Assembly: GCF_900167975.1 (NCBI RefSeq)
Contig: NZ_FUZU01000001.1
Coordinates: 2,401,655 to 2,465,654, forward strand
Source: Ohtaekwangia koreensis
Lineage (GTDB): Bacteria; Bacteroidota; Bacteroidia; Cytophagales; Cyclobacteriaceae
Reading direction: 5' to 3'
Length of the DNA: 64,000 bases
Position numbers and translations under genes: made by a program. Positions 1-64,000 of this stretch are shown in pieces (position 1 is the first letter of the stretch; each line of letters opens with the position of its first letter). The notes under the pieces were generated by a model, which ran no database searches, was not told where the DNA came from, and saw only the letters and a program-made list of their open reading frames with translations.

Positions 1-3000
1 AGCAGTTATACTATAGCTACAACCGCATCAACGGATGCCGGTAGTTATGATGTTATTGTATCTGGCACATGTACACCACCTGTCACCAGTACAGCAGCAA
101 CCTTAACGATTAATGCTTTACCAGCGATCACTGTTCAACCTGTAGCGAGTCAGGCAATCTGCGAAGGCAGTGCAGCTTCCTTTAGTGTTACGGCTTCGGG
201 TACAGGACTGACTTATCAATGGAAGAAGAATGGAGTAGATATAGTAGGGGCGACCTCAAACACATATACCATTGCAACAACGGCTACTGCTGATGCAGGC
301 ACCTATACAGTTGTTGTAAGTGGTTCATGTTCACCTTCGGTTACAAGTACAGCATCTGCCCTGACCATTCAAGAGCAACCTGAGATCATTACTGGTCCCG
401 CCACACAAACAGTTTGTGCTGGACAGAGTGTAACGTTTAATGTTAATGTTGGCGTTACTACCGGTGTATCATACCAGTGGAGAAAAGACGGAACGAATAT
501 AGTTGGCGCTACAGGCGGTAGCTATACTATAGCAACGACAACATCAACGGATGCTGGTAACTATGATGTAATAATATCAGGCACTTGTACGCCACCGGTT
601 ACTAGTGCTATAGCTATATTGACTGTAAATCCTAATCCGAATGCGTTTGCCGCTGATGCTTCCATCTGCAGTGGTGAAACTACCAACATTGTCATCACAA
701 ATCCCAATGGAGTATCGGGTACTACATTTACATGGACTGTCCAAAATGCATCCAATGTATCAGGTGCTTCTGCAGGCTCGGGTAATCTTATCGCTCAAGC
801 TCTAACTGCTACGGATGGTGTTTCAACTGGAAGTGTAACCTATCTTATTCAACCTTCAGCTACAGGATGTAGTGGTATAGCGTATGCCGTCAATGTAACA
901 GTAAAGCCGATACCAACGGTAGCCGCATCGAGTCAAAGTATATGCTCGGGAACAAGCTCCAGCGTTTCTATTTCAAATCCAAATGGTGTTGCCGGAACGT
1001 CTTTCAACTGGACAATCCTAAGTAGCTCCAATGTATCCGGAGGATCTGCAGGAAGCGGTTCAACGATTAGTCAACCGTTAACATCAACGGATGATATCAA
1101 TACAGGTACGATCACCTATCGTATTGTTCCAACAGCCAATGGATGTTCAGGTAGTTATATTGATGCGACAGTAACGGTCAATCCTAAACCTGTTATTACG
1201 AATTCGCCGACTTCTCTGATCCAGGAGATATGCAGTGGTGCATCACTCAATTTTTTACCAACGTCTTCTATCACAGGGACGACATTTAACTGGACTTCAA
1301 ATGTTATCGGTACACTCACGGGAGTCAGCGCTTCCGGTACCGGTGCTATCACCGATACTCCAGTGAATGCGACCAGCAGTAATGCAGTGATCATATATAC
1401 CATCACACCGGTTATAGGAGGTTGCTCAGGAACGCCTGCAAATTTAGTTGTCACTGTAAGGCCGCGGCCAACCGCTTTTGCGAACACGCAAACGATTTGT
1501 TCAGGACAAACTACATCCGTTGCTATAACAAATCCCAATTCAATCACTGGAACCACCTATACCTGGATCGTTCAGGGATCATCGAATGTTACCGGTGCTT
1601 CGGCAGGCAGTGGTTCAACAATAAGTCAATCGCTCACTTCTATAGATGGTGTGAATAGCGGCTCTGTTACGTATAGAATCACAGCATCGTCCAACGGATG
1701 TCCGGGTGCACCGTATGATGTAGACGTGACGGTAAAACCTATTCCTGTCGTTAACAACAACCCGGTTAGCCTCGCCCAACAGATATGCAGCGGAGAGGCC
1801 CTTAATTTTGTTCCGACATCTACTATATCCGGGACTATATTTACCTGGACAAGTTCAGTTAGTGGACCTGTTACTTCCGGTGTTACAGCATCCGGCACTG
1901 GTAGCATTACAGATATACCTGTAAACACGGGCAACGTATCAGGTTCTGTAACCTATACTATAATTCCGAATTACAACGGATGCGATGGACAGCCTGTAAA
2001 CCTGGTGGTTCTGGTTAAACCACTTCCTTCCGCATCGGCATCAGACATTACAATCTGCAGTGGCGAAACAGCAGTAGTAAATATATTCCCATCTCCACAA
2101 AATGTCTCCGGTACAACCTTTGAGTGGATCGCTGCTCCAAGTACAAATTTAATTGGTGCTGCCAGCGGAAATGGTTCAGTAATCAGTCAAACCTTGAGCA
2201 CGTCAAATGCTTCTGTTGGAACGGTTACCTATACCTTGACGCCTTCTGCGAATGGATGTGCTGGTCCTGTCTCAACAGTCACCGTAACGGTTAATCCTAA
2301 AGTTACTATAAATGCGGGTGCTGATTTTTCAGTATGTGAGGAAGCCGTCATGCCGATGGCGGTTCCATTGAGTGGTACGATTGGAGGAAGTGCTAGCGCA
2401 GCGAACTGGTTTATAAAAACGGGTGATGGCTCTGTATCAGTTAGTTCAACTACGAGTGGCAATGTTACGGCAGTATACACCGCAGTGGCTTCTGATGTTG
2501 TCAATGGTTATGTTGAACTATACCTGGTGACTGACGATCCGGACGGAGTATCTGGTCCTTGCTCGTCCATGTCTGATACATTGAAGATATATCTGAATAA
2601 ACGCGCGAAGATTCTTCCATTGACGGACCAGATCGTATGCGAGCCAAGCTTGATCAATTTGTCTGGTGATATCAGCGGTAACGCTACAGCAGGTTCATGG
2701 AGCGCAGTAACTACAGCGGGTGGTACATTATCCATTAGCAGTATAACAGGAAACACGATAACGGCCAACTACGGTGTGCTTGCCGGTGATATAGGAAATA
2801 CATTGACATTCCGGTTGTCAACGAACGATCCGGATGGAGCAGGCCCTTGTACGATAGTCACAGATGATATGGACGTACACATCAATCAATCAGCAAAAGT
2901 TTTTGCGGGGAATGATTTTGAAATATGCGAAGATAAACCGGTTAATTTGAACGGAACCTTTTCAGGAACGACATCATCGGTTACCTGGAGCGGTGGTTCA

Positions 3001-3170
3001 GGCGATGCACAATTTGCCAATGTAAACAACGCATCAACTGTATATACATTAACATCTGCCGATCGAGCGAGCGGGTCGATTTTATTGACGCTGACTACAA
3101 ATGATCCGGATGGTGCCGGACCTTGCGGAGCTGTTTCGGATGATATATATATCAAGATCAATCCATTGCC
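1..3170 (+). repeat. Tandem protein-module repeats within the giant surface protein
   Basis: Modules repeat at DNA level with a period of roughly 260-290 bp. Bases near 1-110 and near 520-620 are clearly related copies of one Ig-like unit. The ICSG motif recurs near 664, 940, 1228, 1495, 1783 and 2059. Two subtypes alternate in the ICSG block: one with a TNPN core and one with a longer PTS core. These are coding repeats that arose by duplication, not a CRISPR or a mobile element. Confidence 0.8.
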
Positions 3171-5868
3171 TCAGCCTCTGATCTTTGGACTGGAGAGTGC
3201 ATACGCTGAGAATAATCCACCCGATCCATTGTCAGGGGTTCCTTCTGGAGGAAACTTTACTGGCGTCTTTACAGGTTCCGGAATTCAATCCGGTACGAAT
3301 ATCTTCGATCCTTCAATCGCCAACATCGGATTCAATACTATATTCTATACTGTTACTAATACGATTACAGGTTGCGTTGGAACAGTCAGTGCCGTGACTG
3401 TAGTAAACCCGATCACGAGTATTGACTTTACAATTGATGGAGCAGTAGAGGATGGTACAGGTGCTTTACTGATTTGTGCTGAAGATGGCTTGAGAGAACT
3501 TATCGGAATTCCCTCACACACCACCGGGTTTAATGTAACCGAATTTACAAGCCTCACTTCAGGCTTAACCGTAAATTTCGTAGACACGAAGTGGTATGTT
3601 AATACTGACAACGTAATTTCAGGTTCTTACTTTGTGAAGTATACCTATACTAACGGATCTAACGCTACTACGGAGTATATCCGGAAAATAATTGTGAATG
3701 CAGCTCCTCGCGCCATTATTTTAACAAACAATGCCTGTGTTACAGATGCTGCCAAGTTCGCCAGTGTATCCGATATACCGAACAATACCTTTAACAGTAA
3801 GATCACAGAATATCTATGGGATTTTGATTTTGGAGGTTTGACGAGTCAGGATTCGGCAACGTCATTGACCTATAATGCTGCAGGTATATATGATGTGAAG
3901 CTCACAGTAACCACAGACGATGGCTGTTCAGATGATGTGACTGAGCCTATACAGGTCGGTCCTGAGCCACGTGTAGATTTTGACTGGACTAAAATATGCA
4001 GTGGCCAGACCACTCAGTTTGAAGACAAATCAACGATAACACTTGGAACAATTAAGGAGTATAGCTGGGTTTTTGATGATGGGGAAGTATTGCCGTATGG
4101 TGACAAAGATGTAACGGTTCCGGTTGATCCAAAAACATCCGGTACCTATAACAACCCACGCCATAAGTATGATTTGTTCAAGGCATACAATGTTACTCTA
4201 AAAGTAAAAACAGATGTAGGGTGCTTGAAAGATACTACGCGCCAGATCTATATAGTAGACTATAACCAGCCGGTATCCACAAATGGTTATCAGACTGATT
4301 TCGAAAGTGGTCAGGGTACATGGATCAAAGTTGAAGAAGCCAACAAGCAATCCAGCTGGACGTTCGGTGCTGTGAACGGTGAAAATATTGTGGGTGCATA
4401 TTCAGGTGTCAACGCCTGGTGGACGGGTGGTAACACCGTTGCTGCCAACAACTATATAAGTACATATTATCCGGATGAACAGTCCTATGTAATCGGTCCG
4501 TGTGTTAACCTGGAAGGATTAAAGCGCCCGATGGTTGCATTGAAATTCTGGTCTGACTCCGATACAAATTTTGATGGTGCGGTGTTACAGTATTCTTCCG
4601 ATGGCGGACGCTCATGGGAAACGGTGGGTACTGACAATGGAGATGGTATTGAATGGTATAACGGATCTGATCTCAGTGGTGAGCCAGGCGGACAGGACAA
4701 CTTCGCATGGACCGGTATAACAGATGGCTGGAGAGATGCGCGTTTCAATTTGAACGAGCTTCCGAAAGATACCGTTGTTTTTAGAATTGCATTTGGTAGC
4801 AACAGCGATAACAACCCGGGGACGGTGTCCAACGGTTTTGCTTTCGATGATATATATATAGGAGAGAAGACACGCAATGTTTTGGTTGAACATTATACCA
4901 ATGATGGTAACCCGGGCCTTGCTTCATCCGAGAACTATATAGACCAGTTACCGTCAAAAGACTTTATAAAACTGCAATATCATATTGCTTCACCAGGTCT
5001 TGAAGATGCTATCAACAAGGCAAATCCGATTGACAACAGTGCACGGGCACAGATCTATGGTATACGGCAACCACCGGCAACTATCATGGATGGTATCTTG
5101 AATGAGTACTACGGTAAGGAGTTTGATGGCTTTACAGGTAATATAACAATTGAAGATCTTGATCGTAGATCGCTGGAAGATCCATCTTTTGAAATCAATA
5201 TAAACATTGACCCAACAACGGCTCCGGATATATTGAAAGCAGATATCAACTATACATTTATTGATAAATTGAATTCGTTCAATCCTCCCGTCATCTTGCA
5301 GGCTGCATTGGTGGAGAATGGTGTTAATAATAACAAGTTCTCTTTGCGTAAGCTGTTATACGGACCTGAAGGTTTTATAATTACCGAGCCTCTAACGGCA
5401 GGCAATATTGTTTCATTCAGTAAGTCAGATGAAGACGAGACGCATGAACTGGAGACGCCAATCTCGAATGGCGACAGCCTCTATATCATAGCTTTTGCAC
5501 AGGACAAGGAAACGCGGAGAATTCTCCAGACCGTTATTAAGAAAGTCGAGCAGACCAAAGTATCTCAGACTCCGGTAGGTATACCAGATGATCCAGCGAT
5601 TGCTGCCTTGAAGGATCTGCAGATCTATCCAAACCCGGCTTCTCAAAACATCAAGCTATACCTGGGTGATAAGCTGACCCGCGACTATACCTGGAAGCTG
5701 ATCGATCAGCGCGGCATTGCCGTGTTGCAGGGAGATGTGAACCGCGACCTTACTACTCCTCAGCAAATTGATGTGACACGCGTTGCCAATGGAATTTATA
5801 TCATGGCGATTCAGACCGGAGATCGATCTATACTCTATAAGAAAATAGCGGTAATGAATTCGAACTAG
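1..5868 (+). CDS. Giant secreted Ig/PKD-repeat surface protein with T9SS sorting domain (5' end missing)
   Basis: The frame is open from base 1 to the stop at 5866-5868, so the gene begins upstream of the window; 1955 codons are visible. The order of parts is: Ig-like modules with the Y-x-W-x-K/R core (about 1-620), PKD-like modules each opening with an ICSG motif (about 660-2290), three modules built on a C-E pair and a DPDG...GPC motif (about 2310-3170), two classical PKD domains (about 3780-3950 and 4040-4260), a jelly-roll-like segment (about 4270-4870), an Omp28/thioredoxin-like segment lacking an obvious CxxC (about 4880-5570), and a C-terminal type IX secretion sorting domain from the YPNPA motif (about 5615) to the end. 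Such proteins are carried across the outer membrane by the T9SS and stay on the surface or are released; adhesion or matrix roles are common but not shown here. The gene ends 9 bp from the convergent kinase gene. The Omp28-like call is tentative. Confidence 0.9.
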   Translation, partial: SSYTIATTASTDAGSYDVIVSGTCTPPVTSTAATLTINALPAITVQPVASQAICEGSAASFSVTASGTGLTYQWKKNGVDIVGATSNTYTIATTATADAGTYTVVVSGSCSPSVTSTASALTIQEQPEIITGPATQTVCAGQSVTFNVNVGVTTGVSYQWRKDGTNIVGATGGSYTIATTTSTDAGNYDVIISGTCTPPVTSAIAILTVNPNPNAFAADASICSGETTNIVITNPNGVSGTTFTWTVQNASNVSGASAGSGNLIAQALTATDGVSTGSVTYLIQPSATGCSGIAYAVNVTVKPIPTVAASSQSICSGTSSSVSISNPNGVAGTSFNWTILSSSNVSGGSAGSGSTISQPLTSTDDINTGTITYRIVPTANGCSGSYIDATVTVNPKPVITNSPTSLIQEICSGASLNFLPTSSITGTTFNWTSNVIGTLTGVSASGTGAITDTPVNATSSNAVIIYTITPVIGGCSGTPANLVVTVRPRPTAFANTQTICSGQTTSVAITNPNSITGTTYTWIVQGSSNVTGASAGSGSTISQSLTSIDGVNSGSVTYRITASSNGCPGAPYDVDVTVKPIPVVNNNPVSLAQQICSGEALNFVPTSTISGTIFTWTSSVSGPVTSGVTASGTGSITDIPVNTGNVSGSVTYTIIPNYNGCDGQPVNLVVLVKPLPSASASDITICSGETAVVNIFPSPQNVSGTTFEWIAAPSTNLIGAASGNGSVISQTLSTSNASVGTVTYTLTPSANGCAGPVSTVTVTVNPKVTINAGADFSVCEEAVMPMAVPLSGTIGGSASAANWFIKTGDGSVSVSSTTSGNVTAVYTAVASDVVNGYVELYLVTDDPDGVSGPCSSMSDTLKIYLNKRAKILPLTDQIVCEPSLINLSGDISGNATAGSWSAVTTAGGTLSISSITGNTITANYGVLAGDIGNTLTFRLSTNDPDGAGPCTIVTDDMDVHINQSAKVFAGNDFEICEDKPVNLNGTFSGTTSSVTWSGGSGDAQFANVNNASTVYTLTSADRASGSILLTLTTNDPDGAGPCGAVSDDIYIKINPLPQPLIFGLESAYAENNPPDPLSGVPSGGNFTGVFTGSGIQSGTNIFDPSIANIGFNTIFYTVTNTITGCVGTVSAVTVVNPITSIDFTIDGAVEDGTGALLICAEDGLRELIGIPSHTTGFNVTEFTSLTSGLTVNFVDTKWYVNTDNVISGSYFVKYTYTNGSNATTEYIRKIIVNAAPRAIILTNNACVTDAAKFASVSDIPNNTFNSKITEYLWDFDFGGLTSQDSATSLTYNAAGIYDVKLTVTTDDGCSDDVTEPIQVGPEPRVDFDWTKICSGQTTQFEDKSTITLGTIKEYSWVFDDGEVLPYGDKDVTVPVDPKTSGTYNNPRHKYDLFKAYNVTLKVKTDVGCLKDTTRQIYIVDYNQPVSTNGYQTDFESGQGTWIKVEEANKQSSWTFGAVNGENIVGAYSGVNAWWTGGNTVAANNYISTYYPDEQSYVIGPCVNLEGLKRPMVALKFWSDSDTNFDGAVLQYSSDGGRSWETVGTDNGDGIEWYNGSDLSGEPGGQDNFAWTGITDGWRDARFNLNELPKDTVVFRIAFGSNSDNNPGTVSNGFAFDDIYIGEKTRNVLVEHYTNDGNPGLASSENYIDQLPSKDFIKLQYHIASPGLEDAINKANPIDNSARAQIYGIRQPPATIMDGILNEYYGKEFDGFTGNITIEDLDRRSLEDPSFEININIDPTTAPDILKADINYTFIDKLNSFNPPVILQAALVENGVNNNKFSLRKLLYGPEGFIITEPLTAGNIVSFSKSDEDETHELETPISNGDSLYIIAFAQDKETRRILQTVIKKVEQTKVSQTPVGIPDDPAIAALKDLQIYPNPASQNIKLYLGDKLTRDYTWKLIDQRGIAVLQGDVNRDLTTPQQIDVTRVANGIYIMAIQTGDRSILYKKIAVMNSN

Positions 5869-5877
5869 AGGCAAGCG

Positions 5878-7794
5878 TTAAGCAGCCGGCATTCCTTCTT
5901 TGGAAAGCTCGGGCAACATACTATAGCAACGCTCAATAAAGTCGAAAGCGAGGCGCTCTACTTCGGTCAGGTTTGTTTCCAGTTTACTGTTTTCTTCAAT
6001 AAAAACTATGTCACTGCGAAGTGAATCCAGCCCCATCAGAATGAACGAAGGTTTAATCTGGTGGGCAAGTCTGGATAGTTTTATCCAGTCATGGTTCCCC
6101 ATACTTTGCTTCATGTCTTCCAGAATCTGAGGAACAGTTTGTATGAAAGTTGATACCATTTCCCGGATGAACTCTTCATTATTTCCGGATACTGAACGCA
6201 GATAATTAAGATTATAGGAGGGAACCACTTTCACGGTAACAGGTCGCTGTTCGGTTGAAAGCGGTTTTATCTTCAGCTCATCAAATAACTTTTGATATAG
6301 ATCTTCCGGAGTAAAAGGTTTCGGCAGGTAATCATTCATACCAGCAGCAAGACATTTCTCAACATCATTTGGCGTAGCGTTTGCCGTAAGCGCAATGATA
6401 GGAAGATTGGCTGATTGCTCCATCATGCGGATTGCTTTCGTAGCTTCGTATCCATCCATCACCGGCATCTGTACATCCATCAGAATAACATCGAAGTAAT
6501 TATTCTTGATCTTCTCGATGGCCACCAACCCGTTTTCAGCTTCATCAATAAAGCACTGCCAGTTTTTTAAAATGCTCTTGGCATATAGTCGGTTGATATC
6601 GTTGTCTTCAACAAGCAATACACGAAGCTGTGAAGTATTGGTATCTTTTAAAGCTTTATCTCTTCGAGGTGTCGATTGTGTTATAGCATTTACCTTACCG
6701 ATCGCATAAGGTATAGTTACCATGAACGTTGAGCCCACATGCTCCTTGCTGACGACATGGATTTTTCCATTTTGAAGTTCTACCATTTGCTTAACAATGG
6801 TAAGACCAAGACCGGTGCCACCGTATCGCCTGGTTACACTTGCATCGGCCTGACTGAAACTTTCAAATATAGTAGTAAGCTTTTCTTCCTGGATCCCGAC
6901 ACCGGTGTCCGTTACTTCTATGCGCACCCAGCACACACCACGTTGCTCACGTTCTGCGGTGCATTTGATCTGGATCGATCCTTTATGTGTGAACTTGACC
7001 GCGTTACTGATCAGGTTAATGAGTATCTGATTTAAACGCACGGGGTCACCGAGCAAGATCTTGTTTAGCTTCTCATCGATGCGATAGTCGAGTGCAATTT
7101 TCTTTTCCTTTGCCTGGTACATGAATGTACTGATGAGCGAGGGGAGAAGATCTTTCAAGTTGAACGCTATCTTTTCAAATCGGAGTTTACCGGATTCAAT
7201 GGCTGCCAGATCCAGAATGTCATTGATGATAACTTTCAGGTTCTCAGCCGAATGTTTTATCGCACTTAAATAGGTTTCGCGCTCTTCCGGACTCGGACTT
7301 TGCCCGAGTAAGTTTGCCATGCCGGCTATACCATTGATCGGCGTTCGGATTTCATGACTGATGTTTGCCAGGAATTGTTCCTTCGCTTTTTGTAAACGCA
7401 CCAGTTCCGATTCATTTTCCTTTCGTTGTGTTACATCTCTGCAGTCGAGTATAAAACCAGGAATGCCTTGCTTGTATTTTAGATTGATAGCGTTGAATTC
7501 GAGGAAGCGATACGTGCCATCTTTACAGAGAAATTGAAATTCTACTTTTTCGGTATAGGCGCGCTTTTGACTTTCCTTAAGCTTCTTTTGAAATTCATCC
7601 CGGGTCTCCAGGAGAATATAGTCGAAGAAATTTTTTCCGAAGAGACTCTTCGATCGGTACCCAAGCGTTGCACTAGCCGAAGCGTTGTGATAGTGAATGT
7701 TGCCTACATAGTCTACAATAAAAATAATGTCCGAGCCGTCTTCCACTACGGACTCATAAAAAGAACCTTTCTTAATGTACTGCTGTAAGTTCAT
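5878..7794 (-). CDS. Hybrid sensor histidine kinase (PAS-HisKA-HATPase-REC-Hpt)
   Basis: The 638-residue protein has no membrane segment, so it should act in the cytoplasm. A PAS domain covers about 10-125. The phospho-acceptor is His147 in the SHEIRTP motif. The ATPase domain has the N-box (NLISNAVKF), DTGVGI and GGTGLGL motifs (about 240-370). A receiver domain with the LMDVQMPVMDG motif spans about 393-510, and a C-terminal Hpt domain contains an HQIKPSF motif. This allows an internal His-Asp-His relay. The start codon is 1 bp from the stop of the upstream response-regulator gene, so the two are one transcription unit and probably partners. The input signal cannot be read from sequence. 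It converges on the T9SS-protein gene with a 9-bp gap. Confidence 0.93.
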   Translation of the reverse strand: MNLQQYIKKGSFYESVVEDGSDIIFIVDYVGNIHYHNASASATLGYRSKSLFGKNFFDYILLETRDEFQKKLKESQKRAYTEKVEFQFLCKDGTYRFLEFNAINLKYKQGIPGFILDCRDVTQRKENESELVRLQKAKEQFLANISHEIRTPINGIAGMANLLGQSPSPEERETYLSAIKHSAENLKVIINDILDLAAIESGKLRFEKIAFNLKDLLPSLISTFMYQAKEKKIALDYRIDEKLNKILLGDPVRLNQILINLISNAVKFTHKGSIQIKCTAEREQRGVCWVRIEVTDTGVGIQEEKLTTIFESFSQADASVTRRYGGTGLGLTIVKQMVELQNGKIHVVSKEHVGSTFMVTIPYAIGKVNAITQSTPRRDKALKDTNTSQLRVLLVEDNDINRLYAKSILKNWQCFIDEAENGLVAIEKIKNNYFDVILMDVQMPVMDGYEATKAIRMMEQSANLPIIALTANATPNDVEKCLAAGMNDYLPKPFTPEDLYQKLFDELKIKPLSTEQRPVTVKVVPSYNLNYLRSVSGNNEEFIREMVSTFIQTVPQILEDMKQSMGNHDWIKLSRLAHQIKPSFILMGLDSLRSDIVFIEENSKLETNLTEVERLAFDFIERCYSMLPELSKEGMPAA

Positions 7795-7795
7795 G

Positions 7796-9157
7796 TCAGA
7801 TGCCTATCGTCTCCATCTCCTTCAGATACCGGTATAAAGATGATTTGCCAATGTCGAGTCTTCTCGCGACTTCGAGCACATTGTTATCATACTTATTCAG
7901 GTAGTGACGGATAATGCGATACATGAACTCCTGCATACTCATTTCCTGGTATAGAAATGATTCCATCCGCGTAGTGCTATTGAAGCTTATATCTTGTGGA
8001 CGAAGTTCTTGCTCCTCGGCCATCACCGCGGCCAGTTCAATCACTGACTTTAACTCACGAATGTTTCCGGGGAAAGGATATTGTAACAACTTCTCTTGTG
8101 CTTCAGGACTGATCTTGAACTTTTGCATTCCGTTGTCATGCGCGAACTGATCCAGAAAATGTTTCGCTATAATGATAGCATCCTGTCCGCGCTCGCGAAG
8201 AGGAGGAAGCATGATCGGCAAGCCCAGCAAGCGATAGTATAAATCTTCACGGAAGCGACCACCCTTTACTTCCTCAGACAGGTCTTTATGAGTTGCAGCA
8301 ATGATTCTCACATCGAGCTTAATCACCTGATTACCACCTATTCTAGTTATTTCACGTTCTTGTAAAACTCGAAGTAATTTTGCCTGGAGATTCATGTCCA
8401 TTTCTCCGATCTCATCCAGAAAAATAGAGCCGCCTTCAGCTTCTTCAAACTTCCCGATGCGTCTGGTTATAGCGCCCGTGAAAGCACCTTTCTCATGACC
8501 GAACAATTCACTCTCGATCAAGTCACGCGGTATAGCGGCAATGTTCACCGCGACAAATGGTTTATTCTTTCGCTTTGAATTATAGTGAAGTGCTTTGGCA
8601 ACAAGTTCTTTACCCGTTCCCGTTTCTCCGGTGATGCTCACCGATATATTTGTCTGCACAGCTTTTTCAAGCAATGAAAATACACGCTTGATTGCCGGGC
8701 TTGTACCGATGATACTTTTCTCGAAGGTATATTTCTCAGAGATCTCCTTCTTCAGGTGATCAATCTCTTTGATCAATGACGTTCTATTTCTGGCGTTGTG
8801 AATGGAGTTCAGAAGTCTGTCCTTGGTCTCATGATCTTTGGCGATATAGTCGTATGCGCCAAGTTTCAGAAGTTCAACAGCCGTATGAATTTTCTCCTGT
8901 GCCGATACAATGATCACGTTAATGTTAGGGTCATGACTGCGTATCTGGCTCAACACCTTTTCTCCAGGCATGTCAGGCAACGAGTAATCAAGCGTAACAA
9001 CAGCGGGATTCTTATACAAATTGGCCAGGCATTCTTTTCCGGAAGTATAGAACTGAACCTCATAGTCCGGATTAAGTTCGAGGACGTACTTTAAAAACTT
9101 TGTATAGGCCGGATCATCTTCGACAACAAAAATTTTAACGGGATCTTTTTCGTACAT
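7796..9157 (-). CDS. Sigma-54-dependent response regulator, NtrC family
   Basis: The 453-residue protein starts with a receiver domain (phospho-acceptor Asp57, in VTLDYSLPDMPG). The AAA+ domain follows, with Walker A GETGTGKE at about 177-184, the sigma-54-contacting GAFTGA loop at about 224-229 and Walker B FLDEIGE at about 246-252. A short Fis-like helix-turn-helix ends the protein (about 410-453). The intact GAFTGA loop predicts activation of RNA polymerase carrying sigma-54. It lies directly upstream of the hybrid kinase on the same strand with 1 bp between them, which makes them a likely two-component pair. A promoter is visible at 9176-9206. Target genes are unknown; one sigma-54-like site is present in this window at 40330-40345. 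Confidence 0.95.
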   Translation of the reverse strand: MYEKDPVKIFVVEDDPAYTKFLKYVLELNPDYEVQFYTSGKECLANLYKNPAVVTLDYSLPDMPGEKVLSQIRSHDPNINVIIVSAQEKIHTAVELLKLGAYDYIAKDHETKDRLLNSIHNARNRTSLIKEIDHLKKEISEKYTFEKSIIGTSPAIKRVFSLLEKAVQTNISVSITGETGTGKELVAKALHYNSKRKNKPFVAVNIAAIPRDLIESELFGHEKGAFTGAITRRIGKFEEAEGGSIFLDEIGEMDMNLQAKLLRVLQEREITRIGGNQVIKLDVRIIAATHKDLSEEVKGGRFREDLYYRLLGLPIMLPPLRERGQDAIIIAKHFLDQFAHDNGMQKFKISPEAQEKLLQYPFPGNIRELKSVIELAAVMAEEQELRPQDISFNSTTRMESFLYQEMSMQEFMYRIIRHYLNKYDNNVLEVARRLDIGKSSLYRYLKEMETIGI

Positions 9158-9175
9158 GCGTAGGGGTTTGTAAGG

Positions 9176-9206
9176 TAAATATACAGGTCAGCTGCACATT
9201 AGCCAA
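9176..9206 (-). promoter_or_regulatory. Predicted promoter of the two-component operon
   Basis: On the minus strand a TTG (9206-9204), 20 bp, then TATATTTA (9183-9176) match the Bacteroidota consensus TTG-N19..21-TAnnTTTG in all but the last base. The start codon at 9157 lies 18 bp beyond the -7 element, so the leader would be very short. Confidence 0.5.
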
Positions 9207-9405
9207 GTAGTTAACGGTAGTCGATAACCCGGTCATCATAAACAAATTAACATACTTTAATGTATCCATACTCGTTTATCGTACAGTATTAAGTAATGAT
9301 AAAAAAAGTTTAAGTGATTACCGTATTTTAGTACTGAATTTATTCCTTGAAAAAGTTATCTTATTGAAATATTTCCACAACTTTAAATAGCCAAGCACCA
9401 CATAC

Positions 9406-9870
9406 ATGATTCCAGAATTTCAAACTTTAACCGATAGCGAAACTGAATTAATGCTGAAGGCTCCAATCCTGGTCTGTATTCTTATCGCTGGTGCTGATGG
9501 TGACATAGATCGGAAGGAAATTAAAGAAGCGATCTCCATTGTACAAAAACAAAAACGTAACGGAACATTGCTCTCTGGATTTTTTTTAGAGATGGCGGAA
9601 GACTTTGAGGATAAGATCAAGATCCTTATTCAGAGTTATCCATTCGAGTCATCAAAAAGAGCAGCTATGATTGTGAATGAACTCACGAACCTGAATCCCT
9701 TGTGGAAGAAAATTGATCAGGAATTTTCTATAGCTTATTATGAAATGTTGAAAAGTATATCGGAAAGAATTGCTTCTTCTTCCGGAGGACTATGGGGAAT
9801 TAAAACGGTGGCTACAGAAGAAGCCAAGTATCTCAGCCTTCCGATGATCACTGATCCTGCTAAAAAATAA
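9406..9870 (+). CDS. TerB-like (tellurite resistance-like) family protein
   Basis: The 154-residue protein is all-helical in appearance and carries the acidic motif typical of the TerB family near residues 20-40 (AGADGDIDRKE), where Asp residues may bind a metal. Family members occur in stress and envelope contexts; many have no tellurite role. It stands alone: 248 bp separate it from the divergent response regulator, and 78 bp separate it from the rhomboid gene, which appears to have its own promoter. No signal peptide or membrane segment is seen. The function here is unknown; the family call rests on the conserved N-terminal motif and the length. Confidence 0.7.
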   Translation: MIPEFQTLTDSETELMLKAPILVCILIAGADGDIDRKEIKEAISIVQKQKRNGTLLSGFFLEMAEDFEDKIKILIQSYPFESSKRAAMIVNELTNLNPLWKKIDQEFSIAYYEMLKSISERIASSSGGLWGIKTVATEEAKYLSLPMITDPAKK

Positions 9871-9889
9871 ATCAGCTTTTGATTTTTCA

Positions 9890-9922
9890 TTGCTGATCGT
9901 TAGCTGACAATTTTCATCTTTG
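9890..9922 (+). promoter_or_regulatory. Predicted promoter of the rhomboid gene
   Basis: TTG at 9890-9892, 22 bp, then CATCTTTG at 9915-9922 resemble the Bacteroidota promoter TTG-N-TAnnTTTG with one mismatch in the -7 element. The ATG at 9949 is 26 bp downstream. The spacing is slightly long. Confidence 0.45.
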
Positions 9923-9948
9923 CATCGGATTTGTTTTTGTAATCAAGT

Positions 9949-10515
9949 ATGTCTTCATCACAATCTTCTCTGTTCGGAAGCTCGGTTGTACCGTTTAGAC
10001 TTGTGTTTCTGATGTGGGCTTCGTTTTACCTGGAGTTCGTTTTTGGTTTACCCGTTAGCTGGTATGGTATAGAACCTCGTACATTTCATGGGTTGATTGG
10101 AATTTTCACAGCACCACTAATTCATGGAAGCCTGCTTCACCTCATCTCCAATACTATTCCAATGCTCTTTCTGGGCTCTGTACTTTTTTTCTTTTATGGA
10201 AAGATAGGAGGGCATGTTTTCTTTCGATCGTACTTCTGGACAAATATACTGGTGTGGTTGTTCGCTCGTCCGGCGAATCACATCGGAGCCAGTGGTGTAG
10301 TATATGGACTCGCATTTTTTCTGATCTCGTTCGGTTTCTTCAGACGCGATTTCCTGTCCATCTTTATATCAACCATTGTACTTCTTTTATACGGTGGAGT
10401 ATTCTATGGTGTTCTTCCAACCGATCCACAGATCTCCTGGGAATCTCACTTTGCCGGAGCGTTGGTTGGTATTACAACAGCGGTAACATTCAGCAAGCAG
10501 AAGAGCGTTAACTAA
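9949..10515 (+). CDS. Rhomboid family intramembrane serine protease
   Basis: The 188-residue protein has about six hydrophobic segments, the usual rhomboid core. The HGSLLHLISN segment holds the conserved His and Asn of helix 2. The nucleophile serine lies in the GASG motif (about residue 109), and the catalytic histidine is in SHFAGALVG near residue 170. The enzyme should cleave transmembrane helices of substrate proteins in the inner membrane; substrates are unknown. The length is at the short end for the family because extra domains are absent. The TerB-like gene upstream is on the same strand but separated by a predicted promoter. Assignment of the family is firm; the biological role is open. 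Confidence 0.92.
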   Translation: MSSSQSSLFGSSVVPFRLVFLMWASFYLEFVFGLPVSWYGIEPRTFHGLIGIFTAPLIHGSLLHLISNTIPMLFLGSVLFFFYGKIGGHVFFRSYFWTNILVWLFARPANHIGASGVVYGLAFFLISFGFFRRDFLSIFISTIVLLLYGGVFYGVLPTDPQISWESHFAGALVGITTAVTFSKQKSVN

Positions 10516-10656
10516 AAGCAGAGTCCACTGAGCCAGAGTTCATAACGTCTTTAAAACACCTTCATCCTTTTCCCCTGCGAAATCATAAAGATTCAGTTTT
10601 GCATCTTGATTTTTGTTTGATATTTGCGCCTTGTATTTTGGACTTTACTGCGCACT

Positions 10657-11679
10657 ATGGATGCAAATGTGAAAAAGATATTGGCCGATCTGAAAAGCAA
10701 AAAATATGCTCCCGTTTATTTTTTGCAAGGAGAGGAGACATTCTACATTGATGTGATCGCTGATTATGTTGAAGCGAATGTTTTGTCGGATGCCGAGAAA
10801 GGATTTAACCAGGTGATAGTATATGGTAAAGATGCCACGATGGCAACCATTCTTACGCATGCCCGCAGATTTCCGATGATGGCCGAACGGCAAGTAGTAA
10901 TCGTAAAGGAAGCACAGGATATTCAGGATTTCGGTAAAGAAATTGGTGGCAAGCTTTTACTCGACTATCTCACCAAGGCGGTGCCCAGTACCGTGCTTGT
11001 ATTTTGTCATAAACATAAAAGCCTTGATAAAAGAAAAGAGCTTGGTAAGAAGATCGATCAATACGCTGTTACCATCAACACCAAAAAACTTTACGACAAC
11101 CAGCTTCCCGAATTTGTAGGGGAGTATTGTAAGGATAAGAAAGTAAGTATTGACGACCGTGCTATACAAGCACTATGCGAATTTGTTGGTAACGACTTGC
11201 ATCGTCTTGCCAATGAAGTGGATAAGATGGTTATATCATTGGCACCGGGAGAGAGTATTACTGCCGAGCGCATCATGAGCCAGGTAGGAGTGAGCAAAGA
11301 GTATAACATTTTTGAATTACAAAAAGCCATACTCCAGCGTGATACATTGCTTGCCAACAAGATTGTAAACTACTTCGAACGCAATACCAAGAAGAACCCG
11401 ATGATACCGGTGGTGGCCTATCTGTTTTCATTTTTCAGTAAGGTATTGGCCGCTACACAGGCCACAGATAAAAGTGATAAGGGATTAGCTAGTGAATTGA
11501 AAGTGAGCCCGTATGCCGTGCGTGATTATAGCTTGGCTTTACGCCAGTTTCCGCTTTCGAAGATCATCGATAATATAGCGTCTATCAAAGATGCTGATCT
11601 AAAATTGAAAGGTGTTAACAACGGTTCGGCAGATGAAGGACAGATCTTCCGCGAACTCGTTTGGCGCCTCATGAACTAA
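10657..11679 (+). CDS. holA: DNA polymerase III subunit delta
   Basis: The 340-residue protein matches HolA in length and layout: an N-terminal domain beginning DANVKKILADLKS with the YFLQGEE segment (a relaxed Walker-A region), a central lid domain, and a C-terminal collar domain with the VSKEYNIFELQKA motif. HolA is the clamp-loader subunit that opens the beta sliding clamp. I chose the ATG at 10657. The same frame could extend to a TTG at 10624, but those 11 residues do not fit the family, and a promoter-like -7 element (GATATTTG, 10619-10626) overlaps the extension. It is a single gene between the rhomboid and the TPR cluster. Confidence 0.93.
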   Translation: MDANVKKILADLKSKKYAPVYFLQGEETFYIDVIADYVEANVLSDAEKGFNQVIVYGKDATMATILTHARRFPMMAERQVVIVKEAQDIQDFGKEIGGKLLLDYLTKAVPSTVLVFCHKHKSLDKRKELGKKIDQYAVTINTKKLYDNQLPEFVGEYCKDKKVSIDDRAIQALCEFVGNDLHRLANEVDKMVISLAPGESITAERIMSQVGVSKEYNIFELQKAILQRDTLLANKIVNYFERNTKKNPMIPVVAYLFSFFSKVLAATQATDKSDKGLASELKVSPYAVRDYSLALRQFPLSKIIDNIASIKDADLKLKGVNNGSADEGQIFRELVWRLMN

Positions 11680-11691
11680 TTATACTATATT

Positions 11692-11813
11692 AGCTGAAAG
11701 CGTAAGCACAAAGCTTAGAGCAGGAAGTGAAGGTTTAGAGTTGCAAACCGAAAGTGGTTTGAGACTTTACATCTTTGGCTTTATGCTGTAAGCTTTCTAC
11801 TTTTAGCTTGAAG
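11692..11813. repeat. Degenerate inverted repeat rich in AAGC/GCTT
   Basis: The intergenic stretch after holA holds a left arm (11692-11725) and a right arm (11778-11813) made of AGCT, AAAGC and AAGCTT words. The reverse complement of the right arm is similar to the left arm, though with many mismatches. A small AAACC/GGTTT hairpin (11745-11760) lies between them. Similar AAGC-rich stuff appears at 21483-21505. It may be a decayed intergenic repeat. No gene is visible between 11680 and 11920. Confidence 0.3.
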
Positions 11814-11920
11814 TCCATGCAAATTCATCAGCGCGGATTTTTTTTAACTCACTTTTTTGGTTCTTTATTTGCAATAATTTTTAAGGTGCGCTGTTTTAAA
11901 CACAAATCGTATTTATAGTA

Positions 11921-14900
11921 ATGTACAGATTTATAGCTCTTTTACTTTTGGTTTTCACCGTTCAATGTGTGTATGCACAGGATCAACTGTCGCAGAATAA
12001 AGTTGAAAAGCTTTATCACCGCGGAACAGAACTTGTTCAGCATGCTAACTACGGTGCCGCCCGCGAAGTCTTCTCAGATTTTCTGGCGCAAGCCTCACCC
12101 ACGGATGCACGAAGAGGTGAAGCCGAATACTATGTGGCCTTCAGTGCTTTGAACCTCGGCCATAAAGATGGCGAGAAACTTATCGATGATTTTATCGATA
12201 ACAATCCATCGAGCCCGAAAGCTTCCACTGCCTATTATGATCTTGCTACTTTCTTCTATGCAGAAGGTAACTATATCAAGGCATCGAACTATTACAAGAA
12301 AGTAAATTTTCCATCTCTTACATCCGAGCAACAAAGCCAGGGACATTTCAAGTGGGGCTATAGCTATTTCAATCAAAAGAAACTCGATGAAGCGTTGGAG
12401 CAATTCAACTTTGTTAAAAAGCAAAGTACAGCCTATACGCCCGCTGCGAATTATTATGCAGGCTTTATTGAGTACTCCAAGGGGCTATATGATGAAGCCA
12501 TCATTGATTTGAAAAAGGCTGAGCTCAATCCATCGTATGCTACCATTGTACCGAACCTCATCGCCAATATATACTATAAGCAAAAGAAGTATGACTTGCT
12601 GATCGAGTATGCCAACAGTCTGAAAGGACGCACCGACATAACGAATGCCGGCGACATCGCCATGCTGGTAGCGGAAGCCAATTACTATAAAGGAGATTTT
12701 AAAAAGGCGGTTGATTCTTACCAGAAATATTTTGATTCAAATGCCAAGGCCGAGAGTGGTCTTTTCTTTCGCGCAGGGTACGCGAACTATGTAACCGGAA
12801 ATACAGAACGCGGAATTGAATACCTCGACAAAGCGGCAGCATCGAAAGATACCGTGAGCTACTATGCTTCTTACTATTTGGGTATACTTCATCTGAAAAA
12901 AGGCAATAAGCCTCTTGCCTTAAATGCATTTGATTATGCGCGCAAGAATCCCAAGGATGAGAGCCTTGTGGAGGAGAGTTCATTCCAATTTGCAAAAGTA
13001 TCCTATGATGTAGGCAAAGCCGATCAGGCGATCAATGAGTTTGAAAGATTCCTCAAGGCATATCCATCCAGCAAGCATGCCAATGAAATAAAAGAGTTGT
13101 TGGTGCAGGTATATGTAAACGGAAACAACTTTAACAAGGCTATAGAGTATATCGAAGCGTTGCCATCACGCAATCAGTATATAAATCAGGCATACCAAAA
13201 AGCTGCATATCTGAAAGGTGCCGAGCTCTTTAATAAAGAAGAGTACGCGGAAGCAGTAGAGTATTTCTCTAAATCACTCGACCAGCCCGTTGATAAGAAT
13301 TACGTTGCCCTTGCCAGTTTCTGGAGAGGAGAGGCGTATTCTATAGGCAGAAAATTTAATGAGGCAATTGGCGATTACCAGCGTGTTGTAAGTTTAGGAT
13401 CATCCATTGATCCGGAGATCTTGTTGAAGACCCGCTATGGTTTGGGATACGCGCATTATAATTTACTGGCTTATGATAAAGCACTCTATAATTTTAAAGA
13501 GTTTGTAAACAAAGCCAACAAGAATACACCGAACTATGCCGATGGCCTTGTTCGCCTTGCGGACTGTTACTATGTAAGCAAACAATATGACGATGCCTTG
13601 GCTACCTATAATAAAGCGAAGGCAGCCGGTACGGCAGATGCAGACTATGTTTTGTTACAGGCTGGTATCATGAGTGGTGTACAACGCAAGTACGCTGAGT
13701 CGCGTACGCAGCTCACCGAGTTGATCCGGAATTATCCGAAGTCACAATATCGCGATGAGGCGATGTTTCAACGTGCTCAATTTGAAATCGAGCAAAGTAA
13801 TTATCAGGCAGCGGTAGATGCGTTGTCTCAGCTGATCCGCGAAAGCCCTAACTCACGGTTCCTTCCATTGGCATACGAGCGCAGAGGTGCAGCCAATTAC
13901 AACCTGAAACACTACGACAGAACAATCAATGATTACCAGACGGTAATCAAATTGTTCCCGACTCATCCTATATCCAAGACTGTATTGATTCCATTACAGG
14001 AGGCATTGAATGTTGCCGGACGTTCTGGTGAGTTTGAAACAAACCTGTCGCAGTATAAAAATGCCAACCCGGATGATGAGAGTGTTGAAAAACTCGAATT
14101 TGAAACAGCAAAGAATCTATACTTCGATCAGCAATATCAAAAATCCATTACAAGTTTTACAAGCTATCTCGCTTCGTATCCAAGATCAGCGGCTGCACAG
14201 GAAGCTAAATTCTATATAGCAGAGGCACACTATAAATTACAAGACTATAACAAAGCCCTTCCGTTTTATACAGAGCTGAATAACGATATGACATTCAGTA
14301 TGGGCAGCAGGGTAGTAGCGCGTCTTGCAGAGATACATTTCAAACAAGGCAGCTACGACAAAGCCGTTGTAAATTACCATCGTCTAGAAAAGCTGGCCAC
14401 CAACAAGAAAGAACAATACAACGCGTGGGCTGGATTGATGGAGTCGTTCTACCTGCAGGCTCAATATGATTCAGTAGATGTATACGCGCGTACCATTATC
14501 GAGCGTGGCAATATAAATGCCGGGGCTCAGAATAAGGCGTCCCTATATCTTGGTAAGACAGCCTTGGCGCGTGGAGATTTCGAAGGCGCGAAAGATGAAT
14601 TCCTGAATACATTGAACGCTGCCCGCGATGAATTTGGAGCTGAGGCTAAATATTTACTCGCCGAGATACTCTATAATCAGAAAGAACACAAACAATGTTA
14701 TGAAACGTTAATGGGATTGATCAACGACTTCTCCACCTATGAAGTATGGGTAGGAAAAGCGTTCCTCTTGCTGGCAGATAATTTTGCAGCACAGAACGAT
14801 GTGTTCCAGGCACGCGCCACATTGCAGTCACTGGATAAGTTTCCGCTGCAGTCAATCAAGGATCAGGCGAAAGCCAAGCTCAAACAACTCGAGCAATCTG

Positions 14901-14947
14901 AGTTAGAAAAGCAAAAGAAAATAGAGGCTGACACTTTAGACAACTGA
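11921..14947 (+). CDS. Large secreted tetratricopeptide-repeat protein
   Basis: The 1008-residue protein begins with a signal peptide ending VYAQ (about residue 20), then consists almost wholly of TPR-like helical pairs with the recurrent W/Y-x-x-G/A-x-x-Y pattern, including segments resembling the YbgF/Tol-Pal outer-membrane assembly TPR type (for example SQYRDEAMFQRAQ). The last 30 residues are Lys/Glu/Gln rich. It should lie in the periplasm as a scaffold. It starts an apparent operon: the outer-membrane barrel gene follows after 5 bp, and SPOR and TonB genes come next. A role in envelope or cell-division-linked assembly is an inference from these neighbours. No enzyme domain is visible. 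Confidence 0.85.
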   Translation: MYRFIALLLLVFTVQCVYAQDQLSQNKVEKLYHRGTELVQHANYGAAREVFSDFLAQASPTDARRGEAEYYVAFSALNLGHKDGEKLIDDFIDNNPSSPKASTAYYDLATFFYAEGNYIKASNYYKKVNFPSLTSEQQSQGHFKWGYSYFNQKKLDEALEQFNFVKKQSTAYTPAANYYAGFIEYSKGLYDEAIIDLKKAELNPSYATIVPNLIANIYYKQKKYDLLIEYANSLKGRTDITNAGDIAMLVAEANYYKGDFKKAVDSYQKYFDSNAKAESGLFFRAGYANYVTGNTERGIEYLDKAAASKDTVSYYASYYLGILHLKKGNKPLALNAFDYARKNPKDESLVEESSFQFAKVSYDVGKADQAINEFERFLKAYPSSKHANEIKELLVQVYVNGNNFNKAIEYIEALPSRNQYINQAYQKAAYLKGAELFNKEEYAEAVEYFSKSLDQPVDKNYVALASFWRGEAYSIGRKFNEAIGDYQRVVSLGSSIDPEILLKTRYGLGYAHYNLLAYDKALYNFKEFVNKANKNTPNYADGLVRLADCYYVSKQYDDALATYNKAKAAGTADADYVLLQAGIMSGVQRKYAESRTQLTELIRNYPKSQYRDEAMFQRAQFEIEQSNYQAAVDALSQLIRESPNSRFLPLAYERRGAANYNLKHYDRTINDYQTVIKLFPTHPISKTVLIPLQEALNVAGRSGEFETNLSQYKNANPDDESVEKLEFETAKNLYFDQQYQKSITSFTSYLASYPRSAAAQEAKFYIAEAHYKLQDYNKALPFYTELNNDMTFSMGSRVVARLAEIHFKQGSYDKAVVNYHRLEKLATNKKEQYNAWAGLMESFYLQAQYDSVDVYARTIIERGNINAGAQNKASLYLGKTALARGDFEGAKDEFLNTLNAARDEFGAEAKYLLAEILYNQKEHKQCYETLMGLINDFSTYEVWVGKAFLLLADNFAAQNDVFQARATLQSLDKFPLQSIKDQAKAKLKQLEQSELEKQKKIEADTLDN

Positions 14948-14952
14948 TTCGT

Positions 14953-16665
14953 ATGACATTTTTTGCGATGAAAAAAATTACAACCCCTAAAAATATACCC
15001 GTGATTATTCGCTTCTCAGGTTTATTGATTTTGTTGACTTCTTTTTCTCTGACAACGTACGCACAAAAGCCGGACGATTGGGAAGGTGATGGAGAGATCG
15101 AAGCGATGGAAATCGAGATCGTAAAAGAAAGACAGATTACTTTGCCAAAAGCAAATCGTAACTTCGATAAGGTTCCTCCCAAACCATCGGAGGCATCGAT
15201 CAAAGCCCCGGTAACATACGACTTCCAGTCGTTTAGTTTTCAGGCACCGCAGATCAATCCGCAGGTTCGTCCTCTCAAATTAAAACCTGAAAGCTCACCT
15301 GATATATATGGCGGATTTCTTCGTCTCGGATATGGTAACTATGCATCTCCTTTAATAGAAGGGTATATCAATAATAAGAAGGATAAAAATAAACTGATCG
15401 GTGCACGCATCTATCACCACAGCTCTGGCAAAGGTCCCGTGGATGGCAAGAATTCAGGTAGCGGTACAACCAGTCTCTCGCTATACGGACGATCACTCAG
15501 CGATGCTATAGCGTTGTCGGGTAACTTTGGAATAGAAAATCGCACGACACATTTTTATGGCTATCCCAAAGGTGAGCCGATCGGTAAAGATTCATTGAAA
15601 CAATCTTTCAACCTGATTAAACTTGGAGGTGAATTGTCCAATGCTAAAAACTCAGACCTGTCCTATAAACTGGGTGCTAACTTCAGTTACCTGGCCGATA
15701 AGTATGACGCACGCGAATCGGAAATAAACCTTGCATTCAAATCATCATACGAAGTGGATGATGATTCCAAGATCGATCTGAAAGCAGACTATACCGTCAT
15801 CAGCCGCAAAGATAATAAGATCGATGCGAAGCCACGCAGTCTTTTTACGGTAGCTCCTTCCTATGAATTTTTGCCTATCGATGATTTAAAACTAAGTATA
15901 GGCTTGATCGCGGCTTTTGAAAATGACACGATCGATTCCAAGAGTGTACATGTATACCCTAATTTCAAAGCTACATATCCGCTTAGCCCCTCCGTTGATG
16001 CGGTCGGGTATATGACCGGTGGTATGGAGAAGGTATCGCTGCAAACACTCTCCAATGAAAACCTCTGGCTTGCACCCAATGTTGCTATTTTCCATACCAA
16101 TAAAGTATTGGACTTTGGTGTAGGCTTGAATGCACGCCTCGGTAATAAAGTAGCAGCACATGCAGGCCTGGGTACATCGTTGTTAAAGAACTGGTACTCG
16201 TTTGTGAATAAGGAAAACGATCCTTCCAAATTCAATACAGTATACGATCGCGGAACGACCAAGAGAACCAACCTATATGTAGCCTTGAGCTATGTGCAAT
16301 CCGAGATGGCGAAGTTTATGCTTCGCGGAGATTTTTATGGCTACAATGCCGGTGATCTCTCGGAGGTATGGCATCGCCCTACTACAAAGCTTACAGCGAA
16401 TGCATCGATCAACGTGTATCAGAAGCTGATCTTCTCTGCAGATATAGTAGCGCAGGGAGGAATGAAAGCTTTAGATCCCGAGACTGACAATGTCGTTAAA
16501 CTTGACGGAGCATTTGATCTGAACTTCAAAGCAGAGTACTTGTTCTCACCAAGCTTCTCTTTCTTTGTACAGCTTAACAACATTACCTCGAATAAATATC
16601 CGCTTTACCTCAACTACCCGGTGCGTGGCTTCCAGGGATTAGCGGGTATCACGTGGAGCTTTTAG
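14953..16665 (+). CDS. Outer-membrane beta-barrel protein, function unknown
   Basis: The 570-residue protein has a signal peptide ending TYAQ and a short acidic N-terminal segment. The rest is a long series of alternating amphipathic strands, ending in an aromatic residue (GLAGITWSF), as in outer-membrane barrels. It resembles the barrel part of TonB-dependent receptors but has no recognisable plug. An in-frame ATG at 14968 (MKK...) gives a more usual signal peptide, so the true start may be there. It is 5 bp after the TPR gene and is followed by a strong terminator (16770-16814), so the TPR and barrel genes form a two-gene operon. A pair of periplasmic TPR scaffold and barrel is plausible. 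Confidence 0.8.
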   Translation: MTFFAMKKITTPKNIPVIIRFSGLLILLTSFSLTTYAQKPDDWEGDGEIEAMEIEIVKERQITLPKANRNFDKVPPKPSEASIKAPVTYDFQSFSFQAPQINPQVRPLKLKPESSPDIYGGFLRLGYGNYASPLIEGYINNKKDKNKLIGARIYHHSSGKGPVDGKNSGSGTTSLSLYGRSLSDAIALSGNFGIENRTTHFYGYPKGEPIGKDSLKQSFNLIKLGGELSNAKNSDLSYKLGANFSYLADKYDARESEINLAFKSSYEVDDDSKIDLKADYTVISRKDNKIDAKPRSLFTVAPSYEFLPIDDLKLSIGLIAAFENDTIDSKSVHVYPNFKATYPLSPSVDAVGYMTGGMEKVSLQTLSNENLWLAPNVAIFHTNKVLDFGVGLNARLGNKVAAHAGLGTSLLKNWYSFVNKENDPSKFNTVYDRGTTKRTNLYVALSYVQSEMAKFMLRGDFYGYNAGDLSEVWHRPTTKLTANASINVYQKLIFSADIVAQGGMKALDPETDNVVKLDGAFDLNFKAEYLFSPSFSFFVQLNNITSNKYPLYLNYPVRGFQGLAGITWSF

Positions 16666-16769
16666 TGGTGAGCGATCACTGACGTAAGCTATACTCCATC
16701 GGTAGAGAAGACAAGGTATAGCAGTGACCAAAACGGAGTGGGGTTACTGTCCAAAACATGATCATCCCG

Positions 16770-16814
16770 GAGGGAGATAACCGATTCTGAACAGCGGTTA
16801 ATCTCCCTCTTTTT
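16770..16814 (+). terminator. Rho-independent terminator after the TPR-barrel operon
   Basis: GAGGGAGATAACCG (16770-16783) pairs with CGGTTAATCTCCCTC (16795-16809), with one bulged base and an 11-base loop, followed by a run of T (16810-16814). This is the clearest hairpin in the region and separates the TPR-barrel genes from the SPOR-TonB genes. Confidence 0.85.
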
Positions 16815-16842
16815 GTATAGGTCAAATTTTAGCTTATTTTTG
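16813..16842 (+). promoter_or_regulatory. Predicted promoter of the SPOR-TonB operon
   Basis: TTG (16813-16815), exactly 19 bp, and TATTTTTG (16835-16842) match the Bacteroidota vegetative promoter consensus perfectly. The start codon at 16884 is about 41 bp downstream. The -33 TTG overlaps the T-run of the preceding terminator. Confidence 0.75.
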
Positions 16843-16883
16843 TATAATGACCTTTTTCTTAAAACCCTATTAACCAGAGCTCC

Positions 16884-17651
16884 ATGGCCAGAAGAAAAAA
16901 GCAAGACGAAGAAGCACAGGAAAATATCAATAATGAATCGGATGATAGCTTTGGTCTTCCCGAAGTTGAATACGAACCTTTGAATCGTGAAGAGCCTGAG
17001 GTTGTTGTTGAGCGTGAGACAATCTATACTCAACCGGAACCTGAACCCGAGCCGATAAAAGAAGAGTATATCCGCGAGGAAGAGATACCTGAAGAACCCG
17101 AACCAGAGTATACTCCGATCGCGCCTTCCTATACCGAAGAGGATGATGAGCCATCGGTGTGGCCGAAGGTTTTGCTTGCAATTATACTTCTGGCGTTAGT
17201 AGGTGGAGGAGCATGGTATTACTTCGTTTACCGTCCGAAGCAGGAGCAAAAAGCAGAACTTGCCAAGAAAGAACTTGAAGAACGCGAAGCACTCGAAGCT
17301 CGTAAAGAAGCTGATCGTCTCGCGGCCTTGAAACGTGAGGAAGATGAAAAGAGACGCGCTGATTCATTGGCGACTCTGAAGCCTGCCGCAGGAACAATTG
17401 AAACACTAAGTGAACGCACGGGACGTTATTACGTTGTAATAGCCAGTGCTATAGATGATGATTTGATTAAGGATCACGCCAACAAACTTAGCAAAGCCGG
17501 AGTAACAGCATGGATTATACCACCATTCGGTAAAACTAAATTCAGCCGTCTGGCGATTGATTATAAGGAGAACTACGCAGAAGCACAAACTACTGCTGAT
17601 GGCTTGAAGGGCGGAGATTATGGGAACGATATTTGGGTAGTGAAATACTAA
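16884..17651 (+). CDS. SPOR domain membrane protein
   Basis: The 255-residue protein has a cytoplasmic N-terminus with long Pro/Glu-rich tracts (about 30-90), one transmembrane segment (about 93-115), a charged Lys/Glu/Ala-rich coiled coil (about 118-170) and a C-terminal SPOR domain (about 180-255). SPOR domains bind denuded glycan strands at division sites, so the protein probably acts at the septum or on peptidoglycan remodelling. It has its own consensus promoter and is 18 bp upstream of the TonB gene. The very acidic N-terminus is typical for Bacteroidota SPOR proteins. The assignment rests on topology and the C-terminal YVVIASAIDDDL and LAIDYKENY segments. Confidence 0.85.
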   Translation: MARRKKQDEEAQENINNESDDSFGLPEVEYEPLNREEPEVVVERETIYTQPEPEPEPIKEEYIREEEIPEEPEPEYTPIAPSYTEEDDEPSVWPKVLLAIILLALVGGGAWYYFVYRPKQEQKAELAKKELEEREALEARKEADRLAALKREEDEKRRADSLATLKPAAGTIETLSERTGRYYVVIASAIDDDLIKDHANKLSKAGVTAWIIPPFGKTKFSRLAIDYKENYAEAQTTADGLKGGDYGNDIWVVKY

Positions 17652-17669
17652 TTCCAAAAGGTATAGTAT

Positions 17670-18605
17670 ATGACAGAGAAGCAGGAAAGTAAGAACAAGC
17701 AAATAGCCTTCGCTACAACCGTAGGGATATACGCTGCTGCTTTCCTGCTTATGTTTTTTATTGTGGCCTGGCGCCCGATGAATCCACCACCCGGAGAATT
17801 TGGTGTTGAACTGAATTTTGGAATGGATGATGAAGGAAGCGGTGACGTACAGCCTGATAAACCTGTTGGCTCCGGTGGTACACAAGAGGAAGAACCTGAG
17901 AAGAGTGAGCCCCAAGAGACATCTCCACCACCGCCACAGGAAACAACACCTCCGGTAGAGGAGAAGATGCTCACCACAGATGAGGAAGATGCTCCCGTAA
18001 TCGAAAAAAAGAAAGAAGACAAGAAGGTTGAGATTAAAGAAAAAAAGGAAGAAGTAAAGCCTGTTGAAACAAAGCCGGTGGAGACAACTCCGAAAGTAGT
18101 TGAGAAACCGAAAGAGGTTCCCAAGGAAGTTCAACCTAAAAAAGAAGACCCGAAAGCAGTATATAATCCGAATGCACAAAAGGGCGAGTCCTCGAACAAA
18201 ACCTCTGAGGGCAAAGCCGGAGAAGCAGGCAATCACGGAGATGATAAAGGTAAGGTAGGAGATAAGGGAAGTCCTGAAGGCTCCCTCGATGCAAAAGCTT
18301 TGTACGGTAAACAAGGTGGTGGCGGAGGCAATGGTACCGGTTCCAGTCTTGCATTGGCAGGATGGGAGTGGGATGAAGTACCTCGCCCACAAGTTCCAAA
18401 TAATGAATCCGGAAAAATTGTATTCGAGATCGTTGTGAACTCCGATGGTGAACTTGAAAAGATTACAGTTGTAGAAAACACCCTCAGCGCGGAAGCGGCA
18501 CAGGCGTGCAGGCGTACCGTTGAGAAATTAACGTTCACCCGAACAGGTTCAAACGTACCAACACTCTCCAAAGGTAAAATTACCTTTATGGTGCGCTCCA
18601 AATAA
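17670..18605 (+). CDS. Energy transducer TonB family protein
   Basis: The 311-residue protein shows a short cytoplasmic N-terminus, one membrane anchor (about 12-34), a long Pro/Glu/Lys-rich spacer able to cross the periplasm (about 60-175), a Gly-rich stretch (about 175-225) and a TonB-type C-terminal domain (about 235-311) with the GKIVFEIVVNSDGE motif. It would pass proton-motive force from ExbB/ExbD to outer-membrane receptors, of which this window has three (heme, siderophore, SusC). No exbB or exbD is adjacent. The repetitive spacer gives long open frames on the opposite strand, which are not genes. Whether this is a receptor-energising TonB or a Tol-like paralogue is not settled. Confidence 0.88.
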   Translation: MTEKQESKNKQIAFATTVGIYAAAFLLMFFIVAWRPMNPPPGEFGVELNFGMDDEGSGDVQPDKPVGSGGTQEEEPEKSEPQETSPPPPQETTPPVEEKMLTTDEEDAPVIEKKKEDKKVEIKEKKEEVKPVETKPVETTPKVVEKPKEVPKEVQPKKEDPKAVYNPNAQKGESSNKTSEGKAGEAGNHGDDKGKVGDKGSPEGSLDAKALYGKQGGGGGNGTGSSLALAGWEWDEVPRPQVPNNESGKIVFEIVVNSDGELEKITVVENTLSAEAAQACRRTVEKLTFTRTGSNVPTLSKGKITFMVRSK

Positions 18606-18610
18606 TCACT

Positions 18611-18814
18611 ATGAACCAGTATGTTACATTCATACAGGATGTACTCATTACAATCCATGCAAACATACGCGAGTTGAAAGAACGGAGAAGCTTTGCTGAC
18701 CCTGAAGAACTCACACACATCGAAGCAAAATTACTGGCCTATACTGAAATGCTTTCTATCCTTCGTTCGAGCGCTGATGATGCCGGGTTAGATCGCGAAG
18801 AGCTTGGGCTTTAA
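18611..18814 (+). CDS. Small hypothetical protein
   Basis: The 67-residue protein begins 5 bp after the TonB stop, so it is likely co-transcribed. It is rich in charged residues and probably helical, with no signal peptide and no membrane segment. I recognise no family. The middle (REL...ERRSFADPEELTHIEAKLLAY) looks like a helix-turn-helix pair of the kind found in small adaptor proteins. The tight spacing and normal base composition support it as a real gene. Confidence 0.6.
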   Translation: MNQYVTFIQDVLITIHANIRELKERRSFADPEELTHIEAKLLAYTEMLSILRSSADDAGLDREELGL

Positions 18815-18830
18815 CAGCTTCGATAAAAAT

Positions 18831-19085
18831 CTATCTGTATATATAGTATAGCATCATCGCGCCTGCCGCACAATGTGCAATTTCTCCAATCGTATAGTTA
18901 CCCATCGGTATAAGATCAACTTGTATAATCTTTCCTTTATACTTTGCCCCGGTAGAGAGCATCACGATCAATTCCTGGCCAGCCTCAATATTTTCTTTTT
19001 CACGCATAACCACACGGCATGACACGGAAACGTTATTGAGAAACTCAAGGTCCATCGTTCGGTTCTCAAGCTTGTAATAATTCAT
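18831..19085 (-). CDS. Small hypothetical protein
   Basis: The 84-residue protein reads leftward toward the SPOR-TonB operon. I chose the ATG at 19085; an in-frame TTG exists at 19094. The sequence is beta-rich in appearance, with a VSVSCRVVMREKENIEAGQ stretch and a C-terminal hydrophobic Ala/Met/Tyr segment. It has no signal peptide that I recognise and no known motif. It is a single gene of unknown role. Confidence 0.5.
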   Translation of the reverse strand: MNYYKLENRTMDLEFLNNVSVSCRVVMREKENIEAGQELIVMLSTGAKYKGKIIQVDLIPMGNYTIGEIAHCAAGAMMLYYIYR

Positions 19086-19280
19086 ACACGACAATATTAG
19101 TAAATGCTTTCGTAGTATACCGCAACCGTTGGCTGCGTATCGGAGTTAGCAGGTTTTATCGATTATTTTTCCTTTTTAGTCGAAAAGATAACCACCGGTA
19201 TCGTTTTTTTGACTGAAACGCAGACAAGAAGGTTAAAACGTACGTTGTAACGTCATAACTTTACTACCTGTCAGAAAAGT

Positions 19281-19628
19281 ATGAGAAGTGAGATGATAGA
19301 GACCCTTCGCCCCGATGGCAAAAAGGGCGTGGCAATGACGGAGGCACATTATAAAATGTTATCGACATATGTACTGTCGGCTCTAGATACCGAGGAGCCC
19401 TTTACATTGAACCGGTTGCTGGAGAAAGTTCTTGAGGATTTTACAGACTCCATCGATAGCGATCTGAGTTGGTATGTGCTCCAGGTGAAACTGGACCTTG
19501 AAGCGCGTGGCTATATCCGCACCATTACACCGGCCTATAAGAAGCGACTCTTTTTGCTAAAGCTAACCCGTCAGGGGCAAAAGCAATTGCAGCAACAAAA
19601 GCTGCTCGCAGATTGGTCATCCGAGTAG
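19281..19628 (+). CDS. DUF6958-like small protein, probable winged helix
   Basis: The 115-residue protein has the layout of the DUF6958 family as I remember it: an N-terminal HP/RPDGKKGVAM strand, a helix-rich middle, the SWYVLQVKLDLEARG motif and a basic C-terminal tail. The fold looks like a winged helix, but no DNA-binding function is shown. It stands 61 bp before the NrtR-type gene on the same strand, so the two may be co-transcribed. The family name should be treated as probable only. Confidence 0.6.
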   Translation: MRSEMIETLRPDGKKGVAMTEAHYKMLSTYVLSALDTEEPFTLNRLLEKVLEDFTDSIDSDLSWYVLQVKLDLEARGYIRTITPAYKKRLFLLKLTRQGQKQLQQQKLLADWSSE

Positions 19629-19689
19629 TTATACCCGATATAATTATAAGTCTTGTTTGAATTCATAAAATTGCTTCACTTTAGGCTAC

Positions 19690-20373
19690 ATGAAGCAATC
19701 CATCAAAGTATCTGTTGATGCTGTCGTTTTTGGATACGATCCTGATGAAGGTATATCTATCCTGCTGATCAAACGAAAGTTTGAACCCTTTCAAAAATTT
19801 TGGGCACTACCGGGTGGCTTGGTAAAAGATGACGAGTCTTTGGAAGAGGCTGTCAGGAGGGAGTTGCAAGAGGAGGCAGGTATCGATGTGAATTACCTCG
19901 AACAACTATACTCTTTTGGCAAGCCTGAACGTGATCCGCGTAATCGTGTTATCTCAATAGCTTATTTCGGTTTGGTTCGTCCTGCAGATTATCAATTGTC
20001 AGCGCAGACCGATGCTGAAGATGTAGCGTGGTTCAGCATCAAGAAACTTCCCCGGCTTGCATTCGATCATAAAGTCATTCTCGACACCGCGATAAAAAGG
20101 CTTCGCGGAAAAATAGCCTATGAACCTATAGGCTTTGAACTGCTCGATAAAAAATTCCCGTTCTCCGACCTCGAAAAATTATACCAGATCCTGCTCGACC
20201 AGGAGATTGATCGTAGAAATTTCAAGAAGAAAATCATAAGCTATGGTTTCCTGGAAGAGCTGGATGAGGTTATACAAAAGAAATCCGGCAGACCAGCGCG
20301 CTTATTTCAATTCAATAAGAAGAAGTATTTCGAACTGAAAGAGAAGGGGTATAACTTCGATATTTTCTTCTGA
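19690..20373 (+). CDS. nrtR: NrtR-type transcriptional regulator (Nudix domain plus winged helix)
   Basis: The 227-residue protein joins an N-terminal Nudix domain (about 5-140) to a C-terminal winged-helix domain (about 150-227), the layout of NrtR regulators of NAD metabolism, where ADP-ribose is the usual effector. The Nudix signature G-x5-E-x7-REL-x-EE-x-G is complete here (within 42-66); many NrtR proteins have lost it, so this one might still hydrolyse a substrate. The gene lies upstream of an NAD salvage operon on the same strand, separated by 212 bp that contain a promoter-embedded palindrome (20446-20468). That context strongly supports the regulator call over a plain Nudix hydrolase. 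Confidence 0.85.
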   Translation: MKQSIKVSVDAVVFGYDPDEGISILLIKRKFEPFQKFWALPGGLVKDDESLEEAVRRELQEEAGIDVNYLEQLYSFGKPERDPRNRVISIAYFGLVRPADYQLSAQTDAEDVAWFSIKKLPRLAFDHKVILDTAIKRLRGKIAYEPIGFELLDKKFPFSDLEKLYQILLDQEIDRRNFKKKIISYGFLEELDEVIQKKSGRPARLFQFNKKKYFELKEKGYNFDIFF

Positions 20374-20404
20374 TAATCAAGTGATTACTTGTTTATTGTA
20401 AAAA

Positions 20405-20414
20405 ATACGCAAAT
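20405..20414. promoter_or_regulatory. Upstream half-site of the NAD-operon operator
   Basis: ATACGCAAAT at 20405-20414 is the exact reverse complement of ATTTGCGTAT at 20446-20455. The arm centres are 41 bp apart, close to four helical turns, so it could be a second contact for a dimer or support looping. Confidence 0.5.
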
Positions 20415-20442
20415 TAACTGTGTGACTTGAAACCCTCGGATT

Positions 20443-20468
20443 TATATTTGCGTATATAATACACAAAT
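20443..20468 (+). promoter_or_regulatory. Promoter -7 element overlapped by a 23-bp palindrome (candidate NrtR operator)
   Basis: TATATTTG at 20443-20450 is a perfect Bacteroidota -7 element; no good TTG lies at the usual distance. Bases 20446-20468 form the near-perfect palindrome ATTTGCGTAT-ATA-ATACACAAAT (one mismatch). Binding there would block transcription start, fitting repression of the nadM operon by the NrtR-type protein encoded just upstream. Confidence 0.6.
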
Positions 20469-20585
20469 GCAGAATTAAAAAATAAAAAAACAGAACACAA
20501 TCAGGGTATAGAATAGTTACCGAATTCATGTAGCCTGAATCAACCAAGCTTTCAATAGAGCAGAATTATCATAACAATATATAGT

Positions 20586-21482
20586 ATGAACAAAATAGGA
20601 GTCATCATTGCCCGATTTCAATCCCCTTACTTACATGAAGGACACAAAAGTATTATTGAATCGGTGAAGCAAAAACACAATACAGTAGTAGTCGTTTTGG
20701 GAGTGTCGCCCGTGCGGGGAAGTAAAAGGAACCCATTGAATTTTCACACCCGTGAACGGATGATCAAGAAAGAATATACAGATATAGTAGTGCTTCCGTT
20801 ATCAGACCATCCGTTGGATAAAAAATGGTCACAAAACCTGGATATACTCTTAGCAGATACATTCCCGGGATCACGCTTCGTACTCTATGGAAGCCGTGAT
20901 AGTTTTAAAAGCTATTACTCAGGAAGCAATGAAACGTTTGAGCTTCCTGAAAACGGAAGTCATAGCGCCACTACTATACGTGAACAGATCAGCGACAGAG
21001 TCATGGACTCTGAAGAATTCCGAACCGGTATAATTTACGCCTACGCCAACACGTACCCGAAGGTATATCCCACCGTTGATATCGCGGTATTTCAGAATGA
21101 AAGAACAGAAATACTCCTCGGCAGAAAAGACATCGATAACAAATGGAGATTGCTCGGAGGATTTTCAGATCCTACAGATGACAGCTTTGAAGCTGCTGCT
21201 GCACGCGAGCTACGCGAGGAATGTGGGGACATTGTAACGACACCCATGGAATACGAGGGATCTTTTCGGGTAGCCGACTGGCGGTATAAAAATGAAACGG
21301 ATAAGATCATTACCACGCTTTTCTCCACAGACTATATTTCAGGTTTCCCTCAAGGTAGCGATGATATAGCGGAAGTAAAATGGTTTACCTTGGACACGGT
21401 GCTAGGCATGATAGATGCCCAAACTATTGCTCCCGAACATATTCGCCACCTGAGCGTTCTTTTGAAAAAGTATAAGGGTTAA
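20586..21482 (+). CDS. nadM: Bifunctional NMN adenylyltransferase / Nudix hydrolase
   Basis: The 298-residue protein has an N-terminal nucleotidyltransferase domain with the IARFQSPYLHEGH motif (the H-x-G-H class) and a SATTIREQI segment that plays the ISSTxxR role, converting NMN and ATP to NAD. The C-terminal Nudix domain (about 165-298) has G-x5-D-x7-REL-x-EE-x-G, with Asp for the first Glu and an intact REL..EE core; in NadM fusions this part splits ADP-ribose to ribose-5-phosphate and AMP. It is first in the operon, 60 bp before nadV, behind the palindrome at 20446-20468. Both halves fit one cycle of NAD salvage. Confidence 0.92.
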   Translation: MNKIGVIIARFQSPYLHEGHKSIIESVKQKHNTVVVVLGVSPVRGSKRNPLNFHTRERMIKKEYTDIVVLPLSDHPLDKKWSQNLDILLADTFPGSRFVLYGSRDSFKSYYSGSNETFELPENGSHSATTIREQISDRVMDSEEFRTGIIYAYANTYPKVYPTVDIAVFQNERTEILLGRKDIDNKWRLLGGFSDPTDDSFEAAAARELREECGDIVTTPMEYEGSFRVADWRYKNETDKIITTLFSTDYISGFPQGSDDIAEVKWFTLDTVLGMIDAQTIAPEHIRHLSVLLKKYKG

Positions 21483-21542
21483 GCCTAAAGCAAAAGGCAA
21501 GCTTAACATCTTAATTGAACATATAATTTTAACAATAGTATT

Positions 21543-22979
21543 ATGAAAACGAACTTACTCTTACTCGCCGATGCCTATAAATACTCCCACTATAAGTTGT
21601 ACTATCCAGGAACAACGAAGATATATTCTTACCTGGAAAGTCGTGGAGGCTTGTTTGATAGCACGGTGTTTTATGGCTTGCAATATTATCTGAAGGAATA
21701 TCTGCAAGGGCAGGCCTTTACGAAAGAAGATATTGATGAAGCGGAAGAATTGATGCAGGGTGTATTTGGAAGGAGTGAAGTTTTTAATCGCGCAAACTTC
21801 GAATATATACTCAAGAAGTACGATGGCAGACTTCCGGTAAAGATCAAAGCGGTTGCCGAAGGCACGGAGGTACCGGTACACAACGCGTTGATGACAATCG
21901 AGAACACAGACCCCAATTGTTTTTGGCTTACCAACTTTCTTGAAACATTGCTAATGCAGGTTTGGTATCCCAGTACGGTGGCAACATTGTCACACGAAAT
22001 CAGGAAAACCGTAGAGCGGTATTTCGAAATGACATCCGACAATGCAGGTGGAATAGATTTTGTCTTGAACGACTTTGGATTCAGAGGCGTGAGCTCCGTA
22101 GAAAGCGCAGCCCTGGGCGGATCGGCACACCTTCTGAATTTTATGGGAAGTGATACCGTAGAAGCATCCAGGTTCCTGAAAAAATACTACCGCGCACAAA
22201 AGGTATATGGCATGTCGGTGCCGGCAACCGAGCACTCGATCATGACGCTGTTGGGACAAGCCGGAGAGCGAAAGATTTTCGATCATGTCCTGAAAGCATA
22301 TCCTGAAGGTATACTTTCATGTGTGTCTGATTCCTACAATATATTTGACGCGGTAGGAACGTTGTGGGGAGGTGAATTCCGGGAAGAAATTCTTAAGCGC
22401 AAGGGTACGTTGGTAATTCGGCCCGACTCCGGAGACCCGGTGAGAACATTGCTCAAGGTATATGATATTCTCTTTGATAAATTCGGATTCACCGTAAACT
22501 CCAAAGGGTATCGCGTATTGCCACCACAGGTACGTGTTATACAAGGCGATGGTATAGATCATGAATCTATACCTGCCATCTACGAAAGTCTGAAGGGGAA
22601 AGGTATATCTGCCGAAAACCTCGTGCTGGGTATGGGCGGTGCACTACTCCAAAAAGTAAATCGCGACACGCAGAAGTTTGCATTGAAGTGTTCATACGCA
22701 GAACTGAATGGCGAGCAAGTGCAGGTACGCAAGGCCCCGGTGGAGATGAACGAAGCAGGTGAGATGGTGAAATCTTTCAAAACATCGAAAGCCGGTAAAC
22801 TCAAACTTGTGCAGGAAGGCGGCATCTATAAAACGATTCGGCAGGAAGAATCTTCGGCTCCTGATTTACTGCAAACGGTTTTTGAAAACGGAAACGTAAC
22901 CAAAGATTATACATTTGAAGAAATTCGTGAACGCGCAAAACAATCCCGCGAAAGCGGAAGTAAAAGGAACAACCCTTGA
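21543..22979 (+). CDS. nadV: Nicotinamide phosphoribosyltransferase (NAMPT/NadV family)
   Basis: The 478-residue protein has the NAMPT length and hallmarks: DAYKYSHYKLYYP near the N-terminus, SYLESRGG, the FGFRGVSSVESAALGG segment carrying the substrate-binding Asp of the family, the ATEHSIM segment with the catalytic-type His, and IRPDSGDP with the phosphate-binding Arg and Asp. It should make NMN from nicotinamide and PRPP, and its neighbours supply PRPP (prs) and consume NMN (nadM). It is 26 bp upstream of prs. Related phage enzymes (Namat of the NARP1 pathway) use ADP-ribose pyrophosphate instead of PRPP; sequence reading alone does not exclude that, but the nadM neighbour favours the classical reaction. 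Confidence 0.93.
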   Translation: MKTNLLLLADAYKYSHYKLYYPGTTKIYSYLESRGGLFDSTVFYGLQYYLKEYLQGQAFTKEDIDEAEELMQGVFGRSEVFNRANFEYILKKYDGRLPVKIKAVAEGTEVPVHNALMTIENTDPNCFWLTNFLETLLMQVWYPSTVATLSHEIRKTVERYFEMTSDNAGGIDFVLNDFGFRGVSSVESAALGGSAHLLNFMGSDTVEASRFLKKYYRAQKVYGMSVPATEHSIMTLLGQAGERKIFDHVLKAYPEGILSCVSDSYNIFDAVGTLWGGEFREEILKRKGTLVIRPDSGDPVRTLLKVYDILFDKFGFTVNSKGYRVLPPQVRVIQGDGIDHESIPAIYESLKGKGISAENLVLGMGGALLQKVNRDTQKFALKCSYAELNGEQVQVRKAPVEMNEAGEMVKSFKTSKAGKLKLVQEGGIYKTIRQEESSAPDLLQTVFENGNVTKDYTFEEIRERAKQSRESGSKRNNP

Positions 22980-23005
22980 CAATAAATTGATTATCATTGC
23001 CGAGT

Positions 23006-23929
23006 ATGGAAAACGCAATAAAAATTTACGCAACATCAACGGCTGTAACGCTGGGAACCAAAATAGCGAAGTACTTGCAGCTGCCGTTACATTCAGTGCA
23101 TACCGAGAAATTTTCAGATGGTGAATTGTTTGTCAGGTTTAACGAAAGTGTACGTGGACAAACTGTTTTCCTGATCAGCAAAGTAAATATGCCGTATGAG
23201 AATTTTTTTGAGATGCTCATGACAGTAGATGCGGCCAGACGTTCTTCAGCTAAAGAGGTGGTGCTTGTGATTCCATACCTGCCGCATAGCCGGCAGGAGC
23301 GAAGGGATGGTCAGCGTACGTCGATCTCATCTCGCATGGTAGCCGATATTATTCAGCTCATGGGTGCTGACAGGATCATAACCCTGGATCTTCATACGAA
23401 TGCTATAGAAGGTTTTTATAAAGTGCCGCTCGATCCGATGTCCTCGCTCAGATTGTTTGTCGATCATATCCGGGATTGCAAGCGCGAGCATCTGTGTTTA
23501 TGCAGTCCTGATTTTGGAGGCATCAAGCGCATCAAACAATATAAGAAACATCTTGATTGTGAAATGGTGGTGATCAACAAGGAGAGATTGAAAGCAAACC
23601 AGGTTGCACACATGGAGATTATCGGTGATGTGAAAGGACGCAACGTAATTATCATTGATGATCTTGTTGATACGGCCGGAACACTTTGCAAAGCTGCAGA
23701 CCTTTTGATGGAGCACGGTGCAGAGTCCGTTTGTGCATACTGTACACATGGTATATTAAGTGGTTCTGCGCTTGCAAACCTGGAGCAATCTAAAATCGAC
23801 AAGCTATATATATCCGATACTGTAGTGGAAGAGTTGAGTCATCCGAAAATAGAGATCGTTAGCTGTGCAGAGTTGTTAGGCAAGGCGATGGAGAATTTAA
23901 TTAATAACAAGAGCTTGAGTCAGATATGA
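23006..23929 (+). CDS. prs: Ribose-phosphate pyrophosphokinase-like protein (divergent Prs)
   Basis: The 307-residue protein belongs to the PRPP synthetase family: FSDGELFVRF near 35, a flexible-loop segment LPHSRQERRDG (housekeeping enzymes usually read YARQDRK), LDLHTNAIEGF, SPDFGGIKR and the PRPP loop IIDDLVDTAGT (usually DDMIDTGGT). Several changes at these motifs mark it as a paralogue specialised for this operon. I chose the ATG at 23006; a TTG at 22997 is less likely. It overlaps the next gene by 4 bp (ATGA). It should provide PRPP for NadV, recycling ribose-5-phosphate; an ADP-ribose-phosphorylating role, as in phage Adps, is an alternative. Confidence 0.88.
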   Translation: MENAIKIYATSTAVTLGTKIAKYLQLPLHSVHTEKFSDGELFVRFNESVRGQTVFLISKVNMPYENFFEMLMTVDAARRSSAKEVVLVIPYLPHSRQERRDGQRTSISSRMVADIIQLMGADRIITLDLHTNAIEGFYKVPLDPMSSLRLFVDHIRDCKREHLCLCSPDFGGIKRIKQYKKHLDCEMVVINKERLKANQVAHMEIIGDVKGRNVIIIDDLVDTAGTLCKAADLLMEHGAESVCAYCTHGILSGSALANLEQSKIDKLYISDTVVEELSHPKIEIVSCAELLGKAMENLINNKSLSQI

Positions 23930-24360
23930 TAACGCGCGCTATAGAGAATTGCTTTCGCAATGTGCGGGAGAAGAATTGGGATAAAACCTATTGGGCTTTT
24001 GATATTCACGGAACCATCCTGAAACCAAATTACCAGGCCAATGCTATATCTACTGAATTTTATCCGTTGGCCAAAGAGGTAATGCAAATGCTGAGCAAAC
24101 GTACCGACATCGTCAGGATACTATATACCTGCTCTTATCCCCATGAGATTGAACAGTATATTGAATACTTTGCCAAGCATGGTATACATTTCGATCATAT
24201 CAATAAAAACCCCGAAGTAGCGTGTGGTGCTTATGGATATTACGAAGATAAGTTTTACTTCAATGTGCTTCTGGACGACAAAGCAGGATTTGATGGGGAG
24301 ACCGACTGGACGGCTATAAAAAATCTCCTTCATAAAAATGAAGCTGTACATGAAGTTTAA
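23926..24360 (+). CDS. Small HAD-like phosphatase family protein
   Basis: The 144-residue protein contains a HAD-like motif I, FDIHGT, with nucleophile Asp26; the usual second Asp (D-x-D) is His28. A motif II-like Thr/Ser lies in YTCSYP and a metal-binding acid pair in LLDDKAGFD (about 117-123). Such a small size leaves no cap domain. With the general acid replaced by His, it may be a phosphatase with altered chemistry, or a non-catalytic member. It overlaps prs by 4 bp at its start and the ADP-ribosylglycohydrolase gene at its end, so it is certainly in the operon. A nucleotide or sugar phosphate from the NAD cycle is a reasonable but unproven substrate. Confidence 0.7.
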   Translation: MITRAIENCFRNVREKNWDKTYWAFDIHGTILKPNYQANAISTEFYPLAKEVMQMLSKRTDIVRILYTCSYPHEIEQYIEYFAKHGIHFDHINKNPEVACGAYGYYEDKFYFNVLLDDKAGFDGETDWTAIKNLLHKNEAVHEV

Positions 24361-25324
24361 GATTGATAATATTCAGGGATGCTTCACCGGACTGGCGATA
24401 GGGGATGCGTTGGGAGTTCCTGTTGAATTCAAGAGTCGCGAATCGTTGCGACTTCGTCCGGTAAACGACATGATCGGGTATGGTGTATGGGAGCAACCCG
24501 CAGGCACATGGTCTGACGATAGCGCGCTTGCATTTTGTCTGGCGCAATCATTATTGGACGGATACGACCTGAAAGATATAGCGCGTAAATCAGCACAGTG
24601 GTTACAACAAGGTTATTGGAGTGCACATGGTGAAGTGTTTGATGTAGGCAACGCAACCCGAAGTGCTTTAAGAAGAATTCTTGATGGAGAGGATCCCCTA
24701 TATTCAGGAGAGAATGATGAGCGGAGTAATGGCAACGGCTCTTTAATGAAAATCGCCCCGGCAGCGTTGTTTTTCTTTGACAGAAGTGATGAAGATATAT
24801 TCAAGTATATAAAGGAGATTTCTTCCATCACGCACGCACATTTCCGTTCCGTTTTCGGATGCTTTATTTTCTCAATATATATAGCGGAACTCTTCAAAGG
24901 GCAAGAGAAAGAAGCAGCATTGGAATCGACACGTATGCGCGTTAGTGAGTTTGCCAGAAAACGAGATTTCAACATACATGAAGTAGGACTTTTTAGCAGG
25001 ATACTGGATGGTTCGCTACAAGCATTGCCGGAACACGCTATATATTCTGGCGGGTATATAATTCATACACTGGAGGCCAGCATCTGGTGCTTGTTGAATA
25101 CGGATAATTATAAAGATGCCGTATTAAAAGCCGTTAACCTGGGCGAAGATACGGACACCACTGCGTGTGTAACCGGAGCACTGGCAGGACTTTATTATGG
25201 CAAGAGCAACATTCCAATGCATTGGTTCGAATTGCTCGCGCGCAAGCACGATATTATTAATCTTTCAAACTCTTTTCAAGATTGCCTCAAGAAGAAGATA
25301 TTCGCACAAACTATTCGCGAATGA
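24350..25324 (+). CDS. ADP-ribosylglycohydrolase family protein (DraG-like)
   Basis: The protein of about 324 residues has the complete DraG signature set: GLAIGDALGVPVEF near the N-terminus, TWSDDSALA with the metal-binding Asp pair, and GEDTDTTACVTGALAG at the C-terminal end, which holds the second metal site. The family removes ADP-ribose from proteins, nucleic acids or small molecules using two Mg ions. I chose the ATG at 24350; one at 24338 is also in frame, and both overlap the HAD gene. In this operon it would feed ADP-ribose to the Nudix half of NadM. No ADP-ribosyltransferase gene is seen in the window. Confidence 0.9.
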   Translation: MKFKIDNIQGCFTGLAIGDALGVPVEFKSRESLRLRPVNDMIGYGVWEQPAGTWSDDSALAFCLAQSLLDGYDLKDIARKSAQWLQQGYWSAHGEVFDVGNATRSALRRILDGEDPLYSGENDERSNGNGSLMKIAPAALFFFDRSDEDIFKYIKEISSITHAHFRSVFGCFIFSIYIAELFKGQEKEAALESTRMRVSEFARKRDFNIHEVGLFSRILDGSLQALPEHAIYSGGYIIHTLEASIWCLLNTDNYKDAVLKAVNLGEDTDTTACVTGALAGLYYGKSNIPMHWFELLARKHDIINLSNSFQDCLKKKIFAQTIRE

Positions 25325-26910
25325 TCCTTTTATTTCCCGGCCGGCATCAGCTCCTGACAAATTTTCAATTTCAGTATATAGCGGATCTCCTGAGTAAAGG
25401 CGAACCAACAAAAGACATTGATGGTAACATCGTGCAAACGTCTGGTGTCATCGATGCCTTGGTTTTTGCGGTGACATCAGCCAATCATAGCAATACCCGG
25501 AGAAACCCTTTGCCATTTTACTTGCGGGCGCTGGCCATTCAGGAATTTGCAGACCGGTTCCATATACCTGCCTATATATATGGAATTGATGACGTTGGCA
25601 ACCTGGGAAGTTTTGCAAGCTATACCATTAAACGAATTCGTCATGAAAGCGAAGGGATGTTTGACCTGACACCTGCCAATACGTTGGTACTTTGCTCTAC
25701 GCCCGTACTGGAGATGTATAAAACCCTTGGCTTCACAATTCTTCCGGCTGAGTTAACGGATCGTACTACCTGGAAACATAGCACGCGTTTGCCGTGGGAT
25801 ATAGTCGAAACTATAGCAGGCGATGATCGTTGGGAGACGAACCTGGAAGTTCATCAGTATATGCATTCATCTTCTTTTGATGTCTGGAAAAAATACAAGC
25901 TCGCTTCCAAAGTGCAGCTTCTTTTCAAAGATAGAATGATCAGCGAAGATGGCGACATTACAGGCACGCGCGATTACAACACGTACGTACGACAGATGGA
26001 TACCATTGCCGAACTGAAATATACTGAGACCGCGTCCTATATTCGTCCCGGAAGGATAGGAGATATAGGCTGTGCCGTGGGTTCATGGATAAAACTTGCC
26101 TGCCGGGATGAGCGTCTTCGAGAATCCGATTTCTATGGTATAGAAGTAGCGCGTCATCTTTTTGATATCTGTCAGCAGCGTAAACACAATGGAGAATTTA
26201 AAAACCCATTCGTGTTCTTTTCACAACGCAATGCTGTTACGGGCCTGGTCTTCGATAAAGAATCAATGAACACCATTCATACCTCATCGCTCACACATGA
26301 GATTGAATCATACGGGAGTCGTCAGGACCTGTTGGCGTTTATTAAAAACCGTTTCGAGGAACTAACGCATGGAGGCGTCTGGATAAACCGTGATGTCGTT
26401 GGTCCGGAAAACAAATATACCCGTGTGCTGATGCACCTTGCTAAAAACGATGGTATACATTCGGATGTTGACAAAACGTTTTCTACCCGCGAAGAACTTG
26501 CACATCATCTAAACGGACTTTCTACCTATGGACGATTTCTCCGCTTTGCAAAAGATTTTCGAAAGCACGAAGGATATACACTGGAATATAGGATGCGTGA
26601 ACTTGAAGGCAAAGAACTCGTTGAGCTTTCATTAAGCGATGCCTGCGAGTTTATGAGTCGTAAAGACTATACCGACAACTGGGAAAGTGAAATGCATGAA
26701 ACCTTCACATTCTGGAGCATTGAAGAATGGAAAGGTGAACTTGAAAAAGCAGGATTTATAGTACGCCCCGAATCACAAGCCTATACCAATGCATGGATTG
26801 TAGACAACAGGCTGGTTGGTAAAGCAGAATTGTTTGAAGAGGAGAGTGGTGCGTTGAAAAGACTTCCGTACCCGGTAACGAATATGATTGTTATCGCTGA
26901 AAAGCAATGA
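25321..26910 (+). CDS. Fusion: nucleotidyltransferase-like domain plus SAM methyltransferase domain
   Basis: The 529-residue protein starts at an ATG that shares ATGA with the DraG-type stop. Residues 1-180 resemble an NMN-adenylyltransferase fold: FPGRHQLLTNFQ aligns with the GRFQPxHxGH region, and RRNPLPFYLRA with the RNP segment that NadM also has (KRNPLNF). The catalytic H-x-G-H is replaced by T-N-F-Q, so classical transfer is doubtful. Residues about 240-529 resemble a class I SAM methyltransferase, with motif I IGDIGCAVGSW and an acidic strand end YGIEVARH. It ends the NAD operon. I know of no described function. It might sense a nucleotide with one half and methylate with the other; this is speculation. 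Confidence 0.65.
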   Translation: MILLFPGRHQLLTNFQFQYIADLLSKGEPTKDIDGNIVQTSGVIDALVFAVTSANHSNTRRNPLPFYLRALAIQEFADRFHIPAYIYGIDDVGNLGSFASYTIKRIRHESEGMFDLTPANTLVLCSTPVLEMYKTLGFTILPAELTDRTTWKHSTRLPWDIVETIAGDDRWETNLEVHQYMHSSSFDVWKKYKLASKVQLLFKDRMISEDGDITGTRDYNTYVRQMDTIAELKYTETASYIRPGRIGDIGCAVGSWIKLACRDERLRESDFYGIEVARHLFDICQQRKHNGEFKNPFVFFSQRNAVTGLVFDKESMNTIHTSSLTHEIESYGSRQDLLAFIKNRFEELTHGGVWINRDVVGPENKYTRVLMHLAKNDGIHSDVDKTFSTREELAHHLNGLSTYGRFLRFAKDFRKHEGYTLEYRMRELEGKELVELSLSDACEFMSRKDYTDNWESEMHETFTFWSIEEWKGELEKAGFIVRPESQAYTNAWIVDNRLVGKAELFEEESGALKRLPYPVTNMIVIAEKQ

Positions 26911-26977
26911 GATTGTAAACCGTTATCGGTTTCGATCTATACCCTTAACGGATAAATAAGTAAGTGCTGGTATAGTA

Positions 26978-27013
26978 AAAATCCCTCTCCTTTGGAGAGG
27001 GATTTAGGGTGAG
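26978..27013. repeat. Hairpin repeat element, copy 1 (also a likely terminator)
   Basis: AAATCCCTCTCC (26979-26990), loop TTT, GGAGAGGGATTT (26994-27005) form a perfect 12-bp stem, followed by AGGGTGAG. The same word order recurs at 58067-58114. It lies between the convergent ends of the NAD operon and the ferritin gene, so it may stop transcription from both sides. The recurrence suggests a dispersed Bacteroidota intergenic repeat. Confidence 0.75.
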
Positions 27014-27049
27014 TCCAATCATAGATAACCGATACGATTACTGATTTAC

Positions 27050-27610
27050 TCAGCTGCCTATTTTGCCAGATACACGGGCAGCATACGACTCAAGTTTACC
27101 AACTTCCTGGTCGATCATCCACAAACCAACGCCTTCTTCACCAATGATGTCAAAGATTTCAACGGCTCTGCGGGCGAGCGTTTCTTCTTCACGTTGTTCA
27201 TTCACATACCACTGTAAGAAGTTGAACGTTGCAAAATCCTTGATCTGCAAACACTGATCAACGATATCATTAATAGATTTAGTCACCTCAATTTCATGAT
27301 GCAATACTGATTCAAAAACTTCGCGCAAGCTGTTGAAAGAATGTTTGATACCGGAGATCTCAGGTTGAAGAGCATGTCCACCGGCAGCATTAACATAACG
27401 GAACAGCTTCAACATATGGGTGCGTTCTTCTTCCGAATGCTTGTAGAGAAATTCAGCTGAGATTTCAAATCCCTGTGTATCACACCATGAAGCCATGGAA
27501 AGATAAGCAGCAGAAGATTTTCCTTCCATCACGATCTGTTTGTTCAACAATGCCTCAATCTCTGTTGTTATAGAGCGGGCAGGAGTATACGACTGTTTTT
27601 TCATATTCAT
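27050..27610 (-). CDS. ftnA: Ferritin (non-heme iron storage)
   Basis: The protein of 186 residues shows the ferritin four-helix pattern and ferroxidase ligands: a first-helix Glu (IVMEGKSSAAYLSMASW), the SEEERTHM segment (E-x-x-H), and NEQREEE later. It oxidises Fe(II) and stores ferric iron in a 24-subunit shell in the cytoplasm. I start at the ATG at 27610 (27604 is also possible), because the longer open frame to 27694 encodes residues unlike ferritins. The gene is divergent from the LuxR-type regulator. A TATACCCT-N4-AGGG element lies upstream (27676-27691), shared with two iron-uptake promoters. Iron control is therefore likely. Confidence 0.95.
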   Translation of the reverse strand: MNMKKQSYTPARSITTEIEALLNKQIVMEGKSSAAYLSMASWCDTQGFEISAEFLYKHSEEERTHMLKLFRYVNAAGGHALQPEISGIKHSFNSLREVFESVLHHEIEVTKSINDIVDQCLQIKDFATFNFLQWYVNEQREEETLARRAVEIFDIIGEEGVGLWMIDQEVGKLESYAARVSGKIGS

Positions 27611-27675
27611 AGTTGTGCTTTTATAATGCAAGCAACTTAGCAAAGTAAGTTGAATGCTTTGAATAGTAGAGTCAT

Positions 27676-27691
27676 TATACCCTTCAAAGGG
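27676..27691. promoter_or_regulatory. TATACCCT-N4-AGGG element, copy A
   Basis: TATACCCT-TCAA-AGGG lies between ferritin and the LuxR-type regulator. Related words occur at 28789-28806 and 36167-36184, each upstream of an iron-region promoter. It sits inside a larger imperfect palindrome (27674-27697). Function is not known; TATACC words are common in this DNA. Confidence 0.35.
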
Positions 27692-27788
27692 CATTATTAT
27701 CCCCTGAGCCGGTTAATCTAAAACTGGTCAGGTAGCCAGGTTGGCGGGAAGAAAAATACCTTTAAATGGGGGTAACTTTTAATCATCC

Positions 27789-27836
27789 TTGACTCTTATA
27801 ACATTCCTGCTTACTTTTGTTTGGAATTAGTCTAAA
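27789..27836 (+). promoter_or_regulatory. Promoter and iron-region operator A
   Basis: TTG (27789-27791), 20 bp, TACTTTTG (27812-27819) match the vegetative promoter. The 17-bp palindrome TTTGGAATTAGTCTAAA (27820-27836) follows at once and would cover the start site. The same arrangement occurs before hmuT and the second receptor, so a common repressor is likely. Confidence 0.7.
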
Positions 27837-27881
27837 TAATTAAATGCGTTTCCCCGCTATTTATTGAGATGGACACGATGA

Positions 27882-28535
27882 ATGATGACCTCACCGATTA
27901 GAATTTTAGTAGCGGATAACCAGCCCCTGACCTTGGCAGGACTCACTCACTTTTTATCTTCGCGTGAGGACACAAACATTCTTGGCGAAGTTTCTGAACG
28001 TGAGCAGCTTGCCCCTTTACTTTTAAAACATCAGCCCGATCTTCTGATAGCAGACTATAACCTCATGGGCTATGTTAGTAAAGATGATCTTCGGGTTGTA
28101 AAAGATATATCGCCTTCTACCCATATACTGGTTATCTCGGGTGATAATAATAAGGGAAGTATACTCGATGTGTTGCAACTCGGTATAAAAGGGTACCTGA
28201 CAAAAGAATGTAGCCTCGAAGAGATTGCCATGGCTATTCACTCGACATCACGCGGTGAAAAATTTTATTGCCATAAGATTCTCGATATAATTATGGAGAA
28301 GCATTTCAGTCCCGAGCAGGAGAACTCAGATGCAACTATACTCACTACCCGCGAGACAGAAATACTGACCCTGATCGCGCAAGGCAAATCAACACAAACT
28401 ATAGCTGACGACCTCCATCTCAGCCCCCACACAGTACAAACCCATCGCAAGAGTATAATTCGAAAACTCAACATCAAATCCCCAACGGAATTCGTGATCT
28501 ACGCGATAGACTTTGGTTTGATAAAGCCAAAGTAA
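27882..28535 (+). CDS. LuxR-family (NarL-type) response regulator
   Basis: The 217-residue protein has an N-terminal receiver domain with phospho-acceptor Asp58 (LLIADYNLMG) and a Lys in the GYLTKE segment, and a C-terminal LuxR helix-turn-helix (TTRETEILTLIAQGKSTQTIA, here broken in two: about 152-172 and the recognition helix LSPHTVQTHRKSI about 178-190). It should bind DNA when phosphorylated. No kinase is adjacent, so the partner is elsewhere. Its promoter carries the iron-region palindrome at 27820-27836, so its own level probably follows iron or heme status. The start is set at the first of two adjacent ATGs (27882 and 27885). Confidence 0.9.
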   Translation: MMTSPIRILVADNQPLTLAGLTHFLSSREDTNILGEVSEREQLAPLLLKHQPDLLIADYNLMGYVSKDDLRVVKDISPSTHILVISGDNNKGSILDVLQLGIKGYLTKECSLEEIAMAIHSTSRGEKFYCHKILDIIMEKHFSPEQENSDATILTTRETEILTLIAQGKSTQTIADDLHLSPHTVQTHRKSIIRKLNIKSPTEFVIYAIDFGLIKPK

Positions 28536-28877
28536 TGGGCAGAACAAGCCTGAGACGCGTAGTCTTTCATCAGTAGTTTATCGCCAAATCTATAGGTGTA
28601 AGAGCTATATATATACCTACTCACAGTTCTGCAACCATTCTTTGGAGTAAGAAATTCATGGAGCATATACCTTCAACCTACCACAAATTTCCAGTAGCTC
28701 AGCGTTGATAACTCCGGTTCATTCAAAATATAGCGTCTCAACCTCCCGCGAAACAGCTAGCAGTCAGTAGTTAGAAGCTCACAAGTTATATACCCTCCAT
28801 CAGGTATCACTTATCGATCTATACTATACTGCAGCATAGTCTCATGCGGGTATGTAAAAAATGCCCATTGCAGGCGA
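28536..28877. other. Intergenic region before the heme operon
   Basis: There is no convincing gene in the roughly 400 bp between the LuxR-type regulator and hmuT. It holds a TATACCCT-N5-AGGTA word (28789-28806) like the elements at 27676 and 36167, a GCATAG/CTATAC-rich segment near 28820-28840, and then the hmu promoter. Confidence 0.4.
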
Positions 28878-28926
28878 TTGACGTCAGGTACATGATCAGT
28901 ATACTTTTGTTTAGAATTAATCTAAA
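28878..28926 (+). promoter_or_regulatory. Heme operon promoter and iron-region operator B
   Basis: TTG (28878-28880), 21 bp, TACTTTTG (28902-28909) form the promoter. The palindrome TTTAGAATTAATCTAAA (28910-28926) starts right after the -7 element. Its arms TTTAGA and TCTAAA are exact complements. hmuT starts at 28933, so the leader is very short and repression by occlusion is likely. Confidence 0.75.
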
Positions 28927-28932
28927 CAACAG

Positions 28933-29778
28933 ATGAAACGATTCACCAAGTATATCCTATTTTCGATCACACTCTTCTATAGTACTGCGCATGCACAACA
29001 ACGGATCATCACAGCAGGAAGTGCTCTCACTGAAACTGTATGTGCCCTGGGAGATTGCGACAAAATTATAGCATCGGATCGCACCAGTCTTTACCCGGCC
29101 AGTATTCAACAACTGCCTTCTATAGGCTATCGCACCGGCATCAATGCAGAAGGTATTATTAGTCTGAAGCCTACATTAATTATAGCAGAGAAGGATTATG
29201 TAGACGATGCTGTGCTTCAACAACTGGCTGCCAGCGGCATTAAGTTGGTGATCGTGGATCGTAAGCTCAATGTTAATGAGACGAAAAAATTCATACTACA
29301 AATTGCTATAGCATTAAATCGTGAAGCAGAAGGAAAAAAACTGATCGCCAAGATCGAGAGTGAACTGGCAGAGGCAAACGCCATGCTGAAGAAGACAACC
29401 TCTTCACCGAAAGTTATCAGTATATATAATCGTGGCACAGCAACGGTAAGTGTGGCTGGCAAGAATACCTTCGGAGATATACTGGCCTATGTGGGAGCGA
29501 CCTCTGCTGTGAATGATATAGAAGGATACAAGCCTTTGAATACCGAAGCATTGATCACGGCAAATCCAGATTACCTGCTCATGTTATCGACAGGTTTGGA
29601 AAGCATTGGTGGTATAGACGGTGCTCTGAAAGTTCCCGGTATAGCACAGACTACTGCCGGTAAGAAAAAACAGATCATTGCCATTGAAAGTCTCAAGCTT
29701 ACCAACTTTGGTCCTCGTTTCGGCGAAGCTGTGAAAGAATTGGTTGTGCTTCTTCACCCTGAACTTCGCGCAAAATAG
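28933..29778 (+). CDS. hmuT: Heme ABC transporter substrate-binding protein
   Basis: The 281-residue protein has a signal peptide ending AHAQ (about residue 22), followed by a class III (TroA/BtuF-like) binding protein: the start RIITAGSALTETVCALG, the ASDRTS motif, the IGYRTGINAEGI segment and a long bridging helix near the middle (about 115-150). It binds heme in the periplasm and hands it to HmuU/HmuV. It is first in an operon that runs hmuT-hmuU-hmuV-hemS-receptor-hmuY. The 6-bp gap to hmuU shows close coupling. The operator at 28910-28926 suggests induction under iron limitation. Vitamin B12 or siderophore substrate is excluded mostly by the hemS and hmuY neighbours. Confidence 0.9.
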   Translation: MKRFTKYILFSITLFYSTAHAQQRIITAGSALTETVCALGDCDKIIASDRTSLYPASIQQLPSIGYRTGINAEGIISLKPTLIIAEKDYVDDAVLQQLAASGIKLVIVDRKLNVNETKKFILQIAIALNREAEGKKLIAKIESELAEANAMLKKTTSSPKVISIYNRGTATVSVAGKNTFGDILAYVGATSAVNDIEGYKPLNTEALITANPDYLLMLSTGLESIGGIDGALKVPGIAQTTAGKKKQIIAIESLKLTNFGPRFGEAVKELVVLLHPELRAK

Positions 29779-29784
29779 TTCGTC

Positions 29785-30852
29785 ATGAATCTCGCTTTGA
29801 CTATACGCGACTATCGGACTACTTTCATTTTGACCGGACTTGGGCTAAGTCTCTTTGCTGTGGTTTTGTTTTCGCTAACCATCGGTGCAGTTTCTATACC
29901 GGTAAAAGATGTTGCTGTTATTATACTGCAGAAGATCGGTTTGTTTAAAAGTATAGAAGTCGATGGCATGTATGAAATTGTGTTGTCGACCATTCGTATA
30001 CCGCGTATTATCATGACGATTCTGATTGGCGCATCGCTAGGGATCAGTGGCGCTGCACTTCAGGGATTATTCAGAAATCCATTAGTCGAACCGAGTTTGA
30101 TCGGTGTATCCGGAGGTTCAGCTTCTGCTGTCGTGCTGTTCATCGTATTTGGCGGACCGGCAGTAATGGATATTACAGGATGGATATATAATGCTATGCT
30201 GCCTATGCTTGCTTTTGCAGGAGGGTTGTTGGCAACATTTATAGTATTACGATTAAGCAGTCAGTCAGGTCGTACAAATATAGCGGTGCTGGTGCTGACG
30301 GGCGTTGCCATCAACGCACTGGCTGGAGCAATTATAGGGCTCTCGATTTTTTATGCAGATGAAAATCAATTAAGAACTTTCACTTTCTGGACTTTGGGTG
30401 ATTTGGGTGGCGCATCATGGAGCAAGCTTATGATTGCGTCACCTTTATTAATCTCTTCTTCTCTTGGATTGATGTTCTTCTCATCCTCACTCAACGCCCT
30501 TGCGTTGGGCGAGGCCGAAGCCTATCACGTAGGTGTAAATGTAGAGCATACCAAGCGGATCGTGATATTTCTCGCTGCACTATCGGTAGGGGTAAGCGTT
30601 TCACTTGCCGGCATGATCGGATTTATAGGATTGATTGTGCCGCACGTCATTCGGGTCTCATTTTATGCCGACAATAAATTGGTGTTACCGGCATCTATAC
30701 TCGGTGGTGCATTGCTGTTGGTGCTTGCAGATGTTATCGCGCGCACAATTGTAACACCGTCAGAACTCCCTATAGGCGTTGTAACGGCACTCATTGGCGC
30801 GCCTTTCTTTATCGGTTTATTGTTGAATGCCAAACGTAAAAACGAATTGTGA
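29785..30852 (+). CDS. hmuU: Heme ABC transporter permease (FecCD family)
   Basis: The 355-residue protein is a polytopic inner-membrane protein of the FecCD/BtuC family, with about nine to ten hydrophobic helices. The signature R-x-PR segment (IRIPRIIMTILIGASLG), the ALQGLFRNPLVEPSLIG motif, and the GxIGFIGLIVPH coupling loop are all present. It forms the channel through which heme crosses the inner membrane with HmuV powering the step. Its stop overlaps the start of hmuV by one base. Length and motif order are as usual for the family, and nothing looks broken. Confidence 0.93.
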   Translation: MNLALTIRDYRTTFILTGLGLSLFAVVLFSLTIGAVSIPVKDVAVIILQKIGLFKSIEVDGMYEIVLSTIRIPRIIMTILIGASLGISGAALQGLFRNPLVEPSLIGVSGGSASAVVLFIVFGGPAVMDITGWIYNAMLPMLAFAGGLLATFIVLRLSSQSGRTNIAVLVLTGVAINALAGAIIGLSIFYADENQLRTFTFWTLGDLGGASWSKLMIASPLLISSSLGLMFFSSSLNALALGEAEAYHVGVNVEHTKRIVIFLAALSVGVSVSLAGMIGFIGLIVPHVIRVSFYADNKLVLPASILGGALLLVLADVIARTIVTPSELPIGVVTALIGAPFFIGLLLNAKRKNEL

Positions 30853-31652
30853 TGTACTCTGCCAGCAATATATCTTTTCGTGTTCGTGACAAAGTCATTC
30901 TACAGAATATACACCTGAATATAGAGCCTGGTACATTTACCGCCATTGTCGGACCCAATGGTGCAGGTAAAAGTACATTACTAAAAGTGATGACGCAGGA
31001 GCACACGCATTATCTGGGTGACGTAACCATCAACGGTAAGGCTGCACGTTCCTTTACTCCCCGGGAACTTTCATGGGTTCGCGCAGTATTGCCACAAATC
31101 ACAACGGTACAGTTTACTTTTTCGGTTGAGCAGATTGTTATGCTCGGAAGGCACGGACATCATTCCACCAAAAAAGAAAATGCAGATATACTCGAAGAAG
31201 TAATGGAGCTCACCGGCATCGGTGCGTTCCGTGGACGAAACTTTCTTACATTATCTGGAGGTGAGCAGCAACGTGTTCAGCTTGCGAGAGTACTGGCACA
31301 GGTATGGGAAGAAACCGTATACCCCCGCTATATATTGCTCGATGAACCAACCAGCAGTCTGGACATCGCACAGCAACAACTCATTTTTAGTCTCGCGAAG
31401 AAAGTCTGCGAACGCAACATTGGTGTGATGGCGATCATTCATGATTTGAATCAGGCCGTTCAATTTGCGGATCACCTATACTTTTTGCGCAATGGAAATA
31501 TAGTAGCATCCGGAGATGCACAGCAGGTATTTACCAAATCCAACATTGAGGAAACATTTTGTTGTCGGGTCAATGTATACCTCGATCCGTGTAACAACTG
31601 TCCCTATATAATCCCGGAACGAACGGCCAGTCATCTGGCTATAAACAAGTAA
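30852..31652 (+). CDS. hmuV: Heme ABC transporter ATP-binding protein
   Basis: The 266-residue ATPase has Walker A GPNGAGKST (about 37-45), Q-loop LPQITTVQ, signature LSGGEQQRVQLARVLAQ, Walker B YILLDEPTSSLD and a switch His in MAIIHDLNQAVQ. It hydrolyses ATP to drive heme import with HmuU and HmuT. I start at the ATG at 30852, which shares its A with the hmuU stop; a GTG at 30849 is less likely. The C-terminal CCRVNVYLDPCNNCPYI segment holds several Cys residues, which are not usual for the family. Confidence 0.94.
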   Translation: MYSASNISFRVRDKVILQNIHLNIEPGTFTAIVGPNGAGKSTLLKVMTQEHTHYLGDVTINGKAARSFTPRELSWVRAVLPQITTVQFTFSVEQIVMLGRHGHHSTKKENADILEEVMELTGIGAFRGRNFLTLSGGEQQRVQLARVLAQVWEETVYPRYILLDEPTSSLDIAQQQLIFSLAKKVCERNIGVMAIIHDLNQAVQFADHLYFLRNGNIVASGDAQQVFTKSNIEETFCCRVNVYLDPCNNCPYIIPERTASHLAINK

Positions 31653-31705
31653 AGCAAGTGCTATTAAAATCTACCTGATATATACATCTAAACATACACA
31701 TACAA

Positions 31706-32782
31706 ATGAATACTATAGCTGAAAGTAAATCATCATCCTTACGCGAAGCCTGGAGAGGCATTCAGCAGGCAAAGCCGGGTATCCGAATTCGCGAAGCGGC
31801 GAAAGACCTGGGTGCAAGTGAAGCAGAGCTTCTGGCGACAAAGGCTGGCGAAGGTGTTGTGCGACTGCAAGGCCCATGGCCTGAATTACTCAAGAGCTTT
31901 AAGACACTGGGTAAAGTGATGTCGCTTACACGCAATGATGCCTGTATACTTGAACATAAAGGACCTTTCCAGGATGTCAATGTTACTGGCGATGGACCTC
32001 GTGCCATGGCCACTGTTATAGGGCCGGTTGAAACACGGGTATTCTTTCATGCATGGCACGTTGCCTTTGCTGTTACGGAAGAGAAGTCAGACCGCATATT
32101 GAAAAGTATACAAGTATTTGATAAATCCGGTGAGGCTGTAACAAAGATATATTTACAAGAGAAGAGTGACGAAGAAGCGTATAGAAGCATCATTGAAGAA
32201 TTCCGTTCACCGGATCAAAGTGCTGAACTCGAAGTTGAGCCCTATACGATAGACCCACTGAACGGTCCACAAGATCGTGAAGCCTTTCTTAAAGAGTGGA
32301 GTGAACTGAAGGACACGCATGATTTCTTTGGCATGTTGCGCAGGCACAAAGTACACCGCTATCATGCACTGGAATTAGGCAGCGGAAAATTTACATACCA
32401 GGTAGATGCGCAAATCACACCTAAGCAAATTCTGGACAGTGCTTCGTCTACAAAATTGCCGATCATGATCTTTGCCGGAAATCGTGGCAATCTTCAAATC
32501 CATCAAGGTAAAGTAAGAACCATTCGTGTATTGGAACGCGGTCATGCCGGCCCTGAACATTGGCTAAATATACTCGACCCTGATTTCAACATGCACATGC
32601 GCATGGACTTCGTGTATAGCGCGTGGGTCGTGCAGAAGCCTACAACGGAAGGGCTGGTGACTTCTGTAGAGCTTTTTGATCGGGAGAAAAATATGATCGC
32701 GCAATTCTTTGGCTTGCGCAAGCCCGGCATTCCTGAAAGAGAGGAGTGGAGAGAAGTAGTGAAGAATCTGCGGGCACTTTAA
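31706..32782 (+). CDS. hemS: HemS/HmuS-type hemin-degrading factor
   Basis: The 358-residue protein matches the HemS/ChuS family in length and in its two-fold repeat: the first half has RLQGPWPELLKSFKTLGKVMSLTRND and the second half LELGSGKFTY with LPIMIFAGNRGNLQIHQGKV. These are cytoplasmic heme-binding proteins that store, chaperone or open heme to release iron. It lies 53 bp after hmuV and is followed after 1 bp by the receptor gene. Note that Porphyromonas HmuS is a different, CobN-like protein; here the relationship is to the Yersinia HemS type. The operon position, between the importer and receptor, fits processing of imported heme. Confidence 0.88.
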   Translation: MNTIAESKSSSLREAWRGIQQAKPGIRIREAAKDLGASEAELLATKAGEGVVRLQGPWPELLKSFKTLGKVMSLTRNDACILEHKGPFQDVNVTGDGPRAMATVIGPVETRVFFHAWHVAFAVTEEKSDRILKSIQVFDKSGEAVTKIYLQEKSDEEAYRSIIEEFRSPDQSAELEVEPYTIDPLNGPQDREAFLKEWSELKDTHDFFGMLRRHKVHRYHALELGSGKFTYQVDAQITPKQILDSASSTKLPIMIFAGNRGNLQIHQGKVRTIRVLERGHAGPEHWLNILDPDFNMHMRMDFVYSAWVVQKPTTEGLVTSVELFDREKNMIAQFFGLRKPGIPEREEWREVVKNLRAL

Positions 32783-32783
32783 A

Positions 32784-34937
32784 ATGAAAACCACGAATAT
32801 AGTTTGGTATATACTGGTACGCTGCTATAGGCCATTCCTGTCGGGCATGAAAGCGATGGCCATAGCAGCGGGCATCCTGGTATGCATGAGCACTCGGGCT
32901 CATGCACAGGATTCGCTCACCATCAAAGAGCTTGCTGAAATTGTAGTAACGGCTACGCGCAGTGAACGTGCTTTAGCAGAACTGCCCGTACCGGTTACAA
33001 TCATCCAGCAAAAACAAATTGCCAGCATGGGGGCGTTGCGTCTCAATGAGGTACTGGGCGAGCAAACCGGATTGTCGATTGTATCGGATCATGGAAGCGG
33101 TATACAAATGCAAGGCTTTTCGCCTGAGTATACGCTTATTCTTGTGGATGGCGAACCGCTCATCGGGCGCACCGCTGGTACGCTTGAACTGAATCGAATT
33201 GCAGTTGCTAACATCAAGCAGGTTGAAATTATGAAGGGGCCAAGTTCAAGCCTATACGGATCGGAAGCCTTGGCAGGAGTGATCAATATCATTACCGAAA
33301 GACCAAATGGTGTGAATGGAACGATCACCTCACGCTATGGTACGAATGAGACATCTGACTTTTCAGCAACGCTGAATTACCAGAAGAATAAATTGGGAGC
33401 ATATGCTTTTGCCGACCGGTATAGCACGAAGGGATACGATCTCTCACCGGATACAGAAGGCAGCACGGTGAGCCCGTTTACAAACTATACATTTCAGTCC
33501 AAGGTCACCTACGATTTTACGAATCGATTAAAGTTTTCCTTGTCGGGAAGGTATTTTACAGAAGAGCAAAAGAGCATCACCGACATTGGTACAACGGAAC
33601 CGGTGCTATTAAATGGCAGCGGTAATGTTGATGACTGGAATGTTAATCCGGTGGTCTCCTATACTTTCTCCGAAAAGTTAAAGACAACATTCCGGTTGTA
33701 TGGATCAAAATATAGCACCACCTCAATCCAGAAATACCAGGGCGATGGCGCTATATATGATGAAACCTATTTTGATCAAACATTTACCCGTCCTGAAATC
33801 CAGACCGAGTATTTTCTGAATGCGAAAAATATACTCACGCTGGGCTTCGGAAGAATATGGGAGAGTGTTGAAGCAACGCGGTACGATGATAAGATGAAGT
33901 ATCAGACAAATTATGTCTACGCTCAATATGAGTGGCAGCCCATGTCTAAGCTTAATCTGTTATTGGGTGGCAGGTATGATGACCACAGTGCGTATGGTTC
34001 TCAGTTCAGCCCCAAGCTTTCTGCGCAGTACGATGTGAATTCCTGGCTTGCTATACGCGGATCGTTTGGTGTAGGTTTCAAAGCACCGGATTTCCGACAG
34101 CTATACCTCAACTTTACGAATGCAACGGTGGGCTATACGGTGTTGGGTTCCCGCGAATTGGCAGCCGGTATAACCCGGTTACAAGCCGAGGGACAGATCG
34201 AAGAGGTTTTGGTTGATCCATCAACGTTTGGAGAAATTAAAGCAGAAACATCGCGCGCCTATAATGCAGGTATAAAGCTGCAGCCTTTCAAGCGATCTTT
34301 CCTCACTGTAAATGTATTCCGGAATGATGTAAAGGATCTGATCGATACAAAGCCTGTAGCACGAAAGGTAAATCAGCAATATGTATATAGTTACTATAAT
34401 GTCGCTAAGGTCTATACGCAAGGTATAGAAGCCGAAGCCACCTATAATCTTTCTAACAAGATAAATTTTTCACTGGGCTATCAACTCCTGATTGCAAAAG
34501 ACAAACAAGTTATTGATCAGTTGAAAGCAGGAGAGGTTTATGCCCGTGATCCTCAAACAAATGTAACCAGGCGCGTGCGGGAAAGTGACTATGGCGGATT
34601 GTTCAACCGGTCGCGGCACATGCTCAATGCAAAAATATTTTATGAAGATGTGGAAACCGGCTGGACTGCGAGTGTCCGTGCTATGTATCGCGGCCGGTAT
34701 GGGTTTGCCGATACAAACAACAACGTAATACTCGATGATGACAGTGAATATGTAGAAGGCTATGTTGTTTACAACGTATCCGTAGGTAAAACATTTCTCA
34801 AGGTCTTCAAGGCACAGGCAGGCTGTGATAACCTGTTCAATTATACCGATCGTCAATATATACCATCGCTTCCCGGGCGTCTCCTCTGGGCAAGCATTGC
34901 AGTCACGTTGTCGGGAAAAGGAGACTCCAAAAAATAA
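32784..34937 (+). CDS. TonB-dependent heme receptor (HmuR-like)
   Basis: The 717-residue protein has a plug domain (TonB-dependent receptor ITIxExxG-type segments near 60-170 with the GPSSSLYGSEALAGVINII motif) and a long beta-barrel ending ASIAVTLSGKG. The first 21 residues look unlike a signal peptide; an internal ATG at 32847 gives a normal one ending AHAQ, so the real start may be there. The FKAPDFRQLY box resembles the FRAP box of heme receptors. It lies 1 bp after hemS and is followed by hmuY, which in Porphyromonas forms a pair with HmuR. Heme is therefore the likely ligand, though a siderophore cannot be excluded from the barrel alone. Confidence 0.87.
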   Translation: MKTTNIVWYILVRCYRPFLSGMKAMAIAAGILVCMSTRAHAQDSLTIKELAEIVVTATRSERALAELPVPVTIIQQKQIASMGALRLNEVLGEQTGLSIVSDHGSGIQMQGFSPEYTLILVDGEPLIGRTAGTLELNRIAVANIKQVEIMKGPSSSLYGSEALAGVINIITERPNGVNGTITSRYGTNETSDFSATLNYQKNKLGAYAFADRYSTKGYDLSPDTEGSTVSPFTNYTFQSKVTYDFTNRLKFSLSGRYFTEEQKSITDIGTTEPVLLNGSGNVDDWNVNPVVSYTFSEKLKTTFRLYGSKYSTTSIQKYQGDGAIYDETYFDQTFTRPEIQTEYFLNAKNILTLGFGRIWESVEATRYDDKMKYQTNYVYAQYEWQPMSKLNLLLGGRYDDHSAYGSQFSPKLSAQYDVNSWLAIRGSFGVGFKAPDFRQLYLNFTNATVGYTVLGSRELAAGITRLQAEGQIEEVLVDPSTFGEIKAETSRAYNAGIKLQPFKRSFLTVNVFRNDVKDLIDTKPVARKVNQQYVYSYYNVAKVYTQGIEAEATYNLSNKINFSLGYQLLIAKDKQVIDQLKAGEVYARDPQTNVTRRVRESDYGGLFNRSRHMLNAKIFYEDVETGWTASVRAMYRGRYGFADTNNNVILDDDSEYVEGYVVYNVSVGKTFLKVFKAQAGCDNLFNYTDRQYIPSLPGRLLWASIAVTLSGKGDSKK

Positions 34938-34972
34938 TCAGAACTATCTTAAACTATAAACTATAAATAAAA

Positions 34973-35596
34973 ATGAAGTACGTATTTAATCTGAATGTAG
35001 CATTACTTTTTTTTGCTTTTGTGTTGATAACAAGCTGTGACGATGATGATGAAAATGAAGTAACGAAGCTTGAGGCTACTGCGACCGTTGACCTGGATGC
35101 TGTGAGCTCAAGTAAATTTACGTTGTTCAGTTTTGAAGACAATGCTGTGGTAGCCAACACAGACAGTATATCTACCAAATGGGACATTGGGTTCCGGGGT
35201 ACAACGATTATACTCAACGGTGGAACCAGTGGTCCAGGCCTTGCATCGGGACAAATTGTTTCTGGAATTTTTGATGAGCTGCTGGAAGCCCCTGCAACAG
35301 GATATGCTTCTGACTCTGAAAGCAAAGCTATTACAGGTAGTGGCGGCTGGTATACCTATACCGGTACAACGGCTGTTCCCAACCATGCTATACTTCCTAT
35401 AGCCGGCAAAGTTCTGGTATTGAAAACAGCTGACGGAAAGTATGTGAAGATGGAGATCATCAGTTACTATAAAGGTAATCCGGATACGACAACCTCTACT
35501 TTTGCGGACCTGAACACACGTCCGGCATCACGTTACTATACGTTTAATTTTATTTATCAGCCTGACGGCACCACCAACTTCGAGACAACGAAGTAA
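34973..35596 (+). CDS. hmuY: HmuY-family heme-binding lipoprotein
   Basis: The 207-residue protein has a lipoprotein signal with Cys22 in LITSC, followed by an acidic DDDDENE stretch typical of surface-exported Bacteroidota lipoproteins. The TKWDIGFRGTTIILNGGTSG segment and YVKMEIISYYK are HmuY family features. HmuY proteins capture heme at the cell surface, often from host or environmental hemoproteins, and pass it to the partner receptor. It stands 35 bp after the receptor gene, so the pair is probably co-transcribed. Which His or Met residues bind heme cannot be fixed here; the HAILPIAG segment has one candidate His. Confidence 0.85.
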   Translation: MKYVFNLNVALLFFAFVLITSCDDDDENEVTKLEATATVDLDAVSSSKFTLFSFEDNAVVANTDSISTKWDIGFRGTTIILNGGTSGPGLASGQIVSGIFDELLEAPATGYASDSESKAITGSGGWYTYTGTTAVPNHAILPIAGKVLVLKTADGKYVKMEIISYYKGNPDTTTSTFADLNTRPASRYYTFNFIYQPDGTTNFETTK

Positions 35597-35680
35597 GCAG
35601 TATATCGGGCAACGGCCAGGTTACGAACAGGTATATATACAGAAGAATTTGTTAACAAGATCCTCTCAACGACTATACAT

Positions 35681-36061
35681 ATGCACCAAAGATCAAACCT
35701 TGAAATAATCACAGAATCATTAAACGGTTATGTGAGCCGTTGCCTGTGTTGCCACGAATATAATATAGGCTATAAAAACGTGTTGCTTGTTTTCGATGAA
35801 GAAGCTATGCTCCGTTTTTTCGATTGGGTAATCTCTAACCGGCAGTCCCTTGAAAATTATCAGCCGCTGCCACATGGTCGCAACCGGATATTCTCTAGTC
35901 CACACAGCAACCTTTTTCTGGTGTATAGTGATGAAGAGATTGATGAACTGGCTGATCTTTTTGCTGAGATCCAAATCGTGCTGGAAGCCAGAAGGCTGGT
36001 GAATTGTAATAAAGATGCATCGGATTCTTCCTGTGATATGAATGGTAACAGCATGAATTAG
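35681..36061 (+). CDS. DUF6686-like small protein
   Basis: The 126-residue protein has an N-terminal RCLCCHEYNIGYKN motif, in which a Cys-x-x-Cys-His cluster could bind a metal or heme, followed by a helix-rich middle and a polar tail. This resembles the DUF6686 family of Bacteroidota, as I recall it. It is 84 bp after hmuY and may be the last gene of the heme operon. Its cytoplasmic location is assumed because no signal peptide is seen. No function is known. Its position invites the idea of heme or iron handling. Confidence 0.6.
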   Translation: MHQRSNLEIITESLNGYVSRCLCCHEYNIGYKNVLLVFDEEAMLRFFDWVISNRQSLENYQPLPHGRNRIFSSPHSNLFLVYSDEEIDELADLFAEIQIVLEARRLVNCNKDASDSSCDMNGNSMN

Positions 36062-36166
36062 TTTTCGCTCTTCTCTGTCGGATATTTTAATGCCTGGTTT
36101 TTAGGTATTGTAAAAATACATTTTGAGATTATTTCAATCGATAACTGCCCTTTATAAGTGATGCTA

Positions 36167-36184
36167 TATACCCTGTATAGGGTA
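36167..36184. promoter_or_regulatory. TATACCCT-N4-AGGG element, copy C
   Basis: TATACCCT-GTAT-AGGGTA (36167-36184) is a small inverted repeat about 50 bp upstream of the promoter of the second receptor. The related words near ferritin and hmuT make a shared regulator possible but unproven. Confidence 0.35.
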
Positions 36185-36208
36185 GTGATAATTCACCGGT
36201 CAAAGCGA

Positions 36209-36263
36209 TTGCGACCGGACAGACACTGGTTTTACTTTTGAGTCCATTTAAAATGATTCTAAA
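36209..36263 (+). promoter_or_regulatory. Second receptor promoter and iron-region operator C
   Basis: TTG (36209-36211), 21 bp, TACTTTTG (36233-36240) are followed after 6 bp by the palindrome TTTAAAATGATTCTAAA (36247-36263). The arms resemble those at 27820 and 28910. The start codon is at 36270. Confidence 0.7.
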
Positions 36264-36269
36264 TAATCA

Positions 36270-38714
36270 ATGAACGCTCAGTACTTAAATTTTAAAGCAA
36301 CCTTATCGATGCTGTTGATCGGTATATCGCTGTTGGCTCAGGCGCAGCAGCACGGATCAATCAGCGGAACAATTACTACGGCAGATGGTAAGCCTGCTGA
36401 ATTTGTAAACGTCATAATCGTAGGAACAAATAAAGCTACCAACACCGATACCAACGGAAAATTTGAAATAAAAAGAGTTACTCCAGGCTCCTATATATTA
36501 CAAGTAAGCTTCATCGGTTTTGATCCCAAGGAGCAAAGTGTTGAAGTTACTGCAGGACAGAATACAACTGCTCAATTTGTGCTGAACGAAACCTCACAGG
36601 AACTTGACGCGGTTGAAGTGCATGGCGAACGTATTAATAAATTTACCCGTAATGAAAGTGATTACGTTTCTAAAATGCCATTGAAGAACCTGGAAAATCC
36701 ACAGGTATATACTACGATCTCAAAAGAACTATTAGCCGATCAGTTGGCTTTCTCTGTTGATGATGCCATGAAGAATGCTCCCGGATTAACAAAGATGTGG
36801 GATGCTACAGGAAGAAGTGGTGATGGAGGAAGTTACTATAACTTGCGTGGCTTTATTGTACAAAGTCAGTTGCGAAATGGTATAGCAGGAAATGTATCCA
36901 GCAAAATAGATGCTGTTAACCTGGAGAAAATTGAAGTAATAAAAGGACCTTCCGCTACGCTGTTTGGAAATGCGTTGACTTCCTATGGTGGGTTGATTAA
37001 CCGTGTTACGAAGAAGCCTTACTTAGGAATGGGTGGAGAGGTAACGTATGCTACCGGCAGCTTTGGATTCAATCGCGTAAGCGCAGATTTCAATACGCCA
37101 TTGGATGAAGAGAAGAATGTACTTCTCCGGATAAACACTGCCTATAATTATAATGGAAGTTTCCAGGACAATGGATTCGCGAAGACTTTTGCTTTTGCTC
37201 CAAGTTTGTCCTATAGAGTAGACGAAAAGTTGTCCTTCAACTTTGATGCTGAATTTTTTACGGGTCAGAATACAGGATTGTCTGTATACTTTTTTCCATG
37301 GGGACAGACCATCGCATCCATGGGTGTAGACCGTGCTGATGAACTCAGTGTCGACTATAAACGCTCGTATGCAAATGAAGATCTATACCAGACTTCCAGG
37401 AACATTAACTTCTTCGGACAAATGAACTATAAGATCTCGGATACCTGGCAATCACAAACAAACTTTACTTCAACAAGCAGCTACTCCGATGGTCCTTCGC
37501 CTTATTTCTATCTGCTCTCGAACGCTTCTGTTACGGGCAATCCAAATGATATAGGCGCTGACTATATATCGCGCAATGATCAATTTACAGACAACAGCAC
37601 CGATCGCGTCTTCGAATTCCAACAGAATTTCATCGGTGAGTTTTCCATCGGTAATATGAGGAACCGTTTTGTGGGGGGGCTTGATTTCTTCTATAAAAAC
37701 TCAGATCAATTCTTCTCCGGTGGTACACTGGATACTGTAAACGTAACGGAGCCGATTCCTAACTACCGGAATTTTAACCGCACCAATATGGATGCCATCT
37801 ATATAAATGGCGGTGCGAGCTTTGTATACCCTTCAATTTTCAAAACCTATACCTATAGCGCGTATGTTTCCGATGTGTTGAACATTACCGATAACCTCAT
37901 CGTGTTGGCAGCGTTGCGCATCGATCATTTCGATAATAAAGGAACCTTCGATGAAACTACCGGAAGTATATTTGAAGGAACGGCATATAGCCAAACTGCA
38001 TTGGCACCTAAATTAGGTGTTGTATTCCAACCTGTAAAAGATAGAGTATCTTTGTTCGCTAATTATCAGAATGGATTTACGAATAAGAGCGGAACATCGG
38101 TTGGTGGTAAATCATTTAAGCCTGAGCAGGCAAACCAGTTGGAAGGTGGTATTAAGTTGGATGCCATGGGAGGAAAGCTAAGCGGTACAATCAGTTATTA
38201 TGACATCCAGGTGCAAGATCTTATACGGTCGGATGCTCAAAACCCTGGTTTTTCAATTCAGGATGGAACGCAGGTAAGTAAAGGTATAGAAGCGGAAGTT
38301 GTTGCCAGCCCCATTCAAGGGTTGAATATTATAGCAGGTTTCGCTTATAATGATTCAGAAATGAAAAAATCTGAAGAAGATGTTGCCGGTCTCAGACCAA
38401 GCACCGCGAGCTCTCCTTACGCTGCTAATTTCTGGGCGAGCTATAGCTTTCAAACCGGAGCCATTAAAGGACTTGGCTTTGGCTTTGGCGGAAATTATGC
38501 CAGCGATAACAAAGTCATTAACAGTAAGAGTATAGGAGTGTTTACTTTGCCTGCCTATACTGTATTGAACGCTTCTCTATATTACGATCATAGTAAATAC
38601 AGAGTTGGATTGAAAGTAGATAACCTGACAGACGAGCACTACTGGATCGGTTATTCGACTGTAAACCCGCAAAAATTAAGAAGTGTTACCGGAAGTATAA
38701 CCTATAGATTTTAA
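36270..38714 (+). CDS. TonB-dependent siderophore receptor with N-terminal carboxypeptidase-regulatory-like domain
   Basis: The 814-residue protein has a signal peptide ending AQAQ, then a CarboxypepD-regulatory-like domain (about 30-110, SGTITTADGKPAEFVNV), a plug domain (about 125-255, with IEVIKGPSATLFGN) and a large barrel ending SITYRF. The layout matches siderophore receptors of the FhuA/FecA class in Bacteroidota. It carries the iron-region palindrome in its promoter. The PepSY membrane protein begins 2 bp after it, a pairing typical of ferric-siderophore uptake and reduction. Substrate identity is not decided. Confidence 0.9.
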   Translation: MNAQYLNFKATLSMLLIGISLLAQAQQHGSISGTITTADGKPAEFVNVIIVGTNKATNTDTNGKFEIKRVTPGSYILQVSFIGFDPKEQSVEVTAGQNTTAQFVLNETSQELDAVEVHGERINKFTRNESDYVSKMPLKNLENPQVYTTISKELLADQLAFSVDDAMKNAPGLTKMWDATGRSGDGGSYYNLRGFIVQSQLRNGIAGNVSSKIDAVNLEKIEVIKGPSATLFGNALTSYGGLINRVTKKPYLGMGGEVTYATGSFGFNRVSADFNTPLDEEKNVLLRINTAYNYNGSFQDNGFAKTFAFAPSLSYRVDEKLSFNFDAEFFTGQNTGLSVYFFPWGQTIASMGVDRADELSVDYKRSYANEDLYQTSRNINFFGQMNYKISDTWQSQTNFTSTSSYSDGPSPYFYLLSNASVTGNPNDIGADYISRNDQFTDNSTDRVFEFQQNFIGEFSIGNMRNRFVGGLDFFYKNSDQFFSGGTLDTVNVTEPIPNYRNFNRTNMDAIYINGGASFVYPSIFKTYTYSAYVSDVLNITDNLIVLAALRIDHFDNKGTFDETTGSIFEGTAYSQTALAPKLGVVFQPVKDRVSLFANYQNGFTNKSGTSVGGKSFKPEQANQLEGGIKLDAMGGKLSGTISYYDIQVQDLIRSDAQNPGFSIQDGTQVSKGIEAEVVASPIQGLNIIAGFAYNDSEMKKSEEDVAGLRPSTASSPYAANFWASYSFQTGAIKGLGFGFGGNYASDNKVINSKSIGVFTLPAYTVLNASLYYDHSKYRVGLKVDNLTDEHYWIGYSTVNPQKLRSVTGSITYRF

Positions 38715-38716
38715 GT

Positions 38717-39934
38717 ATGACTTTTAAGAAAGTTTTTGGCAAACTTCACCTCTGGCTCGGACTAACGTCCGGGCTAGTGGTTTTTATAATAGCGATCACC
38801 GGGTGTATATATGCTTTCCAGGCTGAAATCCAGGATGCTACACAGCCGTATCGTTATGTTGAAGTTCAGGATAAACCATCGTTGCCACCTTCAACATTGA
38901 AGGCCATTGCCGAAAAAGAATTACCAGGAAAGAAGATCCATGCAGTGCTCTATGCCAAACCGGGTAGAGCAGCACAAGTTATCTTTTTTAACATAGACCC
39001 TCAGTACTATTACTTTGTATACCTGAATCCTTATACAGGCGAAGTGTTAAAAGTAAGTGATGAAAATGCAGGCTTCTTCCGCTTCGTGCTCATGGGGCAT
39101 TTTTATCTCTGGCTGCCAGAGAATATTGGTCAGCCCGTTGTAGCTTCTGCTACACTTATCTTTGTTGTCATGCTCATCTCCGGAATTATACTCTGGTGGC
39201 CACGCAACAAGGCCGCAGCAAAGCAACGCTTTAGTATCAAGTGGAGTGCTCGTTGGAGAAGGAAGAATTACGACCTGCACAATGTATTAGGTTTTTATGC
39301 AAGCTGGATTGCCATAATTCTTGCCGTAACCGGTTTAGTGTGGGGGTTCCAGTGGTTCGCCAAAGGAGTATATACTTTGACGGGAGGAGAGAAGTCGCTG
39401 GTGTATGTGGAACCTGCTTCCGATACAACGCATAGGGTACAGGCCGGCATGCCGGTTATAGATCAGATCTGGATCAGAATGAGGGCAGAGCATCCAAACG
39501 CAGAGGTTATGGAAGTACACGTTCCGGAGACCAAAGCATCGTCCCTGGTAATTACCATCAATACAGATGAGACTACGTATTGGAAAACAGACTACAGATA
39601 CTTCGATCAGTATTCATTGAAAGAGCTTTCTGTAGATCATGTTTACGGAAGATTGGCAGAAGCGACTGCAGCGGATAAACTTACGCGGATGAATTATGAC
39701 ATTCACGTGGGGGCCATTATCGGTTTATCGGGAAAGACCCTCATGTTCTTTGCAAGTCTGATCTGCGCTAGTCTGCCCATAACGGGCTGCTATATATGGT
39801 GGGGAAGGAGAAAGAAAAAAGCAAATGAACTGGAGGAAGAAGAGGCTACGACAGTCAACACAGCAAAAACAGTTCAGTCATTTGCGCGCCCGGTCATTAC
39901 TCCGGCAAGAGCAAAGTCGGAGGCGAAGGTATAG
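38717..39934 (+). CDS. PepSY-associated transmembrane protein (siderophore-iron reductase-like)
   Basis: The 405-residue protein has four clear membrane helices: about 11-35, about 138-162, about 190-215 and about 335-360. The two periplasmic segments carry PepSY-like features, and conserved His residues lie near the helices (KLHLWLGL, MGHFYLWLP, DLHNVLGFYASW, NYDIHVG), suited to bind heme. Members of this family (PiuB-like) reduce ferric siderophores or assist iron uptake in the inner membrane. The 2-bp gap to the receptor makes a two-gene operon. The C-terminal tail is polar and variable. A terminator is not obvious after the gene. Confidence 0.88.
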   Translation: MTFKKVFGKLHLWLGLTSGLVVFIIAITGCIYAFQAEIQDATQPYRYVEVQDKPSLPPSTLKAIAEKELPGKKIHAVLYAKPGRAAQVIFFNIDPQYYYFVYLNPYTGEVLKVSDENAGFFRFVLMGHFYLWLPENIGQPVVASATLIFVVMLISGIILWWPRNKAAAKQRFSIKWSARWRRKNYDLHNVLGFYASWIAIILAVTGLVWGFQWFAKGVYTLTGGEKSLVYVEPASDTTHRVQAGMPVIDQIWIRMRAEHPNAEVMEVHVPETKASSLVITINTDETTYWKTDYRYFDQYSLKELSVDHVYGRLAEATAADKLTRMNYDIHVGAIIGLSGKTLMFFASLICASLPITGCYIWWGRRKKKANELEEEEATTVNTAKTVQSFARPVITPARAKSEAKV

Positions 39935-40329
39935 ATCGCAATCCTGCCAGTCTTCGTGTGAGAGGTGAAGATGTATGATCGGCATCTCTCTTGTTAATTT
40001 CATTTAAGAATTCTTATCCATTTGAGTGATGAGTCGCTTCAGCGCGAAGTGATTATTGCTCTGTTGCTGTTCCCAAAATGCAACTTTTTAAAACAATTCC
40101 GTCTCTTTTTGGGCAATGCGATTCAGCATCTGACCAGCAGAATTTTTTGATAGATCACCAAGCAAACGATCCAAAGAAGCACTTTTTGATATTTCGCAAG
40201 ACCGTTTCTAATCACGGTGACAAACGGAATGCCATTGACTTTTTGATTTAGAAGACAACGATTGGACAATGTTCGGATCACTTCAATGCGTGGAGTAAGG
40301 TATTGTTAGATTTTGAGTGTTTACAAAAC
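39935..40329. other. Intergenic region without a clear gene
   Basis: About 400 bp after the PepSY gene hold no coding frame I can support. It is AT-rich, with repeated ACTTTTT words at 40083, 40160 and 40242 that might be degenerate elements, and it leads into the promoter region of the YfiR-like gene. Confidence 0.4.
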
Positions 40330-40345
40330 TGGCTGACTTCTTGCA
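40330..40345 (+). promoter_or_regulatory. Sigma-54-like promoter upstream of the YfiR-like gene
   Basis: TGGCTGACTTCTTGCA has GG at -24 and GC at -12 with exactly 10 bp between, the core of a sigma-54 promoter (TGGCAC-N5-TTGCA), with two mismatches in the -24 region. The window encodes a sigma-54 activator at 7796-9157. A match of this strength is expected once or twice by chance in 64 kb, so it is only suggestive. Confidence 0.4.
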
Positions 40346-40404
40346 GAACTGCCTGATGTACTAGAAAACGCTAAAATTTAAACATTTTATACTATGGACG
40401 GGCA

Positions 40405-40412
40405 TATTTTTG
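40405..40412 (+). promoter_or_regulatory. Vegetative -7 element before the YfiR-like gene
   Basis: TATTTTTG is a perfect -7 element, but no TTG stands at the usual distance. A start at about 40419 would be compatible with the ATG at 40448 and not with the upstream ATG at 40394. Confidence 0.4.
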
Positions 40413-40447
40413 CATGCTTATCAAAGAAGCAGTATAATTACCGAAGC

Positions 40448-40951
40448 ATGAAGAGATCTTTAGTCATTTTGCTTTTCCTACTGATTCAGATAACTGGATA
40501 TTCCCAGACCCATAAATTTCAATCAGTCTTTATTTATAGCTTTACGCGCTATATACAATGGCCAGATGCTTATAATCAAGGAGACTTTGAAATCCTTGTA
40601 CTGGGTGATTCGCCAATCGTTGATGAACTAAAGAACATGGCGCTGTCCAAAAAAGTAAATGGTGATCGTACCATCAAGGTCACAAAGATCAATGGCCTTA
40701 ATGAAATTCGAAAATGTAATATTTTATACGTTCCCTCGAATAAGTCTTCTCAAATCGACAACGTCCTCACCAAAGTTAGTGCTCAATCTATATTGGTCGT
40801 TACAGAAGAACCTGGACTTGGGCTTAAGGGAAGTAATATCAATTTTATCGTGAAAGATGGTAAATTAGCCTTCGAATTAAATCAGGCCGCTATTGCCAAG
40901 AAAAATCTAAGAATAAGCAATGAATTGTCGCGTCTGGCAATCATGATCTAA
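40448..40951 (+). CDS. YfiR-like (DUF4154) periplasmic protein
   Basis: The 167-residue protein has a signal peptide ending GYSQ and the YfiR/DUF4154 hallmark FIYSFTRYIQWP, followed by alpha/beta units with FEILVLGDSPIV and NINFIVKDGKLAFELN. YfiR in Pseudomonas is a periplasmic repressor of a membrane diguanylate cyclase; in Cytophagales it is often next to membrane sensors. It stands 9 bp before the GAF/PAS sensor gene, which is its likely partner. I start at 40448, because an upstream in-frame ATG at 40394 would precede the signal peptide with polar residues and lies before the -7 element. Confidence 0.82.
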   Translation: MKRSLVILLFLLIQITGYSQTHKFQSVFIYSFTRYIQWPDAYNQGDFEILVLGDSPIVDELKNMALSKKVNGDRTIKVTKINGLNEIRKCNILYVPSNKSSQIDNVLTKVSAQSILVVTEEPGLGLKGSNINFIVKDGKLAFELNQAAIAKKNLRISNELSRLAIMI

Positions 40952-40960
40952 TACCTACCT

Positions 40961-42907
40961 ATGGAAGAAAAAGAAAAAAGTAAATTTCGCTTTCGACTAA
41001 CCATCGGGAATAAAATACTCGGTGGTTTTCTCATTCTGATAGTTCTGTTTGTTGTGAACGGTGCTATAATTTTTTGGAAAGGAAACGAGATTAACAATGT
41101 CGTTAACAGCTCAAGCTTGATTTATCGTCCTTCACAAGATGCTATTAAAGAGTTTGTGTTGCTTGTAACCCGCTCCAAAATGCTGGTTACAAACTGGGTA
41201 TATCTCCAAACCAACCAGGAAGACAAGAATGCATTGCGTCAGCTTCAGGATTATGATTATCCTGCTTTGCGCGATCGGATTACCAAGCTCATGCCCACTT
41301 GGGAGAGTGACAGTCAACGCGCCTGGATGGATACTGTATTCCTGAAGTTTGATACCCTGATCAACGAAGTACAGAAGAAGTCAGTAATGGCAAACCTTCA
41401 GTCATTCGAAAACTATGAAGATCCACTCACCAAGTTGCTGGCGGAAGATGCTGTAGAGAGCCAGGTTATACCGCGTACTACAGATCTGATCAACCGCCTG
41501 AATCGTATTGCCAGAAAGCAGGATGATGTAACGGAGCGATCAGATGTTGAGATTAAGGACTCCATCAAAAGTCTTCAGACCTATACATTGGTACTGGGCT
41601 CAAGTATTATTCTTATCGGATTACTCAGTGCGTTGTTCTTGCGGAGAAGCATTACACGTCCTGTTAACTTCCTCAAGAATGTCGTTATAAAACTTGGTAA
41701 AGGTGAGTTGATAGAAGAGAAGGGAACTCAATTTAGCAACGATGAGATTGGAGAGATGGCAACCGCCATGGACAATCTTGTAACGGGCTTGAAGTCTACC
41801 AGTTTGTTTGCTGAAAATATCGGAGGCGGAAATTACCAAATGGAGTTTAAACCTCTGAGTGAACACGATGTGTTGGGCAACTCGTTGATCAACATGCGTA
41901 ACAACCTTTCCAAAGTTTCGGAAGATGACAAGAAACGTAACTGGGCTACGGAAGGTCTTGCCAGATTTGGTGAACTTCTTCGTACCAATAACAATGACCT
42001 TGCAAAGCTTTCAGATGAAATTATAGGAAGCCTGGTAAAATATTTAAAAGCAAACCAGGGCGCTCTATATATCGTGGACGATGCGAGTGCTGATGAAGAA
42101 CAGACCATGTCTATGAAGGCGTGTTATGCCTGGGATAAAAAGAAATTCTTGAATCATAAGATCTATAAAGGTGAAGGCCTTGCAGGTCAAGCCTGGCAGG
42201 AAGGCGATACAGTTTACCTGACGGAAGTTCCTCAGAACTATGTTCGTATAGTATCCGGATTAGGAGATGCAAACCCCACCAGTGTATTGATTGTGCCGTT
42301 GAAGGTGAACGATCAGATTTTTGGTGTGGTAGAAATTGCATCCTTCATTGAATTCCAGGACTTTGAAATTGAGTTTGTACAAAAGATAGCAGAGAGTATA
42401 GCATCTACTATATCTTCTGTAAAGGTCAACGCACGTACGCAACGCCTGCTCGAAGAATCTCAGGAGATGACCGAACAGATGCGAGCACAGGAAGAGGAGA
42501 TGCGTCAGAATATGGAAGAGCTCCAGGCTACACAGGAAGAAATGCAGCGTAGTCAGGCGGAAACCGAAAGTACCCTGAATGCGATTCACGGCTCTCTCGC
42601 TGTGGCCGAGTATAACACGGATGGTTCTATCATGAAGATAAACAGCAACTTCCTGGAGATCTTCGGGTATACTCAGGATGAAATCCTGGGTGAACACCAC
42701 AGAATCCTTACGACAAAAGAAGAGAAGAACAGTGATGAATATCGCCAGTTCTGGAGAGACTTAAGCGCGGGGTATCCTAAAAAAGGAACGCACAAGCGTA
42801 TCAATAGAAAAGGAGAGATTATCACCATTCGCTCAAGCTTTTCACCAATCAAGAGTCGTTCAGGTGAAGTAGTGAAGATTATGGAGATTGCTTACGAACT
42901 AAAGTAA
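40961..42907 (+). CDS. Membrane sensor with HAMP, GAF and PAS domains but no kinase domain
   Basis: The 648-residue protein has membrane helices at about 18-38 and 205-230, enclosing a helical periplasmic sensor (about 40-200). HAMP regions follow (about 230-330), then a GAF domain (about 345-490), a coiled coil rich in Met/Glu (about 495-545) and a PAS domain (about 545-640). It stops there: no HisKA, HATPase, GGDEF or MCP signalling domain is present. It may act by protein contact with a separate kinase or cyclase. The YfiR-like protein, probably in the periplasm, could be the ligand or input. A strong terminator follows. Confidence 0.85.
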   Translation: MEEKEKSKFRFRLTIGNKILGGFLILIVLFVVNGAIIFWKGNEINNVVNSSSLIYRPSQDAIKEFVLLVTRSKMLVTNWVYLQTNQEDKNALRQLQDYDYPALRDRITKLMPTWESDSQRAWMDTVFLKFDTLINEVQKKSVMANLQSFENYEDPLTKLLAEDAVESQVIPRTTDLINRLNRIARKQDDVTERSDVEIKDSIKSLQTYTLVLGSSIILIGLLSALFLRRSITRPVNFLKNVVIKLGKGELIEEKGTQFSNDEIGEMATAMDNLVTGLKSTSLFAENIGGGNYQMEFKPLSEHDVLGNSLINMRNNLSKVSEDDKKRNWATEGLARFGELLRTNNNDLAKLSDEIIGSLVKYLKANQGALYIVDDASADEEQTMSMKACYAWDKKKFLNHKIYKGEGLAGQAWQEGDTVYLTEVPQNYVRIVSGLGDANPTSVLIVPLKVNDQIFGVVEIASFIEFQDFEIEFVQKIAESIASTISSVKVNARTQRLLEESQEMTEQMRAQEEEMRQNMEELQATQEEMQRSQAETESTLNAIHGSLAVAEYNTDGSIMKINSNFLEIFGYTQDEILGEHHRILTTKEEKNSDEYRQFWRDLSAGYPKKGTHKRINRKGEIITIRSSFSPIKSRSGEVVKIMEIAYELK

Positions 42908-42927
42908 GCTGGTATACTATAGATAAT

Positions 42928-42956
42928 AAAAAAGGGAGCAAGTAGCTCCCTTTTTT
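42928..42956 (+). terminator. Rho-independent terminator after the sensor gene
   Basis: AAAAAAGGGAGC and GCTCCCTTTTTT form a perfect stem with a 5-base loop (42940-42944). The A and T runs on both sides make it work in either direction. Confidence 0.9.
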
Positions 42957-43100
42957 ATTGCAGTAACATGTGTGTTGTTGCACTGCCATAAAATATAGTA
43001 CTATAAAACGTTCGATGAGTTGAAATAGTATTTGGAGAAGTAGGTGTTTGATGAAATAAAGTATAGATATACTAAAGAAGTATGTATAGTATACAAAAGC

Positions 43101-43129
43101 AAAAAAGCCCAGCGTCTCTGGGCTTTTTT
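43101..43129 (-). terminator. Bidirectional terminator after msrA
   Basis: AAAAAAGCCCAG (43101-43112), loop CGTCT, CTGGGCTTTTTT (43118-43129) form a perfect 12-bp stem. It lies downstream of msrA on the minus strand and also reads as a second terminator for the sensor gene. The remaining bases from 42957 to 43224 show no gene. Confidence 0.88.
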
Positions 43130-43224
43130 GTTTTACCTAAACCTAAACCTATGAGAAGAATTACTCTACTCACTGTAATCTAACGTAGCATCCGCGGTGA
43201 GGTTTCAGGAGATGAAATATTTTC

Positions 43225-43872
43225 TTAAGATTTTTTCAGCTTGTGTTTAAACACTTTCCGGAACTTCTCAAGCTTCGGTTGAATCACGAAAGAACAGTAT
43301 GGTGCATTACCATTTAAGCTATAGTAGTTCTGATGATAATCTTCCGCTTTGTAGAATACAGTATACGGACTTATCTCGGTAACAATCGGATTACTGTAAG
43401 CACCTGATTTATCCAGTTCTTGTTTATACTTTTCGGCCAGTTTTTTCTGCTCTTCATTGTGATAAAAAACCACTGATCGGTATTGGGTACCTTCATCTGC
43501 ACCTTGGCGATTCAGTGTTGTGGGGTCGTGTGTTTTCCAGAATATCTCCAGCAATTCATCATACGAAACTTTTGTAGAGTCATAATGTACCTGGATAACC
43601 TCAGCATGTCCCGTAAGGCCACTGCATACTTCTTTATAGGTAGGGTTTTTTACCGCCCCTCCCGAATACCCGGATTCAACTTTTTCTACTCCTTCTACAT
43701 TTTGAAAAACAGCTTCGGTGCACCAAAAGCATCCGGAGCCAAAGGTTGCCGTTGCAAGACCTTCTCTCACTGGTTCATTTGCCATAGTTGTTGTTGCTTG
43801 TTTACTTTTTTGTCCGCATGAACTGCCGGCAATCAAAAGAACGAATGCCAGCATACTGATACTAAACTTCAT
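43225..43872 (-). CDS. msrA: Peptide-methionine (S)-S-oxide reductase MsrA, exported
   Basis: The 215-residue protein contains the MsrA active site GCFWCTE with catalytic Cys48, the EVCSGLTGHAEVIQV segment, THDPTTLNRQG and the DEGTQYRS motif. It repairs methionine sulfoxide in proteins. A hydrophobic N-terminus ending AGSSCG predicts export, probably as a lipoprotein on Cys19, so the enzyme should act in the envelope. There is no MsrB domain fused. A terminator at 43101-43129 ends the transcript. The gene is monocistronic: 122 bp separate it from the lipoprotein gene upstream. Confidence 0.95.
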   Translation of the reverse strand: MKFSISMLAFVLLIAGSSCGQKSKQATTTMANEPVREGLATATFGSGCFWCTEAVFQNVEGVEKVESGYSGGAVKNPTYKEVCSGLTGHAEVIQVHYDSTKVSYDELLEIFWKTHDPTTLNRQGADEGTQYRSVVFYHNEEQKKLAEKYKQELDKSGAYSNPIVTEISPYTVFYKAEDYHQNYYSLNGNAPYCSFVIQPKLEKFRKVFKHKLKKS

Positions 43873-43994
43873 TTGCGTAATGGGTTTATATATGTACTTA
43901 ACCTATTTACGTGCAAAATGGTTTAAACAGATGTTACCATTTGTCAGCCAGCGAACAGTTATACTTGATAGTAATTAAAGCTATACAAATAGCA

Positions 43995-45149
43995 CTAGTA
44001 ATTCTGATAAAACGAACGGATCGATGGTATCAGTTGATTATAGATTGGCTTTGTAAATTCCAGGAACAGATCCTGCGGGACTGGTGGCTGCTGCTCACGA
44101 AGCTTACACAGCGATAGTTGCTGATCGCTTAATGCGCGATCATCACCATTAAAGCGTGCCCACTGACTTACCCATACATACTCACCATTGAATTTACGAT
44201 GTGTTAATACACCATTTGTTTTGCCATCAACGATCACCATGCTGAGCAGACCCGCAGACATAACTTCTTTCCTATAGGTTGTAAACTTTGCTTTCACAGT
44301 ATTATAAACCGGTATATTCTTTCCGTTAACTTTTGCTTCACCTACTTTAACACTATCTCTGGTAACAACTTCTTCCTTTTCTTTCAATACAGAATTACCC
44401 ACTGTGAAGTCATCAAACTGAATGCGCATAATGTGATCGGCATACGGAAGGCTTACCGACTTGGCTTCCTCCGGTGTATAGAATTTTATGAAGGTCTGCT
44501 CGGTATAGTTGTTGTGCAGAAACTCTTCGATTTTATCCTGGAAGAATCCACCACTCAAATTATACCGGGCGGGTACAGGTATTTGTTCTACGACAACTTT
44601 TAGCGTTGCTTCATCTTTTGCTTTGTCAAGATATTCAATCACATCTTTAAATCCGGGAACGTAGTTCTGCGCATCCGCGAAATTAAAGTAAGCGCGCTTG
44701 GCATCGTTGCGATTACCTTTCATCAACGCTTCTATACCAGCATTATAACTTTCATCAGCAGCCTTCTCTTTCAGCGGACCGATCTCGGTATAATAGTTAA
44801 CCGGACTTTTAACAACCTTCATACATCCCGGGCACTGGCGGATTGCCTCATACATTTGGTTGATTGAGTTGTATGATTGAATTGCATTCTTCCATTTGAA
44901 ATTCGTGTTGGATGCTATATCATTCTTCGCTTGCGTCTCAAAGAACTCTACGGCCAGCGGATAGGCATTCTTAAGCGTCTCCAGCGATTTGGAGTGATCC
45001 GGATTCTGACGCAGCCTGCTGACAGAGCGCATAACCGCTTCATAATAATCACCACGTTCATATGCTTTTTTACCGGAGCTACAGCCGGTAAGATGAAGAA
45101 TGGCAGCGATGATGAGTGAAAGAGAGATGAGTAGACGTCCTGATTTCAT
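43995..45149 (-). CDS. Lipoprotein with TPR-like N-terminal part, function unknown
   Basis: The 384-residue protein has a lipoprotein signal with Cys23 in the lipobox LTGC. Residues about 25-200 look helical and TPR-like (GKKAYERGDYYEAVMRSV, YNAGIEALMKGNRNDAKRAYF), and the C-terminal half is beta-rich with a WVSQWARFNGDDRAL segment near the end. I know no family name for the whole. It probably sits in the inner leaflet of the outer membrane. It is 37 bp from the esterase gene, but both read leftward, so the esterase gene is upstream; co-transcription is possible. Confidence 0.7.
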   Translation of the reverse strand: MKSGRLLISLSLIIAAILHLTGCSSGKKAYERGDYYEAVMRSVSRLRQNPDHSKSLETLKNAYPLAVEFFETQAKNDIASNTNFKWKNAIQSYNSINQMYEAIRQCPGCMKVVKSPVNYYTEIGPLKEKAADESYNAGIEALMKGNRNDAKRAYFNFADAQNYVPGFKDVIEYLDKAKDEATLKVVVEQIPVPARYNLSGGFFQDKIEEFLHNNYTEQTFIKFYTPEEAKSVSLPYADHIMRIQFDDFTVGNSVLKEKEEVVTRDSVKVGEAKVNGKNIPVYNTVKAKFTTYRKEVMSAGLLSMVIVDGKTNGVLTHRKFNGEYVWVSQWARFNGDDRALSDQQLSLCKLREQQPPVPQDLFLEFTKPIYNQLIPSIRSFYQNY

Positions 45150-45186
45150 ATGTTAACCGGTAGAGTAATGTTGCCTGTAAATTTAA

Positions 45187-46380
45187 TCAGTTAGCAGGGA
45201 AAAAATAAATGAGAATATCATCTGTCAGATCGCGCCAGTTTCCCCAGGAGTGACCCTGGTGAACTTCTTTAAACTGGTATTGACACGTGTTTCTGTTGAG
45301 GATGGTTTTCATTTTCTCAGCACCTTCCTGCGTATCATTAATGGTGCCGGTTGTAAGGAAGATCTTTACAAGAGGGCTCGCAGGATTATCGCACAATGTA
45401 TAGATCTCGGGTTTAAACCAAAATGCCGGAGATTGAATTCCTGCCATCCCGAATAGCTCCGGCTTGGAAAAGGCAAAGTATGCGGCAGTTAATCCTCCCA
45501 TAGAAGTGCCCATGATCGCGCGCTCCTTGGGGTCTTTCGAGATAGGATATAGCTTCTCGACTTTCGGAATCAACTCAGTTGTGACAAAAGAACGATAACG
45601 TTCATTCATGGCAAGCTCCTGCATTCTCCGGTTGTTCGAACGATTAACGGGTTCACGATGATCGATGAATACTACAATGACCGGTTTTATTTTCCGGGCA
45701 TGAATCAGGTTATCCAGTATAGCCGGCATGTTGCCCATCTGTTCATGTATATACTCGTATCCATCGGTAACATAGAGTACCGGATACACCATGTTCGCTG
45801 CAGTATATCCGGGAGGAGTATAAATGCTATAGGTTGCCTGATAGCCAAGTTGCTCGCTGTTGATGAGTATATCTTTGGTGAGCTTTCCATGTGGTATTCC
45901 CTCGGAGAATTGCGTAATAGTCTCGGGCTTCCACTGAGGCATGCGAAGTTCGGAGTTAGGGCTTCCGCCTCCCACGCCCGACCATTGTTGATGCGGATTG
46001 ACAGGATCGAGCAGCCAGTTTGTTTCGTTCACCACAATTTTATAATCAAGCCTTGCATCTGCAGGGAAAGATGTTTTCAGTAGCCACAGCGTTGTACCCG
46101 GTATTCGCGATCCTTTATTTTTAAATTTCTTATCATATCCCCAGCCATTGAAGTCGCCCATCCACGCCACGGTGTTGGCTTCTCCTCGATAGAGAAATGC
46201 CACCGAGTCTCCTGTAGTAAAAGGAATCTGCTGAGCTTCTGCCAGCGCAGTCCATTGTTTTTCCGCTTCCGCGGGAGAAGTATAAAATGAAAGAATGGTT
46301 TTTGTGAAAAGCGTATAGTCCTGCCCCAGGCAATAGCCCGACAGGAAGATCAGGAATCCGGAAAGAATATACCTGGTCAT
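45187..46380 (-). CDS. Esterase of the enterochelin esterase/EstD-like family with a CBM48-like N-terminal domain
   Basis: The 397-residue secreted protein has a signal peptide ending LGQ, a CBM48/isoamylase-N-like domain (about 55-150, with VAWMGDFNGWG) and an alpha/beta-hydrolase esterase domain. The nucleophile Ser lies in GTSMGG, the acid is likely in the TTGTINDTQ region and the His in HQGHSWGNW near the end. Such proteins hydrolyse esters of siderophores or carbohydrates. Because it shares a 4-bp overlap with the maltose-type transporter gene and lies in a glucosidase cluster, acylated or branched glucans are the more likely substrate. Iron-siderophore hydrolysis is the alternative. Confidence 0.85.
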   Translation of the reverse strand: MTRYILSGFLIFLSGYCLGQDYTLFTKTILSFYTSPAEAEKQWTALAEAQQIPFTTGDSVAFLYRGEANTVAWMGDFNGWGYDKKFKNKGSRIPGTTLWLLKTSFPADARLDYKIVVNETNWLLDPVNPHQQWSGVGGGSPNSELRMPQWKPETITQFSEGIPHGKLTKDILINSEQLGYQATYSIYTPPGYTAANMVYPVLYVTDGYEYIHEQMGNMPAILDNLIHARKIKPVIVVFIDHREPVNRSNNRRMQELAMNERYRSFVTTELIPKVEKLYPISKDPKERAIMGTSMGGLTAAYFAFSKPELFGMAGIQSPAFWFKPEIYTLCDNPASPLVKIFLTTGTINDTQEGAEKMKTILNRNTCQYQFKEVHQGHSWGNWRDLTDDILIYFFPAN

Positions 46381-47726
46381 GCGCGTACCAGGTCATCTTT
46401 ATCTTCAACAAACCGTACGCAGAATGCAGCGATCAAGAGAAATATACCCGCCATAACGATACTATAGATGGCATGAGATCCATAAATATATTTAACAATC
46501 GGACCGCCAATGATACCGTTCACAATCTGGGGAAGCGTAATAAAGAAATTGAATACACCCATATATATACCCATTTTATAGGGTGGGATAGATCCCGCCA
46601 GAATTGCATATGGCATGGCGAGTATACTTGCCCAGGCAAAGCCTACACCAATCATAGAAAAGATAAGCAGATCCGGATCGTGAATAAAGTAAATGGAGAT
46701 CAGTCCCAGCCCTCCGGCAGTGAGCGAGAATGCGTGCGTTAGTTTCCTTCCAAATTTGTAAGCTATAGCCGGAAGGAACAGCGCATATATAGCCGATACA
46801 CCGTTATATATCCCGAATAACCCACTAACCCAGTTGCCTGCATCCTGATACGTTTCGGAGGAATTATCTTGCAAGGGTAATCCATATACATGTGTTGCGA
46901 TAGCGGACGTACTAAAGACCCACATGGAGAACAAAGCAAACCAGGAGAAGAATTGAACGAGCCCGAGTTGCTTCATGGTCTTGGGCATGCCTGCAAAATC
47001 GGATATAATTTGACTCAATCCTTTTTTAGAAGATCCTTTGAGGTGTTCTTCTTTTAGATATTCATCGGGAGGAAACTCTTTTGTCGTAATCACGGTCCAT
47101 AGTATAGCGATGAGAAAGGTTACCGCTCCAATATAAAATGAGAGCGTAACGTTGTATGGAACTTCACCGGATGCCGCCATTTTCTCAACACCAAAAAACT
47201 CAGCAAAAATATAGGGAAGCCATGAGCCGAGCACAGCACCGAGCCCGATCAAAAAAGTCTGTATAGAAAAACCGAGTGTCCGTTGATCCGAAGGAAGCAG
47301 ATCAGCAACCAGCGCACGGAACGGTTCCATTGCTACATTGAATGAAGCATCCATGATCATGAGAATACCGGCACCCACATATAGCGGAGACAACAGGTGC
47401 ACGAGTATATCTGCGTTCGGCATGAACATCAATGCTATAGATGCAAATATAGCGCCTGCCAGAAAGTAAGGCCTTCTGCGGCCGAGTGAAGTCCAGGTGC
47501 GATCACTATAATAACCGATGATAGGCTGTATGATCATTCCGGTTAACGGTGCGGCTAACCAGAACCAGGAAAGATGTTCAACATCAGCTCCGAAAATTCC
47601 AAGGATACGGGAGGCATTACCATTTTGAAGTGCAAAGCCGAATTGTATTCCGAAAAAGCCAAAACTCATATTCCAGATTTGCCAAAACGACAAACGTGGT
47701 CTGTGCAGAGAAGCAGGAGTACTCAT
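46377..47726 (-). CDS. MFS sugar transporter (maltose/sucrose type)
   Basis: The 449-residue protein has twelve predicted membrane helices. The FGFFGIQFGFALQN start and the DRTWTSLGRRRPYFLAG loop between helices 2 and 3 are typical for the SLC45-like and GPH-type sugar transporters. It should bring maltose or maltodextrins, or the products of the neighbouring glucosidases, across the inner membrane with protons. Its stop overlaps the esterase start by 4 bp (ATGA). It stands 101 bp after GH31, with a CAATCGATTG palindrome in that gap (47743-47752), which may be a LacI-type operator. Confidence 0.9.
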   Translation of the reverse strand: MSTPASLHRPRLSFWQIWNMSFGFFGIQFGFALQNGNASRILGIFGADVEHLSWFWLAAPLTGMIIQPIIGYYSDRTWTSLGRRRPYFLAGAIFASIALMFMPNADILVHLLSPLYVGAGILMIMDASFNVAMEPFRALVADLLPSDQRTLGFSIQTFLIGLGAVLGSWLPYIFAEFFGVEKMAASGEVPYNVTLSFYIGAVTFLIAILWTVITTKEFPPDEYLKEEHLKGSSKKGLSQIISDFAGMPKTMKQLGLVQFFSWFALFSMWVFSTSAIATHVYGLPLQDNSSETYQDAGNWVSGLFGIYNGVSAIYALFLPAIAYKFGRKLTHAFSLTAGGLGLISIYFIHDPDLLIFSMIGVGFAWASILAMPYAILAGSIPPYKMGIYMGVFNFFITLPQIVNGIIGGPIVKYIYGSHAIYSIVMAGIFLLIAAFCVRFVEDKDDLVRA

Positions 47727-47740
47727 GGAAGTAGATTAGA

Positions 47741-47754
47741 TTCAATCGATTGTT
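47741..47754. promoter_or_regulatory. Candidate LacI-type operator before the MFS gene
   Basis: TTCAATCGATTGTT contains the perfect palindrome CAATCGATTG (47743-47752). Its CG centre and right half TTG align with the sites at 50315, 51497, 51527 and 60067. Confidence 0.45.
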
Positions 47755-47827
47755 GGTCTGCTAAAGTCAATAAAATCTGACGCATTTGCCAATTTTATTA
47801 ACCTTAGCAGGAGGGATCATTCCAGGA

Positions 47828-50236
47828 TTACCAACGGATCGTGATTTGGCCCGGAAGATATTCTGTTTCGAAGCTGTGCACGTTTTCCTGGGGAGCCGGT
47901 TCCGGATCGAAGAATGGATCAAACTTCTCCAATCCCATAAAAAACTGATTGATATCGTTGATGAGCGCAAGTGGACTTCCGTTGACATCAACCTGTGCAG
48001 GACTTCCTTCAAGTCCGTGCAGAACAACTTTTAATTTACGAAGCGGAGATATATAGCTTCCTTCGGTGGCACCCAGGATGAGCATTCGCTCGTGGGCGAT
48101 ATACTCCAGTTGACGTTTTGCATATTCACCCTGTTGATAGCGGAACGTACCGCCATCATCTTCATAAAACAGGAATGATGAACTCTGCTTGCCAGTATAT
48201 ATATGGAGGATGAGTTGATCGTTGCCTTCTTTGGTACTGGCCAGAACAGGCTTCATCGGAATGAGCGCACCGCTTTTAACAAACACGGGAAGGCGCTGTA
48301 CCGGGCACTCAACAACATTTTCAGTATGCCCGCTATATTTTTGTCCGTTATAAAGTGAATACCATTCACCTTCAGGTAAATATACCTTTACAAAATCTTT
48401 GGTGCTTTCTGCCGGTGCTACTAAAATGGAGGGCCCTAACAGATATTGATTATGGAATTGTCCATCATAGATTTTCCAGTCATGTGTATAGTCAATGGCC
48501 AGTGAACGTTGCACCGGCATACCTGTAACACTTGCATCATAAAATAACGAGTATAGATAGGGCAAGAGCTGATAGCGGAATTTTATATAGTTGCGCGAGA
48601 TCTGCTCCACTTCTTCTCCATAGGCCCACGGTTCAGAATCGCGACTGTTGATCATCGAGTGTCCGCGGAAGAAAGGAGACAGGGCTCCTATAGAAATCCA
48701 GCGGGCAAAAAGTTTTGAATTCGCATCGCCAACAAATCCGCCAACATCATAGCCTGCGAACGCTATACCACTTAGTCCCATGCTGTTCACAAGGCGAACT
48801 CCCAGCAGCATGTGTTCATCATAGGCAACGTTATCACCTGTCCAGACAGCAGAATATCGTTGAACGCCAGCATAGCCTGAGCGTGTTAAGTTGAAAGGAC
48901 GTTTACCTTTTAACAAAGCTTTCGCAGCTTCATACGTGCTGCGCGCCATTTGCATTCCATATATATTCCGGCCTGTACGCATCGATGCTTTATTACCTTC
49001 GAAGTCGAGCTCTATATTTTCCGGAATCATTTGTCCCCAGGTAGCAATCTCATTCATGTCATTCCAAAAACCCTCAACGCCAATACTTACATAGTCATTG
49101 AACTGCTTCTGCCACCAGAGCCTCGTTTTAGGATTTGTGAAGTCAGGGAAGTGACACCAGCCTGGCCACACTTGTCCGGTATAGTTAGTACCATCCTGGT
49201 ATTTGATGAATACATCTTCGCGCATACCTTTTTCATAGGTATCATATCCTTCTTCAACCTTAATTCCCGGGTCGCACATTACTACAACATGAAATCCCAT
49301 TTGCTGAAGTTGCGCCAGTAATTCTTTTGGATCAGAGAAATCGCGTTTGCTCCAGGTGAATATTTTATACTGATCCATATAGTGTATATCAAACACAATG
49401 GTATCTGCAGGTATATCTTTTTCACGGAAGGTACGCGCGAGGTTTAAGACTTCTTTATCCGGATAATAACTATAGCGGCATTGCTGATACCCTATACTCC
49501 ACAGCGGAGGCATCTCCATTCTTCCCGTAAGGTGCGTATACTGCTGAATAATTTCGCCCACAGTGCTTCCATGCATGAAGTAATAGTTCATTTCACCGGC
49601 ATCTGCAGAGAAGCTTGCAAAGCGATTGTTGGAAGCTCCGAAGTTAAAGAATGACTTATGCGAGTTGTCGAAAAAAATACCGTAAGCCAGTCCGTTGTGT
49701 ACCCCTATATAGAATGGTATAGAACAATATAGTGGATCGGAGCCCGGGCTATAGGCAAAGCTATCGGTGTTCCAGTTCTGATAACCATTTCCCTTGCGGT
49801 CGAGCGGTCCTGTTTTTTCTCCAAGACCTATAAAGCGCTCGCCTGTTTGTAATTTCTTATAGGTTGTTACCTGCTCGCCATTCCAGCTTGTACCAAATGC
49901 AGAGTCATCTTCATTGATAGGTTGATTGTCCAAGGTATAAAAACCAAAGCGCACCGCCTTCTTGGTGATACGAAGTAATACTTTACTCGTTTTGATTTCA
50001 AGTACATCTTCCAATTCATCGATGGTAGGCTGAAAAGCGGGAGTTGCTATTACTGCGTATGAAAAATCTTCGAACGCCTCAGCTTGCGTTGTACTGATGC
50101 GTACGATTCCTTCGGTATAAAACTCAACGCGAAACTTCCCATAGGTGGTTTGTCCCAAAATTGCGTTGTTATCTTTTTCCCAACGGATGAGTGTTCCTAA
50201 ACTTTTACTGAGAGGTGTGTTAATTTTTCGTGGCAT
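47828..50236 (-). CDS. GH31 family alpha-glucosidase
   Basis: The 802-residue protein is a glycoside hydrolase of family 31. The N-terminal beta-sandwich (about 1-230) is followed by a TIM barrel with the nucleophile Asp in the WNDMNE motif and the acid/base Asp in WTGDN; the GYDVGGF motif and the RGHS segment complete the active site. A C-terminal beta domain follows. It lacks a signal peptide, so it should act in the cytoplasm on maltodextrins brought in by the MFS transporter. The LacI-type gene is 184 bp upstream on the same strand, and an operator-like palindrome lies between them (50315-50327). Confidence 0.94.
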   Translation of the reverse strand: MPRKINTPLSKSLGTLIRWEKDNNAILGQTTYGKFRVEFYTEGIVRISTTQAEAFEDFSYAVIATPAFQPTIDELEDVLEIKTSKVLLRITKKAVRFGFYTLDNQPINEDDSAFGTSWNGEQVTTYKKLQTGERFIGLGEKTGPLDRKGNGYQNWNTDSFAYSPGSDPLYCSIPFYIGVHNGLAYGIFFDNSHKSFFNFGASNNRFASFSADAGEMNYYFMHGSTVGEIIQQYTHLTGRMEMPPLWSIGYQQCRYSYYPDKEVLNLARTFREKDIPADTIVFDIHYMDQYKIFTWSKRDFSDPKELLAQLQQMGFHVVVMCDPGIKVEEGYDTYEKGMREDVFIKYQDGTNYTGQVWPGWCHFPDFTNPKTRLWWQKQFNDYVSIGVEGFWNDMNEIATWGQMIPENIELDFEGNKASMRTGRNIYGMQMARSTYEAAKALLKGKRPFNLTRSGYAGVQRYSAVWTGDNVAYDEHMLLGVRLVNSMGLSGIAFAGYDVGGFVGDANSKLFARWISIGALSPFFRGHSMINSRDSEPWAYGEEVEQISRNYIKFRYQLLPYLYSLFYDASVTGMPVQRSLAIDYTHDWKIYDGQFHNQYLLGPSILVAPAESTKDFVKVYLPEGEWYSLYNGQKYSGHTENVVECPVQRLPVFVKSGALIPMKPVLASTKEGNDQLILHIYTGKQSSSFLFYEDDGGTFRYQQGEYAKRQLEYIAHERMLILGATEGSYISPLRKLKVVLHGLEGSPAQVDVNGSPLALINDINQFFMGLEKFDPFFDPEPAPQENVHSFETEYLPGQITIRW

Positions 50237-50312
50237 GTTGTATAAACCTTAATAATCACTTCAATTAAAATTAATTAAGAACACTTAACCTAAGAAATCA
50301 GGATACTAAAAA

Positions 50313-50328
50313 CAGAAATCGATTGCGG
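50313..50328. promoter_or_regulatory. Candidate LacI-type operator before the GH31 gene
   Basis: CAGAAATCGATTGCGG has the same CG-centred form as the site before susC (TGGAAACGATTGCG). The eight bases CGATTGCG are identical in both. Confidence 0.5.
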
Positions 50329-50420
50329 CAACTGGTTAGAATTTAAACAACGGATTGAAATAGAAAAGTCTTGAGCAAAGGACGACCCTTCACTCAAGAC
50401 TTTCTTATGAAATGGAAAGA

Positions 50421-51464
50421 TTACTTCTTACCTTTTTTCAACGATGAGTCACGGATAATAAGGCGTGTCTTCAACAACTTCGTTTCAGGAACAGGTTCAG
50501 AATTGTCTTTTGATTTTACTTCAATCTGACGGATAAGAAGTTTAGCGGCTTCTTGTCCCATTTCAAATCCAGGTTGATCAACAGAAGTCAACGGTGGCTC
50601 TAACAGTGCACCGAAAAACCAGTTACTGAAACCGACCACAGCTATATCTTGAGGAATTTTTAAGCCAGCTTCTTTGATCGCTTGCATAGCACCCATCGCG
50701 GCAGGGTCATTCGTAGCGAAGATCGCATCGGGACGATTGTCCATTTTCAGTAGGGCCTCCGTTGCAGACTTACCTTCTTCGATCGTACCCAGCGGGCAAG
50801 ACATAATGATATCTTTATTAACAGGTATATTACTTTCGTTCAAAGCTTCTATATATCCTTCAAGACGTTGCTTGGTGATACCCAGATTAGGAGGCCCTTC
50901 CAAATGAGCTATTCGGGTACATCCTTGCTCTATCAAATGAAGTGTAGCTTCTTTCGCGCCACTCAGGTCATCCACCACTACTTTGCTGGAAGTAGGCGTG
51001 TCATAAACGCGATCGAAAAATACCATTGGTACACCTTTGGCTAATGTAGCATCGATGTGCTCAAATGTACTTGTCTCACGTGACAGCGATATAAGCATAC
51101 CATCCACACGGCTATTAAACAGTGCTTTGATGTCAGTCTTCTCGCGTAGCAAAGACTCGTTTGATTGTGTAATGATTACGTTGTACCCTGCACTATACGC
51201 TACATCTTCTATACCGCTGATAACAGTAGAGAAGAAGAAGTGTACAATTTCAGGGATGATGACACCAAGTGTGTTTGTTTTACTCTGCCGTAAACTAAGT
51301 GCCACAATGTTCGGAGTGTAGTTTAGTTTTTCAGCCAGTTCGTTAACAGCTTTCTTCGTTTCGGGACTGATATCTGGGTGATCTTTCAATGCCCGGGAAA
51401 CGGTAGAGGGGGAGATGCCCAGCTCGCGGGCAATATCCTTAATGGTGACCTGATTATACTTCAT
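50421..51464 (-). CDS. LacI-family transcriptional regulator
   Basis: The 347-residue protein starts with the LacI headpiece: VTIKDIARELGISPSTVSR forms the helix-turn-helix, then the hinge helix LSLRQSKTN (about 60-70). The rest is a periplasmic-binding-protein-like effector domain (about 65-330). It likely binds maltose or a related sugar. It is 184 bp before GH31 on the same strand. Its promoter region contains two CG-centred palindromes, so it probably regulates itself. Matches at 50315, 47743 and 60067 point to the whole maltodextrin set, including SusC, as its regulon. Confidence 0.93.
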   Translation of the reverse strand: MKYNQVTIKDIARELGISPSTVSRALKDHPDISPETKKAVNELAEKLNYTPNIVALSLRQSKTNTLGVIIPEIVHFFFSTVISGIEDVAYSAGYNVIITQSNESLLREKTDIKALFNSRVDGMLISLSRETSTFEHIDATLAKGVPMVFFDRVYDTPTSSKVVVDDLSGAKEATLHLIEQGCTRIAHLEGPPNLGITKQRLEGYIEALNESNIPVNKDIIMSCPLGTIEEGKSATEALLKMDNRPDAIFATNDPAAMGAMQAIKEAGLKIPQDIAVVGFSNWFFGALLEPPLTSVDQPGFEMGQEAAKLLIRQIEVKSKDNSEPVPETKLLKTRLIIRDSSLKKGKK

Positions 51465-51494
51465 AATGCAAGTTTACAAACTATCGGTTTAATC

Positions 51495-51510
51495 TTCGCA
51501 ACGTTTGCAC
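51495..51510. promoter_or_regulatory. LacI-type operator 1 in the regulator's promoter region
   Basis: TTCGCAACGTTTGCAC is palindromic around CG (GCAA and TTTGC arms). It lies 31 bp upstream of the LacI start codon, where binding would limit its own transcription. Confidence 0.5.
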
Positions 51511-51526
51511 AACTTTTTTCGCAACT

Positions 51527-51542
51527 TCGCAAACGAGTGCGA
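51527..51542. promoter_or_regulatory. LacI-type operator 2 in the regulator's promoter region
   Basis: TCGCAAACGAGTGCGA has exact outer arms TCGCA and TGCGA around a CG centre. Together with the site 31 bp away it gives a double operator, close to three helical turns apart. Confidence 0.5.
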
Positions 51543-51806
51543 CCACGATTACGAATCCGATTTCAGGTGTTTTTGCCTAACATTTTGAATTTTCGAACCC
51601 TTTTTGTGGTATCCACAGTGGAATCAAATAGGCATTCGGTATATCAAAAGATGAAATTAATAAACTTTTGCCAACAGGCTTATATTTTAAGAGTGACAAC
51701 GAATACCAGGCAAGCAACGAGTCGGAAAAATATATAGAAATAGAATTCCCCCGCAGGTTTTATCTGCGAAGGATATACTTTCTGTGGTATACACTGTTAA
51801 ATGAGT
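51543..51806. other. Intergenic region between LacI and the MscS-like gene
   Basis: No gene is seen. It contains the small palindrome TGTGGTATCCACA (51605-51617) and a hairpin CGCAG/CTGCG (51754-51770) just past the end of the MscS-like gene on the minus strand; the latter has no T run and is only a weak terminator candidate. Confidence 0.35.
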
Positions 51807-54167
51807 TTACTTGCTGTTAATTCCCTGGTCTTTAAGCGATCTGTAGATCTGGTAACGTACCTCACTTTTAGTTTGCTCTTCTTTATATACATCCTCGCAC
51901 CAGAAGAATACCTTTAAGAGAAAATCATTGTCTTTAACACTTTCAACTAACACAGCAGGTTCGCGTTTTTTCAAAACACAATCTGTGTTCTTGATCACTT
52001 CCTTAATCTGCTGGATGACATCATCCTCATTCTTTTCCGGAAGTGTAATCGTAATGTTAAAATCCAGACGTTTATAGGTATTGCCCAGTGTCCAGTTGAC
52101 GATGTGCTGCGAAAGAACATCACCATTGGGAATGATTACATCGGCACCATCCGTAGTCACCAATGTACTCGAACGGAGTCCGATTTCTTTTACACGTCCT
52201 GCATGGCTGCCAACTTCAACCGAGTCACCAACTTTTAAAGGACGGTCGAAAATCAGAATTATACCTGACACGAAATTGTTAACAATGTTCTGCAATCCTA
52301 AACCTATACCAACACCAAGCGCTCCAAGTACAATTGTAATTTTATCAACAGGTAGTCCGGATGCAGACACGGCTAGCAAGTATCCTGCGCCAAGCAATAC
52401 CAGTTTGGTCATCAGTAATCGCGAGCGATGTGCAAGCCCTTCACCTTCATCGTCACCTATATCTCCCAGAAAGTATCCTATATATCGTTGCAGGAAATGT
52501 GCTACCCATATAATTAGGAAGAAGAGTAAAATGCTGCCCACCGTAAACGAAGTATTGCCTATATGTTGTTGCGCGTTAAGGATATCACTCACGCCTTTGA
52601 ATAAGGTATCATATATATTCAGGTTCGCTGAAAACACAACGATCCAGATCAGTAATACAATCCCCAGCAATGGTCTGCGGAAATTCTGCACAATAGGAGC
52701 GGGGTCAAACACATTGACAAGCGATTGCTGCAAGCGACTTGTGTGGATCTGCAACAATACTGCTTCCACCAGAATTTTAACCATCGCTGATAGTCCTATA
52801 ACCTGCGTAAGTCCAAATACAGAAGTCATGCTCAGCATATTGGCAAGCGTCAACCGGCCACTGATGTTGGCGAAGATTGCGAGCACATTCATTACGATCA
52901 GCAAGATCAATACCACCCGAATAAAACGTGCTAGCTGATGATCGCGAGGAAGCGCTTTCCTGAAAAGCAACGCCAGGGCTACTGCTACTACATTCAGTAT
53001 AATAATGAAGAGACGTTGAAGCAGCGAGGGAATTAATATATGGTTGGTAAAGCTAAAGACTATAAACAGCGCTGCTATACCAAGCCAGTAATAAAACAGT
53101 CTGCGCGACCACTGCTTACGGTATAAAGATGTTAACGTAATGATCAGCAGGAATTGTACAAATTGTGTATAGGCAGCCGGAGCATGTAAGTCAAATAAAG
53201 GTGCCATGCTGAATACAACCGCCAATGCCGAAAGTATAGGGTGCTCTACCAGGTATGTTATACCATAGGGTTTCACGGAATCTAATTTATCTTTTCGTTT
53301 TAATATGCGCAGGTTTCGCATTACCCACCACAGAAAAGCTATGCCTACAAGCCAACGGACAAAACGATTTTCGGAAGAGTTGCTATAGTAAAACGTTAAG
53401 GCCTTCTGTTCTTCTTTAAATACAGCCGCGAGACTTTCACGTGAAGTTGAAGGCACTGGTTTTTCCCACAGGTAATTCAATTCCTTCTCAAAAACTTTTT
53501 TGCCTGCCATGCTCAACCGCGTATTCAATTGATTCATCAGCTGAGCCGACAAGATTGAACCCGCTGACGCTTGCGTTTTAAATTTATGAAGGGTGGTAAG
53601 GCTGTTTGTCAAAAGACTATCGGTATATCTTCTCCGGCTACGAAGACCTTTTAGTTGAGGTATAAATTTCTTCCGCGATACACTATCTCTGAAAAGTTTT
53701 CGCAGTACAGAATCTTTGCGCAGTCCTGTAATCTCCAAGCGTAACTTACTCAAGCGTGCATCCGAAGCCTTGAAGCTTTCATTATACTTATGCAAGTCCT
53801 GTTGTGCGTTCTCCAATAGAATTTTTAAGATCTCCAGGTTTCGAAGGTTCAAGGTCTGTTCATATTTGATCAAACTTTGATCTACAAAATGAATGATTGA
53901 ATCACTCTCTGTTAGTCGCAGTCCAATCAGCATAATTTCCGGACTAAGCTTGCTTACATTTTGTACCGAATCAATTTTCTGATACGCCATCTCCAGATGC
54001 AGCATATACTCGGCAGCCGTTGCTGTAGCGGAGTCTGAAAATAAAGTGAGCGATTGGTTCCGGTCTTTCCGCCATTTGCTACGTTGTGCAAAAGTCAACG
54101 AAGTTGTAAACACAGAAACGACTACCAGAGCAATGGTTACGAGAGTGTAATGTTTTAGCCTGTTCAT
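51807..54167 (-). CDS. MscS-family mechanosensitive ion channel with long N-terminal part
   Basis: The protein is about 786 residues from the ATG at 54167. The signal peptide ends LTFAQ. A long coiled-coil periplasmic segment (about 25-260) is followed by about ten to eleven membrane helices. The pore helix and beta domain carry the MscS signature GALGVGIGLGLQNIVNNFVSG and FDRPLKVGDSVEVG near residues 600-640. The layout is like MscK or YjeP. It should open under membrane tension and release solutes at osmotic downshift. In-frame ATGs at 54179 and upstream to 54224 are also possible, but the 54167 start gives the best signal peptide. It is a single gene. Confidence 0.92.
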   Translation of the reverse strand: MNRLKHYTLVTIALVVVSVFTTSLTFAQRSKWRKDRNQSLTLFSDSATATAAEYMLHLEMAYQKIDSVQNVSKLSPEIMLIGLRLTESDSIIHFVDQSLIKYEQTLNLRNLEILKILLENAQQDLHKYNESFKASDARLSKLRLEITGLRKDSVLRKLFRDSVSRKKFIPQLKGLRSRRRYTDSLLTNSLTTLHKFKTQASAGSILSAQLMNQLNTRLSMAGKKVFEKELNYLWEKPVPSTSRESLAAVFKEEQKALTFYYSNSSENRFVRWLVGIAFLWWVMRNLRILKRKDKLDSVKPYGITYLVEHPILSALAVVFSMAPLFDLHAPAAYTQFVQFLLIITLTSLYRKQWSRRLFYYWLGIAALFIVFSFTNHILIPSLLQRLFIIILNVVAVALALLFRKALPRDHQLARFIRVVLILLIVMNVLAIFANISGRLTLANMLSMTSVFGLTQVIGLSAMVKILVEAVLLQIHTSRLQQSLVNVFDPAPIVQNFRRPLLGIVLLIWIVVFSANLNIYDTLFKGVSDILNAQQHIGNTSFTVGSILLFFLIIWVAHFLQRYIGYFLGDIGDDEGEGLAHRSRLLMTKLVLLGAGYLLAVSASGLPVDKITIVLGALGVGIGLGLQNIVNNFVSGIILIFDRPLKVGDSVEVGSHAGRVKEIGLRSSTLVTTDGADVIIPNGDVLSQHIVNWTLGNTYKRLDFNITITLPEKNEDDVIQQIKEVIKNTDCVLKKREPAVLVESVKDNDFLLKVFFWCEDVYKEEQTKSEVRYQIYRSLKDQGINSK

Positions 54168-54761
54168 GCCAATTTTCATAGCAGCCAGAAGGCCGCCAGC
54201 AGTTAAGTATGGCGCAAAATACAAAAGAGGCGTTACTGCAAAACAGAAATTGAATCAAGCTCGCTATATCTCCGGTATTGCGCTCTCATCATATAGGCAA
54301 CATCGATACTTCTCAGACGCTTTTCATGCGCTATACTTGAATGAAATACAGTCTTTTATACCCTGTAGCACAGAAGATACTTCCATTCTTTTGGTACCAT
54401 TGAATGCGTAAATTTTTCAGTTAAAAGGCAGAGAAAATTATAAATCAAACACTACGCCAATAGCTTTTATTTCCGAATGAAAATAAACTACTGCTTAAAG
54501 ATTATCATTTGCTGGCTATAGGAGTCTCACAGACACATGTAAGGTAACATGCAAATATAGCAATGAGCGTGTCCCTTCTTCACCCGCACAAGGGCCAACC
54601 CGCAGGGTCAGGCTGTCCGCTACAAGTCCTCGCCTTGCCACAATCCACCGCAGCTCCGGGCTTTCCACTGCCATCCTTCACGTAAACCTATTTTACCTCG
54701 AGGCTGCTTGTAAAAATTATATTGCCGAATCTAGCACCGTAAATTCTAAAGTATATATGCT
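54168..54761. other. Intergenic region with a GC-rich element
   Basis: There is no gene that I can support in this 594-bp gap between MscS and the metallo-hydrolase gene. The left part is AT-rich and the right part has a conspicuous GC-rich stretch (listed separately). A short open frame near 54166-54411 has no features of a real gene. Confidence 0.4.
54566..54690. repeat. GC-rich intergenic element, possible dispersed repeat or RNA remnant
   Basis: The stretch is much richer in C than its surroundings and contains words such as AACCCGCAGGGTCAGGCTGT and CTACAAGTCCTCGCCTTGCC, then GGGCTTTCCACTGCCATCC. From memory it resembles intergenic repeats found in many Bacteroidota genomes that read like GTCGGGCTATCCGC...CTTTCCACTGC. 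I see no open frame. I cannot tell an RNA from a repeat by eye. Confidence 0.4.
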
Positions 54762-55598
54762 TTAGAACAGAGACAGCTGAAACTGCGAACTTGTCCTCGC
54801 TGATGATTTTATGGAATACCCAAGTCTGCTAAGATTCCGAACGTGATATACTCTTGTCTCTTCGTAACGTGAAGCGATGATGATTTCCGTTTTGCCTGCT
54901 TTCTTTGAGAATAAATCCTGAACTAGCTCAGGGCGATTGTTATCGTGCGAGAGATGAGACAACAGCAAGTGGCTCATGAAGGCCGGTTTATGTTTGAGAA
55001 AAATCTGCAGCGCCTGTTTATTTGATAAATGTCCTCTGCCTCCGCGGATGCGATTCTTCAAATGGTATGGATACCTCCCGGTGTTTAGTAACTCTTCATC
55101 ATAGTTAGCTTCCAGGAATGCAGCGTTGCATTGGTTGAAGTGGCTCGTTACATGTTCACAGGCTATACCTATATCTGTAAACACACCAATCTTAACCGAG
55201 TTGCCCGCAACGATAAAGCTATGCGGATCGCAGGCATCATGAAACTTCGGGAATGCGGTTATGGTGAGGTTGCCAATTTTTATCGGCTCATAGGCAGTGA
55301 ATGAATTTACCAGCTGTTCGTTAATTTTCAAACCACCGTTTTGCAGCGTGGCACTGGTTATATATACCGGGAGCTGATGTTTCTTAGAGAGCGTGTTTAT
55401 TCCCGAAATGTGATCAGTATGTTCATGCGATACAAAGATCGCTTTTACCTTTCGCATATTGAGTCCAAGCCGATCCATGCGCTTCTCTGTCTCACGGCAG
55501 GAAATGCCGGCATCTACCAACACAGCCTCATCGTGATTGCCGATGTAATAGCAATTACCGTTACTTCCTGAGTTTAATGAGGCGATGAACAAAGACAT
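54762..55598 (-). CDS. MBL-fold metallo-hydrolase (YycJ/WalJ type)
   Basis: The 278-residue protein has the metallo-beta-lactamase motif SHEHTDH (about residues 56-62), an upstream SLNSGSNGNCYYIG segment typical for the YycJ/WalJ branch, LVDAGIS, and later FTDIGI and LLSHLSHDNN motifs that provide the remaining metal ligands. Relatives are 5'-3' exonuclease-like enzymes with links to cell-wall control and DNA repair. There is no signal peptide, so it acts in the cytoplasm. The promoter (55605-55633) lies just upstream. The residues match a complete enzyme; the exact substrate is not known. Confidence 0.9.
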   Translation of the reverse strand: MSLFIASLNSGSNGNCYYIGNHDEAVLVDAGISCRETEKRMDRLGLNMRKVKAIFVSHEHTDHISGINTLSKKHQLPVYITSATLQNGGLKINEQLVNSFTAYEPIKIGNLTITAFPKFHDACDPHSFIVAGNSVKIGVFTDIGIACEHVTSHFNQCNAAFLEANYDEELLNTGRYPYHLKNRIRGGRGHLSNKQALQIFLKHKPAFMSHLLLSHLSHDNNRPELVQDLFSKKAGKTEIIIASRYEETRVYHVRNLSRLGYSIKSSARTSSQFQLSLF

Positions 55599-55604
55599 AG
55601 TGTG

Positions 55605-55633
55605 CGAAAGTACACGTTATTCGCTAATAGCAA
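55605..55633 (-). promoter_or_regulatory. Predicted promoter of the metallo-hydrolase gene
   Basis: On the minus strand TTG (55633-55631), 18 bp, then TACTTTCG (55612-55605) match the consensus with one mismatch in the -7 element. The start codon is 7 bp beyond, which would give a nearly leaderless transcript. Confidence 0.4.
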
Positions 55634-55691
55634 ACTGCATTTTTTCAATCAAATATTCGTATAGCCTGTAAGAAGGTGTAACTAAAAAGAA

Positions 55692-56627
55692 TTAATGCAT
55701 CACGTTAAATGATTCCTTTAACTGGCTCGGTACATAGCCGAAATGTTTTTTGAACGCTTTCGAAAAATTATAGGGTTCACTGTAGCCGAGCGTATAGGCT
55801 ACTTCGAATATTGTACACGAGGTGTTGAGGAGCATTTGCCGGGCGTAGTTCATTTTAAGATCGATCAGGTATTCAAACACAGTCGTTCCGAAAAGTGATT
55901 TAAACCCTCGCTTCAATTTAAATTCATTCAGGCCGGTTGCCTTCGAGATCTGCGATAGTGAAATAGGTTCGAGCATATGCTGGTATACAAAATGCCGGGC
56001 AGCCTGAAGTTTTTCAATATCCTGTGGTTTAAGCGGCGATGCTCTTTTGCCATTTAATTTTTCCGCTTGCTCTGCCTGCAGTAAAAACAATTCGAGAATC
56101 TTGGATTCATAAAAAAGCTTTTTCATGTCACCCGTAAAAGCGCAATGCTGCATATCAAGGATCACCATTTTCTGGCGCGCAGTAATGGGCATTGGATGTG
56201 CTGTCAGGTCAACAGAATTTCCGGCCAGGGCTTTATCCCAAAAACGCTTTAAACTTTCACTGTCGGTGAGTATAAGTTTTTGAAAAAAAGAGGACGGTAT
56301 ATTAATTCCAAAGCTTCTTACTTTCGGACCACTAACCGCATAATATCCATCAAAAGATGGTTCATATGAAATGGTGTGCTGGTTGTCAGTTAAAAAATAT
56401 TGCTTGCCGGTATTCTCTTCATGACTGCTGCTCGCGCCTTCCAGAGAAAAGTACATATGCAGATAGGGGACTTGTTTCGACTCGCGATATATAGCTTCGC
56501 GCTCCTGATAAGACGTTCCCCAAAAAACATTAATCCCATCGAATGTGCTCATCAAAATCTCCGAGCTACTGGCATTGTTTCCACACAAACTTATGTACTG
56601 ATCTATAACAGGCGTTGTTTCATCCAT
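55692..56627 (-). CDS. AraC-family transcriptional regulator
   Basis: The protein is 311 residues from the ATG at 56627. The C-terminal AraC domain has two helix-turn-helix units: ISLSQISKATGLNEFKLKRGF and the family signature FEVAYTLGYSEPYNFSKAFKKHFGYVPSQ. The N-terminal 200 residues form a sensing domain without a recognised cupin motif. The reading frame stays open to 56921, but those residues overlap the divergent gene and are not credible. A direct repeat typical of AraC operators lies in the divergent region (56731-56763). The regulator probably controls itself and the small operon beginning at 56819. The inducer is unknown. Confidence 0.9.
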   Translation of the reverse strand: MDETTPVIDQYISLCGNNASSSEILMSTFDGINVFWGTSYQEREAIYRESKQVPYLHMYFSLEGASSSHEENTGKQYFLTDNQHTISYEPSFDGYYAVSGPKVRSFGINIPSSFFQKLILTDSESLKRFWDKALAGNSVDLTAHPMPITARQKMVILDMQHCAFTGDMKKLFYESKILELFLLQAEQAEKLNGKRASPLKPQDIEKLQAARHFVYQHMLEPISLSQISKATGLNEFKLKRGFKSLFGTTVFEYLIDLKMNYARQMLLNTSCTIFEVAYTLGYSEPYNFSKAFKKHFGYVPSQLKESFNVMH

Positions 56628-56730
56628 GGCAGTTCGATTGATGTTTAAAAATAACAGGGAAGCCTGAAGAAGCTCCTTAAAACTATCGAATATTTTCAAG
56701 TTACAGCAAGGTCTCTCATAAAAGTAATTT

Positions 56731-56763
56731 ATCCGTTTTGCAGGGAGTAAAATCCGTTTTGCA
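56731..56763. promoter_or_regulatory. Direct-repeat operator for the AraC-type regulator
   Basis: ATCCGTTTTGCA occurs at 56731-56742 and again at 56752-56763. The spacing start to start is 21 bp, exactly two helical turns, which is the typical arrangement of AraC I1/I2 half-sites. It lies between the divergent AraC gene and the gene at 56819. Confidence 0.7.
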
Positions 56764-56818
56764 TGGATCGGAAAAAATGGTTTTGTCCAACCTTTGCATG
56801 AATAACAATTCATAGCGC

Positions 56819-57346
56819 ATGACAACAATATCAAAAGAAAGCAACATTGAATCGCTGGGTGCATATATAGAGGAATATATAGCAAACTCATGGTTGCCAT
56901 TGCTGGAAGATCATCGTGCAATGCTGGAGCAAAAGTTTCAGACCATTGGTGATGAAGCTTATGGTATATACCTCGATCTGTTATTCAAAGCAATCCATGA
57001 GCAATTCGCTGCCTGCGACTTTCGTGTTCATCCCAAGTTACCCGGTAATTTTTCGATTTCACGAGAGTGGAGTGACAAGGAAGAAAATGATCAGCAACGG
57101 TGGATGTGGAGCACGGTACGATCTTTCATGGGCATTGATATTGGGACTGTGGTTGTTAAAGTATTTCACGATCATACAGCCTTTCGTATACCCAGAAGGC
57201 CAGCAATAATTACGTTGTCTGTGTCAAAGAAGACTGATATAGTATGGGCGCTTAGCGGCCTTTCACCTTCTTTCAAAGAAGCGGTTGAAGCAAAAGTTGA
57301 AATCGCGAAGTATTTAGCATCTCAAACGAATAATAAAAAGACATGA
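56819..57346 (+). CDS. Conserved hypothetical protein, divergent from the AraC gene
   Basis: The 175-residue soluble protein begins with a polar helix-rich region (IESLGAYIEEYIANSWLPLLEDH) and ends with mixed strands (AIITLSVSKKTDIVWALSG). I recognise no family and see no signal peptide. Its ATGA overlap with the next gene and the AraC operator upstream show that the two genes are probably one operon under AraC control. The motif-like WMWSTVRSF and HDHTAFRIPRR segments may be useful for search, but no function is claimed. Confidence 0.65.
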   Translation: MTTISKESNIESLGAYIEEYIANSWLPLLEDHRAMLEQKFQTIGDEAYGIYLDLLFKAIHEQFAACDFRVHPKLPGNFSISREWSDKEENDQQRWMWSTVRSFMGIDIGTVVVKVFHDHTAFRIPRRPAIITLSVSKKTDIVWALSGLSPSFKEAVEAKVEIAKYLASQTNNKKT

Positions 57347-57570
57347 TTCCGGATATTGAAGTATTTAAAACCAGTGTAGATATAGTTTCAGAAGCAGATC
57401 GGATCACCAGGTTAATCGTGGAAGCTTATCCGTCCTATAAAGTAACGTTTGACTTACAAGACTGCGATAGAGTGCTACGGGTTGAAAATATATATGGACC
57501 GGTAGAACGTGATGCAGTGCATTACCTGGTAACAACTGTAGGGTACCATTGTGAGGTCTTGCAAGATTAA
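57343..57570 (+). CDS. Small HMA-like protein without the metal-binding CxxC
   Basis: The 75-residue protein overlaps the previous gene by 4 bp. Its pattern (VDIVSEADRITRLIVEAYPSYKVTF, DLQDCDRVLRVE, VTTVGYHCEVLQD) resembles the betaalphabeta-betaalphabeta fold of heavy-metal-associated domains, but the Cys-x-x-Cys metal loop is missing; only two separated Cys residues remain. It may be a structural relative that binds something else. The overlap and likely AraC control are the only functional clues. Confidence 0.6.
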   Translation: MIPDIEVFKTSVDIVSEADRITRLIVEAYPSYKVTFDLQDCDRVLRVENIYGPVERDAVHYLVTTVGYHCEVLQD

Positions 57571-57778
57571 TGACTGTCGCACCCTATGCCTGGGTTAGAA
57601 GGAACACATCCTGGGTTACCGGCAAATTTACGAGTTCCACTATCGGATTTACATCCTTAAAGTCCTTCCTTCTTCGGGACTTCGGATATACTAAATCCCG
57701 CTCCAGCGTTTGAAATCATGGAAAATTAAAAGTGGCAACAAGTTTGCATATACCATGATATATTTAAAACTCATTCCC
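57571..57778. other. Intergenic region, no gene seen
   Basis: CCTGGGTTA occurs twice (near 57590 and 57612), and AAGTCC/GGGACTT segments near 57658-57681 can pair as a weak hairpin. A TTG-start extension of the next gene through this stretch is not convincing. Confidence 0.3.
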
Positions 57779-57997
57779 ATGAAACCTATTTTTGTAATTT
57801 TCTTTTTGCTGGTAGTTCTTTCATCTTCGGCTTTTGTTGTTGTCTATAATTACTGGAAAGACATTGTGGAAGCCAATCCTGCAATCTTTGCTGTTGGATT
57901 GATGAGTATAGTTGTTACCGGAGTTGGTGGAATGATGTATATCATCATATCACGCCCGGAAATGGAGGCTTCAAGAAATTATACTATGAATAAGTAA
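57779..57997 (+). CDS. Small membrane protein
   Basis: The 72-residue protein has two hydrophobic helices: about 3-23 (IFVIFFLLVVLSSSAFVVVY) and about 35-57, separated by a short polar loop with WKDIVEANP. I start at the ATG at 57779; longer forms from 57755 or a TTG at 57710 are possible. There is no recognised family. A strong terminator follows at 58032-58059. Such small inner-membrane proteins often modulate transporters or stress responses, but no partner is visible here. Confidence 0.55.
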   Translation: MKPIFVIFFLLVVLSSSAFVVVYNYWKDIVEANPAIFAVGLMSIVVTGVGGMMYIIISRPEMEASRNYTMNK

Positions 57998-58031
57998 TTG
58001 TTTTTAAGGGGTTTATATTTAGAAGTGAAAG

Positions 58032-58059
58032 GCTGTCTCAACTATGAGACAGCTTTTTT
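58032..58059 (+). terminator. Rho-independent terminator after the small membrane protein
   Basis: GCTGTCTCA (58032-58040), loop ACTA, TGAGACAGC (58045-58053) form a perfect 9-bp stem followed by six T. It is a strong terminator for the rightward genes. Confidence 0.9.
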
Positions 58060-58066
58060 ATTGGCC

Positions 58067-58114
58067 TCACCCTAAGTCCCTCTCCTTTGGAGAGGGACTT
58101 TTTAGGCAAGGGTG
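58067..58114. repeat. Hairpin repeat element, copy 2
   Basis: AAGTCCCTCTCC (58074-58085), loop TTT, GGAGAGGGACTT (58089-58100) form a perfect 12-bp stem, with outer CACCCT and AGGGTG words also complementary. The same core appears at 26978-27013 in the other orientation. It lies at the end of the leftward amylase gene, so it may end that transcript. Confidence 0.75.
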
Positions 58115-58118
58115 ATGA

Positions 58119-59966
58119 TTATTTTAATTCTAATACCAGCATATATTTTTGTGGTATACTGAGTGTAGCCTGTACGTTGTGTATTATGTCTGTAGCTACT
58201 TCTCGTCCCTGCTTAAAATCTTTGATGCGTTCTGCGAATCGTTTGGTATCGATGGTCATGGGTTTCTCCTGGGTATTCATCACACACATAACCGTTTGAT
58301 TGTCGTCATACCGGAAGTATACATATACACCATCTTCAGGAACATATTGCATCATCTTACCCGTCTTGATAGCTGATGAGTTCTTCCGGAAGTTTGCAAG
58401 CTTCTTCGTCCACTCGAACGCTTCGTTTTCTTTTTCAGTCCGTCCTTCCTTGGTAAACTTGTTCACTTTATCACCTGGCCATCCTCCCGGGAAGTCAAGT
58501 CGTACCCATCCATCCGGATTTGATATACCTTTCATCAACACCTCCGTCCCATAATACATCTGCGGAATTCCACGGCAGGTGAGGAGCCAGGCCAATCCCA
58601 TTTTATATTTGCTGAGATCTTCATTCACTACAGAGTAAAATCTACTCATATCATGATTGTCGAGGAAGTTTACATTTCTCATGGCATCTTCGTATACAAA
58701 ATCGCTTGCCAGCGTCTGGTATAATTTGTTTACGCCATTCGTCCATCCAAAGGGCTCATTCACAGCATTCATAATGCCATATAGATTCGTCTGGAAGTCC
58801 GTTACACCCGGAAGATTACTTTTGAACGGAGTACTAAATGTATTACGGGCAAAGTATGCTTGTGCAGCAACACCATGCACCCACGTTTCACCGAATAAAG
58901 AGATGTTTGGATACTCATCCAGTAACGCCTGGTTACAATGATTCATAAAATCGAGATCATTATATATGTAGGTATCAATGCGCCAGCCATCTATAGAGAA
59001 TTCTTCTACACTCCAGAGCGCGTGCTGGATCAGGAAGTTTGCAACGTATGGGTTATGCTGATTCAGGTCAGGCATGAACCGCGTGAACCATCCGTCACTC
59101 ATTCGCCTCTGATCATCTTTGGATGCATGAATATCCATCAGAGGCTGATCTTTATAGGTGGTGTTGGTATAGCTCGGCCACTCATGAAGCCAATCGCTTG
59201 TTGGTTTGTCCTGTGCAAAAAAATGATATAGCCCTACATGATTATATACCGCGTCTTGTATCAGCTTCATATTTCGTTTGTGGAGTTCATCACTTAATTT
59301 TTTATATAGTTCAGCTCCACCGTGACGAGGATCAACCTTATAGTGATTGGTTATAGCATAACCATGTTCTGTACGATCCGGCATATCATTCTCTAGTACC
59401 GGTGTAAGCCACAGGGTAGTAACACCGAGGTCTTGCAGGTAATCAAGATGATTAATCAAACCTTGTAAGTCGCCACCATGACGATGAAATATTGAATCAC
59501 GGTTTAAGGATTGATCGCGCATACCTTTTACTTTATCGTTTAACGGATTGCCATTACTAAAACGATCGGGCATGGCCAGGTATATAAAGTCAGAAGAAGT
59601 AACACCTTGCGCGAATACCTTGTCTTTATCTCGTGACTTCAGTGGCCAGTTTACCTTTTGAGTTTTCTTGCCGGATTTGAAAGTAATGATCGCATTTCCC
59701 GGAACAGCATCGGAACTGATCGCAATGTCGATCGCCAGGTACTTTCCATTTTCAAGTCTGTGTACGTTGGAAATTGAAATGCCCTGATGTTGAATCGAAA
59801 CATCGCTCTTGCCTAACTGAGGATCCGTTGCTTTAATAAGCAGTTGTAGTGTATTGTTCTTCATGCCTGTCCACCAATGAGGTGGGTATACTTCAATAGA
59901 CTGTGCACGAAGTATGGGGGGGTAAATGCAGAGCAATACCAGGAATAAAAGGTGTATGGATTTCAT
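58119..59966 (-). CDS. GH13 alpha-amylase / cyclomaltodextrinase (SusA-like)
   Basis: The 615-residue protein has a signal peptide ending LRAQ and an N-terminal Ig-like domain (about 22-125) of the cyclomaltodextrinase type. The catalytic barrel carries all four GH13 motifs: DAVYNHVG, GWRIDTYIY (nucleophile Asp), GETWV (acid/base Glu) and FLDNHD. A C-terminal beta domain ends at YMLVLELK. It should hydrolyse starch or maltodextrins in the periplasm, like SusA. It diverges from the SusC gene across 260 bp that hold a LacI-type operator (60067-60092), and a hairpin repeat follows its stop. The domain order and lengths are normal. Confidence 0.93.
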   Translation of the reverse strand: MKSIHLLFLVLLCIYPPILRAQSIEVYPPHWWTGMKNNTLQLLIKATDPQLGKSDVSIQHQGISISNVHRLENGKYLAIDIAISSDAVPGNAIITFKSGKKTQKVNWPLKSRDKDKVFAQGVTSSDFIYLAMPDRFSNGNPLNDKVKGMRDQSLNRDSIFHRHGGDLQGLINHLDYLQDLGVTTLWLTPVLENDMPDRTEHGYAITNHYKVDPRHGGAELYKKLSDELHKRNMKLIQDAVYNHVGLYHFFAQDKPTSDWLHEWPSYTNTTYKDQPLMDIHASKDDQRRMSDGWFTRFMPDLNQHNPYVANFLIQHALWSVEEFSIDGWRIDTYIYNDLDFMNHCNQALLDEYPNISLFGETWVHGVAAQAYFARNTFSTPFKSNLPGVTDFQTNLYGIMNAVNEPFGWTNGVNKLYQTLASDFVYEDAMRNVNFLDNHDMSRFYSVVNEDLSKYKMGLAWLLTCRGIPQMYYGTEVLMKGISNPDGWVRLDFPGGWPGDKVNKFTKEGRTEKENEAFEWTKKLANFRKNSSAIKTGKMMQYVPEDGVYVYFRYDDNQTVMCVMNTQEKPMTIDTKRFAERIKDFKQGREVATDIIHNVQATLSIPQKYMLVLELK

Positions 59967-60066
59967 TAAAAAGCGGGTCTTTTAATCTGATTGAGGCGAT
60001 AAAAGTCGATTTACAAAAATTCAAAAACCGATGTTTCAGCCCTAGATTTATTGAAGATTTAATTTT

Positions 60067-60092
60067 TGGAAACGATTGCGAAACCGATTCCG
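60067..60092. promoter_or_regulatory. LacI-type operator in the amylase/SusC divergent region
   Basis: TGGAAACGATTGCG (60067-60080) has the CG centre of LacI-type sites. It is the left half of a larger palindrome GGAAACGATT-GCGA-AACCGATTCC (60068-60091) with 8 of 10 arm bases paired. The core CGATTGCG is the same as at 50320-50327. Confidence 0.6.
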
Positions 60093-60226
60093 ATTAATTT
60101 TTGTTGTCTTTTTGCGAGTTAAATGAGAAATATCTTGCTATCTTGATAATTGATTTCAATCGTGTGCATTAGAGCGAATGAATGACGTGAGGAATCAATC
60201 AGTTTTTTAACCCAAACCAAAAACGT

Positions 60227-63226
60227 ATGACAAAATTTTATCTGTATGTAAGCAGGTATCTTACGGTTCTACTTTTTCTGATCACCACAGTGGCATGGTC
60301 ACAGAGTACCGTAACAGGCAAAGTAACTTCCGCTGATGATGGATCAGGACTTCCGGGAGTTAACATTATTGAGAAGGGAACGAGTAACGGAACCGTTACA
60401 GATGTGGATGGTAATTTTAGTATTACAGTCCCAGGGACAGCTACACTTGTATTTTCATTTGTAGGGTATGTGTCACAGGAAGTAGCTGTGAATGGACGAT
60501 CAAGTTTTAATGTGTCACTCGGATCTGATGTGACAGCACTCTCTGAAGTGGTTGTAATTGGTTATGGTCAAATAGAAAAGAAAGATGCAACAGGAGCCCT
60601 TGTCTCCTTGAAGCCTGGTGATTTCAATGCTGGTGTTATTAACTCACCCGAGCAATTGATTCAAGGTAGAGCAGCCGGTGTACAAATCACTTCTGCAAGT
60701 GGTGAGCCGGGTGCTGGTATCAATATTCGTATTCGCGGTACATCTTCAGTGCGAGGAGGTAACAACCCATTGTTTGTTGTTGATGGAGTACCGCTTAGTG
60801 GTGACGATGTAACGGCTGGTGGTTCAGGCGCAGGTCTGGGAAGTAGTTCAGCACGTAACCCGCTAAACTTTCTTAACCCGAATGATATAGCAAGTATAGA
60901 TATATTGAAAGATGCATCTGCTACTGCTATATATGGTTCAAGGGGTGCCAACGGTGTTGTGATCATCACAACGAAGACGGGCAAAGGAGCTTCATCTGCA
61001 CTTGATTATTCATACAATTTAAGCTTCGGTAAAATTACCAAGAAGTATGACTTGCTGGATCGTGAAGGATTCTTGTCAGCATATGAAAAATTTAATGGAG
61101 CAGCTGCAGTGCCTACAGTTGATGGTGGTACTGAAACAGATTGGCAAGATCAGATTTTGAGAACAGCAGTTACACATAATCATAACCTTTCTTTTGGTGC
61201 TGGCGATAAAACCAGTAATTACAGACTATCCCTTGGATATATGGATCAGGAAGGTATCGTGCGTATATCAGGTTTGAAAAGATATACTGCCCGATTCAAC
61301 GGATCAAAAAGCTTTATTAACGATCGTCTGAAAGTAGCCTCCCAGTTGACATTAGCGAAGACACTTGATAACGGTGCACCGGTTACAGATAACTCTGGTT
61401 TCGAAGGAGATTTGATTGGCTCTGCACTAAAGGCAAATCCAACTTTCCCAGTGAAGAATCCGGATGGTAGTTTCTACCAGATCAGTAACAACGAGCCTAA
61501 CCCGGCCGCTATCTTGGCATACTCGAAAGACTATACGAATACAATAAGAGGTCTTGGTAATATTTCTGCCGAACTTCAGATTGTAAAGGGTTTATCGTTT
61601 AAGACCGTAATTGGGTTTGATAAATCTATATCATCCAGAAAAACTGCATTCTCAAAAGATCTGGCAGTAACAGGTATCAAAGATAAAGGAAGACTATATC
61701 TGAACGATATCGAAACCGATAATACACTTTGGGAAAACTATTTTACGTACGACAACGAGTTTGGTAAAGCAAAACTGAATGCGATCGTAGGGTATTCATA
61801 TCAGAGTTTCCAGAAATCTACACGGTCTGCACAGTATACAAACTTCAGAACAAACAACCTGGATCAAATGATCAACAACCTTGCATCTGCTGATCAAACT
61901 GCAGGCAAAGTTTCAGCGGCAGGCGGAAACTCCTCTAATGTAACGGATGAGCTTCAGTCATTCTTCGGCCGTGCTAACCTGACCTTTAGTGAGAAGTATA
62001 TAATTACAGCAACGTTACGTGCTGATGGTTCAACAAAGTTCGGTGGTGATAACAAATATGGATACTTCCCATCTGCAGCTGTTAAATGGAGAATTGTTGA
62101 CGAAGGATTTGTTCCTGAGTTATTCTCTGATTTGAATCTGCGTGTTGGTTATGGTATCACCGGTAATCAGGAAATTCCACACAATCTATACCAGGAGCGC
62201 CAGCGCTATAATGATTGGAATATTACCAACGAAGGGAACATGGATGGTGGTGCGATAAGTGGTGTTGCCTTTCAGAATCCTGAATTGAAATGGGAATCTA
62301 CTTCACAGATCAATGCCGGTATTGACTATGGATTTTTAGAAAACCGGATCCGTGGATCTATCGATTACTACTATAAGACTACCAAGGATCTGTTGATTCA
62401 GGTAACCAGCGCACAACCTGCCGTGCAGCCATTTGTTTGGAAAAATCTCGATGCAGAAGTTATCAATAAAGGGCTTGAACTTTCATTGGAATTCGATGCG
62501 GTGTCTCAAACAAATTTCAGCTGGACTGTCAATGGTAACGTAGCGTTCAACAAGAACGAAGTGCGAAATTTTAATGGTCTTATTAACACCGGTAGAATTA
62601 ATGGTCAGGGATTGTCAGAAGCCTATGCACAACGTATAGCCGGAGGACAACCTTTATACGCTTTCTATCTCCGTCCTTTTATAGGATTTGATGAAAACGG
62701 TCTGCAGGAGTATAGAAACGATTCAGATGTTCAGGAGTTTACAGGTGACAGCCCGCTTCCTAAGACAATTGCTGGTTTGACAAACAATTTGAAGTTTAAA
62801 TCAGTAGATCTGAGTTTCTTCTTCTCTGGTCAGTTCGGACACAAAATATATAATAATACGGCGAACGCATTCTTTACCGCAGGTGCATTGGCCAGCGGTA
62901 GAAATACTACAACAGATGTAGTGAATAGTGGCGAGACGCGCGTAAGTTCTCCAGACGTTTCTACGCGCTTCCTGGAAAATGGATCGTTTGTAAGATTGCA
63001 AAATGTAACCCTGGGATATAATGTAAAAACAGATAATACATTTATATCATCACTTCGACTCTTTGTTACTGGACAGAACCTTTTTGTTATAACCGATTAC
63101 TCCGGTCAGGATCCTGAAGTGAACACAAACAAATCTATTGATGGTGTCCCTTCTGCGGGTATAGACTATACATCTTATCCACGGGCAAGGGTATTTACAT
63201 TTGGTGTAAATGTTTCTTTTAAATAA
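60227..63226 (+). CDS. SusC/RagA-type TonB-linked outer membrane protein
   Basis: The 999-residue protein has a signal peptide ending AWSQ, a CarboxypepD-regulatory-like domain (about 25-110), the SusC signature region VVIGYGQIEKKDATG, a plug domain with DASATAIYGSRGANGVVIITTK, and a barrel ending FTFGVNVSFK. It imports oligosaccharides with its partner SusD. It stands 6 bp before the SusD gene. The LacI-type operator at 60067-60092 and the divergent amylase argue for maltodextrin or starch as substrate. The length is typical. The start at 60227 follows a long leader after the operator. Confidence 0.95.
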   Translation: MTKFYLYVSRYLTVLLFLITTVAWSQSTVTGKVTSADDGSGLPGVNIIEKGTSNGTVTDVDGNFSITVPGTATLVFSFVGYVSQEVAVNGRSSFNVSLGSDVTALSEVVVIGYGQIEKKDATGALVSLKPGDFNAGVINSPEQLIQGRAAGVQITSASGEPGAGINIRIRGTSSVRGGNNPLFVVDGVPLSGDDVTAGGSGAGLGSSSARNPLNFLNPNDIASIDILKDASATAIYGSRGANGVVIITTKTGKGASSALDYSYNLSFGKITKKYDLLDREGFLSAYEKFNGAAAVPTVDGGTETDWQDQILRTAVTHNHNLSFGAGDKTSNYRLSLGYMDQEGIVRISGLKRYTARFNGSKSFINDRLKVASQLTLAKTLDNGAPVTDNSGFEGDLIGSALKANPTFPVKNPDGSFYQISNNEPNPAAILAYSKDYTNTIRGLGNISAELQIVKGLSFKTVIGFDKSISSRKTAFSKDLAVTGIKDKGRLYLNDIETDNTLWENYFTYDNEFGKAKLNAIVGYSYQSFQKSTRSAQYTNFRTNNLDQMINNLASADQTAGKVSAAGGNSSNVTDELQSFFGRANLTFSEKYIITATLRADGSTKFGGDNKYGYFPSAAVKWRIVDEGFVPELFSDLNLRVGYGITGNQEIPHNLYQERQRYNDWNITNEGNMDGGAISGVAFQNPELKWESTSQINAGIDYGFLENRIRGSIDYYYKTTKDLLIQVTSAQPAVQPFVWKNLDAEVINKGLELSLEFDAVSQTNFSWTVNGNVAFNKNEVRNFNGLINTGRINGQGLSEAYAQRIAGGQPLYAFYLRPFIGFDENGLQEYRNDSDVQEFTGDSPLPKTIAGLTNNLKFKSVDLSFFFSGQFGHKIYNNTANAFFTAGALASGRNTTTDVVNSGETRVSSPDVSTRFLENGSFVRLQNVTLGYNVKTDNTFISSLRLFVTGQNLFVITDYSGQDPEVNTNKSIDGVPSAGIDYTSYPRARVFTFGVNVSFK

Positions 63227-63232
63227 AAATTT

Positions 63233-64000
63233 ATGACTTACGATAAATTTTCAAAACACTTTTTATTAGGTAGCCTCAGTGTGCTGCTTACTTTTTCGGC
63301 GTGTACGAATCTTGAAACAGACGAAGTTGATTCTATAGTGATAGATGGTTCCGGAGGAACAACAGCAGGAAATCCTACAGAGATTCTCGCAGGTACCTAT
63401 AGCGATTTGAGCGCATTTACCGATCAGGCCGGTGTATATGCCCTCTACGAGCACACTACAGATGAAATGATACCACCAACCCGTGGAACCGATTGGGGAG
63501 ACAATGGTGTATGGAGACAGCTATATCAACATACCTGGGATCCAACGCATACCTATGTTGTAAATGCATGGAACCAGTTGAACCAGCGTGCCTATAAATG
63601 TAATCAGGTACTCGCTTCAAATCCTTCAGCACAGGAAGCTGCTGAAGCCAAGTTTTTGAGGGCATTTTTTACATGGCATGTAATGGACCTTTATGGTAAA
63701 GTTCCCTTCAGAGAAGTAGGAGAAGGTGTAGATGTGAATCCGAAAGTTTTGAAGCGTGCAGAAGCATTTGCGTTTGTCATTAAGGACCTTGAAGAAGCTC
63801 TTCCAAACTTGCCAAGCCCTGCACCATCATCGGAGAACTCAAAAGCATCGAAGGCAGCAGCCTACACCATGCTGGCGAGACTATATTTGAATAAAGCAGT
63901 ATATATGGCAGCGAATCCTGAAGGACCGTATACATTTGATAACGCTGATATGGATAAGGTTATCGAGTATGCTGATCAAGTAGCAGCGTTGGGATATGGA
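63233..64000 (+). CDS. SusD/RagB-type outer-membrane lipoprotein (3' end outside the window)
   Basis: The visible 256 codons remain open to the last base, so the gene continues past the window. The N-terminus is a lipoprotein signal with the Cys near residue 23 (LLTFSACTN). The TPR-like region typical for SusD is present: NAWNQLNQRAYKCNQVL, AEAKFLRAFFTWHVMDLYGKVPF, and ASKAAAYTMLARLYLNKAVY. SusD lids the SusC barrel and binds glycans at the cell surface. It is 6 bp downstream of the SusC gene. The rest of the protein, including the glycan-binding face, cannot be judged. Confidence 0.93.
   Translation, partial: MTYDKFSKHFLLGSLSVLLTFSACTNLETDEVDSIVIDGSGGTTAGNPTEILAGTYSDLSAFTDQAGVYALYEHTTDEMIPPTRGTDWGDNGVWRQLYQHTWDPTHTYVVNAWNQLNQRAYKCNQVLASNPSAQEAAEAKFLRAFFTWHVMDLYGKVPFREVGEGVDVNPKVLKRAEAFAFVIKDLEEALPNLPSPAPSSENSKASKAAAYTMLARLYLNKAVYMAANPEGPYTFDNADMDKVIEYADQVAALGYG

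Follow-up and report, generated by a model that had tools for sequence, protein, structure and literature searches.

A putative NrtR-controlled NAD+-rebuilding operon of Ohtaekwangia koreensis with a candidate pyridine-nucleotide-binding methyltransferase

Results

We analysed a 64,000-nucleotide stretch of O. koreensis DNA, here called the window, and conclude that the genes at 19690..26910 probably constitute an NrtR-controlled operon for rebuilding NAD+, and that its last gene probably encodes a methyltransferase that binds a pyridine nucleotide. The seven genes, nrtR-nadM-nadV-prs-HAD-ARG-fusion, are all on the + strand. Between nrtR (19690..20373) and nadM (20586..21482) there is a gap of 212 bp with two predicted operators, so nrtR may form a separate transcript. 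Thus, the initial annotation of seven packed genes is right for the common strand, but the close packing extends to six genes, nadM to fusion, with the regulator set apart. The prs/HAD and ARG/fusion junctions overlap by 4 bp each, and HAD/ARG by 11 bp, as first described, or by 23 bp if the earlier of the two possible ARG starts is used. The fusion open reading frame can also be read from 25282, but the true gene is probably shorter, since the start of three fusion homologues and of the aligned rows coincides with the Met at 25321 or is close to it. No RNA families or tRNAs were found across the whole window.

NadM contains an NMN adenylyltransferase domain, whose match to CTP_transf_like (9.6e-4, 19.8 bits) just misses the cut-off of 21, and a Nudix hydrolase domain (3.3e-14). 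It keeps the HxGH motif, as HEGH, and the Nudix REL-EE glutamates; H17, G19, H20, R207, E208, E211, and E212 are invariant in 22/22 aligned sequences (the window plus 21 of the 52 NadM-bearing loci). The G-x5-E-x7-R spacing of its Nudix box is one residue longer than canonical. The nadV product (21543..22979, +) is a nicotinamide phosphoribosyltransferase of the Nampt type, scoring 603 bits with PRK09198 against a curated cut-off of 405 and aligning to Nampt PDB entries across nearly its whole length. Its clamp segment, GGALLQKVNRD, lacks the Namat motif GSX-X-X-TRD given in PMC12774641, while relatives at three loci (L031, L032, and L052) have the Namat-type clamp GS[YF]TYQYNTRD. The prs gene (22997..23929, +; TTG start, with an ATG at 23006) encodes a PRPP synthetase that matches PRK01259 over its full length (352 bits, cut-off 297) as well as Prs entries in the PDB. 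It is the second copy in the genome and 42% identical to the other, so it was fairly called divergent; the Adps-like genes of relatives are 27% identical to it, and it does not belong to the Adps-type kinases. Because the NadV signature is that of PRPP-using Nampt and not of ADPR-PP-using Namat, NAD would be made via ribose-5-phosphate, PRPP, and NMN, in agreement with the PRPP route first proposed.

The ARG product (24338 or 24350..25324, +) is an ADP-ribosylglycohydrolase of the DraG/ARH superfamily (PF03747, 1.3e-81). An ARG gene is near the fusion gene in 13/80 loci, or 7/46 clusters at 75% identity, and both ARG and prs-like genes (16/80) are commoner in a few clades. Since ARG is seldom near fusion homologues, it appears to be an add-on of some clades, and recovery of NAD from ADP-ribosylation products, which the gene content of the window fits, is a function that we infer.

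The HAD gene (23926..24360, +) encodes a HAD-fold protein with a BT0820-like match of 35 bits, far under the cut-off of 165. Its motif is DxH (FDIHGT) instead of the DxD nucleophile motif of HAD phosphatases: D26 is kept, the second Asp is His-28, and both are invariant in 11 aligned sequences. Phosphatase activity is therefore doubtful. The DxH form is found in 79/80 viral HAD relatives of this type, the remaining one being unmatched; 48/80 are near nadV, prs, or nadM, and 32/80 have no such gene nearby. One viral contig (L190) has the order nadM-nadV-prs-HAD, as in the window. The HAD gene is thus a member of viral NAD cassettes, the DxH form occurring with Nampt/NadM/Prs genes and the DxD form with NARP1 genes.

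NrtR-family regulators respond to ADP-ribose. The window protein matches NrtR_WHD (1.6e-21) and Nudix, and also AraR_C, and it scores 136 bits with the NCBIfam NtrR model, under the cut-off of 400. We assign it to NrtR on the combination of the Nudix domain, the NrtR winged helix, and a palindromic site ahead of NAD genes. Its Nudix box is intact (GGLVKDDESLEEAVRRELQEEAGI; box consensus as in PMC4666351). That paper describes L-arabinose as the signal for the Bacteroides AraR branch of the family, and an impaired Nudix box in the NrtRs of NAD metabolism.

The operator consensus is TTTGYGTA-N5-TACRCAAA. Operator 1 (20393..20413, unstranded; TTATTGTAAAAAATACGCAAA) agrees at 14/16 positions, and operator 2 (20447..20467, unstranded; TTTGCGTATATAATACACAAA) at 16/16, a perfect site that occurs only once in the 7.24-Mb genome. 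Operator 2 overlaps a TAnnTTTG sequence, which we take to be a -7-like promoter consensus. Sites of at least 14/16 are found in 49/53 nadM upstream regions, 0/249 shuffled regions, and 0/52 NadV upstream regions. In the window and 80 fusion loci together (1.59 Mb), there are 122 such sites, 95 before nadM, 7 before nrtR, 3 before fusion genes, 2 before Prs/Adps, and 15 elsewhere. At one locus (L010), the operator lies 15 bp ahead of the HAD start of a HAD-fusion pair, and nadM is elsewhere with operators of its own. An operator also precedes the fusion gene in L054, Adps in L032 and L052, and SPFH/NAD-kinase-like genes in L043. Where nrtR and fusion are divergent, the best site before fusion has 13/16 (L031 and L032) or lower, and the fusion locus of genome G078 has no site of 13/16 or better. 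We predict that NrtR binds both operators of the window, with ADP-ribose as inducer. Operators with 1–2 mismatches elsewhere in the genome were rejected as markers of further regulon members, since with up to 2 mismatches the true pattern gives 8 hits per strand and the reversed control 18; no NAD gene was recognised in the open reading frames flanking the two 1-mismatch sites.

The fusion gene (25321..26910, +) encodes an archaeal-NMNAT-like N domain (residues ~1–165), a class I SAM methyltransferase (~205–380), and a C-terminal part with an invariant KDY..NW.SE..E motif. In family searches, its matches are limited to methyltransferases and are all weak and short of the cut-off; the predicted model has a mean pLDDT of 91. 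In this model, the N domain matches the NMNAT of M. thermoautotrophicum with a Foldseek TM of 0.79 by target length, and its RNP motif region aligns with 1f9a. Profile matches at E up to 0.1 are found to TIGR01527 in 10/59 and to PRK01153 in 17/59 sequences, and when the N domain is run through hmmsearch on the relatives' loci, little besides the RNP motif is recovered. Profile comparison of the fusion protein with NadM gives 73% probability over 61 columns only, which is too weak on its own. The second His of HxGH is central to catalysis in this adenylyltransferase superfamily, and HxG[HN] is present in the first 60 residues of 0/59 aligned fusion sequences. The motif GRHxxx[TS]x[FY]Q is present in 59/59, with TxFQ in place of HxGH. 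T13 is nearly invariant in these sequences, and R8, H9, Q16, H56, R61, N62, and R69 are invariant. The middle part has the features of a class I SAM methyltransferase, with a GxGxG-like loop (DIGCAVGS), an acidic ribose residue, and invariant D248, G250, and E275; it gives methyltransferase folds with Foldseek and matches Methyltransf_23 in 59/59 at E up to 0.1. A tRNA methyltransferase model is matched by 23/59 members at the same threshold (best 2.7e-4).

In the 80 fusion loci, nrtR is nearby in 64, nadM in 52, and nadV or Namat in 55, with NARP1 genes in 3 (L031, L032, and L052, beside nrtR and fusion). The neighbourhood survey suggested initially thus bears out the link to nrtR, nadM, and nadV, but not to prs-like genes or ARG, which are near in few loci. 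The tie of the HAD and fusion genes to NAD genes holds at NAD loci elsewhere, in neighbourhood, in co-occurrence, and, in some relatives, in the operator. The fusion gene is present in 4/395 genomes of the class, and all 4 are among the 7 with full-length NadM (Fisher 3.5e-8, kinship ignored). The linkage recurs in Bacteroidota, in a spirochaete (L075), and in NAD clusters of a Woesearchaeota and a Nanoarchaeota contig, whose NAD genes are NadA, assigned by Pfam, together with NadE-like and NAD-kinase-like genes that were recognised by eye or through a weak match. In 16/80 loci, there is no nrtR, nadM, or nadV nearby, and in 11 of these 16 genomes (drafts and MAGs of unstated completeness), no NadV and no full-length NadM were found, which suggests that the fusion can do without the cycle. 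Searches of phage, plasmid, and IMG/VR sequences (the last scanned with two short peptides) gave no match to the fusion. KptA, microbial-type PARG, and DUF4291 genes were also seen near relatives. Genome G380, with NadM and fusion/nrtR on different contigs, was dropped as proof of separate loci, because both are only a few kb from contig ends and an assembly gap may account for the break. Genome G078 has its nadM mid-contig and its fusion gene 14.6 kb from the end of the contig.

Discussion

In the proposed mechanism, NAD+ breakdown would cause ADP-ribose to build up, NrtR would then leave the two operators, and the six genes would be switched on. ARG would free ADP-ribose from modified macromolecules, and the Nudix domain of NadM would cleave it to AMP and ribose-5-phosphate. 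PRPP would come from the dedicated Prs, NadV would be expected to combine this with nicotinamide to give NMN, and the adenylyltransferase domain of NadM would convert NMN to NAD+. A matching family is present for every one of these steps, as first annotated. The HAD protein may be a small phosphatase-fold helper, also carried by viral NAD cassettes. The fusion protein would be a SAM-dependent methyltransferase whose N domain, a former NMN adenylyltransferase, has kept no more than the binding of a pyridine or ADP-ribose nucleotide, which would serve as substrate or control ligand.

Could the operon instead be a chromosomal NARP1, with Prs truly Adps and NadV truly Namat, rebuilding NAD+ from whole ADP-ribose in two steps? 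NARP1 does occur in bacteria (PMC12774641), relatives of Adps and Namat are annotated as pyrophosphokinase and phosphoribosyltransferase, and NARP1-type genes stand in the same context at three loci. However, the clamp test disfavours this identity for prs and nadV, Prs passes the canonical model, and NadM would be superfluous, so we regard this explanation as very improbable. We also think it unlikely that the operon serves host defence or repair against foreign ADP-ribosylation and salvages NAD only as a by-product. The class predicted in PMC9503650 has ARG, a Nudix-HTH regulator, and a phosphatase-fold gene among its features, and KptA, microbial-type PARG, and DUF4291 occur near relatives; but most relatives lack ARG while nadM and nadV stay, no chaperone, nuclease, effector, or Cys-phosphatase gene was found among the ten window genes searched, and PADLOC matches are limited to the Nudix domain of NrtR (PDC-S07, 2.8e-11) and two weak ones to Prs.

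The role of the fusion within an NAD+-rebuilding operon can be read in several ways. It may be an accreted neighbour that methylates an unrelated RNA or protein and merely senses the NAD state, as the unlinked loci and the tRNA methyltransferase matches could indicate; recurrence of the linkage with different NAD genes in Bacteroidota, a spirochaete, and two archaeal contigs argues against this, and we consider it a possibility of lesser weight. An altered yet active adenylyltransferase, making NAD or an analogue via TxFQ with methylation as a second step, would account for the NMNAT fold and the strictly kept residues around GRHxxx[TS]x[FY]Q, but the loss of the catalytic His from all 59 sequences makes this quite improbable. 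More speculatively, and with rather little confidence, we suggest that the N domain holds NAD(P), NMN, or ADP-ribose and that the attached methyltransferase methylates that nucleotide. The fusion would then be an undescribed NAD enzyme of bacteria and DPANN archaea, switched by NrtR on NAD loss, and its product a methylated pyridine nucleotide that is protected, repaired, or signalling. Methylation of a pyridine nucleotide by the fusion, if real, would add a new chemical step to NAD metabolism. A literature search by titles and abstract openings, covering open-access papers and a minority of preprints, gave no NAD-salvage methyltransferase fusion and no HAD partner of Namat among the matches listed.

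NAD+ is an object of cell–phage conflict, and the known NARP1 kit has two enzymes (PMC12774641). The HAD-fold protein and the fusion of a methyltransferase with a former NMN adenylyltransferase are two further parts with recurrent linkage to NAD-rebuilding genes, and the defined operator offers a direct route to cataloguing the complete regulon across Bacteroidota.

The N domain resembles the archaeal-type NMN adenylyltransferases (1m8j, 1ej2, and 1f9a) in fold and, for 1f9a, in the RNP motif region, but the fusion has TxFQ for HxGH and an attached methyltransferase. As in the NrtR regulons of NAD metabolism, a Nudix-HTH regulator is beside salvage genes and a palindromic operator precedes nadM; here, however, the Nudix box is intact, whereas PMC4666351 describes it as impaired in those regulators, and in single relatives HAD-fusion, fusion, NARP1, or SPFH/NAD-kinase-like genes have the operator ahead of them as well. 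The window shares ARG, a Nudix-HTH regulator, and a phosphatase-fold gene with the predicted ARG-centred ADP-ribosylation systems, in which, according to PMC9503650, a chaperone or effector is ‘often’ beside ARG without being strictly defining. By contrast, it has NAD synthesis genes, and no chaperone, effector nuclease, or rhodanese-phosphatase was seen among the ten genes searched or by PADLOC. With NARP1, in which Adps and Namat rebuild NAD+ from ADPR and nicotinamide (PMC12774641), it shares the starting materials and, in some relatives, the nrtR-fusion context, but it has canonical Prs, Nampt, and NadM without the clamp signature. A further likeness is to phage salvage. NARP2 is composed of NadV and NadM. 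The name is used in PMC12028318, and NadV-NadM salvage of phages is described in PMC9503650; L190 shares nadM-nadV-prs-HAD with the window, whereas the window set is chromosomal, preceded by operators, and extended by ARG and the fusion.

Results

Organization of the operon

Gene calls confirmed the arrangement proposed in the initial annotation, a series of seven + strand genes that begins with nrtR (start at 19690) and closes with the fusion gene (end at 26910); the genome that holds them is 7.24 Mb. The first genes are separated by gaps of 212 bp (nrtR-nadM), 60 bp (nadM-nadV), and 17 bp (nadV-prs), and the later ones overlap, prs/HAD by 4 bp, HAD/ARG (ADP-ribosylglycohydrolase) by 11 or 23 bp, and ARG/fusion by 4 bp. 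The gene beyond the fusion encodes a ferritin on the opposite strand, which makes the fusion gene the probable last member of the operon. A DUF6958 gene (19281–19628) lies directly upstream of nrtR, as it does in five related loci (L005, L006, L007, L009, and L012).

The chemical steps of the operon would follow from its gene families. NadV scores 603 bits against PRK09198, above the curated cut-off of 405, and Nampt structures align with it almost end to end. According to PMC12774641, Namat, the ADPR-PP-using enzyme of the NARP1 route, is told from Nampt by the clamp-helix signature GSX-X-X-TRD; the window NadV has GGALLQKVNRD at this position. Among 55 NadV-like genes in fusion loci, the GGALLQ form is present in 51 and the Namat form in 3 (L031, L032, and L052), and one matches neither. 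Prs is canonical by family; the genome has a second copy, and the two are 42% identical. NadM has a single match in the genome; all 22 aligned sequences keep its HEGH motif and Nudix glutamates, and the Nudix spacing is one residue longer. Since the genome also has NadD above its cut-off, the operon is an addition to the standard NAD supply.

A putative NrtR operator

An exact-dyad search in the upstream regions of 53 nadM genes gave the putative operator TTTGYGTA-N5-TACRCAAA, with individual exact dyads present in up to 14 of the 53 regions, compared with 1 in shuffles. When sites were scored over the 16 fixed positions with a threshold of at least 14, they were found upstream of 49 of 53 nadM genes, 0 of 52 NadV genes, and in 0 of 249 base-wise shuffled control regions. 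The window and 80 fusion loci together (1.59 Mb) contain 122 such sites, 95 upstream of nadM, 7 of nrtR, 3 of the fusion, 2 of Prs/Adps, and 15 elsewhere (an alternative count, 125 sites in 1.66 Mb, includes some stretches twice), and 46 neighboring pairs of sites are spaced 50–54 bp apart. The window has operators at 20393 (14/16) and 20447 (16/16), 54 bp apart. The exact form occurs in its own genome only at the nrtR-nadM locus; at up to 2 mismatches, there was no excess in this genome over the reversed control. TAnnTTTG, which we take to be the −7 element of Bacteroidota promoters, overlaps the operator in 32 of 65 near-perfect sites, against a rough chance estimate of 6.5.

The operator also occurs beyond nadM. 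At L010, HAD and fusion are paired, and an operator scoring 16/16 lies upstream, 15 bp from the HAD start; nadM is elsewhere in that genome and has operators of its own. The operator is immediately upstream of the fusion in L054, of Adps in L032 and L052, and of a pair of SPFH and NAD-kinase-like genes in L043. Counting against regulon membership of the fusion, the best score upstream of it in loci with divergent nrtR and fusion is 13/16, and the fusion locus of G078, a genome drawn from the class, has no site of at least 13/16.

Distribution and neighbors of the fusion gene

A scan over genomes of 84,980 species gave 140 relatives of the fusion, 80 of which were kept as loci; the closest are from Bacteroidota, and Chitinophaga, Niastella, and Cytophagales account for many of these. 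Within 8 kb of the fusion, these 80 loci have nrtR in 64, nadM in 52, nadV/Namat in 55, prs-like genes in 16, HAD in 14, and ARG in 13; counted per 75%-identity cluster (n = 46), the numbers are 31, 21, 24, 12, 11, and 7. Twelve of the 16 prs-like genes are 72–99% identical to the window Prs, 3 are Adps-like at 27%, and one is at 25%. Sixteen loci, four of them shorter than 10 kb, have no nrtR, nadM, or nadV nearby; their genomes, which are drafts and MAGs of unstated completeness, contain full-length NadM elsewhere in 4, NadV in 5, and neither in 11. In a draw of 395 genomes from the class, 36 had a NadM match, 29 of which were excluded as partial (nearly all to the Nudix half), and the fusion was found in 4 genomes, all among the 7 with full-length NadM. 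Two of these four, G158 and G380, seem also to be in the 80-locus set, as L016 and L036.

Other NAD routes are found beside the fusion as well. In Bacteroidota contigs, NARP1-type genes (Adps and Namat) stand beside nrtR and the fusion in L031 (6801–9174), L032 (6413–9152), and L052 (12375–15158), and the L031 Namat is 55.7% identical to SPbetaL1 Namat. The neighbors in L079 (Nanoarchaeota) are NadA (by Pfam) and, by eye, NAD-kinase-like and NadE-like genes; L051 (Woesearchaeota) has an NMNAT-like neighbor (TIGR01527, 2.3e-20, no Pfam match) and, by eye, a NadE-like gene. KptA, microbial-type PARG, and DUF4291 are further neighbors of the fusion, as is an SPFH gene accompanied by a NAD-kinase-like gene whose Pfam match is weak (0.0096). 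SPFH/band-7 and NAD-kinase-like genes recur near nrtR and the fusion in clusters of 7 and 8 loci, with L016, L043, and L075 among the examples. The archaeal MAG contigs L079 and L083 each carry the fusion with two Nudix genes, NrtR-like by BLAST, and a NAD-kinase-like gene.

Sequence and predicted fold of the fusion protein

The window fusion protein stays below the cut-off of every Pfam and NCBIfam model. Members of the family match methyltransferase models weakly, and archaeal NMN adenylyltransferase models match 10 to 17 of 59. By sequence, its closest PDB entry is MJ0541 (1f9a, E = 0.0011), deposited as a hypothetical protein, which we take to be an NMNAT. An AlphaFold2 model built with 59 sequences has a mean pLDDT of 91 and a pTM of 0.75; its N domain matches the M. 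thermoautotrophicum NMNAT with a TM score of 0.79 by target length (E = 1.5e-8), and the best 50 structure matches are mostly class I methyltransferases.

GRHxxx[TS]x[FY]Q is present in 59 of 59 fusion sequences, and HxG[HN] within the first 60 residues in none of the 59. Archaeal NMNATs have a gapless spacing between GR and the motif, and on this basis we assume that TxFQ occupies the HxGH position, in a stretch outside the alignments obtained. As judged from these sequences, the catalytic HxGH is lost in the family. Both halves are strongly conserved, with K448, D449, Y450, N453, W454, S456, and E457 among the conserved residues, which suggests that the fusion is a working enzyme and not a relic.

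HAD type and pathway type in viruses

The window HAD matches the phage family phrog_1238 (2e-13), labeled there as phosphoheptose isomerase; NCBIfam and motifs assign the window protein to HAD. By tblastn, HAD relatives are present in 100 of 50,697 phage records. Three of the seven annotated neighborhoods viewed are NAD-linked: HAD lies between Namat and Adps in crAss-like cr111_1 (a biased pick, since it came from a Namat search) and cr126_1, and with NMN transporters and, by annotation, an NMN adenylyltransferase in Enterococcus phage Porthos. The neighborhoods in Milchi, a Porphyromonas phage, and Eowyn showed no NAD link, and the sole candidate in a Listeria phage is a DUF1768 gene, presumably NADAR-type. 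An SPFH gene follows Namat-HAD-Adps in cr126_1, echoing those at bacterial fusion loci.

IMG/VR gave 136 loci with window-type HAD. Within about 5 kb, 48 of the 80 kept are near NadV, Prs, or NadM and 32 near none; signature or best score places all 48 in the Nampt/Prs type, and 79 of the 80 HADs have DxH. Among 20 crAss-type HAD loci, Namat and Adps are present in 13, and the other 7 lack such genes; all 20 HADs have DxD, a motif required by one of the two peptides used in the search. Thus, HAD type covaries with pathway type, DxH with Nampt/Prs and DxD with NARP1. Namat-HAD-Adps genes overlap in the crAss-like phage loci L124 (4004–6699) and L133 (2452–6166). A 247 kb viral contig (L190) has nadM-nadV-prs-HAD at 1605–7182, in the order of the window and with a 1 bp prs/HAD overlap, as well as its own nrtR and, by eye, a deoxyribosyltransferase-like gene. 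Such adjacency occurs in 1 of 80 window-type viral loci; elsewhere, other genes mostly intervene.

Discussion

Functions of the HAD and fusion proteins are inferred here. The linkage of the fusion to NAD across Nampt/NadM, NARP1, and NadA/NadE-like routes would make NAD(P) or ADP-ribose more likely as its ligand than a salvage intermediate.

In the literature searched, which included few subscription papers, we did not find the fusion family, the operator-defined inclusion of HAD and fusion, NARP1-type genes behind the window-type operator in Bacteroidota, or a description of HAD types covarying with pathway types. Earlier surveys of NAD-using gene neighborhoods may mention parts of the operon, HAD, or fusion findings. 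The nrtR-nadM-nadV core is already known from the NrtR literature, and by analogy with other NrtRs, ADP-ribose would be the inducer. NARP1 in bacteria has also been published (PMC12774641). The window NrtR (19690–20373), which matches the AraR_C model too, has an intact Nudix box, whereas the box is impaired in the NrtRs of NAD metabolism, according to PMC4666351. The window NrtR may hydrolyze ADP-ribose besides sensing it.
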